Shown here: positions 1 to 39,310 of the stretch, one piece after another
Numbering within the stretch: position 1 is the first letter of the stretch
How the letters are laid out: each line of letters begins with the position of its first letter
From: an uncultured Bacteroidales bacterium
GTDB lineage: Bacteria; Bacteroidota; Bacteroidia; Bacteroidales; FEN-979
Reading direction: 5' to 3'
Assembly (NCBI GenBank): GCA_903828645.1
Contig: CAIKNA010000042.1
Coordinates: 1-39,310 of the forward strand
Length of the DNA stretch: 39,310 nucleotides
Program-made: the position numbers and the translations under genes
Notes under the pieces: model-generated
What the model was told of the DNA's origin: nothing
Database searches by the model: none
The model's input: only the letters and a program-made list of their open reading frames with translations

Positions 1-77
1 CGTTCCAGTGGTTCAATTATTACGATTTCTGGAAAATTCCTGAAGTCCGGCCGCGTTTAACTGAAATCAAGAACTGA
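1..77 (+). CDS. C-terminal end of a probable lipid acyltransferase (partial)
   Basis: Only the last 24 codons are present, read from base 3 to the TGA at 75-77. The peptide is rich in aromatic residues, with WFNYYDFW near its start. This resembles the extreme C-terminus of LpxL/HtrB-like lysophospholipid acyltransferases, which often end with a 'QWFNFFxFW' type stretch and are frequent in aryl-polyene and flexirubin clusters. The next gene starts two bases after the stop, so this frame is probably the upstream member of the same operon. The assignment rests on one short motif and could be wrong. The other two forward frames give no recognisable peptide. Confidence 0.45.
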   Translation, partial: FQWFNYYDFWKIPEVRPRLTEIKN

Positions 78-79
78 CC

Positions 80-1438
80 ATGCCGGGTAAAAAACTGCTT
101 TTCGTGTCAGCCAACAGGTATGGAAACCCCTACCCTGTCTACCCCCTTGGGATATCTTACCTTTGTACATACCTGGGCGAACGCCTGCCCGATTACCAAA
201 TCAGGATATTCGATTTCAATCTCAGCACTCCCGAGTCTTTCACCGCGACCCTGCTCGAATTTCAACCGGATTATATCGGACTTTCCCTTAGAAATGTCGA
301 TGATGTCAATTTTTACAGCCAGGAGAGTTTCATCAATGGTTACAAGGCGATTGTCGACATCGTGCGCGAAACCACAAAAGCCCCGCTCATCATCGGGGGT
401 GCTGCCTTTTCCATTTATCCCCGGGAACTTTTTTCATGCTTTCGCCCCGACTATGGCATCCAGGGGGAAGGTGAAGAGAGTTTTTACAATTTTTTGCTCA
501 GCCTGGATGATGGGAAACCCGATCTGACCATTGACGGACTTGTATATTCCGAGGGCACTGAAATACATGTCAACGGGCGTAAGCACTTTATCCTGACCCC
601 CGACCTTGATTTTGATACAGACTTACTGGAATTTTACTGGGATAAGGCAGGCATGGTGAATGTGCAGACTAAACGAGGCTGCCCTTATCAATGCATCTAT
701 TGTACATACCCCCTCATCGAAGGTCATAACGTGCGTACCCTCGATCCGGACAAGATCGTGCATACATTGCGCCAGTTATATGAAAAGCACAAGGTTGATT
801 ATGTCTTCTTTACCGATTCGGTTTTCAACATCAGCAACAATTTCAATATTGAACTTGCAAAAAAACTCATCGCTGCTAATCTTCCAACGCATTGGGGGGC
901 CTATTTTTCCCCGCATAATTTATCCCTGGAAAATTTGAAGTTGTTTGCCAAAGCAGGTCTGACACATATCGAGTTCGGAACTGAATCGCTCTCAGACACA
1001 ACGCTGAATAAATATGGGAAACATTTTAATGTGGATGAAGTGGTACGGGTGTCGGATTATTGCAACCAGGCAGGCGTCTATTTCTGCCATTTCATGATCA
1101 TCGGAGGCTATGGTGAGACAGAAGCCACGATCGATGAAAGTTTTGAAAATTCCAAACGCATTCAAAATACCGTTTTCTTCCCTTTCATCGGCATGCGCAT
1201 TTACCCCGGAACAATCCTGCATAAAATTGCCATTGAACAAGGCATTGTCAGGGTGACCGATAACCTGCTTGAACCGGTTTATTACATTGCTCCGGGCATC
1301 GATTATGGCACGCTTAAGGAACGCGCGGTGAAAACCGGGCGCAGGTGGGTGTTCCCCGATGAAGATGTGGCTACGGTGATGAACCGCATGCGCCAACGCA
1401 AACGCAAAGGATCCTTATGGCATCATCTGAAGAAATAA
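80..1438 (+). CDS. B12-binding domain / radical SAM enzyme
   Basis: This 452-residue protein has a B12-binding-like N-terminal Rossmann region (about 1-150, beginning LLFVSANRYGNPYPVYPLG) followed by a radical SAM barrel. The [4Fe-4S] ligands are C201, C205 and C208 in RGCPYQCIYC. I see no DxHxxG motif, so cobalamin, if bound, would not be in the His-on form. Class B radical SAM proteins of this architecture methylate or rearrange unactivated carbons. Members of this type occur in bacterial lipid-biosynthesis clusters. Its place at the head of a KS/ACP operon suggests that it modifies the acyl chain (inference). Its 3' end overlaps the dehydratase gene by 22 nt, which points to translational coupling. 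The substrate is unknown. Confidence 0.85.
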   Translation: MPGKKLLFVSANRYGNPYPVYPLGISYLCTYLGERLPDYQIRIFDFNLSTPESFTATLLEFQPDYIGLSLRNVDDVNFYSQESFINGYKAIVDIVRETTKAPLIIGGAAFSIYPRELFSCFRPDYGIQGEGEESFYNFLLSLDDGKPDLTIDGLVYSEGTEIHVNGRKHFILTPDLDFDTDLLEFYWDKAGMVNVQTKRGCPYQCIYCTYPLIEGHNVRTLDPDKIVHTLRQLYEKHKVDYVFFTDSVFNISNNFNIELAKKLIAANLPTHWGAYFSPHNLSLENLKLFAKAGLTHIEFGTESLSDTTLNKYGKHFNVDEVVRVSDYCNQAGVYFCHFMIIGGYGETEATIDESFENSKRIQNTVFFPFIGMRIYPGTILHKIAIEQGIVRVTDNLLEPVYYIAPGIDYGTLKERAVKTGRRWVFPDEDVATVMNRMRQRKRKGSLWHHLKK

Positions 1439-1830
1439 ATATCCCGCAAAAACCACCGATGGTGATGGTGGACCGCCTGGTCAAAATCGTTGATAAAACC
1501 ACGGTAACCGCCTTTATGATTCGTGAAGATAACGTTTTTTGTGAAAATGGCGCCTTCAGGGAACCCGGTTTGATCGAGAACATGGCTCAGACTGCCGCCG
1601 CAGGCGTGGGAGCCAAACCCGGTAATTCAGGTGAAAAAGCACCCCTGGGTTTTATCGGTGGCATCAGGAACCTGAAAATTGAGGACTTTCCCAGGGTCGG
1701 TCAGGAGATCATCACCCGGGTAACCGTGTTGCACGAAGTGTTTGACGCTACCATCGTACAAGGCGAAGTGTTTCAGAACGACCGGTTGATCGCAGGATGT
1801 GAATTGAAAATATTCTTAATCAAAGCATGA
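1417..1830 (+). CDS. Hotdog-fold 3-hydroxyacyl-ACP dehydratase-like protein (ApeP-like)
   Basis: This 137-residue single hotdog domain has PPMVMVDRL at the N-terminus and EPGLIENMAQTAAAG on the central helix. The helix matches FabZ/ApeP-type dehydratases and retains their conserved Glu. The FabZ catalytic His of the HFPG motif is absent: the equivalent stretch reads GAFREPG. In aryl-polyene systems an ApeP-like subunit works as a heterodimer with an ApeI-type partner that supplies the other catalytic residue. No such partner lies in this window. The gene starts inside the radical SAM gene, preceded by AAAGG at 1406-1410. Probable role: dehydration of ACP-bound 3-hydroxyacyl intermediates, or a structural partner subunit. 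Confidence 0.75.
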   Translation: MASSEEINIPQKPPMVMVDRLVKIVDKTTVTAFMIREDNVFCENGAFREPGLIENMAQTAAAGVGAKPGNSGEKAPLGFIGGIRNLKIEDFPRVGQEIITRVTVLHEVFDATIVQGEVFQNDRLIAGCELKIFLIKA

Positions 1831-1833
1831 AAC

Positions 1834-2256
1834 ATGGGAAATATATCTGATGAAGTAAAAGATAAATCAACCGGTGATAACGAATTGATCTATAAATATA
1901 ATCGTGAACTTTTTTATCACTTTGACAAGGAGACGGGGTTCACCCAGGAAGTTGATTACCAAAATCCTAACAACCAGGTAATTATCAAACAAAGCTGGGA
2001 TGCCGCAGAACAACGGTTAAATGAAGTAAAACAGCTGGTAATCATTGGAAAGTTAAGTCCCATTGCATATTACATGGAAAAAATATTGATGGAAGTTCCC
2101 ATGCTGGCAGCCTACATGGAAATATCAGGCTGGCGGGTTCGAAGACACCTGAAAAGCAGGGTATTCAAAAAGCTGAATCAGGAGATACTGGCAAGATATG
2201 CCGCCATCTTCGGGATAACTATTGAGCAACTTACGAAGCCTGATTTTCTGGGGTAA
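1834..2256 (+). CDS. Small HTH-like protein, copy A (paired with BtrH-like protein A)
   Basis: I do not recognise a named family for this 140-residue protein. It is clearly homologous to the protein at 3287-3739. Shared blocks are SPxxYYMEK (middle), a WRV pair followed by a basic stretch, and a C-terminal YAxxFxIxxxQL. The C-terminal third reads like an XRE/Cro-type helix-turn-helix, with WRVRRHLK as a possible recognition helix and a closing helix in the style of 'IAxxLgVsxxxL'. A DNA-binding role is inference; it could equally be an adaptor for the BtrH-like enzyme. It begins three bases after the dehydratase stop. The BtrH-like gene follows after 20 nt, and the same order recurs downstream. 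Confidence 0.7.
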   Translation: MGNISDEVKDKSTGDNELIYKYNRELFYHFDKETGFTQEVDYQNPNNQVIIKQSWDAAEQRLNEVKQLVIIGKLSPIAYYMEKILMEVPMLAAYMEISGWRVRRHLKSRVFKKLNQEILARYAAIFGITIEQLTKPDFLG

Positions 2257-2276
2257 ATCTTTTTAAAACAAACGAA

Positions 2277-3278
2277 ATGGTAAAATTGGAATTTGAACAC
2301 CGGCAGGCTGGACATTGTGAAAGCGGTGTGACACGCAACCTGCTGAACTACCATCATCATAAAATCAGCGAACCCATGGCATTCGGGATTGGAGCAGGGC
2401 TGTTTTTCAGCTACCTGCCCTTTCTCAAAATGCAGCATGCTCCTACGACATCGTTCAGGGTTTGGCCCGGACAGGTTTTCGATCGTGCGACCAAAGAACT
2501 TGGCGTGAAGACTTCCATCCACACCTTCCGCAATCCTAAGGAGTCGATGGATAAACTGAATGCAGTACTCGAACAGGGATACCCTGTGGGATTGCAGGTC
2601 GGCACATACCATCTGCCGTTTTTCCCGCCTGAGTACCGGATGCACTACAACATGCACAACATGATTGCTTATGGTCACGACAACGGCAATTATTTTATCA
2701 GTGATACCCTGATGGAAAACCTGGTGGAAATCAACTATGAAGATCTCAAGCGCGTCAGGTTTGCCAAAGGGGCCTTCGCCCCGCAAGGACGGATGTATTA
2801 CCCCACCTATGTTCCCAAAGACATTGACATCAGGCCTGCCATTATCAAAGGTATCCGGAAGACCGCAAACAACATGGTGGGGATTCCCTTTCCGATCATC
2901 GGTGTGAAAGGCATCCGTTACCTTGCAGGCCGCATGCGCAATTGGGAGAAAAAGCTGGGCCCCGAAAAAGCCTCCTACTACCTTGGCCAGGTTTTGCGTA
3001 TGGAAGAAGAAGTCGGTACAGCCGGTGCGGGTTTCAGGTACATTTATGGCGCCTTTCTTGAAGAGGCATCTGGCGTATTGAACCAACCCTGGCTCAGGGA
3101 AATATCCTTTGAAATGGGCGAAAATGCCAATAAATGGAGGGAATTTTCATACCTTGGCTCACGAAACTGCAAGAAAAGGGGAAAACCTGATCAATCGTAT
3201 GATTTTCTGGCAGATATCCTGCTTGAAGTCGCAGACCGCGAAGAGAAGATCTTTAAAAAACTTGCCACCATTAAATAG
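2277..3278 (+). CDS. BtrH-like Cys acyltransferase, copy A (butirosin H N-terminal domain + DUF4872-like)
   Basis: This 333-residue protein has an N-terminal papain-like domain of the BtrH type. The putative nucleophile is C14 in RQAGHCESG, the His is H127 in NMHNMIAYG, and a likely third residue is D143 in ISDT. The C-terminal half (about 170-333) is helical and resembles the DUF4872 region that usually follows. BtrH itself moves an acyl group from an acyl carrier protein onto an amine during butirosin biosynthesis. With an ACP and ketosynthases in the same operon, transfer of the finished acyl chain from ACP to an amine or alcohol acceptor is the most economical guess. The acceptor is not evident. 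It is a paralogue of 3786-4811. Confidence 0.75.
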   Translation: MVKLEFEHRQAGHCESGVTRNLLNYHHHKISEPMAFGIGAGLFFSYLPFLKMQHAPTTSFRVWPGQVFDRATKELGVKTSIHTFRNPKESMDKLNAVLEQGYPVGLQVGTYHLPFFPPEYRMHYNMHNMIAYGHDNGNYFISDTLMENLVEINYEDLKRVRFAKGAFAPQGRMYYPTYVPKDIDIRPAIIKGIRKTANNMVGIPFPIIGVKGIRYLAGRMRNWEKKLGPEKASYYLGQVLRMEEEVGTAGAGFRYIYGAFLEEASGVLNQPWLREISFEMGENANKWREFSYLGSRNCKKRGKPDQSYDFLADILLEVADREEKIFKKLATIK

Positions 3279-3286
3279 TAATAAAA

Positions 3287-3739
3287 ATGGAAGAGAATAG
3301 CAACCCTGTCTACAAAGACAAAGCTTATGGCCAGCACCGCGAGCTCTCCTATTCATACCAGGATGGCGGCAAATTTGAAAGAACCGTGGGTTTTCATGAT
3401 AATACCGACCGTATCGTCCTGCAGCAGGCTTGGGATCTCTTCGATGAACGCATTGAAGATGCACGGCAGCGCGTTGCAGCCGGGAAAGTGAGCCCGGTCG
3501 TATACTACATGGAAAAAAACCTGCTCGACCCATTGAACCTGTCGATGATGGCAGGAATATCACTGTGGAGGGTCAAATGGCATTTTAAACCTGCCGTTTT
3601 TGACCGCCTGAAGGATAAAACATTGCAGAAGTATGCAAAAGCATTTAACATTCCCGTTGACCAACTGAAAAATAAAAATATCACGAAGGTACACGAAGGA
3701 GGCACGAAAGACAACGAAGGAAAACAATCGATTTCGTGA
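3287..3739 (+). CDS. Small HTH-like protein, copy B (C-terminus extended by a repeat)
   Basis: This 150-residue paralogue of 1834-2256 shares SPVVYYMEK, WRV and YAKAFNIPVDQL. Homology to copy A ends around residue 133. The final 16 or so residues (KVHEGGTKDNEGKQSIS region) are encoded by an intergenic-type CACGAAG inverted repeat, which appears to have replaced the original stop. The gene lies 8 nt after BtrH-like A and 46 nt before BtrH-like B, so it is the first gene of the second copy of the duplicated module. The function is unknown. The HTH-like C-terminal half suggests DNA binding or protein docking (inference). Confidence 0.7.
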   Translation: MEENSNPVYKDKAYGQHRELSYSYQDGGKFERTVGFHDNTDRIVLQQAWDLFDERIEDARQRVAAGKVSPVVYYMEKNLLDPLNLSMMAGISLWRVKWHFKPAVFDRLKDKTLQKYAKAFNIPVDQLKNKNITKVHEGGTKDNEGKQSIS

Positions 3740-3769
3740 TGCCCCGGGCCCCCTTCGTGCTTCTTCGTG
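3682..3769. repeat. Imperfect inverted repeat built from CACGAAG units
   Basis: The left arm (3682-3719) carries cacgaagg, cacgaagg, cacgaaa and acgaagg. The right arm (3733-3769) carries the reverse complements, ending ccttcgtg-cttcttcgtg, around a GC-rich centre (gccccgggcccc). Outer pairing is 3682-3688 with 3763-3769, and 3692-3699 with 3752-3759. RNA from this stretch could fold into a long hairpin between the two genes of module B. The left arm is translated as the tail of the small HTH-like protein. It looks like a mobile or dispersed intergenic repeat rather than a terminator, since no T-run follows. Confidence 0.65.
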
Positions 3770-3785
3770 AAAATATTAAAAGTAC

Positions 3786-4811
3786 ATGGAAACAACCAAA
3801 ACAATCATCAACTATACGCACCGCCAGGCAGGTCATTGTGAAAGCGGGGCCACCTCGAACCTTTTCAAATTCAACGGGCTTGAAATATCGGAACCCATGG
3901 CCTTTGGTGTTGGGAATGGTCTCTATTTCAGTTATATTCCTTTCCTGAAGATACAATTTGCCCCCATGCTTTCCTTCAGAAATCTTCCGAACACTGTTTT
4001 CAAGCGGTCCACAGCATACATGGGTGTAGATGCCACGGTGATCAAAAAGATCAAAGATCCCGTGGAAGCCATGGAGAGGCTCGACCGCAACCTCGAAAAG
4101 GGCATCCCCACGGGTTGCCAGGTAGGCGTATTCCAGCTGACTTTCTTCCCTCCCGAATACCGTATGCACTACAACATGCACAACCTCGTGGTTTTCGGCA
4201 AGGAGGGTAATCTGTATCATGTAAGCGACACCGTGATGGAGTTCCCCCAGGTAATCACTTACGACGACTTGTTGCGCGTCCGCTATGCCAAAGGCGCTTT
4301 TGCACCCCAGGGAAAAATGTACTGGATCAATCACACCATCGACCAACCGGTTGATCTTAAAGCGGCCGTCATCCTTGGGATTAAAAAGACCGTTCATGAA
4401 ATGATCGGCATTCCTTTCCCGCTTATCGGGGTAAAGGGATTGCGCTGGCTGGCCCGTGACATCAAAAAATGGCCCATAAAGCATGGAAATGACAAGGCTT
4501 CCTTTTACCTGGGACAGATTTTGCGCATGGCTGAAGATTTCGGTACCGGCGGGGCAGGCTTCCGTTACATCTATGGCGCATTTCTTAAGGAAGCCGGGGA
4601 GTTATTCAACCACCATGCGGAATTGCTTGAAGCTTCGGATATGATGGGCAAGACAGCCAATAAATGGCGTGAATTCACCTATATGGGAGCACGGAATTGC
4701 AAAAACCGCTCAAAACCTGAGGAGGATTACGGCACATTATCTGTAAAACTGCTCGAGATCGCAGCAGATGAAGAAAAGGTTTATCAGAAACTAAAAAAAA
4801 TCAACTTTTAA
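3786..4811 (+). CDS. BtrH-like Cys acyltransferase, copy B
   Basis: This 341-residue paralogue of 2277-3278 conserves the RQAGHCESG block (C18), the MHYNMHN block (H132), SDT (D148), the KGAFAPQG(R/K)MY segment and the C-terminal GTxGAGFRYIYGAFL block. All putative catalytic residues are intact in both copies, so neither looks like a pseudogene. The copies differ most between residues 55 and 110 and in the tail, which would allow different acceptors or acyl chains (inference). The stop overlaps the ABC ATPase start by one base (TAATG), implying tight co-translation. This links the acyl-transfer product to export. Confidence 0.75.
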   Translation: METTKTIINYTHRQAGHCESGATSNLFKFNGLEISEPMAFGVGNGLYFSYIPFLKIQFAPMLSFRNLPNTVFKRSTAYMGVDATVIKKIKDPVEAMERLDRNLEKGIPTGCQVGVFQLTFFPPEYRMHYNMHNLVVFGKEGNLYHVSDTVMEFPQVITYDDLLRVRYAKGAFAPQGKMYWINHTIDQPVDLKAAVILGIKKTVHEMIGIPFPLIGVKGLRWLARDIKKWPIKHGNDKASFYLGQILRMAEDFGTGGAGFRYIYGAFLKEAGELFNHHAELLEASDMMGKTANKWREFTYMGARNCKNRSKPEEDYGTLSVKLLEIAADEEKVYQKLKKINF

Positions 4812-5563
4812 TGTCCCCGAAACCCATCATTGAAATCAGGGAACTGACAAAGATCTACAAGGGAGCCGATGAACCGGCTGTTAATTCGATTTCACTGGAT
4901 ATATTCCCGAATGAGATATTCGGATTGCTGGGACCTAACGGGGCGGGTAAAACCACTACCATCTCCATTTTATGCGGATTGTTCCCGGCAACCAAAGGCA
5001 GTGTCGTCATCGACGGCATCGACAGCCACGTCAACCTTGAACAGATCAAGCAGATCATCGGGGTGGTTCCCCAGGATATAGCCCTCTATCCCACACTCAC
5101 CGGGCGTGAGAACCTTACCTTCTTCGGAAACATGTACGGCCTTTACGGATCGGAACTTAACAACAAGATCAACCATTATCTCGGCGAATTCGGTCTGGAA
5201 AAACATGCCGGGAAAATGGTGGGCAAATATTCCGGGGGGATGAAACGCCGCGTAAACCTGATCGCCGGGTTGCTGCACGATCCGAAAATCCTCTTCCTCG
5301 ATGAACCCACAGTGGGTATCGATGTTCAATCGCGGGTGGTGATTCTCGAATATCTCAAGGAGATCAATAAAAAGGGCGTAACGATCATATATACCTCGCA
5401 CCATATGGAAGAAGCTGAAAGTCTTTGCACCAGGGTTGCGATCATCGACAGGGGAAAGATCATTGCACTTGGACAACCGAAAGAGCTACTGGCACGGAAT
5501 CCTGAATTTAGCAACCTCGAAAACATCTTCATCCATCTCACCGGGAAAGGCATGAGGGACTGA
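4811..5563 (+). CDS. ABC transporter ATP-binding protein
   Basis: This 250-residue nucleotide-binding domain has a Walker A (GPNGAGKTTT, 41-50), signature SGGMK (141-145), Walker B ILFLDEP with D164/E165, and switch H197 in TSHH. The sequence is of the DRA/CcmA exporter type that pairs with ABC-2 permeases, and the partner permease follows two bases after the stop. The pair most likely energises export of the product made by the surrounding enzymes across the inner membrane. The direction of transport is inferred from the ABC-2 family. Confidence 0.92.
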   Translation: MSPKPIIEIRELTKIYKGADEPAVNSISLDIFPNEIFGLLGPNGAGKTTTISILCGLFPATKGSVVIDGIDSHVNLEQIKQIIGVVPQDIALYPTLTGRENLTFFGNMYGLYGSELNNKINHYLGEFGLEKHAGKMVGKYSGGMKRRVNLIAGLLHDPKILFLDEPTVGIDVQSRVVILEYLKEINKKGVTIIYTSHHMEEAESLCTRVAIIDRGKIIALGQPKELLARNPEFSNLENIFIHLTGKGMRD

Positions 5564-5565
5564 CA

Positions 5566-6867
5566 ATGAGAAAATATCTATCCGTCTGCCGCAAAGAGCT
5601 GCTGCTGCTCATCCGTGATAAAGCGGGATTGGCCATGCTTTTCATCATGCCGGCTGTGCTGATCCTCATATCCTCGATGATGCAGGAATTCGCATGGGGT
5701 TCGCTTGCCAAGGATCCCAGTGTACAGGTTCTTTTTGTCGACAACGACCACGACAGCCTTGGGATGCAGATTAAAAACGGTTTCAAAGGTTCTGAATCAT
5801 TTGAGGTCATCGACAACCTGGACCACAAACCCCTGACAGCCAATAGTGCAAAAAACGCCGTCAGGAAAGGGGATTATCTCATCGCGATCGTGGTTCCCAA
5901 AGGTGCGACCAGCACCATGCGGGCCAACGTCCGCCTTACCGTTGCAAAAACCCTTGCAGGCTTTGGTATTGGCAACCCCATGGTACTGAATGGAATCGTA
6001 TTCAGGGATTCTGTCAACGTGACTATCTATTTCGATCCGACAGTTAAAAAAGCCTTTAAAAATGCGGTGATCAGTTCTGTGAGGGAGAATTATTACAGGA
6101 TCCAGACCGCATGGGTGTTTAAAAATTTCAACCAGGAAATCGCCCTGCAAATGCCGATGTACAAACCACCCAAAGAGAATTTCAAAGAAATACTCAGGTT
6201 CAGTGAGGAATTTCCATCCTACCGCGAAGTCGAGCTGATTCCAAATTCAACGCAGCACAATGTTCCGGCATGGACCATCTTCGCGATGTTTTTCATCGTA
6301 ATCCCGCTGACCCAGAGCCTCATCCAGGAACGCGAAGGCGGAAGCCTTTACAGGCTGCTCACCATGCCGGTTTCATACATGACCCTTGTCATGGGGAAAG
6401 TGGGCGTGTACCTCGTGGTATGCCTTGTGCAAACCGCGGCCATGCTTCTTGCCGGGATCATGATCCTTCCCCTGTTCGGGCTTCCCATGCTTATGCTGGG
6501 GGATGATATTGCTGCCTTATTCCTGATGACACTGGTTGTATCCATGGCAGCTGTCGGATATGGACTTATGATAGGAACCATAGCCAAGACTCACCAGCAG
6601 GCAGCAGCCTTCGGATCCATTTCGGTCATCATCCTGGCTGCAATGGGTGGTTTGTGGGTGCCAATCTACCTCATGCCGGCATCCATGCGTGCCATCTCCA
6701 TGCTCAGCCCGCTGAATTGGGCAATCACCGGATATTACAGCATTTTCCTGCGGGGTGGAAACCTGTGGCTCATTGCTCCCCAGATCTTAAAATTGTTCAC
6801 TTTCTTCCTTTTTTCTGTGACAATCACAGCGATATATCACAAATTTAAAAGTCCCTTGAACAACTAA
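5566..6867 (+). CDS. ABC-2 type permease with large extracytoplasmic domain
   Basis: This 433-residue membrane protein has one N-terminal TM helix (about 18-38) after the RKELLLLIRDK-type amphipathic start. A periplasmic domain of about 190 residues follows (40-230). Five more TM helices lie at about 235-253, 275-305, 315-340, 348-370 and 405-428. The conserved SLIQEREGGSL loop after TM2 is typical of ABC-2 exporters of the YhhJ/DrrB type. With the preceding ATPase it would form a 2+2 exporter. The thioesterase gene begins three bases downstream, so it belongs to the same transcript. Confidence 0.9.
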   Translation: MRKYLSVCRKELLLLIRDKAGLAMLFIMPAVLILISSMMQEFAWGSLAKDPSVQVLFVDNDHDSLGMQIKNGFKGSESFEVIDNLDHKPLTANSAKNAVRKGDYLIAIVVPKGATSTMRANVRLTVAKTLAGFGIGNPMVLNGIVFRDSVNVTIYFDPTVKKAFKNAVISSVRENYYRIQTAWVFKNFNQEIALQMPMYKPPKENFKEILRFSEEFPSYREVELIPNSTQHNVPAWTIFAMFFIVIPLTQSLIQEREGGSLYRLLTMPVSYMTLVMGKVGVYLVVCLVQTAAMLLAGIMILPLFGLPMLMLGDDIAALFLMTLVVSMAAVGYGLMIGTIAKTHQQAAAFGSISVIILAAMGGLWVPIYLMPASMRAISMLSPLNWAITGYYSIFLRGGNLWLIAPQILKLFTFFLFSVTITAIYHKFKSPLNN

Positions 6868-6869
6868 CC

Positions 6870-7283
6870 ATGAAACTGACCGACCGCAAAGAAATTATTG
6901 TCAGGTTTTCAGAGGTTGACTCCATGCGCATCGTATGGCATGGCAACTACCTCAAATATTTTGAAGATGGCAGGGAATCCTTCGGGCTCAAGTACAACCT
7001 CGGATACCTGGATGTTTACAGGCACCATGTCATGATCCCCCTGGTAAAAATAAACTGCGACTACAAGCGGCCGTTGGAATATGGCGACACAGCCATCGTA
7101 GAGACCCGGTTTGTTCCAGCCGAAGCTGCCAAAATCGTTTTTGAATATACCATTTACCGTAAGAAAGACCTTGAAGTTGCCGCTACAGGTACATCCATCC
7201 AGGTTTTCCTTACCCCGGAAGGGGAATTATTGCTTACAGCCCCCGAATTTTTCACCGAATGGAAAAAGAAATGGGGCGTTTAA
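6870..7283 (+). CDS. 4HBT/YbgC-type acyl thioesterase (hotdog fold)
   Basis: This 137-residue protein has the 4-hydroxybenzoyl-CoA thioesterase signature near its start: an acidic residue in SEVDSMRIVWHGNYLKYFEDGR, with VD, H and NY in the usual order. The canonical 'DxxGxVyHxNY' glycine is replaced (DSMRIVWHGNY), but the Asp and His-x-Asn-Tyr remain. Such enzymes hydrolyse acyl-CoA or acyl-ACP thioesters. In flexirubin and aryl-polyene operons a similar gene is common and is thought to edit or release chains. It is followed by KS1; an upstream in-frame ATG of KS1 lies inside this gene but is not favoured. Confidence 0.85.
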   Translation: MKLTDRKEIIVRFSEVDSMRIVWHGNYLKYFEDGRESFGLKYNLGYLDVYRHHVMIPLVKINCDYKRPLEYGDTAIVETRFVPAEAAKIVFEYTIYRKKDLEVAATGTSIQVFLTPEGELLLTAPEFFTEWKKKWGV

Positions 7284-7294
7284 CATTGGATGCC

Positions 7295-8467
7295 ATGAAA
7301 CCTGTTTATATCCTGAGCGACAACATCATAACATCGCTTGGATTTTCAACTGCAGAAAACACAGCTGCCCTGGACCGGGGAACCATCGGGATCAAAACCA
7401 TCAACGAGCAGGATCTCTATCCCGGCCCTGTTCAGCTTTCACTTATTGATACAGTGCGGTTGACAGAGAAATTTTCTGAAGCGCTGGCAATCCATCAAAA
7501 AACCCTCCCGGCAGGTTCATTTACACGCCTGGAGAAAATGTTTATCGTATCCATTCATGATGCATTGAAAACAGGGCTGGTACAACCTGAAAATCCCAGG
7601 ACCCTGCTGGTGATATCTACAACGAAAGGCAACATCGACTTGCTGGAGAATCGTTACAAGGCGGTGTTCAGCCACAAACGGCTTTATTTGTGGGAACTGG
7701 GAAGGATTATTCAAAATTTTTTCGGGTTTGCAGAAACACCGCTGATTATTTCAAATGCCTGCATCTCAGGGGTGGTCGCCATCATGACGGCAACCAGATT
7801 TTTGCAGGCAGGTTTATATGACCAGGCAGTTGTAACAGGCGGAGACATAGCTTCTGAGTTCGTTATCTCCGGTTTTCAATCTTTCCAGGCAATCAGCCCA
7901 AACCCATGCAAACCATTCGACCTGAACCGAACCGGGCTTTCCCTCGGCGAAGGTTGCGGAACGATGGTGCTTTCAACCACCCGGGAAATGGAGGAAACTT
8001 CATCCATCCGGGTAGCCGGGGGTGCAACCAGCAATGATGCCAACCATATTTCAGGTCCTTCACGTACAGGCGAAGAACTGGGCGCTGTCATCAACCAAAC
8101 CTTCAGGCAGGCAGGATTAACACCACTGGATATCAGCTATATTTCGGCTCATGGAACCGCCACGCCATTCAATGATGAAATGGAATCAAAGGCCATTGAA
8201 TTCAGCGGTCTTTCGCATGTTCCGGTTAACAGCTTCAAGGGGTACTGGGGCCATACTCTTGGAGCAGCCGGGCTGGTCGAATCGGTAGCGGCCATCTCTT
8301 CACTCAGGACCAATCTCCTTTACCGGTCTGCCGGGTTTGAAACACCCGGGGTTTCAGGAACAATGAACGTGATCAACGTAAACCAACCTGTCAGGCTTAC
8401 ATCCTGCCTTAAAACCGCATCCGGCTTTGGCGGATGCAATGCCGCCATCCTTTATCAGAAAGTGTAA
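7295..8467 (+). CDS. Beta-ketoacyl-ACP synthase KS1 (FabF/FabB family, intact)
   Basis: This 390-residue condensing enzyme carries the complete catalytic triad: C156 in ISNACISG, a His in SAHGTATPFND, and a His in KGYWGHTLGAAG. I prefer the ATG at 7295 (MKPVYILSDN), because ketosynthases begin almost directly with the 'VYITGxGxxS' strand and this leaves an 11-nt gap after the thioesterase. An in-frame ATG at 7259 would add 12 residues of no family character. It is followed one base later by the half-length KS-like gene, and the two may form the first of three KS/partner pairs. Predicted reaction: decarboxylative condensation of malonyl-ACP with an acyl-ACP. Confidence 0.87.
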   Translation: MKPVYILSDNIITSLGFSTAENTAALDRGTIGIKTINEQDLYPGPVQLSLIDTVRLTEKFSEALAIHQKTLPAGSFTRLEKMFIVSIHDALKTGLVQPENPRTLLVISTTKGNIDLLENRYKAVFSHKRLYLWELGRIIQNFFGFAETPLIISNACISGVVAIMTATRFLQAGLYDQAVVTGGDIASEFVISGFQSFQAISPNPCKPFDLNRTGLSLGEGCGTMVLSTTREMEETSSIRVAGGATSNDANHISGPSRTGEELGAVINQTFRQAGLTPLDISYISAHGTATPFNDEMESKAIEFSGLSHVPVNSFKGYWGHTLGAAGLVESVAAISSLRTNLLYRSAGFETPGVSGTMNVINVNQPVRLTSCLKTASGFGGCNAAILYQKV

Positions 8468-8468
8468 C

Positions 8469-9119
8469 ATGGATCGTATTATCACCGCTTACAGCCATCT
8501 CCATGATAACACGGTCATCGTGAATGGCCGCTTTATCTTTTATCAGGAAAATATTAGTAAATTTGCAGACTTTGTAAAAATAGTCTTCAAGCAGGAGCAA
8601 ATTGTCTATCCCAAGTTTTACAAGATGGATGCCGTTAGCAAACTTGGATTCCTTGCGACTGAACTGGTGTTAAAGGAAAAAAAAACAGATGGGTACCGCC
8701 CCGAAGAGGTAGGAGTGGTTTTGTCAAATTCAAGTTCAAGCCTGGACACTGACTTAGCCCATAACGAAACGATAAAAGACCGCTCGGCGTATTTTCCCAG
8801 CCCGTCGGTATTTGTTTATACGCTACCCAATATCGTGATCGGGGAGATTTGTATCAGACATAAAATCAAGGGGGAGAATGTCTTTTTAGTCTCAGAATCC
8901 TTCAACGGCAAGTTGCTGTACGACTATGTGGAGGAGTTATTTAATAGTGAACGGGTTGAAGCCTGTTTGTGCGGCTGGGTTGAAGTGATGGGAGACAACT
9001 GCAATGCCATGGTGGCTCTGGTGGAAAAAACAGACCGGGGTTTGATTGGAACAGCTTCCGGCTTCAATCCATTGATTTTTAATGTAGAGAACCTTAATTT
9101 TATTATGAAACGTAACTGA
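8469..9119 (+). CDS. Half-length ketosynthase-like protein without active-site Cys
   Basis: This 216-residue protein aligns only with the N-terminal half of KAS I/II enzymes. It has the KMDAVSKLGFLATELVL helix, GVVLSNSSSSLDTD, and FPSPSVFVYTLPNIVIGEI, a very typical ketosynthase segment. Where the nucleophile motif (TACSS) should be it reads LVSESFNGKL, with no Cys. The C-terminal half with both His residues is missing. I start it at the ATG at 8469, one base after the KS1 stop; an earlier in-frame ATG at 8427 lies deep in KS1. It is probably a structural or chain-length partner of KS1 rather than an enzyme, but a decayed CLF cannot be excluded. Confidence 0.75.
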   Translation: MDRIITAYSHLHDNTVIVNGRFIFYQENISKFADFVKIVFKQEQIVYPKFYKMDAVSKLGFLATELVLKEKKTDGYRPEEVGVVLSNSSSSLDTDLAHNETIKDRSAYFPSPSVFVYTLPNIVIGEICIRHKIKGENVFLVSESFNGKLLYDYVEELFNSERVEACLCGWVEVMGDNCNAMVALVEKTDRGLIGTASGFNPLIFNVENLNFIMKRN

Positions 9120-9127
9120 ATAATACT

Positions 9128-9382
9128 ATGGATGAACTGATTTTAAAATTAAAAAAAGAAGTCATAGAGCAATTAAACCTGGAAGATACTTCACCGGATG
9201 ATATCGATCCCGATTCCGCTTTGTTTGGTGAGGGCCTCGGACTGGATTCTATAGATGCACTGGAATTGATTGTTTTACTGGAAAAGAACTACGGAATCAA
9301 AATCGAAGATCCGAAGGATGGCAAGAAAATTTTCTTCTCCATCCGGACCATGGCCGAATACATCACGGAGCACAAAAAATAA
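9128..9382 (+). CDS. Acyl carrier protein
   Basis: This 84-residue acidic helical protein has the phosphopantetheine attachment motif GLDSIDALEL, with Ser41 as the modified residue. The segment FGEGLGLDSID and the closing MAEYI helix are typical of type II ACPs in polyene and lipid clusters. It lies 8 nt after the half-KS gene and 6 nt before KS2, so it is central to the operon. It should hold the growing chain for the ketosynthases, the hotdog dehydratase and the BtrH-like acyltransferases. No phosphopantetheinyl transferase is seen in the window. Confidence 0.93.
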   Translation: MDELILKLKKEVIEQLNLEDTSPDDIDPDSALFGEGLGLDSIDALELIVLLEKNYGIKIEDPKDGKKIFFSIRTMAEYITEHKK

Positions 9383-9388
9383 AACCCG

Positions 9389-10705
9389 ATGCCCCAGCGG
9401 ATTTTTATCACCGGTTACGGCATCATCAATTGCATCGGCAACAATGTTGCAGAAAATTTAACCTCCCTGTTACAGTCAAAACCTGGAACAGGAAGGATTT
9501 GCCATATAGATACACTACTCAAAGATGAATTGCTTGTCGGGGAAGTCTCCAAAACACAGGAGGAACTTTTTGGCATGGCAGGAATCACCCCTGCCGAAGG
9601 CTATTCCAGGAACGCACTGCTGGGTATCATTGCCGCCCGGGAAGCTTTTTCACATGGCAGGATGGATGAAAACCGGGAGCTGAAAACAGGGCTTATCTCT
9701 GCCACTACCGTCGGCGGAATGGATCGCTGTGAACTGTTTTACAACGATTTTCTTAGCAACAACACGCGAAATGCTTACATCGATTCATACGATTGTGCCG
9801 ATAGTACAGAAAAAATTGCACAGTTGCTTGGGATTTACGATTTTGTCACTACAATCAGCACCGCATGTTCTTCAGCAGCCAATGCCATCATGCTCGGAGC
9901 TCGGATGATTCGCACCGGCCGGCTCGACCGCGTACTGGCAGGAGGTTGTGAATCCCTGACAAAATTTCACCTCAATGGCTTTAATGCCCTTAAAATCCTT
10001 GACAAAGACCCATGCAAACCCTTTGACCGGGATCGTGCAGGCATCAATCTGGGTGAAGGGGCTGCATACCTGGTGCTTGAATCAGGCGAAAGCCTTAAGA
10101 AAACAGGTAATCAGCCCATGTGCGAACTGGTTGGCTGGGGCAATGCCTGCGAGGCATTTCACCAAACGGCCTCTTCCCCCGACGGGGTTGGTGCCTATGC
10201 GGCAATGAAAAAAGCCATTGACCTGTGCGGGCTCGAGCCAGCAGCTATAGACTATGTGAATGCCCACGGCACAGGAACCGATAACAACGACCTTTCGGAA
10301 GGTCGGGCGGTAGAAAGGCTTTTCGGAAAGCAGATGCCCATGGTGAGTTCAACCAAACCTTTTACCGGACATACGACCAGCGCGGCCGGTTCCATAGAAG
10401 CCATTTTGTCAATCCTGTGCCTTCAGAACCAGTTTATCCTGCCAAACCTGAATTTTAAAGAACGCATCGACGAACTCAACTTCTCCCCTGTCGAAAAACT
10501 GGTAACAAACGTACCGGTTAATGTAGTCATGTCGAATTCATTTGGGTTTGGTGGGAATGATACTTCATTGATCTTTAAAAAAGTCAATGCAGACAATTCA
10601 GGCAATGCAAACAATGCTGACAATGATGACAATGCTGACAGTGCAGACATTGCTGACAATTCAGAGAATGCGGAAAATACAAACTTTGCAGCAAATGAAG
10701 AATAG
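9389..10705 (+). CDS. Beta-ketoacyl-ACP synthase KS2, with repeat-encoded Asn/Asp/Ala tail
   Basis: This 438-residue KAS II-type enzyme has C160 in TISTACSSA, a His in NAHGTGTDNND and a His in FTGHTTSAAG. It is strongly similar along its length to KS3 (12057-13289), with shared ATTVGGMDR, FVTTISTACSS, LTKF-LNGFN and LGEGAA blocks. Homology ends near FGGNDTSLIFKK. The last 39 or so residues are a low-complexity N/A/D tail (NAD-type triplets) encoded by a 9-nt tandem array. That tail has no family counterpart and is probably a repeat expansion through the old stop. With the Cys-less protein at 10927-11985 it should form a KS/CLF-like pair. Confidence 0.9.
   Translation: MPQRIFITGYGIINCIGNNVAENLTSLLQSKPGTGRICHIDTLLKDELLVGEVSKTQEELFGMAGITPAEGYSRNALLGIIAAREAFSHGRMDENRELKTGLISATTVGGMDRCELFYNDFLSNNTRNAYIDSYDCADSTEKIAQLLGIYDFVTTISTACSSAANAIMLGARMIRTGRLDRVLAGGCESLTKFHLNGFNALKILDKDPCKPFDRDRAGINLGEGAAYLVLESGESLKKTGNQPMCELVGWGNACEAFHQTASSPDGVGAYAAMKKAIDLCGLEPAAIDYVNAHGTGTDNNDLSEGRAVERLFGKQMPMVSSTKPFTGHTTSAAGSIEAILSILCLQNQFILPNLNFKERIDELNFSPVEKLVTNVPVNVVMSNSFGFGGNDTSLIFKKVNADNSGNANNADNDDNADSADIADNSENAENTNFAANEE
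10583..10664 (+). repeat. 9-nt tandem array A inside the 3' end of KS2
   Basis: Degenerate units of the form aatgctgac (also aatgcaaac, aatgatgac, agtgcagac, attgctgac) repeat with a 9-base period. They are in frame, so they encode Asn-Ala-Asp triplets. The same unit in reverse complement makes up array B at 10846-10926, so the two arrays form an inverted pair around the KS2/CLF1 intergenic stretch. Confidence 0.8.
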
Positions 10706-10845
10706 GAACTAAATGAAAGGAATACAGGCAGTATGGAAAATTAAAAAGGAGAATTTCGAATTTCGAAAAACAAACCTGGTCAACCAACATCATTGCAAAT
10801 TTAGTTAGCAATGCAAATTATGTTCGCAATGCATCCCCCTTCCTC

Positions 10846-10926
10846 ATTGTTTACATTGTTTGCATTGTTTGCATTGTCTGCATTGTTTACATTTTTTACA
10901 TTTTTTATATTTTTTACATTTTTTTC
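10846..10926. repeat. 9-nt tandem array B ending exactly at the CLF1 start codon
   Basis: Nine consecutive 9-base units run attgtttac, attgtttgc (twice), attgtctgc, attgtttac, attttttac, attttttat, attttttac and atttttttc, and the ATG at 10927 follows immediately. The first five units are reverse complements of array A units. The last four drift towards pure T. The rest of the 221-nt gap (10706-10845) holds isolated gcaatgca copies at about 10807 and 10826 and a 31-codon frame from 10714, but no convincing gene. The array forms the entire translation-initiation leader of the downstream gene. Confidence 0.8.
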
Positions 10927-11985
10927 ATGGGCTACATCAATGGCATCGGCTTAATTTCACCTCAAAAGACTGCTGAAACGAAAGAATTCCTGTCGGAGGT
11001 TACCGAGTATACCTCTGATTACCTGAAATGTATCGAACCAGTTTACAGGAGTTACATCGACCCAATGCAGTCGCGCCGGATGAGCAGGATGATGAAAATG
11101 GGGATCGCATCAGCCAGGATGAGCCTTGCTGATGCTGATTGCCGGATGCCCGATGCCATCATCACCGGAACGGGGCTAGGAAGCGTGGAGGATACGGAAA
11201 AAATACTTGGAGAACTCACCAAGGATGAACGGTTCCTCAACCCGACCCCATTTATCCAGTCCACATACAACACTATCAGTTCCCAGGTGGCCATTCAACT
11301 GAAATGTCATAACTATAATTCAACCTATGTGCACCGTACCTTCTCTTTTGAAAGCGGGCTGATCGACGGGCTGATGCAGATTGATGAACAAACAGCTATG
11401 AACGTTCTGGCCGGCGCCATCGATGAAATGAGCCTGAACCACCTCGGGATTACTCGCCGCGTGGGGCAATGGAAGATGGAGCCCGTGAACAACCTCTCCT
11501 TGCTTGAAACCAGGACCCCTGGTGCGCTTGCAGGCGAAGGTGCAGCATTCTTCGTAATAGGTTCTGAAAAGCAGGAATCGACTTACGCCGAATTGAAAGA
11601 TGTCGCCACCTGTATTAACTTTAACAACTCATTCCGGCCCGGTTCGTTTCTACCTGGGTTTCTTGGCAAACACGGACTTTCGGACAATGATATTGACCTG
11701 GTGATTCTCGGGCTGAATGGTGATTGTAAATACGATCCCGTCTACATGGAGTTTGCAGACCGGTATTTTCCGGGCAAAGCCAGGGGATGGTACAAACACC
11801 TATGCGGCGAATACCATACTGCCACCGGGTTCGGACTTTATGTTGCTGCTAATATCCTGAAGAACCAGGTTTATCCCGATATACTGAAGTTAAAGCCAAC
11901 CAACCCTAAGCGGTTAAAAAACATACTGATATACAATCATTTCAGGAATGTGAATCACTCTTTTATCCTGGTACAGGGCTGCTGA
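10927..11985 (+). CDS. Ketosynthase-like chain-length-factor-type protein CLF1
   Basis: This 352-residue protein has the thiolase/ketosynthase fold: MGYINGIGLISPQ start, RRMSRMMKMG helix, ITGTGLGSVEDTEK, and a C-terminal HLCGEYHTATGFG. It lacks the nucleophile. The motif position reads YVHRTFSFESG instead of TACSS, and the HGTGT His motif is replaced by LGLNGD. Loss of Cys while the fold is kept is the hallmark of chain-length factors in type II PKS and of ApeC-like subunits. It is paralogous to 13286-14434. It lies directly after KS2, though separated from it by the repeat-rich 221-nt gap. Probable role: heterodimer partner that sets chain length. Confidence 0.8.
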   Translation: MGYINGIGLISPQKTAETKEFLSEVTEYTSDYLKCIEPVYRSYIDPMQSRRMSRMMKMGIASARMSLADADCRMPDAIITGTGLGSVEDTEKILGELTKDERFLNPTPFIQSTYNTISSQVAIQLKCHNYNSTYVHRTFSFESGLIDGLMQIDEQTAMNVLAGAIDEMSLNHLGITRRVGQWKMEPVNNLSLLETRTPGALAGEGAAFFVIGSEKQESTYAELKDVATCINFNNSFRPGSFLPGFLGKHGLSDNDIDLVILGLNGDCKYDPVYMEFADRYFPGKARGWYKHLCGEYHTATGFGLYVAANILKNQVYPDILKLKPTNPKRLKNILIYNHFRNVNHSFILVQGC

Positions 11986-12025
11986 AAACTCCAAAAGATA
12001 TTTCATCCCCCATAAAATTTTCTGC

Positions 12026-12033
12026 TAATTTTG
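12026..12033 (+). promoter_or_regulatory. Possible internal Bacteroidetes -7 element (TAATTTTG)
   Basis: TAATTTTG matches the TAnnTTTG consensus exactly and lies 24 nt before the KS3 start, in one of the few gaps (71 nt) of the operon. No clear TTG -33 element is found at the expected distance, so this is weak support for an internal promoter that would drive the KS3/CLF2 part separately. Confidence 0.4.
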
Positions 12034-12056
12034 CACCCTAAATTATCAGGTAAATA

Positions 12057-13289
12057 ATGTCAAAACGGGTCTATGTAACCGGGATGGGAATCATCTGTGC
12101 CATTGGAAATAGTGTCGAAGAGACACTGAATTCATTGCTTTCGGAAAAATCGGGAATAGGAGAAATCACCCTTTTTGAAACCATCCACCGGGGAGTCATC
12201 CCGATAGCCGAAGCAAAACTGACCACAAAAGCGTTGCTTGAAAAAGCTGGCAAGGCTGGCAAAAAAAACTTTACGCGCACCGCTTTGCTTGGAATGACAG
12301 CAGCAAAGGAAGCGCTTACAGCAGCGGGAATTCATGACATAAAACAATACAGAACCGGGCTCATCTCCGCCACAACTGTGGGCGGCATGGACCGGAGCGA
12401 GGATTTTTACGCTTCCTTTTTAGCGGATCCAAAGAAGGGCCGAATGATCGACGTTGTGAACCACGATTGCGGAGACAGCACAGAAAGGATCGCAACCCAT
12501 CTCGGGATCAGCAATTTTGTCACCACGATCAGCACTGCATGCTCTTCATCAGTGAATGCCATTATGTTTGGATCAAACCTCATCAAAACCGGGCAGCTGG
12601 ACCGGGTGGTGGTTGGTGGTGCGGATTCGGTGACCAAATTCACCCTCAACGGTTTCAACACCCTCATGATCCTCGATAAAACAGGATGCCATCCCTTTGA
12701 TGAAAACCGGGCAGGGCTAACGCTTGGCGAAGGAGCTGCTTTCCTGGTGCTTGAATCGGAAGAAATTGTGTTAAAAGAAGGCAAAAGTATCCTTGCAGAG
12801 GTTTCAGGTTATGGCAACGCCAACGATGCCTATCATCAAACGGCCTCCTCCCCCGAAGGGACAGGCGCTTTCATGGCCATGTCGAAGGCCATTGCCATGA
12901 GCGGACTTCAGCCAGGAGACATTGACTACATTAACGTTCATGGCACAGGCACCCTAAACAACGACCTTTCCGAAGGTGTTGCCATGGAGCGGCTTTTCGG
13001 AGAGAATGTGCCACACTTCAGTTCCACCAAAGGCTATACGGGGCATACACTGGGAGCCGCCGGTGCCGTTGAAGCAGTAATTTCAATTCTTACGCTTAAG
13101 CACAGGGTGATTTTTCCAAATCTGAATTTTTCAACCCCGATGAAGGAATTGCGCATCAGCCCTGTGACTGTTATTGAGGCGCAAAGTATTGCTTCTCTGA
13201 AAATTCACCATGTTTTATCCAATTCATTCGGTTTTGGCGGGAATAATTCAGCAATCGTTTTGTCGCACCCTATGACCAATACTCCATGA
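12057..13289 (+). CDS. Beta-ketoacyl-ACP synthase KS3 (intact)
   Basis: This 410-residue KAS II-type enzyme has C162 in STACSSS, a His in NVHGTGTLNND and a His in YTGHTLGAAG. It is a close paralogue of KS2 but ends cleanly after FGFGGNNSAIVLS with a short tail and no repeat extension. The ATGA overlap with CLF2 (4 nt) shows translational coupling, as is usual for obligate KS/CLF heterodimers. Predicted reaction: malonyl-ACP-dependent chain extension. The duplication KS2/CLF1 to KS3/CLF2 suggests either two successive elongation stages or two chain lengths (inference). Confidence 0.9.
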   Translation: MSKRVYVTGMGIICAIGNSVEETLNSLLSEKSGIGEITLFETIHRGVIPIAEAKLTTKALLEKAGKAGKKNFTRTALLGMTAAKEALTAAGIHDIKQYRTGLISATTVGGMDRSEDFYASFLADPKKGRMIDVVNHDCGDSTERIATHLGISNFVTTISTACSSSVNAIMFGSNLIKTGQLDRVVVGGADSVTKFTLNGFNTLMILDKTGCHPFDENRAGLTLGEGAAFLVLESEEIVLKEGKSILAEVSGYGNANDAYHQTASSPEGTGAFMAMSKAIAMSGLQPGDIDYINVHGTGTLNNDLSEGVAMERLFGENVPHFSSTKGYTGHTLGAAGAVEAVISILTLKHRVIFPNLNFSTPMKELRISPVTVIEAQSIASLKIHHVLSNSFGFGGNNSAIVLSHPMTNTP

Positions 13290-14434
13290 ACAACGTATAC
13301 CTCAACGGCCTGGGCAATGTGTCGCCACAGAAAACGATAAGGGGCATTTCCACGAATGGGAATGGCGTTGCGACACTCCTGGATGAACCGATTTTCTTCG
13401 AAACGAATCAGTTTAAGTGCCCTGACCCGGGTTATAAGGATTTCATACCTGGTGATATGATCCGCAGGATGGGGCGTATCATTAAAATGGGAGTTACCGC
13501 ATCAAAATTGTGCCTCAGAGATGCTGCAACCGGTCGCAATGCTGACTCCGTGCAGGAGATCATTCCTGATGCCATCATCACGGGTACCGGCCTGGGTTGC
13601 ATGGAAGATACCGAGAAATTTCTCACCTCCATGATCAGGAACAACGAAGAGTTCCTCACACCTACTTCATTTATACAAAGTACCCACAACACTGTCGCAG
13701 GGCAAATCGCACTCCTGCTCAAATGCCATGGGTATAATTTCACCTATGTTCACCGCGGAATTTCCTTTGAAAGTGCCCTGACAGATGCCATGATCCAGTT
13801 GCAACTTGGTGAATTCTCCAACGCACTGGTCGGGGGATCCGATGAACTCACCGCCAATTCATTTGCCATCACCTCCCGCCTGGGATACTGGAAGCAAAAG
13901 CCCGTTCACCCGATGAACCTGCTTGATGATCCTCAACGTGGGACCATTGCAGGAGAAGGCGCCTCTTTTTTCTTTCTTGAAAATCAAAAGAATCAACAAA
14001 CTTATGCCGGGCTTGCCGGGGTCGCCACCTTTTTGAAACCTTCATCCTCCTTGGAGGTAAGCGAACGGCTTCAAACTTTCCTGGCAAGCCATGGACTGAC
14101 AATTGCGGATATCAGTCTTGTAGTTCTTGGACTGAGTGGAGATCCGCGAACGGACCAGGTATACCATGCCCTTGTAAAATCTGATTTTCAGAATTCACCA
14201 CTTGCATTTTTCAAACATCTCTGCGGAGAATACCATACCGCTACGGCCTTTGCAACCTGGCTTGCAGCCATGATGATAAAAACACAATCGGTTCCGGAGG
14301 TAGTGAGGGTTAAAGGTTTACACGGTCAGATTATGCCCGGAAAGAACAGACAGGATGCGACTATTGAATATGTACTCATCTACAACCATTACCGGGAAAA
14401 CAACCACGCATTCATCCTGTTAAGCCGGCCATAA
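13286..14434 (+). CDS. Ketosynthase-like chain-length-factor-type protein CLF2
   Basis: This 382-residue paralogue of CLF1 has GMIRRMGRIIKMG-like and ITGTGLGCMEDTEKF blocks, a Cys-less motif (YVHRGISFESA) in place of TACSS, and a conserved KHLCGEYHTATAF near the C-terminus. It is coupled to KS3 through an ATGA overlap. Both CLF-like proteins share the FIQSTxNT(I/V)xxQ(V/I)A helix that packs at ketosynthase dimer interfaces. It is about 30 residues longer than CLF1, mainly in the N-terminal loop and near residues 70-80. A condensing role on its own is unlikely. Confidence 0.8.
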   Translation: MNNVYLNGLGNVSPQKTIRGISTNGNGVATLLDEPIFFETNQFKCPDPGYKDFIPGDMIRRMGRIIKMGVTASKLCLRDAATGRNADSVQEIIPDAIITGTGLGCMEDTEKFLTSMIRNNEEFLTPTSFIQSTHNTVAGQIALLLKCHGYNFTYVHRGISFESALTDAMIQLQLGEFSNALVGGSDELTANSFAITSRLGYWKQKPVHPMNLLDDPQRGTIAGEGASFFFLENQKNQQTYAGLAGVATFLKPSSSLEVSERLQTFLASHGLTIADISLVVLGLSGDPRTDQVYHALVKSDFQNSPLAFFKHLCGEYHTATAFATWLAAMMIKTQSVPEVVRVKGLHGQIMPGKNRQDATIEYVLIYNHYRENNHAFILLSRP

Positions 14435-15238
14435 ATGTTAACATTCAGACGCTTCACCATGATTATCCTCATTCTGCTGGTGAGCCTGAACCTGTGGAGT
14501 TTTGTATCCAAAAAGTCTACTGATGGATTTATTCACGACCATGTCACGCTGTTTTGCGGATTACTGCTCACAGTTTATTGCGGAATCTCACTTGCCATGG
14601 CCTTTCTGCCTTGCACCAATTTTCATCACCCGGTAATTTGCCATGGAACACCTGATGGAAAATCAGTCGCCCTAACCTTTGATGATGGCCCTGATCCCAT
14701 CAAAACACCGTTAATCCTTGAGGTTCTCAGGAAGCATGATGTCAGTGCAACTTTTTTTCTCATCGGAAAAAACCTGGCAGGCAATGAATTGCTCGTGAAA
14801 CGGTTGGTTGACGATGGACACCTGGCAGGCAACCACTCATTTTCACATTCCGGGTGGTTCGATCTTTTTTCTGCCGGCAGAATGAGGTCGGAAATGATGG
14901 AGACTGACCGCCTTGTCAACCAGATCACAGGAAAATCCCCGCTTTTTTTCCGTCCTCCGTTTGGCGTGGTCAATCCGATGGTAAGCAAGGCTCTTAAGAA
15001 CATGCACTGGCATGCCATTTGCTGGAACATCCGTTCCCTCGATACGATAGACAGGGATGCGCAAAAGACAAGTCATAAAATTCTGAGGCAGCTGCAGCCC
15101 GGGGCAATCATCCTGCTTCACGATCATACCCTGTTTACCCAACATCATCTGGATGATCTTATATCATCCATAAAAGCAAAAGGATACGGAATCGTCCCGT
15201 TAGATAAACTGTTGAATATACCAGCCTATGCCTTGTAA
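14435..15238 (+). CDS. NodB-type polysaccharide deacetylase family protein, membrane-anchored
   Basis: This 267-residue protein has two hydrophobic segments (about 9-24 and 38-58) and then a NodB homology domain. Motif 1 is LTFDDGPDP (D83/D84), motif 2 is HSFSH (H134, H138), motif 3 is RPPFG, and motif 5 is LLHDHT. These are the metal-binding and catalytic elements of carbohydrate esterase family 4, which removes N- or O-acetyl groups. The start abuts the CLF2 stop directly, and its 3' end overlaps the LolA-like gene by 11 nt, so it belongs to the operon. It may deacetylate a sugar head group of the product (inference). Confidence 0.88.
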   Translation: MLTFRRFTMIILILLVSLNLWSFVSKKSTDGFIHDHVTLFCGLLLTVYCGISLAMAFLPCTNFHHPVICHGTPDGKSVALTFDDGPDPIKTPLILEVLRKHDVSATFFLIGKNLAGNELLVKRLVDDGHLAGNHSFSHSGWFDLFSAGRMRSEMMETDRLVNQITGKSPLFFRPPFGVVNPMVSKALKNMHWHAICWNIRSLDTIDRDAQKTSHKILRQLQPGAIILLHDHTLFTQHHLDDLISSIKAKGYGIVPLDKLLNIPAYAL

Positions 15239-15947
15239 AACTGCTTTCTTTTCCTCGCCCATCCTCCAGGGGATTACAGCCCGGTTCAAAACTCCGGTGA
15301 AATGCCGGATGGCAGTCGTTGTCTGCATATGGCTGATGGTTTCGTTAACCCCTTCTGGGAGCGTTGCCCAGAACAAGCCGATGGATGCGGGTTCCATTGT
15401 ATCCCTCAAAAGCCATGTAAAGGAGGTGGCTCAAGTGACGAGGACAATTTCCTGCGATTTTTCCCAGGAGAAAGAGATGGACATGATTGCGGAGAAGGTC
15501 ATTTCAAGTGGAAAATTCTATCTGAAAAAAGAGAAGATGCTGCGTTGGGAATACTTGAAGCCATTTTCATACATCATCGTCATCCGAAATGACCAGATAT
15601 CCATCAGGGATGAGAACAAGGTAAACCAGTTCAACATTCAATCAAACAAAATTTTTCTCGAGATCAACCGCATCATTCTTGGAAGCATACAGGGAACCTT
15701 ACTTGCCGATGAACAGAACTTCAAAGCTGATTTCTTTGAAAATCCTACATCCTGGGTCGTTAAAATGAAGGCATTGACGCCAAAACTCAAAGAGTCTCTT
15801 TCAGAAATTGTCATTTATTTCGACCGGAAAGATTATACTGTCAGCAGGCTCGAGATGAATGAACCCGGCGGCGACCGCACAAGGATCAGTTTCTCTGCCA
15901 AAATAGTCAACCAACCCATTGCAGATGAAAAGTTTGTGGTCCGTTAG
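15228..15947 (+). CDS. LolA-like outer-membrane lipoprotein carrier
   Basis: This 239-residue exported protein has a LolA-type half-barrel, with CDFSQEKEMDM, SGKFYLKKEKMLRWEYLKPF and a late EMNEPGGDRTRISFS region that follow the LolA pattern (F-x-Q, G-x-F-x-x-x-P-x-x-x-R-W). The hydrophobic signal core lies at residues 28-45, so an in-frame ATG at 15309 may be the true start; the longer form would have an unusually long basic leader. LolA-like genes recur in aryl-polyene and flexirubin clusters, where they are thought to carry the lipid product across the periplasm rather than lipoproteins. That is the likely job here. Confidence 0.8.
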   Translation: MPCKTAFFSSPILQGITARFKTPVKCRMAVVVCIWLMVSLTPSGSVAQNKPMDAGSIVSLKSHVKEVAQVTRTISCDFSQEKEMDMIAEKVISSGKFYLKKEKMLRWEYLKPFSYIIVIRNDQISIRDENKVNQFNIQSNKIFLEINRIILGSIQGTLLADEQNFKADFFENPTSWVVKMKALTPKLKESLSEIVIYFDRKDYTVSRLEMNEPGGDRTRISFSAKIVNQPIADEKFVVR

Positions 15948-16629
15948 CCTCGTAACACTGCTTTTTTGCGGTTGTGTCTCTATCAAACCGTCACACCTGA
16001 CGCCTTACAATGAGGTGATGAGTGACGCGCCGAACGTTACGCAATACAAGCCGCCTGCCAACAGCCACCTTTTCAAAGCAACCCTTGACATTAGGAAGCA
16101 TCACCTCACGGGGCTTCTGATCATCAAGAGTATGGATACACTAATTAAAACCCAGGCCCTTCAACAGGTCACTACTCTGGCTCCTTCCAAAACAGGGAGT
16201 GGAGGCACCCCCGGGAGATACAGGTTTGTTTTCATGAATGAGGTCGGGATGACGTTTTTCGACCTGGAGGTGAAAGCCGACAGCTTTAAAGTTGTTTCCT
16301 GTTTCTCGTCGCTGAATAAAAAGGCATTGATGAAAATTCTTGAAACCGATTTCAGGATGCTGACCTGGACCGGTTCCCCCGAATCCACCAGGATTTATCG
16401 CCAGGAAAAAACCAACAACATCATTGTGTCAGGTAACGCAGGAAAGTATAAAACGTGGCGAACCTACTCCCCTCCGGGCGATACACTTTATTCCATTTCT
16501 GCAAAATCAACGATCGCCGATCCGGTAATCATCAGTTTTTCAAAATACACCAAGGGTTTCCCTGGTAACATCATCATCGAAAATCCCTTCATCGGAATGA
16601 AACTATCCCTGCGGAAACTCACCCGGTAA
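15925..16629 (+). CDS. Predicted lipoprotein of the biosynthetic operon
   Basis: This 234-residue protein has a lipoprotein signal peptide with a lipobox-like LFCGC and the acylated Cys at residue 17. The ATG at 15925 gives a normal signal; a TTG two codons upstream is also possible. It overlaps the LolA-like gene by 23 nt. I do not recognise the family from sequence. The mature part is mainly beta-like and ends in a charged FIGMKLSLRKLTR. Location directly after LolA at the end of the operon suggests an outer-membrane acceptor comparable in role to LolB (inference). Confidence 0.75.
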   Translation: MKSLWSVSLVTLLFCGCVSIKPSHLTPYNEVMSDAPNVTQYKPPANSHLFKATLDIRKHHLTGLLIIKSMDTLIKTQALQQVTTLAPSKTGSGGTPGRYRFVFMNEVGMTFFDLEVKADSFKVVSCFSSLNKKALMKILETDFRMLTWTGSPESTRIYRQEKTNNIIVSGNAGKYKTWRTYSPPGDTLYSISAKSTIADPVIISFSKYTKGFPGNIIIENPFIGMKLSLRKLTR

Positions 16630-16640
16630 TGCGATATTTG

Positions 16641-16695
16641 TCAATCATCAATCATCAATCGTAAATCGCAAATCGTAAATCGTAAATCGTCAATT
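16641..16695. repeat. Heptamer repeat (aatcgta / aatcatc) between convergent genes
   Basis: About seven units of 7 nt occur in this AT-rich stretch, first as caatcat and then as aaatcgt/aaatcgc. The core 16657-16688 is identical over 32 nt to 39161-39192 at the other end of the window, in the same orientation. It fills most of the 73-nt gap between the + strand operon end and the - strand carbonic anhydrase end. No hairpin with a T-run is present. Confidence 0.75.
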
Positions 16696-16702
16696 ATAGT
16701 GC

Positions 16703-17347
16703 TCACTCCTCCCCTATTTTCAAATCATAAATGCTCCGGATGCTTGAAAAATAGGCCCCCAGGTCAATATCAAGTTCTTTCAGCAGCCCTTTGTGAAGAT
16801 CGTATACCCAGGCATGGAGTTGAGGAAATCCTGTTTGATACCATTTGCGTTGCACATGGTCGATCTTGACAAGGTTAACGCACTGTTCAATCACATTCAA
16901 TTCGACCAGCCGGTCAAATTTGTGGTGAGCATCTGAAATTCCATCCAGTTCCTGCTGGTGGATTCTGTAAACATCACGAAGTCCCTGCAGCCAGCTGTTC
17001 AATTGCCCCATGTCGGTTGGATGCAGTGCTGCCTTTACCCCCCCGCAACCATAATGACCGCAAACGATGATGTGCTTTATCTCCAGGTATTCAACGGCAT
17101 ACTGGATCACCGCATTTATATTGTTGTCGGTGGCAACCACGAGGTTTGCAATGTTGCGGTGAACAAAAACCTCGCCCTCATCCAGCCCCATGATCACATT
17201 GGCCGGCACGCGGCTGTCGGAGCAACCGATGTAAAGGAAATGGGGCTTCTGATCACTGGCCAGCTTTGAAAAAAAATGCTCATCGTTTGCAAGTTTGCTT
17301 TGCACCCAGGCTTTGTTGTTTTCAAATATTTGACGATATTCATCCAT
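16703..17347 (-). CDS. Beta-class carbonic anhydrase
   Basis: This 214-residue enzyme interconverts CO2 and bicarbonate. The zinc ligands are C42 (in CSDSRV), H98 and C101 (in GHYGCGG), with the D44/R46 dyad that positions the fourth ligand. The length and the HRNIANLV block are those of the Can/CynT subfamily. There is no signal peptide, so it is cytosolic. It is transcribed alone, convergent with the biosynthetic operon and divergent from the PNGase-like gene; a weak -7-like TACTTTTA lies on the - strand at 17376-17369. It has no obvious tie to either neighbour, although bicarbonate supply for malonyl-CoA synthesis is a possible link. Confidence 0.95.
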   Translation of the reverse strand: MDEYRQIFENNKAWVQSKLANDEHFFSKLASDQKPHFLYIGCSDSRVPANVIMGLDEGEVFVHRNIANLVVATDNNINAVIQYAVEYLEIKHIIVCGHYGCGGVKAALHPTDMGQLNSWLQGLRDVYRIHQQELDGISDAHHKFDRLVELNVIEQCVNLVKIDHVQRKWYQTGFPQLHAWVYDLHKGLLKELDIDLGAYFSSIRSIYDLKIGEE

Positions 17348-17362
17348 TGTCGTTTTATTATT

Positions 17363-17395
17363 TTTGATTAAAAGTACACAATTTGAGAATTTTTG
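17363..17395 (+). promoter_or_regulatory. Possible promoter for the PNGase-like gene
   Basis: TTTG at 17363-17366 and AATTTTTG at 17388-17395, separated by 21 nt, approximate the Bacteroidetes TTTG / TAnnTTTG pair with one mismatch in the -7 box. This would give a leader of about 140 nt before the ATG at 17541. Support is modest. Confidence 0.35.
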
Positions 17396-17540
17396 CAGAA
17401 AATATTATTTCATGGCCAGCGTTCCGGCGAAAGCAACTCGATCCTTTTCCACTTCTATTCGAAGAGAAGGGAATTTTTTTTCATTGAGGAGAGGCCAGAT
17501 GAGGTACTTAATGTTTTTACGTACTTTTATAGAAAAAAAA

Positions 17541-20500
17541 ATGCATAGAAACCATTCTCCCCTCATCCTGCTGTTGCTCTGTTTTCTCACGTTCACAGCG
17601 CATATGTTTGCCGGTAACGGCGACACGACGACCGTTCAAACATTCACCTTTGGTTCACCCCTTGAAGGAAAATTTCTCTTCCCGGGAAACACGCACCATT
17701 GGAGCAAAATCCTGATGGATTATACCTTGAAATGCAACCCGGCGCAGAATCCTGCCTGCGGGGAGTGGGATTATCTTACTTACACATACCTCTACAAACA
17801 TACCGGTAAATGGGATTCCACCCGGTACACCCATGCAAATTACACCATTAACGGGGAAACGCCAGATTCGCTGATGTATATGAATTCCGTGTCATTGTAT
17901 TATTTTCCGTATTTCGAGTTTTTCAATCAAACGTTGCCAACCTCCGCTTCCCGGGTCGGCGACAGCATCAGCAAATCTCACTTTGCTTTCAGCAACGATG
18001 CCACCGATTCCAGATCTCAATTCATCTATACCGCCAGTGAACTCTCGCAAGCCGGTCTGCTTACCGGTCAGTTAACCGGGTTGCGGTTCAAATTTTCACT
18101 GGTTGGCAGCCACCTTGACAAACTGCGGATCCGGATAAAAAAAACAACCCTCGATTCAATAAACCCATCAAGCATAGAAACGGCGGGCTTTACAGAGGTA
18201 ATTTCACGGGACTGGCAATTTGCAGATACCGGCTGGCAGGTACTCCCTTTTTCCTTTCCTTTTGATTGGGATGGTGCTTCTAACATCCTGGTGGATATCA
18301 GTTATGAGAAGCGTTTACCGGGCGGATTGAACGAAAACTATTCCGGGAATTCACCACGTGCCGGCATCTCCAGTTCCCCGGTTAATGACAAATTTCTCAA
18401 ATTCAGGGACGAGGATTTTGTGGAAGTTCCCGCATCGGTTTTTTCCAGGCTAGACAGTGCTGTTACCTTTGCTTTCTGGCAGTATGGCGATCCGTTGCTT
18501 CAACCCCAGGACAACACCCTCTTTGAAGGGATCGACAGTGCAGGACGAAGGGTTGTCAATGTACACCTTCCATGGAGCGACCGAAAAGTTTACTGGGATG
18601 CCGGACATGATTCCACAGGCTACGACCGCATCAGCCAGGTTGTGAGCGATCCTTCCAATTACCGTGGGAAATGGAACCACTGGGCCTTTACCAAAGATGT
18701 TAGAAAAGGCCGGATGAAAATCTACCTGAACGGGCAACTGTGGTTTAACCAGGGATCGAGAACCCGCCCGTTGAACGGAATAAAAACATTCCGGATCGGC
18801 AGTGACGGTTCGGGGACCACGAACTTCTACGATGGTTTCGTCGATGAGTTTTCCATCTGGGACAAAGTGCTGAGCGATACATCCATCCGGGCATTCATGT
18901 ATAAGGATATTGCCGTTGATCACCCGGATTACCAACACCTGCTGGCCTACTATAAATTCAATTCCACGGAAGGATTTAAAGCGGTCGATGCCGCTCCGGC
19001 GGGGCACGATGCAACCCTGGCAGGGTATCCCGAATGGGAAAGTTACAAGGGAAAAGACCTCTTCAGGAATTTCACCACCCTCCATGATCGCCCAGCCATC
19101 GTTTTTGAACAGGGGCTATATAACCCGGCAGCGCTCGATTCAACTTTCAAAATTGATACGCTTGCCAAATCACCCATTATGATCGTTCTTTTCGGCGACA
19201 CTGTTCACCCTTACCTGCCCACAGATACGCTGGCAAAATATCCTGCATGGTACTCGAACTACCATTATAACCCACAGGGGCGACCCATGGACTCAACCCT
19301 GGTAACCCCTGATGGCATGATGCGAAGGAGAGACTACACCTATTATGGTAAACCTTTCGAAACGCTTGAACGATATGAACTGGCAAGATACATCACCCCG
19401 TATGGCAACAACCTCAGCCTCGGAGACGGTTGGACGTGGGTATTCGACCTCACCGATTATGCACCCCTGTTGAGTGATTCCGTGCACCTCTCGGCAGGAA
19501 ACTGGCAGGAGTTGCTCGACATGAAGTTCAGGATGATCGAAGGAACACCGCCCAGGGATGTGCTGGGAATTAAAAATATCTACACCGGGAACCACGGCTA
19601 TGCCGATGCTTCGCAGCACAACCTTCCTCCGGTGACCGTGAAAATCGATACCAATGTTCGCAATGCCCGGTTAAAAATGCGCATTACAGGTCATGGGTTT
19701 GGAGGCAACCTTGATTGTTCCGAATTTTGCCCACGCAAGAATGAGCTTAAAATCAACGGGCAACATGCTTATGATCACCTTGTCTGGCGGGCCGACTGTG
19801 GACTGAACCCGCTTTACCCCCAGGGCGGAACATGGCTGTATGACCGGGCGGAATGGTGTCCGGGGGCAGAGGTCCGTACAAAAAATTTTGAATTGTCCCG
19901 CCTGCTTATTCCCGGCGATTCGCTGACAATTGATTACGACCTTGAGCCAGGCTATGTCTGGAATGGACAGGGAAGCTGGCCATACTATGCCATAGAATCG
20001 CAGCTCATCACTTACGGTAGGCCAAATTTCAGGCTGGATGCAGCCCTGGAGGAGGTTCTTTCGCCCAATAACGATAAACTTTACAACAGGTACAACCCGC
20101 TTTGCGGCCGCCCTCTCATCGCTATCAAAAATAACGGTTCGGATACCCTGAAAAGTCTGACCATCGAATTCGGCCCGGCCGGAGGAACGCAACAATCATT
20201 CGCCTGGAAAGGCAGCCTGGCTTACCAGGACACTACAAGGATACTCCTTCCGGCAATCGACTGGACCGGGTGGACCGGCGGCGACAACCGCTTTTTGTTT
20301 CACGTCAGCCAGCCGAATGGAGGCACGGATGAATTTGCAGCCAATGACGCCATGAGCGCTCCTTTTGTCATTCCTCCTACCTATGAAAACCAGTTTGTGT
20401 TCAGGTTCAAATCAAACCACATGGCCGGTTCGCTCTCCTGGATTTTAACCGACCAGGATGGAACTGTCCTCCGTCAGAACGGGCCGCTCGAAAACAATAC

Positions 20501-20990
20501 CATCTATTCGGATACCTTCAACCTTTCGAAAGGGTGTTACCGGATGATCATCCGGAACGCTGAAGGGGAAGGGCTAAATTATTGGGCCAACATGCCACCC
20601 TATGGCAATGGCACCTCCGGATATGCCCAGATAAAAAGCATGACCGGACAAATAATAAAATCTTTCCAGGGCGACTTTGGAAGGGAGATCGCCCAAAGCT
20701 TTACCGTGGGCATGACCATTGATGTGCCGGAACTCAACCCGGGCGGATATGTTAACATTTATCCGAATCCCACAAAAGGGTCATTTGTAATCTCCATGAT
20801 TCTTTCTCATTCTCAAAAAATTACGATTCTGGTTCATGATGCCATGGGCAATGAACTTGACAGGCAATTATTCACTGTTGCCGAAAAATCGGAAATTCCA
20901 ATGGAATTTGGATCAAATCCGCCGGGAATTTACTTTGTAACGGTCATCAGTGAGTCGGGCACCATTATCAGAAAGATCATGAAATATTAA
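17541..20990 (+). CDS. Secreted PNGase F-like protein with LamG domain and type IX sorting tail
   Basis: I start this 1149-residue protein at the ATG at 17541, which gives a clean signal peptide (MHRNHSPLILLLLCFLTFTA); the frame is open further upstream to a TTG at 17364. An N-terminal PNGase F-like module contains CGEWDYLTY (D77 as candidate nucleophile-activating Asp). A LamG/concanavalin-like domain lies at about 296-475 (WNHWAF, KIYLNGQL, DEFSIWD). The C-terminal PNGase F domain lies at about 717-790 (GHGFGGN, CSEFCPR, YPQGGTW, DRAEWCPG). The tail from about 1067 (YVNIYPNPTKGSF to the Lys-rich end) is a type IX secretion sorting domain. Probable role: cell-surface removal of N-linked glycans from glycoproteins. 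Confidence 0.78.
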   Translation: MHRNHSPLILLLLCFLTFTAHMFAGNGDTTTVQTFTFGSPLEGKFLFPGNTHHWSKILMDYTLKCNPAQNPACGEWDYLTYTYLYKHTGKWDSTRYTHANYTINGETPDSLMYMNSVSLYYFPYFEFFNQTLPTSASRVGDSISKSHFAFSNDATDSRSQFIYTASELSQAGLLTGQLTGLRFKFSLVGSHLDKLRIRIKKTTLDSINPSSIETAGFTEVISRDWQFADTGWQVLPFSFPFDWDGASNILVDISYEKRLPGGLNENYSGNSPRAGISSSPVNDKFLKFRDEDFVEVPASVFSRLDSAVTFAFWQYGDPLLQPQDNTLFEGIDSAGRRVVNVHLPWSDRKVYWDAGHDSTGYDRISQVVSDPSNYRGKWNHWAFTKDVRKGRMKIYLNGQLWFNQGSRTRPLNGIKTFRIGSDGSGTTNFYDGFVDEFSIWDKVLSDTSIRAFMYKDIAVDHPDYQHLLAYYKFNSTEGFKAVDAAPAGHDATLAGYPEWESYKGKDLFRNFTTLHDRPAIVFEQGLYNPAALDSTFKIDTLAKSPIMIVLFGDTVHPYLPTDTLAKYPAWYSNYHYNPQGRPMDSTLVTPDGMMRRRDYTYYGKPFETLERYELARYITPYGNNLSLGDGWTWVFDLTDYAPLLSDSVHLSAGNWQELLDMKFRMIEGTPPRDVLGIKNIYTGNHGYADASQHNLPPVTVKIDTNVRNARLKMRITGHGFGGNLDCSEFCPRKNELKINGQHAYDHLVWRADCGLNPLYPQGGTWLYDRAEWCPGAEVRTKNFELSRLLIPGDSLTIDYDLEPGYVWNGQGSWPYYAIESQLITYGRPNFRLDAALEEVLSPNNDKLYNRYNPLCGRPLIAIKNNGSDTLKSLTIEFGPAGGTQQSFAWKGSLAYQDTTRILLPAIDWTGWTGGDNRFLFHVSQPNGGTDEFAANDAMSAPFVIPPTYENQFVFRFKSNHMAGSLSWILTDQDGTVLRQNGPLENNTIYSDTFNLSKGCYRMIIRNAEGEGLNYWANMPPYGNGTSGYAQIKSMTGQIIKSFQGDFGREIAQSFTVGMTIDVPELNPGGYVNIYPNPTKGSFVISMILSHSQKITILVHDAMGNELDRQLFTVAEKSEIPMEFGSNPPGIYFVTVISESGTIIRKIMKY

Positions 20991-21036
20991 CCCCGGGAAT
21001 TCCGCGCTGACAAGGTATGGAAATCTCCCCCTTCCA

Positions 21037-21066
21037 TTGCCGGTTTTATTTTTTTTCTTAAGTTTG
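21037..21066 (+). promoter_or_regulatory. Bacteroidetes-type promoter of the outer-membrane barrel gene
   Basis: TTG at 21037-21039 and TAAGTTTG at 21059-21066 are separated by 19 nt, an exact fit to the TTG-N19-TAnnTTTG consensus of the Bacteroidetes primary sigma factor. The predicted start of transcription is about 21072, which leaves a 20-nt leader to the ATG at 21094. Confidence 0.75.
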
Positions 21067-21093
21067 CATGAAATTACTAAAAACCAACCCTAC

Positions 21094-21849
21094 ATGAAAA
21101 AATCTTTCTATCCGCTGATCATTGCCATGTTATTTTTAACAGGCCCCCTGATGGCACAAAAGCAGCTCTATTTCGGCCTTCAGGGAACAGGTCTGAGCTC
21201 TGTCATCACCAACCAGAATAACTATGGCCTTCCATTCGAAATGGATTACAAGGTCACTTTTGGAGGATCTGGCAATGTGAACGTCGGTTTCGATTTTAAC
21301 AAACATTTTGGCCTGAAACTGGAGATCGGATTTGCGAAACTGGGGCAGAATTATGCAGATAATCATACGGATACAAGTGGTGTTGCCTCTACTTATTCCA
21401 GAAAAGTCAAACTGAATTACCTTCAAATCCCACTTATGTTCAAATACAGGACGGGAGGAGATGTTGTAAGATTTTATGTGATGGCCGGCCCGCAATTTAA
21501 CCTGTTGCTCTCCGCTTCACAGAAGTATTTGAAACAAGATCAGGTTTATGATATAACCGGTTATTATCCTGAAAATTGGACCAAACCTCTCGTAATTGGC
21601 GAGGAAACGATCACCGACCGTTATAATTCACTTGACATTATGGGCCGGCTTGATTTTGGCTTAGATTTCCAGGTGGCATCAAACCTCTCTGTATATGTCG
21701 GAATGACAATGGCCTATGGGTTGATGGATATCAATGCAACCGACTATCAGATCCCTAATTATAGTTCAGGCAAATATAATCCATCTCATAATCTCTACGG
21801 AGGGATCAATTTCGGGATCAACTATTTACTGCCGATCGGATCGAAATAA
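21094..21849 (+). CDS. Outer-membrane beta-barrel (PorT/OMP_b-brl_2-like) protein
   Basis: This 251-residue protein begins with a signal peptide (MKKSFYPLIIAMLFLTGPLMAQ). The mature part consists of alternating amphipathic strands: FGLQGTGLSSV, VNVGFDFNKHFGLKLEIGFA, LNYLQIPLMFKYRTG, VRFYVMAGPQFNLLL and a closing GGINFGINYLL. The LxIPLMFKY block is characteristic of small PorT-family barrels of Bacteroidetes. The ATG at 21094 is chosen over an upstream in-frame start at 21037, because the latter would begin inside the promoter. It is a single-gene transcription unit with its own promoter and terminator. The exact cargo or partner is unknown. Confidence 0.85.
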   Translation: MKKSFYPLIIAMLFLTGPLMAQKQLYFGLQGTGLSSVITNQNNYGLPFEMDYKVTFGGSGNVNVGFDFNKHFGLKLEIGFAKLGQNYADNHTDTSGVASTYSRKVKLNYLQIPLMFKYRTGGDVVRFYVMAGPQFNLLLSASQKYLKQDQVYDITGYYPENWTKPLVIGEETITDRYNSLDIMGRLDFGLDFQVASNLSVYVGMTMAYGLMDINATDYQIPNYSSGKYNPSHNLYGGINFGINYLLPIGSK

Positions 21850-21879
21850 TTTCCTGAAAAAGAGATTAGAATGTTTACG

Positions 21880-21909
21880 GAGGCTGTCTGAAAGGACCGC
21901 CTCTTTTTT
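21880..21909 (+). terminator. Rho-independent-type terminator
   Basis: The stem GAGGC (21880-21884) pairs with GCCTC (21899-21903) and continues with GTC/GAC after one mismatch, closing a six-base loop. A run of six T follows at 21904-21909. It lies 30 nt after the outer-membrane barrel stop and just before the end of the convergent acyl-CoA dehydrogenase gene. Confidence 0.7.
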
Positions 21910-21938
21910 ATTCCGGAATTGGAACGAGCCGGATAATT

Positions 21939-23483
21939 TTACATGGTAAACCAGGAACTGCGATCCTGGTAGTCATCAATAATCGCAGGAGCAGGCATCA
22001 TGCTAAAAGCGCCAAGCAGTCCTGCAATCTCGTGACGGAGTTCCACAATGGCATTGTCAATGAGATCCTGTCTGAAACCCACAGCTGCCAATGCGATAAC
22101 CATATCCATCGCAACGATACGGCTCATCACTTTTCCCAGTTCGACCAGTTTCCGCTGGGGAAGCTGGGCAGTCAGATCAAACTGAAGCAGGTCTCGCAAC
22201 TCCGCTGTTGCATGCTCTGTGTGGCGGTAATGAATGAGGAAACTGAAAAGATTGTGTTCACGGGCTTTTTTCATTCGTTTGCACAATCCCTCGGCTACCT
22301 GGGCATACAACATATCATTTGATCCTTCAAATATCTGGAATGGCCTGCTGTCGATGATCCCGCGTCCGCCTGCATGGCTGAACCGGTATGCCCTGGCACC
22401 GGCAAGTTGAACAAGCGACTGGGCAGCTTCCTGCATGAGATCGGTTACAAAACTCTTCATTGAATTGGCTACCATCCCGCTGGCCGACAGGTCATGTTCA
22501 AGTCCGGCCTTATGACTGCTATAAGCGCACATGGCCGATGCGATCGTGAACGACGCCTGCAGTCTTGCCAGCCGTTGTTGTACCTGGTCATAATTGATCA
22601 GCAGCATCCCCCCAGCCACTCGTTGCCGGCAGTGTTCAAATGCCTCATCCATCATACGCTGAATAAAACCGAGGGCCATTCCCGGGAAATGAAGGCGGCT
22701 CCTGTGCAACAGATCAAGCAGTAGTTTGATACCCGTTGTCTTTGGAACAAGCCGGTGCGATTTAGGAATGCGCACATCGATCTGATTCCGGCCATAAGGG
22801 ATCTGGTGCAGCCCGAGGTTATCAAACAACTCTTCTACAACAATCTCCTGTCCAGGCAGGGTGGTGTCGCATATGAAGAAATCAATATCACGTTTGAGTT
22901 CTCCGCTACCGGTCATTTCCCGTGCAGTCAGCAACCAATAGTCGGCAAAACCGGTAAGCCCTGCCCAATGCTTGGTTCCCTGCAGATGAAAATGATCCCC
23001 CTGTTGGGTAAAGCGGGTCTGCATATTCAGTGCATCCGTTCCAAAATCGGGTTCGGTAATCATCAGGCCTCCCATGTTCCGGTTGTTCATGAACCTGCTG
23101 AAAATCGGTCCTTTGACCTCCTGCTTTGCATACTTTGTAACAGGCTGGATAAAAAGTCCCGAATTGATGCCAAGTGTAAGCGACAGTGCCAGTGATTCAT
23201 AAGAGGCGGCGGAAAGAATTGCCAGAATTTCATCGATCCGGCCTCCCCTGCCGCCAAACTCCCGGGGAATGCACACCGAAAGTGGGTTTAATGCCATGAT
23301 GTCCTGAAGTACCCCTTGCGGGATACCGCGCGGCAGGGTCAACCGGTCATATTCGCATTCTTCCCTGAAAACTTTCCGCATCCTGACCTGCATTTCACCA
23401 AGGAATTTGTGAAATGGAACATGTTGGGATGATCCGGTCATTTGACTGAATTCCCTATTGGGCAGATGCCTTCCTTTGGTCAT
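21939..23483 (-). CDS. Acyl-CoA dehydrogenase family protein
   Basis: This 514-residue flavoprotein has the FAD/substrate-binding block MITEPDFGTDALN, GTKHWAGLTGFADYWLL, and a C-terminal QIFEGSNDMLY whose Glu sits where the catalytic base region of the family is found. Family members oxidise acyl-CoA to the 2,3-enoyl form with FAD. It is longer than the usual 380-400 residues because of an N-terminal helical addition (about 1-60) and a C-terminal extension of about 100 residues. That extension is similar in layout to the 'long' acyl-CoA dehydrogenases found as single genes in Bacteroidetes. The gene stands alone and diverges from the kinase island. Confidence 0.88.
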   Translation of the reverse strand: MTKGRHLPNREFSQMTGSSQHVPFHKFLGEMQVRMRKVFREECEYDRLTLPRGIPQGVLQDIMALNPLSVCIPREFGGRGGRIDEILAILSAASYESLALSLTLGINSGLFIQPVTKYAKQEVKGPIFSRFMNNRNMGGLMITEPDFGTDALNMQTRFTQQGDHFHLQGTKHWAGLTGFADYWLLTAREMTGSGELKRDIDFFICDTTLPGQEIVVEELFDNLGLHQIPYGRNQIDVRIPKSHRLVPKTTGIKLLLDLLHRSRLHFPGMALGFIQRMMDEAFEHCRQRVAGGMLLINYDQVQQRLARLQASFTIASAMCAYSSHKAGLEHDLSASGMVANSMKSFVTDLMQEAAQSLVQLAGARAYRFSHAGGRGIIDSRPFQIFEGSNDMLYAQVAEGLCKRMKKAREHNLFSFLIHYRHTEHATAELRDLLQFDLTAQLPQRKLVELGKVMSRIVAMDMVIALAAVGFRQDLIDNAIVELRHEIAGLLGAFSMMPAPAIIDDYQDRSSWFTM

Positions 23484-23509
23484 GGTCTATTTTTATTTGA
23501 ACCAAATTA

Positions 23510-23517
23510 CAAAAGTA
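23510..23517 (-). promoter_or_regulatory. -7 element for the acyl-CoA dehydrogenase gene
   Basis: On the - strand this reads TACTTTTG, an exact TAnnTTTG match 26 nt before the ATG. No clear TTG -33 element is seen at 19-21 nt, so the assignment rests on the -7 box and its position. Confidence 0.5.
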
Positions 23518-23575
23518 AAAAAGTTCTTTGAATTAATTTCATTCATCTCAACTGTCATTTAAACCTATTTTCTTT

Positions 23576-23583
23576 TATCTTTG
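23576..23583 (+). promoter_or_regulatory. -7 element for the PocR-kinase operon
   Basis: TATCTTTG is an exact TAnnTTTG match, with CTG (not TTG) at 23552-23554, 21 nt upstream. It lies in the 208-nt gap between divergent genes and would give a leader of about 100 nt before the first kinase. The rest of that gap shows no further gene. Confidence 0.5.
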
Positions 23584-23691
23584 CTAACATGGAGTAGAAT
23601 TTTATTGTTTTAAATCATTTAACAATCATGACCTTTTTCGAAACAATATTATCCTTTCATAACCGGCCTGTTATACGAAAAAAACATTTCC

Positions 23692-26151
23692 ATGATTACC
23701 AAATCACCCTTGCAATCATCAGCAATGGTTGCAGGCGCAGATATTCAGTTTAGTGACATTTTTGACCTTGATGAAATTCAGCGTCTGCAGGATCTTTTTT
23801 CTGATGCCTCAAGTGTTGCTTCTATAATTACCCATCCTGACGGGACACCGATTACCAAGCCCAGCAATTTCTCAAAGTTGTGTAATGATATCATTCGAAA
23901 AACAGAAAAGGGGCTTGCAAACTGTTATAAATCTGATACCATAATCGGGCGCTACAGCGCCACAGGTCCGATAGTACAGAAGTGCCTGAGCTGCGGGTTA
24001 TGGGATGCAGGTGCAGCAATTACGGTGGGAGGAAAACACATTGCCAACTGGTTGATTGGCCAGGTTAGGAATGAAGAAATGAATACCCGGCAGATGATTC
24101 AGTATGCGGTTGAAATCGGTGCCGACAAGGATGAATTTATCGAGGCACTGGACGAAGTTCCTGTCATGTCTGTTGAACACTTCAGAAAAGTGTCGGATAT
24201 GCTGTTTGCATTTGCCAACCAGCTTTCTGAAAAAGCTTATAACAACCTGCTACTCAAAGCACAAATAGACGAGCGGATAAAAGCCGGGGAGGCATTGCGG
24301 GAAAGTGAACTGAAATTTCGTGAACTGGTAGAAAACTCGCCCGATGCAGTTGCCATTTATTCAGAAGGTAAAATTATCCTGGTGAACAAAGAGTGTCTTC
24401 CTTTGCTGGCCGCCAAAAGTGCTGAGGAGTTGATTGGCAAACCCGTCATGCAATTTGTCCATCCCGATTATCGCCCTTTGGTCATGGAACGTATGAAATA
24501 CGTGGCAAATCAAGGTAATGTTCTGCCCCTCACAAGAGAAAAATTCATACGGCTCGATGGGTCCGAAGTCGATGTTGAAGTAAAAGCGGTGCCCATCCGG
24601 CTTGAAAATAAACCAGCCGTGCAATTGATTGTTCGGGATATCACCGCACACAAAAAGGCGGAAGAGACAATCAACATGCTTGCCCACGCGATACGCAGTA
24701 TCAGCGAATGCGTGAGCATCACAGATATGACTGATAAAATTATCTTTGTCAACAATGCTTTTTTGAAAACCTATCAGTATGATGAATACGAACTGCTGGG
24801 AAACTCGATCAACATGGTTCGTTCTGAGAACAACATAACGGCATTGCTTAAGGAGATCCTTCCTGCTACGAAGCACGGAGGGTGGCACGGTGAACTTATG
24901 AACCGGAGAAAGGACGGAAGTGAATTTCCTGTTTTTGTCTCCACAACTGTCGTTCACGATGAAAACAACAACCCGCTTGCCCTCATTGGGGTAACAACCG
25001 ATATTACCGAACGAAAGCAGGTAGAAGAAACTTTACGGGAAAGCGAGGCACGGTTCCGGAATTTGCTGCAGGATGTGCAATCGGTATCTGTTCAGGGGTA
25101 TGGTACCAACGGCATTACACAATACTGGAACCAGGCATCCGAACATCTTTACGGCTATACGGCAGAGGAGGCTGTCGGGCGTAAACTCACCGATTTGATC
25201 ATCCCTCCGGAAATGCGTGAATATGTTGAACAGGCGATACAGGAGATGGCCTCAACCGGTCACGCGATCCCGGCTTCGGAACTTTCGCTTATGAGAAAAG
25301 ATGGTTCGCGTGTTTCGGTTTTTTCACATCATGTCATTGTTCAGCTACCCGGAAAAATGCAGGAGTTGTTCTGCATCGATGTCGATCTCACCGAACGAAA
25401 GCTGGCTGAACAAGAGATACTTCAATTAAACAAGGATCTGGATCATCGTGTCAGGCAACGTACTGCAGAGTTGGAGGCGGCCAACAAAGAACTTGAGTCT
25501 TTTTCATACTCCGTTTCACACGATCTCAAGACACCATTAAGGCATATCAACGGATTTACCGGACTGTTCCTTGAAAATAACGCTGCGGTCCTATCTGAAG
25601 AAGAACTTGAATACGTGCAAAAAATCAGGGGCGCTGCAACTGAAATGGAGCAGCTAATCGATGCAATACTCTCATTTTCAAGACTAAATCAGGCTGAATT
25701 GCGAAAAACAAGAATCCATTCAACAGAGATGGTTCAACAGGTTATCAAATTCTTTGAGCCGGATCTCCATAACAGAAAAATAACATTTCATCTTGAATCA
25801 CTACCCGAAGTGGAAGGTGATGAAGCGCTTATCCGGCAAGTTTGGACCAACCTGATATCAAATGCTATCAAATATACAGGAAAAAAAAGTGAGGCAATGG
25901 TTGAAATTGGAAGTATTCCGGAGGACCAGGGGACAACTTTTTTTGTAAAAGATAATGGAGCAGGCTTTAACATGGCTTACGCAAAGAAATTATTTGGTGT
26001 TTTCCAACGGCTTCACAAATCAAGGGATTTTGAAGGTATCGGGATTGGTCTCGCCAATGTTAACAGGATCGTGAGCCGACATGGTGGCAGTTGTCGCGCC
26101 ACTGGTCAACCTGAACAGGGGGCAACTTTCTTTTTCAGCATCCCTGACTGA
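23692..26151 (+). CDS. PocR-PAS3 sensor histidine kinase, copy 1
   Basis: This 819-residue protein has an N-terminal PocR ligand-binding domain (about 18-180) with C64, C78, C98 and C101 and the closing NWLIGQV. Three PAS domains follow (about 205-320, 330-445, 455-570), then a coiled coil, a HisKA domain with H610 in SVSHDLKTPLRH, and a HATPase domain (NAIKY, DNGAGF, GIGIGLANV). No TM helices are seen, so it is probably a soluble sensor. PocR domains sense small organic ligands such as diols in the pdu/cob regulator. It is the first of three tandem paralogues. There is no receiver in the protein, so a separate response regulator is needed. Confidence 0.9.
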   Translation: MITKSPLQSSAMVAGADIQFSDIFDLDEIQRLQDLFSDASSVASIITHPDGTPITKPSNFSKLCNDIIRKTEKGLANCYKSDTIIGRYSATGPIVQKCLSCGLWDAGAAITVGGKHIANWLIGQVRNEEMNTRQMIQYAVEIGADKDEFIEALDEVPVMSVEHFRKVSDMLFAFANQLSEKAYNNLLLKAQIDERIKAGEALRESELKFRELVENSPDAVAIYSEGKIILVNKECLPLLAAKSAEELIGKPVMQFVHPDYRPLVMERMKYVANQGNVLPLTREKFIRLDGSEVDVEVKAVPIRLENKPAVQLIVRDITAHKKAEETINMLAHAIRSISECVSITDMTDKIIFVNNAFLKTYQYDEYELLGNSINMVRSENNITALLKEILPATKHGGWHGELMNRRKDGSEFPVFVSTTVVHDENNNPLALIGVTTDITERKQVEETLRESEARFRNLLQDVQSVSVQGYGTNGITQYWNQASEHLYGYTAEEAVGRKLTDLIIPPEMREYVEQAIQEMASTGHAIPASELSLMRKDGSRVSVFSHHVIVQLPGKMQELFCIDVDLTERKLAEQEILQLNKDLDHRVRQRTAELEAANKELESFSYSVSHDLKTPLRHINGFTGLFLENNAAVLSEEELEYVQKIRGAATEMEQLIDAILSFSRLNQAELRKTRIHSTEMVQQVIKFFEPDLHNRKITFHLESLPEVEGDEALIRQVWTNLISNAIKYTGKKSEAMVEIGSIPEDQGTTFFVKDNGAGFNMAYAKKLFGVFQRLHKSRDFEGIGIGLANVNRIVSRHGGSCRATGQPEQGATFFFSIPD

Positions 26152-26191
26152 ATTGAAACTTTGAAAATGGAAAGGCACTCAAAATTAATGT

Positions 26192-28981
26192 ATGCATAAC
26201 ATTCCAGACATTAATAATGTGGTTACTGGTACACTGAACGATTTTAAGTTAGGTGACATCTTTGATCTTGAGGAGATTCAGCGCATGCAGGATGTGTTTT
26301 CAGATGCTGCAGGTGTCGCTTCAGTCATCATCCATCCTGATGGTATTCCAATTACCAGGCCCAGTAATTTCTGCCGGTTGTATCATGATATAATTCTTAA
26401 AACGGAAAAAGGTCTGTTTACCTATTATCACTATGATTTACTGCCAGGAAGCATCGATAAGCCTGGCTCATTTGTCGAACCCGGTGTGGAAGAAGGATTG
26501 CTGAATGGTTATGCAACCATTTCTGCAGGAGATAAAAATATTGCCTGCTGGCTTTTCGGGCAGGTTCTTAGTGGAGCGGCTGATTACGGGCCCATCATGT
26601 TGTATGCCGATGAAATCGGAGCCGACAGAGATGAATTCACTGTTGCATTAAATGAAGTTCCCGTGATGTCTCCGGAACAGTTCGTCAAAATTTCAAAAAT
26701 GGTGGTTTTACTGGCAAACGAACTTTCCGAAAAAGCAAATTTCAAACTCCAATTGAACAGACAGAGTGCCGAGAGTGAATATTTCATTAAAGAATCGCAA
26801 ATTGCTGCCCATATTGGCTATTATAAAACAGATTTTATTACAGGATTATGGGAATCCTCGGAAGTTCTTGATCTCATCTTTGGCATTGATGGGAATTACT
26901 CCAGGAATGTTAATGGCTGGTTGGAAATTGTGCATCCTGACGACAGGCAAATGATGGATAACTATTTAAGGAACGAAGTCATTTCCCTGGGCCACCCCTT
27001 CAACAAAGAGTACAGAATTATCCGGCAATCTGATAAAGAGGTAAGATGGGTTAATGGCATGGGTAAGGTTGCTTTCAATTCCGAAGGAAATGTCCTGTCA
27101 TTGGTTGGAACAATCCAGGACATAACCGACCGGAGGAGTGTGCAGGAAATGCTAAAGGCAAGTGAAGAAAAATATCGTTTGATCTTCGAGTATTCACCAT
27201 TGGGCCTCTTATCATTTGATATGAATGGCATTATCATTGCATGCAATGACAGTTTTGCCAAAATAATCGGTACCACAACTGAACGACTGGCTGGACTCAA
27301 CATGCTGGACCTTCCTGATAAAAAACTGGTTGCAGCGATTCAAAAATCGCTTGACGGAAATGTTGGGGTTTATGAAGATATGTACCAATCGGTTACTGCA
27401 AATAAGGCAACGCCGGTCAGGGCTCTTTTTGCACCGATTGAGGTTGGCTCAAGAAACTTTCGTGGTGGAGTGGGTATCATTGAAGACAACACCGAACGGA
27501 AAATGGCCGAAGAAGAACTTAAAGAAAGAAAGGAGAAGTACCGTGGGCTGAGTGAAGCAGCCTTTGAATCAATATTCCTGTCGGAAAAAGGTATTTGTAT
27601 CGAGCAGAACCAAACAGCCGAAAGGACGTTTGGTTATTCTTCCGCGGAAGCGATTGGCAGATATGGCACGGATTGGATTGTGCCCGATGACAGGCCCATG
27701 GTAATGAGCAACATGCTCAGAGGTTTTGAAGAACCTTATGAAGCAATTGCGTTAAAAAAAGATGGTACTACCTTCCCCTGCATGTTACGGGGAAAAATGA
27801 TGCATTATAAAGGCAGGGATGTGCGTGTAACTTCACTAACAGATATCTCTGAACTAAAACAGGCCGAGAATGCCATCAGGGCAAGTGAAGAAAAATATCG
27901 GTTTCTATTTGCCAACAACCCGCAACCCATGTGGATTTACGACCTAGAAACGCTTGTATTTCTAGAAGTAAACGATGCAGCCATCGATCATTATGGATAC
28001 TCAAGGGAAGAATTCCTGTCAATGACATTGCTGGATATCCGTCTTCCTGAAGACATCCCAATGTTTTTACAGGATATCGTTCTTGCAAGAAGCACTTACA
28101 ATCCGATCGGTGAAAGCAGGCACATCAGGAAAAACGGGGAGACTATCCTGGTTGAAATCACAGCACACTCTGTGACGTATAACGGCAGGCCTGCGCGTCA
28201 TCTTTTAGTCCAGGATATCACCGCACGTAAAAATACAGAAAAGGAAATCCTAAAATTAAATGCAGATCTGGACCGGCGCGTAATACAGCGTACAGCAGAC
28301 CTGGAGGCTGCCAACAAAGAACTTGAGTCTTTTTCCTACTCCGTTTCACACGATCTCAAAACACCGTTAAGGCATATCTCCGGGTTTATCGGTCTGTTAC
28401 TCGAAAACAACTCAATTGATCTCTCCGAAGCAGAGCTTGGGTACCTGGAAAAAATCACAGGCTCGGCAAAACAAATGGAGGTTTTAATCGATGCTTTGCT
28501 CTCCTTTTCCAGACTCAACCAGGCTGAATTTCGAAAAACCAGGATCCATTCAACAGAGATGGTTCAACAGGTCATCAGATTCTTTGAGCCGGATTTGCAA
28601 AACAGGAAAATCACCTTTCACCTTGAATCCCTGCCCGAAGTGGATGGTGATGAAGCACTTATCCGACAGGTATGGACAAACCTGATATCGAATGCCATCA
28701 AATATACCGGAAAAAAAAATGCTGCAATCGTTGAAATTGGCAGTCTTTCAGAGGACCATGGTACAACTTTTTATGTAAAAGATAACGGGGCAGGCTTTAA
28801 CATGACCTATGCGAAAAAATTATTCGGGGTATTCCAACGGCTTCATAAATCAAGGGATTTTGAGGGCATCGGGATTGGCCTTGCCAATGTCAACAGGATC
28901 GTGAACCGGCATGGTGGCAGATGCCATGCTACTGGTGAACCTGAACAGGGCGCAACTTTCTACTTCAGCATTCCAAACTAA
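26192..28981 (+). CDS. PocR-PAS4 sensor histidine kinase, copy 2 (PocR cysteines lost)
   Basis: This 929-residue paralogue of the flanking kinases has an N-terminal PocR-like domain (about 18-180) that aligns without gaps at the Cys positions. The residues there are Y64, Y78, G98 and E101 instead of Cys. Four PAS domains follow (about 200-315, 325-440, 450-560, 570-680), then HisKA with H720 and an intact HATPase. The HisKA/HATPase portion is almost the same as in copy 1, even at nucleotide level, which points to recent duplication or gene conversion. It lies 40 nt after copy 1 and 42 nt before copy 3. Its ligand specificity is probably altered, or the PocR domain may no longer sense. Confidence 0.88.
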   Translation: MHNIPDINNVVTGTLNDFKLGDIFDLEEIQRMQDVFSDAAGVASVIIHPDGIPITRPSNFCRLYHDIILKTEKGLFTYYHYDLLPGSIDKPGSFVEPGVEEGLLNGYATISAGDKNIACWLFGQVLSGAADYGPIMLYADEIGADRDEFTVALNEVPVMSPEQFVKISKMVVLLANELSEKANFKLQLNRQSAESEYFIKESQIAAHIGYYKTDFITGLWESSEVLDLIFGIDGNYSRNVNGWLEIVHPDDRQMMDNYLRNEVISLGHPFNKEYRIIRQSDKEVRWVNGMGKVAFNSEGNVLSLVGTIQDITDRRSVQEMLKASEEKYRLIFEYSPLGLLSFDMNGIIIACNDSFAKIIGTTTERLAGLNMLDLPDKKLVAAIQKSLDGNVGVYEDMYQSVTANKATPVRALFAPIEVGSRNFRGGVGIIEDNTERKMAEEELKERKEKYRGLSEAAFESIFLSEKGICIEQNQTAERTFGYSSAEAIGRYGTDWIVPDDRPMVMSNMLRGFEEPYEAIALKKDGTTFPCMLRGKMMHYKGRDVRVTSLTDISELKQAENAIRASEEKYRFLFANNPQPMWIYDLETLVFLEVNDAAIDHYGYSREEFLSMTLLDIRLPEDIPMFLQDIVLARSTYNPIGESRHIRKNGETILVEITAHSVTYNGRPARHLLVQDITARKNTEKEILKLNADLDRRVIQRTADLEAANKELESFSYSVSHDLKTPLRHISGFIGLLLENNSIDLSEAELGYLEKITGSAKQMEVLIDALLSFSRLNQAEFRKTRIHSTEMVQQVIRFFEPDLQNRKITFHLESLPEVDGDEALIRQVWTNLISNAIKYTGKKNAAIVEIGSLSEDHGTTFYVKDNGAGFNMTYAKKLFGVFQRLHKSRDFEGIGIGLANVNRIVNRHGGRCHATGEPEQGATFYFSIPN

Positions 28982-29023
28982 TTTGAAAATTTGAAATTGA
29001 GTTTGTAAACAATGACTTAATAA

Positions 29024-31507
29024 ATGAATACCACTGCTGACATTAAAGATCCGGTTATGGATTCAACAGACGAAATTAATTTTATCGACATCTTTAATCT
29101 TGAAGAAATCCAGCGCCTTCAGGATGTATTTTCAGATGCTGCCGGTGTGGCTTCCATCATCACCCATCCTGATGGCAGCCCGATTACCAAACCCAGTAAT
29201 TTCTGCCGGTTATGCAATGACATCATTCGCAAAACAGAAAAAGGAATTGCAAACTGTTACCAGTCCGATGCAATACTTGGCCGTATAAGTACATCCGGTG
29301 CAGTTGTCCAGCCTTGCCTGAGTGGTGGCTTATGGGATGCAGGTGCAGGGATTCATATAGGCGGGAAAAATATTGCCAACTGGTTAATCGGACAGGTGCG
29401 GAATGAAAAACTGGATGAGAATGAAATGGTTAGCTATGCCGATGAAATCGGGGCAAACAGGATTGACTTTTTAGCTGCTCTGAACGAAGTTCCTGTGATG
29501 TCTTTTGAACAGTTCAATAAGGTGGCGAAAATGCTGTTCGTGCTGGCAAACGAACTTTCAGTAAAAGGTTACATTACTTTGCAGCTAAAAAGCAAAGATG
29601 GAACGTTGGGAAAGGCAATCGATGAAAATAAATGGTTTAACATGCGGATCGTTGAAATTGCCCATGAAGGTATCTGGGCGCTCGATTCCAACTACAACAC
29701 AACATTTATTAACGGCAAAATGGCCGGCATGCTGGGTTATACCGTTGAAGAGGTCATGGGGAAGAAAATGACTGATTTCATATTTTCTGAAGACAGACAG
29801 GACCACATGGAAAAAAGATCTCAGAGGATGGGAGGTAAATCTGGATTTTATGAGCGACGGTTTAAACAAAAAAGTGGTGCAGCGATCTGGACAATCGTTT
29901 CTTCGACAGCACTGATGGACAGGAACGGGAATTTTATGGGTTCTTTGGGAATGATCCAGGACATGACGGAACAGAAACAGTCTGAGATTTTATTGCGTCA
30001 GAGTGAAGAGAGATTCCGGCTTATTGCAGAAAACACCAGTGATACCATCGCGGTTCTGGATTTAGACCTTAATTTTATTTACTGTAGTCCTTCCGTTGTG
30101 AAAATTCTCGGATATACGAATGAGGAGATGCTTCTGTTAAAACCTGTTCAACTCCTCACTCCGGAATCATTTAAAAAAGTCAATGAATTGCTTTCAAAAA
30201 TTTTACCTGTTGAGATGGCTGGCACATCCAGTACCTCCAACTACCCGACGGTCGAACTTGAGGAATATCAGAAGAACGGCACCACCCGTTGGGTTGAACT
30301 CTCTTTTTCCTTTATAAGGGATCAAAACAACAGGCCAACAAGCATCGTTACGGTTACAAGGGATATCACGGAGCACAGGCAGAATGCTGAAAAATTTCAA
30401 AAAATCGGTCACCATTTCCAGGCGATCATCGAAAATGCACCCGATGGTATCGTGCTGATCAGCCTGGAAGGGAAATACAAGTTTGTCAGCCCCGCTGCAA
30501 GAAAAATGTTCGGATTCGGTGTTTCAGAGGAACTTCCCGGGAACCCTGCGGAATATACACATCCTGATGATCTGAATATGGTTCTGTCGGAATTGACCAG
30601 GCTGATTCAGGATCCATCGTATGTACCCACCCTGCAATACCGTTTCAGGGACAATTACGGAAACTGGAGATGGGTTGAAAGTACGATGCGCAATTTGCTC
30701 AATGATCAGGCCGTTGAATCTATCGTGATAAATTTCCGGGATATCCATGAGCGAAAGCTTGCCGAACAAAAGATCAATGAACTTAATAATGTGCTGGACC
30801 AGCGGGTTAAACTTCGTACGTTGGAACTGGAAACAGCCAACAAGGAACTGGAAACTTTTTCCTATTCTATTTCGCATGATCTGCAGGCTCCATTAAGGCA
30901 TATAACCGGGTTTATTGGTCTTTTTCTTGAAAAAAAATCAACTGAGTTATCCGAGGAAGAACTTGGATACCTGAAAAAAATTACCGATTCAGCCGGTGAA
31001 ATGGGGCAATTGATAAATGCCATCCTCTCCTTCTCAAGGTTGAACCAGACAGAATTGCGTAAAACCATGATCCATTCATCAGAGATGGTTCAACAGGTAA
31101 TAAGGTTTTTTGAACCGGAGTTGCAGCGCAGAAAGATCAATTTCCTTGTTGGGCAACTTCCTGATATCCTGGGTGATGAAAAACTGATGCATCAGGTCTG
31201 GACCAATCTGATATCAAATGCAATTAAATATACTGGCAAAACACCTGAATCGGTTGTTGAAATTGGCAGTAATTCAACAGATAAAGAAACAACATTCTTC
31301 GTTAAAGATAACGGGGCGGGTTTCAACATGAAGTATGCCGAAAAATTATTTGGTGTATTCCAACGCCTTCATAAATCAAGAGATTTTGAAGGAGTCGGAA
31401 TCGGACTTGCAAATGTAAACCGCATTGTCAAGCGTCATGGAGGTCAATGTCGTGCGGAAGGCGAACCTGACAAAGGTGCTACATTTTACTTCAGTATTCC
31501 AAATTGA
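29024..31507 (+). CDS. PocR-PAS3 sensor histidine kinase, copy 3
   Basis: This 827-residue protein has a PocR domain with C61, C64, C78 and C98 (the position of C101 in copy 1 is Gly here). Three PAS domains follow (about 210-325, 335-450, 460-575), then HisKA with H618 in SISHDLQAPLRH and a complete HATPase with GVGIGLANV. The N-terminal sensor is closest to copy 1, while the kinase core has drifted more than that of copies 1 and 2. No TM helix is present. The hybrid kinase follows after 23 nt, and phosphotransfer to its N-terminal receiver is possible (inference). Confidence 0.9.
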   Translation: MNTTADIKDPVMDSTDEINFIDIFNLEEIQRLQDVFSDAAGVASIITHPDGSPITKPSNFCRLCNDIIRKTEKGIANCYQSDAILGRISTSGAVVQPCLSGGLWDAGAGIHIGGKNIANWLIGQVRNEKLDENEMVSYADEIGANRIDFLAALNEVPVMSFEQFNKVAKMLFVLANELSVKGYITLQLKSKDGTLGKAIDENKWFNMRIVEIAHEGIWALDSNYNTTFINGKMAGMLGYTVEEVMGKKMTDFIFSEDRQDHMEKRSQRMGGKSGFYERRFKQKSGAAIWTIVSSTALMDRNGNFMGSLGMIQDMTEQKQSEILLRQSEERFRLIAENTSDTIAVLDLDLNFIYCSPSVVKILGYTNEEMLLLKPVQLLTPESFKKVNELLSKILPVEMAGTSSTSNYPTVELEEYQKNGTTRWVELSFSFIRDQNNRPTSIVTVTRDITEHRQNAEKFQKIGHHFQAIIENAPDGIVLISLEGKYKFVSPAARKMFGFGVSEELPGNPAEYTHPDDLNMVLSELTRLIQDPSYVPTLQYRFRDNYGNWRWVESTMRNLLNDQAVESIVINFRDIHERKLAEQKINELNNVLDQRVKLRTLELETANKELETFSYSISHDLQAPLRHITGFIGLFLEKKSTELSEEELGYLKKITDSAGEMGQLINAILSFSRLNQTELRKTMIHSSEMVQQVIRFFEPELQRRKINFLVGQLPDILGDEKLMHQVWTNLISNAIKYTGKTPESVVEIGSNSTDKETTFFVKDNGAGFNMKYAEKLFGVFQRLHKSRDFEGVGIGLANVNRIVKRHGGQCRAEGEPDKGATFYFSIPN

Positions 31508-31530
31508 ATTGAAAATTTGATGTTTTAAAA

Positions 31531-33855
31531 ATGGATAAAAATATTTCAATCCTTCATCTTGAAGACCAGGAAGCGGACTCAATTCTTGTAAAATCACTGA
31601 TCAGCAAATGGTTACATACATTTGATTATTATTTTGTGGATGATGAGGCGGATTTCATCAAGGCACTGGCTGAAAAGAATATCGACGTCATACTGTCCGA
31701 TTTTGAACTTCCAGATTATTCAGGATCGGATGCATTGCTTTTTGTTAAAAAAAATTACCCTCATATCCCGTTTATTTTTGTTACAGGTAAAATGGGTGAA
31801 GACTCTGCTATTGAGTCACTTCTGAACGGTGCAACGGATTATGTCCTGAAATCCAAGATGGAACGGCTCGTCCCTGCCATAAAACGGGTGATCTACGAAG
31901 CGGAGTTGCTGCAGGACAGGATCTCTTCAGACATCGCGCTACGAGACAGCGAAGAAAGGTACAGGGGTTTGTTGATGAATCTTGACGCCGGGGTGGTTGT
32001 TCATGCACCCGACAGTTCGATTATTATGAGCAATCCCAAAGCTGCAGAATTGCTGGGGTTGAATGAAGATCAAATGGCAGGCAAACTTGATGTTGACCCC
32101 GGATGGAAATTTCTTTACGAAAACTACTCTGTAATGCCGGTCGAACAGTATCCTGTCAACCAGATTTTATCAAAAGGAAAATCGATCAAAGATTATCGTC
32201 TCGGGGTGATTCGACCAATGACTAATGACATTGTGTGGCTAACGGTGAATGGATCTCCGGTATTTGTTAATAACAATGAAATATCAGAAGTCGTTATTAG
32301 TTTTCTCGATATCACCGAACGCAAACAGGCTGAAGATGCGCTGCTTAAGGAGCAGTACCTGATGGAGGCCCTGATGAACAACATTCCCGACCACCTCTAT
32401 TTTAAAGATCTTGAAAGCAGGTTTATCAGGGTCAGCAAATCCAACAACCTCTCTTTCCGCATCAACGATTCGTCTGAAGCCATCGGCAAGACCGACTTCG
32501 ATTTTTTTACCGAAGAACATGCGCGTGCCGCCTACCTGGATGAGCAGGAAATTATAGTGACAGGAAAGCCTTTGGTAACGGAAGAAAAGGAAACATGGGC
32601 CGACAGGCCCGACACCTGGGCTTTGTCAACCAAATTGCCACTGCGTGACCGTGAAGGGCATATCATTGGCACATTTGGGATATCCAAAGACATTACCGAC
32701 CGGAAACGATCTGAGGAGGAACTGCTTATGGCAAAAGAAAAAGCAGAAGCCAGCGACCTGCTCAAGACTGCTTTTATCCGGAACATCTCGCATGAAATCC
32801 GCACTCCGCTCAACGGTATACTGGGATTTGGCCAGTTGATGGCTGAATCCGGTATTTCACAGAACGAGAAGGAAGAGTTTCTGATGATGGTAAAGGAGAG
32901 CAGCGACCGGCTTATAAGTACGGTGACCAATATCATGGATATTTCCCTCATTGTGTCAGGCAACCAGGAAGTTAAGAAGAAAAACACACCTATTGGCCCA
33001 TTGCTTGACGAAATATATACGAAATTCAACCTTCGATGCAAGCAAAAGAACCTGTTCTTCTCATTGCAAAAGCAACAGGGTATCGACGAAATACTTATTT
33101 ACACTGATGATGAACTCCTTGGCAAAGTGTTGAATCATATTGTTGATAATGCCGTTAAGTTTACCAAGTCAGGTACCATTGCTTTTGGTTGTAATAAAAT
33201 AGAGAATGTAGTTGAGTTTTTTGTGAAAGACACCGGAATTGGAATCAGCGTTCAGGAACAGGAGCATATTTTCGACCATTTCATTCAGGGAGATGATTCA
33301 AAAACGAGGGACCAGGAGGGCAGCGGGCTTGGGCTTTCTATTGCGAAAGGCATGGTGGAATTGCTTGGGGGCAGGATATGGGTTGAATCGGACAAGGGCA
33401 AAGGGTCTTCATTCTTCTTCACCATTCCAATTATCGCACCTGTCCCGGATCAATCACCAAATCGTATTGACTCGGTTCATATACCTGTCAAACCCCTTAT
33501 CCTGATCGCAGATGACGAAAAGACAAACTGCATGTTGCTGAAAAGTATCCTTGTCAGGGAAGGGCTTGATGTACTGATTGTAAACGATGGATTGCAGGCT
33601 GTAGAAGCCTGCCAGCAAACCCCCCTCATCTCATTAGTTTTAATGGATCTGAAAATGCCGGTTATGGATGGATTGGAGGCAACCCGGAAAATTAAAGCAT
33701 TTAATCCAAACCTGCCTGTAATTGCAATTACGGCGCATGCCCTGGGCGGAGATGAAAAAAAAGTGCGGGATGCCGGTTGCGACGATTATCTTACAAAACC
33801 TCTGGTTAATGAAATTTTAATGCAAAAACTACGGCAATACGGGGTTGTTGTATGA
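31531..33855 (+). CDS. Hybrid histidine kinase with receivers at both ends (REC-PAS2-HisKA-HATPase-REC)
   Basis: This 774-residue protein has an N-terminal receiver (about 3-125) with acceptor D57 in LSDFELPDYSG. Two PAS domains follow (about 145-260, 275-400), then HisKA with H421 in NISHEIRTPLNG, HATPase (about 520-635; DNAVKF, DTGIGI, GSGLGLSIAKG), and a C-terminal receiver (about 650-774) with D706 in LMDLKMPVMDG and the YLTKP lysine. The front receiver may take phosphate from the PocR kinases upstream, and the rear receiver is the usual internal acceptor. No output domain is present, so a downstream Hpt or response regulator elsewhere is expected. Confidence 0.92.
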   Translation: MDKNISILHLEDQEADSILVKSLISKWLHTFDYYFVDDEADFIKALAEKNIDVILSDFELPDYSGSDALLFVKKNYPHIPFIFVTGKMGEDSAIESLLNGATDYVLKSKMERLVPAIKRVIYEAELLQDRISSDIALRDSEERYRGLLMNLDAGVVVHAPDSSIIMSNPKAAELLGLNEDQMAGKLDVDPGWKFLYENYSVMPVEQYPVNQILSKGKSIKDYRLGVIRPMTNDIVWLTVNGSPVFVNNNEISEVVISFLDITERKQAEDALLKEQYLMEALMNNIPDHLYFKDLESRFIRVSKSNNLSFRINDSSEAIGKTDFDFFTEEHARAAYLDEQEIIVTGKPLVTEEKETWADRPDTWALSTKLPLRDREGHIIGTFGISKDITDRKRSEEELLMAKEKAEASDLLKTAFIRNISHEIRTPLNGILGFGQLMAESGISQNEKEEFLMMVKESSDRLISTVTNIMDISLIVSGNQEVKKKNTPIGPLLDEIYTKFNLRCKQKNLFFSLQKQQGIDEILIYTDDELLGKVLNHIVDNAVKFTKSGTIAFGCNKIENVVEFFVKDTGIGISVQEQEHIFDHFIQGDDSKTRDQEGSGLGLSIAKGMVELLGGRIWVESDKGKGSSFFFTIPIIAPVPDQSPNRIDSVHIPVKPLILIADDEKTNCMLLKSILVREGLDVLIVNDGLQAVEACQQTPLISLVLMDLKMPVMDGLEATRKIKAFNPNLPVIAITAHALGGDEKKVRDAGCDDYLTKPLVNEILMQKLRQYGVVV

Positions 33856-33892
33856 CCTTCCCGCATTCCTGTAAACTTATAAGGATAATCCC

Positions 33893-35410
33893 ATGGAAAA
33901 CGAAGCGGCTTCCGACCGTCTCCTGAAAATCGCCGGCAGGCTGCCAGGAGTCGTTTACCAGTACCGGCTGCGTCCGGATGGTAGTTCCTGTTTTCCATTC
34001 GCTAGTGAAGCACTTACAGAGATATACCGGGTTAGACCTGAGGATGTGCGTGATGATGCCTCCAGGATATTTGCCTGCATTCACCCTGATGACTATGACG
34101 GTGTAGTTGCATCCATCCTGACATCGGCCCACGAATTAACACAGTGGCAACATGAGTACCGGGTAAAATTTGAGGATGGAGCAATCCGTTCGCTATACGG
34201 AAACGCCGCACCTGAAAGGGAGAGCGACGGGTCCATATTATGGCATGGTTACATTACCGATATCACGGAGCGCAAAGAGGTAGCAAAGACGTTAAACGAA
34301 AGCGAAGAAAAATTCAGGCGTTTGTTTGACACAATGCCCAATGGCTTTTATCGCTCAACTCCTGAGGGGTATTATGTTGATGTAAACCTGGCATTTGTTA
34401 AAATGCTGGGGTATGACAGCAAGGAGGAGTTGCTGAAAGTGTTTATTCCAACGGATATTTATGTTCGTCCGGTTGAAAGAGAAGAGTTCGCCAGGGAAAA
34501 CGAAAATTTCATCAATAATCTTGAAGTCTATCGGTTGAAAACCAAAGATGGCAGGATCATATGGCTTGAAGATCACGCAAGATACATCAAGGATGAGAAT
34601 GGAAAAGTGATTTATAATGAAGGAATCTGCAGGGACATTACCGATCGTAAACGGGTTGAGGCTGAAATAAAACTTCAGAATGAGAAACTTCTGAAAATCA
34701 ACGCCGAAAAAGATAAATTCTTCTCCATTATTGCCCATGATCTGCGTGGCCCGTTCAACAGCTTTTTAGGACTTACCAAAATCATGGCTGAAGAGTTGCC
34801 GACCCTGACAATGGCTGAAATACAAATGTTTGCAATAAGCTTGGAGAACTCCGCAATAAGCCTGTACCGTTTACTAGAAAACCTCCTGCAATGGGCAAAA
34901 ATACAGCAAGGCCTCATTCCATTCAACCAGGAATTTGAAAACCTTCTCCAGGTTGCAGAAGAAAGCATAGAAATGATGCTTGAAACGGCAAAATGCAAGA
35001 AAATAGATATCTTAAAAAATATCCCTGATCATCTTGAGGTATTTGCTGACAACAACATGCTCCAGACCGTGATCAGGAATCTTGTTTCAAATGCAGTGAA
35101 ATTTACAGCGCAGGGTGGAAAAATCAACCTTTCAGCAAAATCTGCCGGGGATGAATTTGTCGAAATAGTCGTCCGTGACTCAGGTATAGGTATGAACCGT
35201 GATTTGCGCGAAAATTTATTCCGCCTTGATGTTCAAACCAATAGAAAAGGTACAGACGGCGAACCCAGTACCGGGCTTGGACTGATCCTATGCAAAGAAT
35301 TTATCGAAAAACACGGTGGCAAACTTTGGGTGGAAAGTGAAGTAGGAAGCGGAAGTGCCTTTTATTTTACATTGCCTTCAAAGAAACACAGCTCCAAAAC
35401 AGCCTTGTAA
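33893..35410 (+). CDS. PAS2 sensor histidine kinase
   Basis: This 505-residue protein has two PAS domains with PAC-like ends (about 8-125 and 130-255; ITDITERKE and ICRDITDRK). HisKA follows with H282 in IIAHDLRGPFNSFLG, then HATPase (NAVKF, DSGIGM, TGLGLILCKEF). A small GA-rich AAGGATA sits upstream of the ATG. It is a soluble kinase without a receiver. It lies 37 nt after the hybrid kinase and 40 nt before the next kinase, in the same direction, so co-transcription is likely. The stimulus cannot be read from the PAS sequences. Confidence 0.9.
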   Translation: MENEAASDRLLKIAGRLPGVVYQYRLRPDGSSCFPFASEALTEIYRVRPEDVRDDASRIFACIHPDDYDGVVASILTSAHELTQWQHEYRVKFEDGAIRSLYGNAAPERESDGSILWHGYITDITERKEVAKTLNESEEKFRRLFDTMPNGFYRSTPEGYYVDVNLAFVKMLGYDSKEELLKVFIPTDIYVRPVEREEFARENENFINNLEVYRLKTKDGRIIWLEDHARYIKDENGKVIYNEGICRDITDRKRVEAEIKLQNEKLLKINAEKDKFFSIIAHDLRGPFNSFLGLTKIMAEELPTLTMAEIQMFAISLENSAISLYRLLENLLQWAKIQQGLIPFNQEFENLLQVAEESIEMMLETAKCKKIDILKNIPDHLEVFADNNMLQTVIRNLVSNAVKFTAQGGKINLSAKSAGDEFVEIVVRDSGIGMNRDLRENLFRLDVQTNRKGTDGEPSTGLGLILCKEFIEKHGGKLWVESEVGSGSAFYFTLPSKKHSSKTAL

Positions 35411-35450
35411 AAAGAAGCAAATCGATGGAAATGAAAAAATTGAGGGTCCT

Positions 35451-38270
35451 ATGAAAATCGAAAATGAACTATCCCCGTCAAATTTGCGCCAGAAGGCTGA
35501 AGAAATCCTGAATAAAAAAAAATCGGAAACAGCCTGTTATCCAACGGAATCTCAATATGCAGAAGTAATTCGCGAGTTGGAAGTGTATCAGATTGAACTT
35601 GAATTGCAGAATGAAGCACTGCGACATTTATGGGCAAAAACGGAAGTTATCAATGATAAATACACCGGATTGTTCGATTTCACGCCAACAGGTTATTTTA
35701 TGCTTTCCCTGGAAGGGAAAATTATCGAGTTAAACCTCAGTGGAGCAAATATGCTGGGAAAAGAGCGTTTGCGATTAAAAAACAGCAGGTTCATCGGTTT
35801 TATTTCCGACGAAACAAAACCAATCTTCAATATCTTTCTTGCCGATGTGTTTAACCATAAAACCAAAGAATCTTGTGAAGTAAACCTGTCTGTGATGGAA
35901 AACCGACCTTTGTATGTTCACCTGAACGGCATTGTTTCAGAAAACGAAGAACAGTGTCTATTGACTGTTGTGGATATTACCGAGCGCAAGCGCCTCGAGG
36001 AAGCGCTTTTTGCATCACAACAAATTACTGAAGATATTATCAATTCAATTCCGGTAAGGGTGTTCTGGAAAGACAAGAATCTTATCTTCCGGGGTTGTAA
36101 CAAGATATTTGCAAACGACGCCGGATATGATGACCCTCAGGAGATCATTGGGAAAAATGATTTTATGATGGCGTGGCGCGACCAGGCAGAATTGTACCGA
36201 GCAGATGACCGCCACGTCATAGAGCATAATTCCGCCAAGTTGCTCATTGAAGAACCACAGACAACCCCGGGAGGAAACATCATTACACTGCTTACGAGCA
36301 AGATCCCAATGCATAATTCCGCAGGTGAGGTCATCGGCATCCTGGGAACCTATATGGACATCACAGAACGAAAAAAGTCACTTGATCTGCTATCACAAAC
36401 CCGGCTGAACTACGAAACATTCTTTAACACCATTGATGAATTTCTTTTAGTACTGGATGAAGAAGGAAACATTCTTCATACAAATAAAACTGTAATTGAC
36501 CGCCTCGGCTATTCGAAGGAGGAACTGTTTGGAAAATCCGTTCTCATGCTCCACCCGCCCGAGCGTCGTGAAGAAGCCGGCAGAATAGTCGCTGAAATGA
36601 CACAAGGTCTGGCTGATTTTTGCCCCGTTCCGATAATGACTAAATCCGGCATACAAATACCTGTTGAAACAAGAATTTCACAGGGATTCTGGGATGGCAA
36701 ACCGGTGATTTTCGGAGTTACCAAAAACATCTCAAAAATCAGACTTTCTGAGGAGAAATTTTCAAAATTGTTTCATATTAATCGCTCCGCCTGCGGTTTA
36801 AGTGACCTTGATGACCATACTTACGTTGAGGTGAATGATGCGTTCTACAGGCTATTTGGATTTACCGGTAATGAGGTAATTGGTAAAACTGCCAGGGAAT
36901 TGGGCATCATGACGGAAGAAATAGCGCAGTCCATATTGCAGCATGCAGACGAACATGGGACAATAATCAATGCTGAAGCCGATTTAAAAACAAAGAACGG
37001 CGACATAAAACACGTTCTGTTGTCTGCTGAAAATTTTTATGTGCAGGATAAAAGATACCGTTTCACCGTTGTGCACGACATGACGGAATTCAAACAAGCT
37101 GAAACAGCGCTGCGTGAAAGCGAAAAAAGATATCATGCCTTCTATGATGCAATTCCCGACATGATATTTCGCATGAACAGGGAGGGGGTTTTCCTTGATT
37201 ATAAGGCAGAAAAAGACGATTTGTATCATCAATCGGAAACTCTGATTGGCAAACGAAACCGGGACGTCACTCCCCACGAATTTGGTGACCTGATCGACAG
37301 GAAAATCAGGGAAACACTGGAAACTGGCAGGTTTGAGCATTTCACTTACCAGATGGACCTGCCCGGGAAAGGATTACGCGATTTTGAGGCACGGATGGTC
37401 CCAAGCGGGAATGATGAGGTAATCGTACTAACCAGAGATATTACCGATCGAATCAGGGATGATAACAATATCCGCTTGCTGAATGAGACGCTTGAAAAAA
37501 GTGTCTCTGACCGTACCCGTGAACTGGAATTAAAGAACTTTGAACTTGCATTACAAAACGAAGAGAAACAAAAGCGGGCAGACGAGTTGGTCATTATCAA
37601 CAGGGAACTCGAGTTTCAATTGAATGAGATAGAACAGGTTAACTATATCGCCTCCCACGACCTCCAGGAACCACTGTTGACACTCACTAACAATACACAA
37701 CTTTTGCGTAGTGAATTTGCCGGAAAACTGGAAAGTGACGGGAATAAATTCATTGATTTTATTACAGATTCGGCCAACCGAATGAAAGACCTGGTCAGGG
37801 ACTTTGCCGATTATTCATTGCTGCGAAAAGAGCATGTCATGTCGTTCGTAGATTGCAACAAAATTGTTGCTGACATCCTTATTGAACTGGCCGGTTCAAT
37901 AGCGGAAAACAAGGTGTCTGTGACCTCAGGTGAACTTCCCTCTCTTCAAGGTTTTGCTGTTGAATTACAAATTCTATTCAAAAACCTGTTAATCAATGCA
38001 ATAAAATTCAGAAAACCAGGAATTCCCCCGGAAATATCGATCACGGCAGAATTTCACCTGAATGAATATATTTTTTCTGTAAAGGACAACGGCATCGGGA
38101 TTGAGGAAAAAGACAAAGAAAAGATTTTCATTGTTTTCGGGCAAATGCATACCGGTATCGGTCTTGAGCACTGCAAAAAAATAATTGAACTACATGGGGG
38201 TAAGATTTGGGTCGAATCCCTCAAAGAAGTCGGCACCACCTTTAAATTTACAATTCCTGTTAGTAGTTGA
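35451..38270 (+). CDS. PAS5 sensor histidine kinase with shortened ATP lid
   Basis: This 939-residue protein starts at the ATG at 35451; an earlier in-frame ATG at 35355 lies inside the preceding kinase. An N-terminal coiled coil (about 5-65, ELEVYQIELELQNEAL) is followed by five PAS domains up to about residue 660, then HisKA with H736 in IASHDLQEPLLTL. The HATPase has NAIKF and DNGIGI but then runs FGQMHTGIGLEHC, missing the 8-9 residues (RLHxxxxYxG) that normally join the F and G2 boxes. The lid over ATP is therefore very short. The protein may be a poor kinase or may act mainly as a phosphatase or scaffold. A related ATPase fragment lies just downstream. Confidence 0.88.
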   Translation: MKIENELSPSNLRQKAEEILNKKKSETACYPTESQYAEVIRELEVYQIELELQNEALRHLWAKTEVINDKYTGLFDFTPTGYFMLSLEGKIIELNLSGANMLGKERLRLKNSRFIGFISDETKPIFNIFLADVFNHKTKESCEVNLSVMENRPLYVHLNGIVSENEEQCLLTVVDITERKRLEEALFASQQITEDIINSIPVRVFWKDKNLIFRGCNKIFANDAGYDDPQEIIGKNDFMMAWRDQAELYRADDRHVIEHNSAKLLIEEPQTTPGGNIITLLTSKIPMHNSAGEVIGILGTYMDITERKKSLDLLSQTRLNYETFFNTIDEFLLVLDEEGNILHTNKTVIDRLGYSKEELFGKSVLMLHPPERREEAGRIVAEMTQGLADFCPVPIMTKSGIQIPVETRISQGFWDGKPVIFGVTKNISKIRLSEEKFSKLFHINRSACGLSDLDDHTYVEVNDAFYRLFGFTGNEVIGKTARELGIMTEEIAQSILQHADEHGTIINAEADLKTKNGDIKHVLLSAENFYVQDKRYRFTVVHDMTEFKQAETALRESEKRYHAFYDAIPDMIFRMNREGVFLDYKAEKDDLYHQSETLIGKRNRDVTPHEFGDLIDRKIRETLETGRFEHFTYQMDLPGKGLRDFEARMVPSGNDEVIVLTRDITDRIRDDNNIRLLNETLEKSVSDRTRELELKNFELALQNEEKQKRADELVIINRELEFQLNEIEQVNYIASHDLQEPLLTLTNNTQLLRSEFAGKLESDGNKFIDFITDSANRMKDLVRDFADYSLLRKEHVMSFVDCNKIVADILIELAGSIAENKVSVTSGELPSLQGFAVELQILFKNLLINAIKFRKPGIPPEISITAEFHLNEYIFSVKDNGIGIEEKDKEKIFIVFGQMHTGIGLEHCKKIIELHGGKIWVESLKEVGTTFKFTIPVSS

Positions 38271-38515
38271 CCGTTTCCATCCATCAATCATACCCAAATA
38301 TAAAACAGCCACATTTCATACGTAATTCTATGGTGGATCTCAGTTGATTAAATCTCTGAAAAAGAAACCTACCCCTATCAGAACTTATGCCGAATCAGGT
38401 TTTAAGCAAATAGCAATACAGATGGAGCCAAATCCGGACATGATTGACTCAACCCTTGAAAATGAATAGAAATGCCGGCAGGAAGGATGAAAGGGCTAAT
38501 AAAAAATAAAAAACT

Positions 38516-38729
38516 GTGTTGAAATTACCAAGGTTCATTGGTAATGTAACAGAATTGAGTCAATTATTTCAAACCATGATCAACAGAGCGATCAAATTCC
38601 CAAAAGTGAATCTTCAGTCAGAAATAAAAATATCGTTCGAAAATTGGCAAAAAGAGTTTATCTTTACAATAGAATCCGAACCTTGGAAAGGGAGCAATGT
38701 TTTTTTTCAATTCCAAAAGATAATCATGT
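38516..38729 (+). pseudogene. Decayed histidine-kinase ATPase fragment
   Basis: An open stretch of about 76 codons (GTG at 38516, stop at 38746) aligns with the N-box region of the preceding kinase. LPxxxGxxxELxxLFxxxxxxAIKF is kept and roughly a third of 53 positions are identical, but the key Asn is replaced (NRAIKF) and nothing follows the first strands. There is no HisKA and no G box. The preceding 245 nt (38271-38515) hold only a 41-codon frame (38344-38469) that I cannot identify. I read it as the remnant of a duplicated kinase. A short functional protein is possible but unlikely. Confidence 0.55.
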
Positions 38730-39161
38730 ATGAAAAGAAAACTTAACTGTGTTTTACTTGTGGATGATAATGATTCCGACAATTTCATCCATAAGAGGGT
38801 TTTGGAAAAATCCGGTGTTGCCATCAACATAGCTGTGGCGATGAACGGAAAAGAAGCGCTTGATTTCCTTACCACCAAAGGGTCATGCGGCCAAACTGAT
38901 GACTCATATTCCCAACCCGAATTAATTTTTCTCGATATAAACATGCCGATTATGGACGGATGGGAATTCCTTGAAGAATATCACAGGCTTGACGTTGGCC
39001 AAAAAGGAAAAATAGTTTTTATCATGCTAACAACTTCTTTAAACCCTGTTGATAAAATAAAGGCTGAGAAGCTATTGGAGAATGGTTGTTTTCATTTCAA
39101 GCCGCTTACACTGCAAATGATCAATGATATCATCCGGCAGCATTTCCCTGAATACCTGTAA
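38730..39161 (+). CDS. Single-domain response regulator (CheY/Rcp1-like receiver)
   Basis: This 143-residue stand-alone receiver has an acidic pocket in LLVDDND, acceptor D69 in IFLDINMPIMDG, the T/S switch in LTTS, and the conserved Lys in HFKPL. There is no effector domain. It belongs to the Rcp1-type receivers that commonly partner multi-PAS kinases. It is the natural acceptor for the receiver-less kinases upstream. The ATG overlaps the end of the decayed kinase fragment. Output must occur by protein-protein contact or through a further phosphorelay. Confidence 0.92.
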   Translation: MKRKLNCVLLVDDNDSDNFIHKRVLEKSGVAINIAVAMNGKEALDFLTTKGSCGQTDDSYSQPELIFLDINMPIMDGWEFLEEYHRLDVGQKGKIVFIMLTTSLNPVDKIKAEKLLENGCFHFKPLTLQMINDIIRQHFPEYL

Positions 39162-39192
39162 ATCGTAAATCGCAAATCGTAAATCGTAAATC
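39161..39192. repeat. Heptamer repeat, second copy of the 32-nt core
   Basis: Units aatcgta/aatcgca run directly from the response-regulator stop to 10 nt before the next start codon. The 32 nt are identical to 16657-16688. At both sites the repeat sits just after a stop codon. Confidence 0.75.
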
Positions 39193-39202
39193 CAATTTTG
39201 CA

Positions 39203-39310
39203 ATGTCTTACCCCGATATCTTCAACCGGCTCTGGGCAGGTTATACGCTTCAGAATCCTTCCACGCAAAAGGTTTTTGACCTTTTCGTTTCAGAAGGTGA
39301 AACCATCTTC
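39203..39310 (+). CDS. N-terminus of a DUF1338 (2-oxoadipate dioxygenase/decarboxylase-like) protein (partial)
   Basis: The first 36 codons run to the window edge without a stop. The peptide IFNRLWAGYTLQNPSTQK followed by VFDLFVSEGE matches the opening helix of DUF1338 proteins (lW-x-x-Y-x-x-x-N-P-x-x-x-x-x-x-x-L-F-x-x-x-G-E). Family members related to YdcJ/HglS are Fe(II)-dependent enzymes acting on 2-oxoadipate in lysine catabolism. The catalytic residues are outside the window, so the call rests on the N-terminal pattern only. The gene begins 10 nt after the heptamer repeat. Confidence 0.6.
   Translation, partial: MSYPDIFNRLWAGYTLQNPSTQKVFDLFVSEGETIF

Follow-up and report, generated by a model that had tools for sequence, protein, structure and literature searches.

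The closest described systems are the gene clusters for flexirubins and dialkylresorcinols, where a small protein, DarG, is encoded beside a BtrH-like protein, DarH. NCBIfam 20.0 models both, the small protein as DarG_fam (NF053536) and the large one as "BtrH-related acyltransferase DarH" (NF053550). A description of the pair was located by a search of open-licence papers: in a 2014 Azoarcus paper (PMC3949708), Table 1 places darE, annotated as a BtrH-like peptidase, next to the conserved hypothetical gene darD within a DAR cluster; the letters darG and darH are given there to other genes. The pair, which the first-pass annotation of the present locus did not know to be described, is already catalogued and not new.

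For DarG and DarH, the literature and databases found offer roles by annotation only, and an enzyme joining the flexirubin halves has so far been just proposed, the Chitinophaga authors assigning the ester bond to another protein, the ligase-like FlxW (available part of PMC3992019). Two characterised relatives of DarH, CcbD and BtrH, are reported to transfer acyl groups that are bound to a carrier (PMC12945683, PMC10318531, both in part), in the case of CcbD by a ping-pong reaction where the carrier-protein-bound acyl group is passed onto a Cys (PMC12945683).

The duplicated pair and its neighbourhood

The window is the whole stretch of DNA that was analysed (39,310 nucleotides). At 1834-4811 it contains four intact open reading frames, all on the + strand and in the order A-B-A'-B', which are two copies of one gene pair. 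DarG copy 1 (A, 1834..2256, 140 aa) and copy 2 (A', 3287..3739, 150 aa) scored 101.8 and 117.7 bits on NF053536 (cut-off 70). DarH copy 1 (B, 2277..3278, 333 aa, with the Pfam domains BtrH_N and DUF4872, PF14399 and PF16169, both above cut-off) and copy 2 (B', 3786..4811, 341 aa) scored 418 and 390 bits on NF053550 (cut-off 300), Cys18 of the second aligning with Cys14 of the first. Identity is 36% between A and A' (41/114, E 1e-28) and 55% between B and B' (183/332, E 1e-137), which on sequence comparison cannot be chance. The tandem duplication of a two-gene module noticed in the first-pass annotation is confirmed by the intact frames and the homology of both pairs, and its motifs are present in both small proteins (SPxxYYMEK, WRV, YAxxFxIxxxQL) and in both large ones (HRQAGHCESG, MHYNMHN, AGFRYIYGAFL). 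A third copy of the pair was identified in the same genome, on contig C397, its DarH scoring 323 bits on NF053550, above the cut-off, and its DarG 46.7 bits on NF053536, under the cut-off.

The pair is preceded by a B12-binding radical SAM protein ('rSAM_ladder_B12', 80..1438; TIGR04072 417 bits, cut-off 360) and a FabZ-like dehydratase (1417..1830; NF000582 E 6.8e-7, far below cut-off). It is followed by an ABC transporter ATPase (4811..5563; PF00005), an ABC-2 permease (5566..6867; PF12698), a 4HBT thioesterase (6870..7283; PF13279, and TIGR00051 above cut-off), a beta-ketoacyl synthase (7259..8467; PF02801), an acyl carrier protein (9128..9382; NF006617 86 bits, cut-off 70; net charge -9), a second beta-ketoacyl synthase (9389..10705; PF00109, PF02801), three more beta-ketoacyl synthase or synthase-like genes (10927..14434), a polysaccharide-deacetylase-like protein (14435..15238; PF01522) and the flexirubin-type LolA2 (15228..15947; NF053544 211 bits, cut-off 125) and LolB2 (15919..16629; NF053540 89 bits, cut-off 60), all of these genes being on the + strand. 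The flexirubin setting is given by LolA2 and LolB2 along with the ketosynthase, carrier protein and thioesterase genes. When the clusters are compared, the radical SAM gene occupies the slot of darA-darB in flexirubin-type clusters; TIGR04072 is tied to ladderane clusters by the name of the model, and no ladderane claim is made. A toxin-antitoxin or peptidase reading was set aside, as the cluster context and the family models indicate pigment synthesis.

The reading preferred here, with a probability of about 0.6, is that of a tandem darG-darH in a flexirubin-type aryl-polyene cluster, in which DarH would be an ester-forming acyltransferase and DarG its dedicated subunit, the acceptor probably being other than a dialkylresorcinol.

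DarG and its pairing with DarH

Among the genomes searched, 113 of 121 DarG matches sit 41-299 nt upstream of a BtrH_N match (the window's own genome, present in both samples, was counted once). Of the other eight, five lie at contig edges, and three belong to genomes in which the locus is rearranged but the partner is still present. DarG lies directly upstream in 75 of the 80 named DarH loci, 69 being adjacent by script and six (L150, L156, L169, L181, L185 and L202) added on account of overlapping stop-to-stop frames. Exceptions are L126 (on the same contig as G148, with an insertion), L130 and L136 (contig starts), and L142 and L145; in the last two (2/80) no DarG was identified in the upstream DNA, and in the DarH of L145 Ser replaces the catalytic Cys. 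The two genes overlap or abut in 43 of 106 extracted pairs and lie within 50 nt in 52 more.

The DarG and DarH trees, built from 102 of the 106 pairs (short fragments excluded, the DarH tree by a quick method), are congruent, and the DarG-DarH distance correlation is 0.93 in 18 tandem genomes, as against 0.14 (sd 0.09) with random partner swaps, so the two proteins have co-evolved. The search did not find the small protein commonly without BtrH-like neighbours. The first-pass annotation had suggested an obligate partner: a near-constant genetic partner it is, by both counts and by the congruent trees, whereas strict adjacency is not obligatory, since in G148, G165 and G162 DarG1 lies far from DarH1 or on another contig, and no DarG was seen upstream of L142 and L145.

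In the AF2 model of DarG copy 2 (pLDDT 83.5), residues 63-136 adopt an XRE-type fold resembling SinR, P22 c2, DdrO and 434 Cro (Foldseek, VIA), with a VIA Z of about 7-8.8 against HTH structures; among the Foldseek matches listed most have a probability of 1.00, but E is 1.8e-3 or worse. The description of the small protein as HTH-like in the first-pass annotation agrees with this predicted fold. By sequence, no Pfam HTH model matched A or A' at E up to 1, and the third copy gave only HTH_5 (E 0.19) and HTH_3 (E 0.2). Against PDB sequences, the DarG profile A1 recovered two designed repeat proteins (no stretch passing alone) and one weak match, and the profile A3 none at E up to 10. Residues 63-136 carry a charge of +6 and +8 in the two window copies, opposite to that of the carrier protein of the cluster.

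Such a fold, together with the basic recognition-like helix WRVKRH, is what would be expected if DarG were an XRE regulator that binds DNA to control the pigment operon and has darH as no more than a travelling companion, and it weighs on the side opposed to a subunit. The regulator is nevertheless an unlikely reading. Stand-alone DarG was not seen, its eight non-adjacent matches being those at contig ends or in rearrangements; darG lies inside the operon and often overlaps or abuts darH, as counted above; and XRE-type folds are found also in enzymes, HppE and HEPD, both among the structural matches of DarG. Moreover, across several diverged clades, 103 of 104 sequences have His99 in the recognition-like helix, a constancy not usually to be expected of the helices with which diverged regulators read their operators. 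In the preferred reading DarG would be an XRE-type HTH-fold protein turned dedicated DarH subunit, in complex with DarH, so that a helix-turn-helix protein may have become part of an enzyme.

DarH, its residues and the history of the copies

The main duplications are older than the genera of the window's family. Of the 43 family genomes, 19 have tandem pairs on a single contig; in two of these 19, pair 1 is interrupted by an insertion. A recent duplication was rejected, copies 1 and 2 each forming a clade of its own that spans genera, in the DarG and the DarH tree alike; an assembly artefact or chance was likewise rejected, given those 19 single-contig tandems and the divergence of the copies (36%, 55%). 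In G168 and G173 (first pair) and in G166 (second pair), one tandem copy falls in a third clade beside copy 2, so that the tandem arrangement either originated repeatedly or came about by exchange. The three pairs probably differ in the donors or acceptors on which they act.

The residue survey comprises 104 DarH and 104 DarG rows from the searched genomes. Every one of the 104 aligned DarH has the candidate catalytic Cys and His, and at the Asp position 101 have D and 3 have E; the Cys/His/Asp candidates are intact in both large copies of the window, as the first-pass annotation had stated. These residues bear on the possibility that the tandem pairs form one hetero-oligomer (DarH with DarH'), with one catalytic and one structural member in the manner of ketosynthase and chain-length factor, which the 19 tandem genomes would fit. 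Chain-length factors, however, are not known to keep intact catalytic residues, unlike both copies of DarH, and several family genomes (draft assemblies) show pair 2 without pair 1, besides the third pair. A joint oligomer is therefore quite unlikely, even with the precedent of CcbD, whose substrate-binding residues come from the adjacent monomer (PMC12945683, in part).

DarH (AF2 model of copy 1, pLDDT 93.3) models as a papain-fold acyltransferase with Cys14, His127 and Asp143. The closest solved structures are AziU3, CtaG and CcbD (Foldseek E 2e-10 to 1.6e-6; VIA Z 20.8-24.2 over 291-307 residues), the best Foldseek match being AziU3 (E 2e-10; Z 23.4), with sequence identities of 11-17% to these relatives. 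The spacing of the predicted triad agrees with the CtaG variants C11A, H128A and D144N named in PDB titles. R288, K299 and R301 are kept in 104, 103 and 103 of 104 DarH, and a guess by analogy with the arginines of CcbD (PMC12945683, in part) is that they may dock the carrier protein. The idea of DarG replacing a lost basic docking helix of DarH was disfavoured, the conserved basic residues on DarH making the need unlikely.

The papain/C39 fold would also suit a hydrolase (thioesterase or proofreading) or some other transformation, and the literature gives the structural neighbour AziU3/U2 the role of an aziridine synthase, its chemistry being aziridine formation and not acyl transfer (available part of PMC12559475), so the fold alone does not fix the reaction of DarH. 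A role other than ester formation is nonetheless improbable, as the cluster has a separate 4HBT thioesterase and both CcbD and BtrH are described as acyl transferring. For an ester-forming DarH, the Cys would take the finished acyl chain, most likely an aryl-polyene acid, from the acyl carrier protein, and the His-Asp would assist attack on the thioester by an acceptor that is an alcohol or a phenol, yielding the ester.

Pathway genes of the family and comparison with known systems

FlxA, the flexirubin starter enzyme, is over cut-off in 37 of the 43 family genomes and not in 6. The FlxA tyrosine ammonia-lyase of the window's genome (contig C130, 829.6 bits, cut-off 700) stands in a row on that contig with a reductase, a ketosynthase and an acyltransferase resembling those that precede the radical SAM gene in G160. 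FlxA is no clean marker: one of the 14 control genomes has it over cut-off, and so do five relatives with no DarG match (G190, G192, G209, G210 and G223).

DarG was identified in 42 of the 43 family genomes, whereas none of the 43 matched a DarA-like protein or had DarB above 103 bits (cut-off 550). The DarA search used one query, which no NCBIfam or Pfam model names and which is called DarA only by its position beside a full-strength DarB; it did recover relatives, with identities of 38-46%, whose genes are ordered likewise. Among 120 genomes (the window's own and 119 relatives), DarA-like proteins and DarB at 528-598 bits were identified in the same four, G235, G242, G243 and G263, all outside the window's family. 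The best DarB match in the window's genome (409 contigs) has 48.5 bits, and the model matches 9 of 14 control genomes, none over cut-off. A distant DarB-like ketosynthase (45-103 bits) occurs in 38 of 43 family genomes, and it might make a different ring or chain acceptor, an observation on the side opposed to the preferred reading.

Among the 80 named loci, read on both strands (the DarA- and DarB-like genes of L155 are on the opposite one), 55 have DarA-like and DarB-like genes, 7 have a radical SAM gene and neither of these, and 0 have both sets. The order DarA-like, DarB-like, darG, darH is present in 54, including Chitinophaga pinensis and Flavobacterium johnsoniae; 53 of them mark these four only and one has FlxA ahead. 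This order and the NCBIfam subfamily title 'dialkylresorcinol biosynthesis protein' could be taken to mean that DarGH has its role in the synthesis of the dialkylresorcinol ring, but this is very improbable with DarG kept where no DarA-like protein or full-strength DarB was found.

This combination is what is new on gene content: DarG, mostly together with FlxA, in a family in which neither a DarA-like gene nor a DarB of full strength was found, a radical SAM gene of the ladderane type occupying their position. DarGH is accordingly not confined to dialkylresorcinol synthesis. A family multiplying DarGH, apparently without darA and darB, is a natural experiment separating the two functions; it argues for DarGH outside resorcinol-ring synthesis, where it may be the ester-forming step. 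DarGH probably esterifies a polyene acid onto an acceptor other than dialkylresorcinol. The multiplied pair suggests a different pigment ester, and the family hints at an uncharacterised pigment or lipid class. More tentatively, this family of uncultured Bacteroidales-type bacteria could make a new aryl-polyene ester class with a flexirubin-type polyene half and a non-dialkylresorcinol acceptor from a neighbouring radical-SAM-rich pathway (distant DarB-like ketosynthase, two crotonases, hydroxyacyl-CoA dehydrogenase), joined by up to three DarG-DarH pairs. In these pairs an HTH domain, DarG, would have turned into an obligatory subunit of an acyltransferase that depends on a carrier protein.

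Compared with known systems, DarH shares its whole-length fold with CcbD/LmbD and CtaG (BtrH by Pfam domain), along with the Cys-His-Asp/Glu triad. BtrH and CtaG are carrier-protein-dependent enzymes, and to our knowledge BtrH, CcbD/LmbD and CtaG have no DarG-like partner. CcbD forms an amide (PMC12945683, in part), unlike the ester proposed for DarH. In the azinomycin system the structure of the BtrH-fold AziU3 is known from its complex with another protein, AziU2, which is not among the 50 matches listed for the DarG structure comparisons (Foldseek, VIA); its described chemistry differs, as noted (PMC12559475).

The arcuflavin cluster of Azoarcus sp. BH72, as given in PMC3949708, has likewise a conserved hypothetical gene and a BtrH-like gene followed by an ABC ATPase, and differs in having one pair, with darA and darB; darD is a candidate counterpart of DarG. 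In Kuenenia and Desulfotalea, ladderane-type FASII clusters combine radical SAM genes with numerous paralogues of FabF, as here (PMC2649909, in part). The flexirubin/dialkylresorcinol clusters (NF053536, NF053545, NF053550) are alike in both protein families, the darG-darH order, the ABC transporter, the ketosynthase and carrier protein neighbours, LolA2/LolB2 and FlxA in the genome. The window's genome differs from them in its up to three pairs, in having no DarA-like or full-strength DarB match and a radical SAM gene in that slot, and in its DarG, the two window copies scoring 109 and 113.9 bits on the narrower flexirubin_DarG model (NF053545, equivalog), below its cut-off of 170.

Tandem pairs and their setting

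The genome is assembled in 409 contigs, one of which (C42) is the entire window. A run of pigment-type genes opens it on the + strand and comprises a B12 radical SAM gene (80-1438), a FabZ-like protein, two tandem gene pairs, an ABC ATPase, a permease, a thioesterase, several ketosynthase genes, an ACP, a polysaccharide-deacetylase-like protein, LolA and LolB, the last two above the cut-offs of flexirubin-specific models. Each pair is formed by DarG, a small predicted HTH-fold protein (A, 1834-2256; A', 3287-3739), and DarH, a BtrH-like predicted acyltransferase (B, 2277-3278; B', 3786-4811). The tandem order A-B-A'-B' noticed in the first-pass annotation was confirmed, with 41 of 114 aligned residues identical between A and A' and 183 of 332 between B and B'. 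A third pair was identified on contig C397, with an ACP-like gene after it. The NCBIfam model DarG_fam (cut-off 70) gave 101.8 bits for A, 117.7 for A' and only 46.7, under the cut-off, for the third small protein; the DarH equivalog (cut-off 300) gave 418 bits for B, 390 for B' and 323 for the large protein of the third pair, all above it.

TIGR04072, a family named for ladderane-type lipids, has radical SAM relatives in two aryl-polyene clusters: the window protein at 80-1438 (417 bits, above the cut-off) and one at 4175-5596 of locus L045 (305 bits, below it). Further along the window, 23692-38270 contains a row of long histidine-kinase-like ORFs, apparently tandem paralogues, with N- and C-terminal stretches in common as judged from translations only. 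The large protein at 17364-20990 looks secreted from its translation, and its C-terminal stretch resembles type IX secretion sorting domains.

Co-occurrence and shared history of DarG and DarH

DarG_fam was searched in 148 genomes across the phylum (own genome included) and in 120 genomes formed by the own genome and 119 relatives, with matches in 9 and 49 of them and in none of 14 controls. BtrH_N, searched in the same two sets, matched one of the 14 controls, under the cut-off. Of 121 DarG matches (the own genome entered a single time), 113 are followed by a BtrH_N match at 41-299 nt, both lying on one strand. A DarH profile scan of named genomes confirmed at least 563 places, among which 80 loci were examined, mostly from Bacteroidota, the others bearing the record labels Desulfobacterales, Desulfobacteraceae, Desulfuromonadaceae, Deltaproteobacteria and Pseudomonadota; DarG is directly upstream in 75 (6 of them judged by hand). 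The small protein is thus a near-constant genetic partner of the BtrH-like enzyme, which supports the proposed partnership.

Exceptions are eight DarG matches, five of them at or near contig ends (G150, G152, G235 and two in G186) and three truly separated, with the partner elsewhere in the same genome. DarG1 and DarH1 are separated by other pigment-type genes over 8.5 kb in G148 (L034, contig C180) and 11.7 kb in G165 (L035, contig C86), and are on separate contigs in G162. By eye, both inserts contain LolA-, LolB-, exporter- and CrtI-like genes, mostly on the opposite strand, and that of G165 additionally KS- and ACP-like genes. The 13 of 126 BtrH_N matches without an adjoining DarG include the partners of separated or contig-end DarG, partial or weak matches, a 79-bit protein in a different gene context (G203, L211) and a second DarH behind a single DarG in G228, where the order is DarG-DarH-DarH (L038, contig C113, 6649-9595). 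An uncultured Flavobacteriales (L145, 5995-6993) presents a lone DarH with no detectable DarG, and Ser stands where the catalytic Cys is expected (IHSENG); this single case may reflect a joint loss of partner and active site. In G216 a pair lies amid seemingly non-pigment genes (L037, contig C36, 8465-9872), FlxA (tyrosine ammonia-lyase, the flexirubin starter enzyme) being on a different contig.

In 106 extracted pairs the two genes overlap or abut in 43, lie within 50 nt in 52 and within 300 nt in 9, the remaining 2 being insertions. The DarG and DarH trees (102 pairs, the latter by a quick method) have the same main clades: third-locus (36 rows), copy-1 (16 rows) and copy-2 (34 rows, plus a three-row sister clade). 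Over the 18 genomes that contribute both tandem pairs, the correlation between DarG and DarH distances is 0.93, against 0.14 (sd 0.09, maximum 0.55) in 500 random partner swaps, and therefore the pairs duplicated and diverged together; since linked genes share history anyway, this correlation alone is no proof of contact between the proteins.

Clusters with and without DarA and DarB

Most named loci contain both DarA-like and DarB-like genes (55 of the 80 listed, 54 in the order DarA-DarB-darG-darH). The protein is labelled DarA because its gene adjoins DarB, by analogy with the Azoarcus cluster table (PMC3949708), and it is named by no NCBIfam or Pfam model. Five loci have DarB-like without DarA-like, seven (L127, L128, L132, L133, L138, L139 and L143) have a window-like radical SAM gene and neither of the two, and 13 have none of the three in locus DNA that is short for several; radical SAM and DarA/DarB occur together in none of the 80. 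The flexirubin-type genome G057 (L042) contains FlxA and, further on, an acyltransferase, DarA-like, DarB (694 bits against a cut-off of 550), a pair of dehydratase-like genes, darG, darH and ABC genes.

The window's family comprises 43 genomes, 42 of them with DarG. A DarA-like protein was identified in none of the 43, nor was a full-strength DarB (best match at most 103 bits, cut-off 550). Both are present at full strength in four genomes of the order outside the family (G235, G242, G243 and G263), with DarB at 528-598 bits, two above the cut-off and two just below. This absence is likely not due to assembly gaps because it extends across all 43, though the assemblies are mostly fragmented. 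FlxA scores above its cut-off in 37 family genomes (counted from rows), own genome included (contig C130). Because it does likewise in 10 other relatives, 5 of which gave no DarG match, and in 1 of 14 controls, it is by itself no marker of these clusters. The point of interest is that the pair has multiplied in a family without detectable darA/darB.

About 38 kb separate pair 3 from pair 2 in G172, with a distant DarB-like ketosynthase (23% identity, 84 bits), two crotonases, a hydroxyacyl-CoA dehydrogenase, a FabD/MdcH-type acyltransferase, an ACP-like protein, FabF and three radical SAM proteins, of which one comes close to TIGR04072 (305 bits against a cut-off of 360). A matching stretch is found on contig C121 of the own genome, and this second pathway may make the DarH acceptor.

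Active site, proposed function and known systems

The DarH copy 1 model (pLDDT 93.3, pTM 0.90) has AziU3, CtaG and CcbD as best solved matches (Foldseek E 2e-10 to 1.6e-6; VIA Z 20.8-24.2, rmsd 3.5-4.7 over 291-307 residues). All 104 aligned sequences have Cys14 and His127; residue 143 is Asp in 101 of them and Glu in the other 3. CcbD is described as a Cys-His-Glu enzyme that takes an acyl group off a carrier protein by a ping-pong mechanism (PMC12945683), and BtrH as an ACP:aminoglycoside acyltransferase (PMC10318531). The most likely route leads from acyl-ACP through DarH to an ester and the outer membrane: an aryl-polyene acid on ACP would load Cys14, His127/Asp143 would activate the acceptor hydroxyl, and the ester, once released, would by analogy be carried to the outer membrane by the ABC transporter and LolA/LolB-type proteins.

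For DarG, a role as a subunit of the DarH enzyme is most likely, given its gene position, the close or overlapping reading frames and the shared history. Residues 63-136 of the DarG copy 2 model (pLDDT 83.5) match XRE-type HTH domains (top Foldseek E 1.8e-3, none under 0.001, probability near 1; VIA Z up to 8.8), where a Z of about 8 is little above common arrangements of small helical domains and most rows agree on one superfamily. A role of DarG as a regulator of the pathway is less likely. The matches include HppE and HEPD, enzymes that bear an XRE-type HTH domain.

The DarG-DarH pairing is real, near constant and already named. The first-pass annotation knew of no description of it; since NCBIfam family models match both proteins it is already catalogued, and the 2014 Azoarcus table places darD (conserved hypothetical) beside darE (BtrH-like peptidase), a probable instance of this pairing, with no function given there (PMC3949708).
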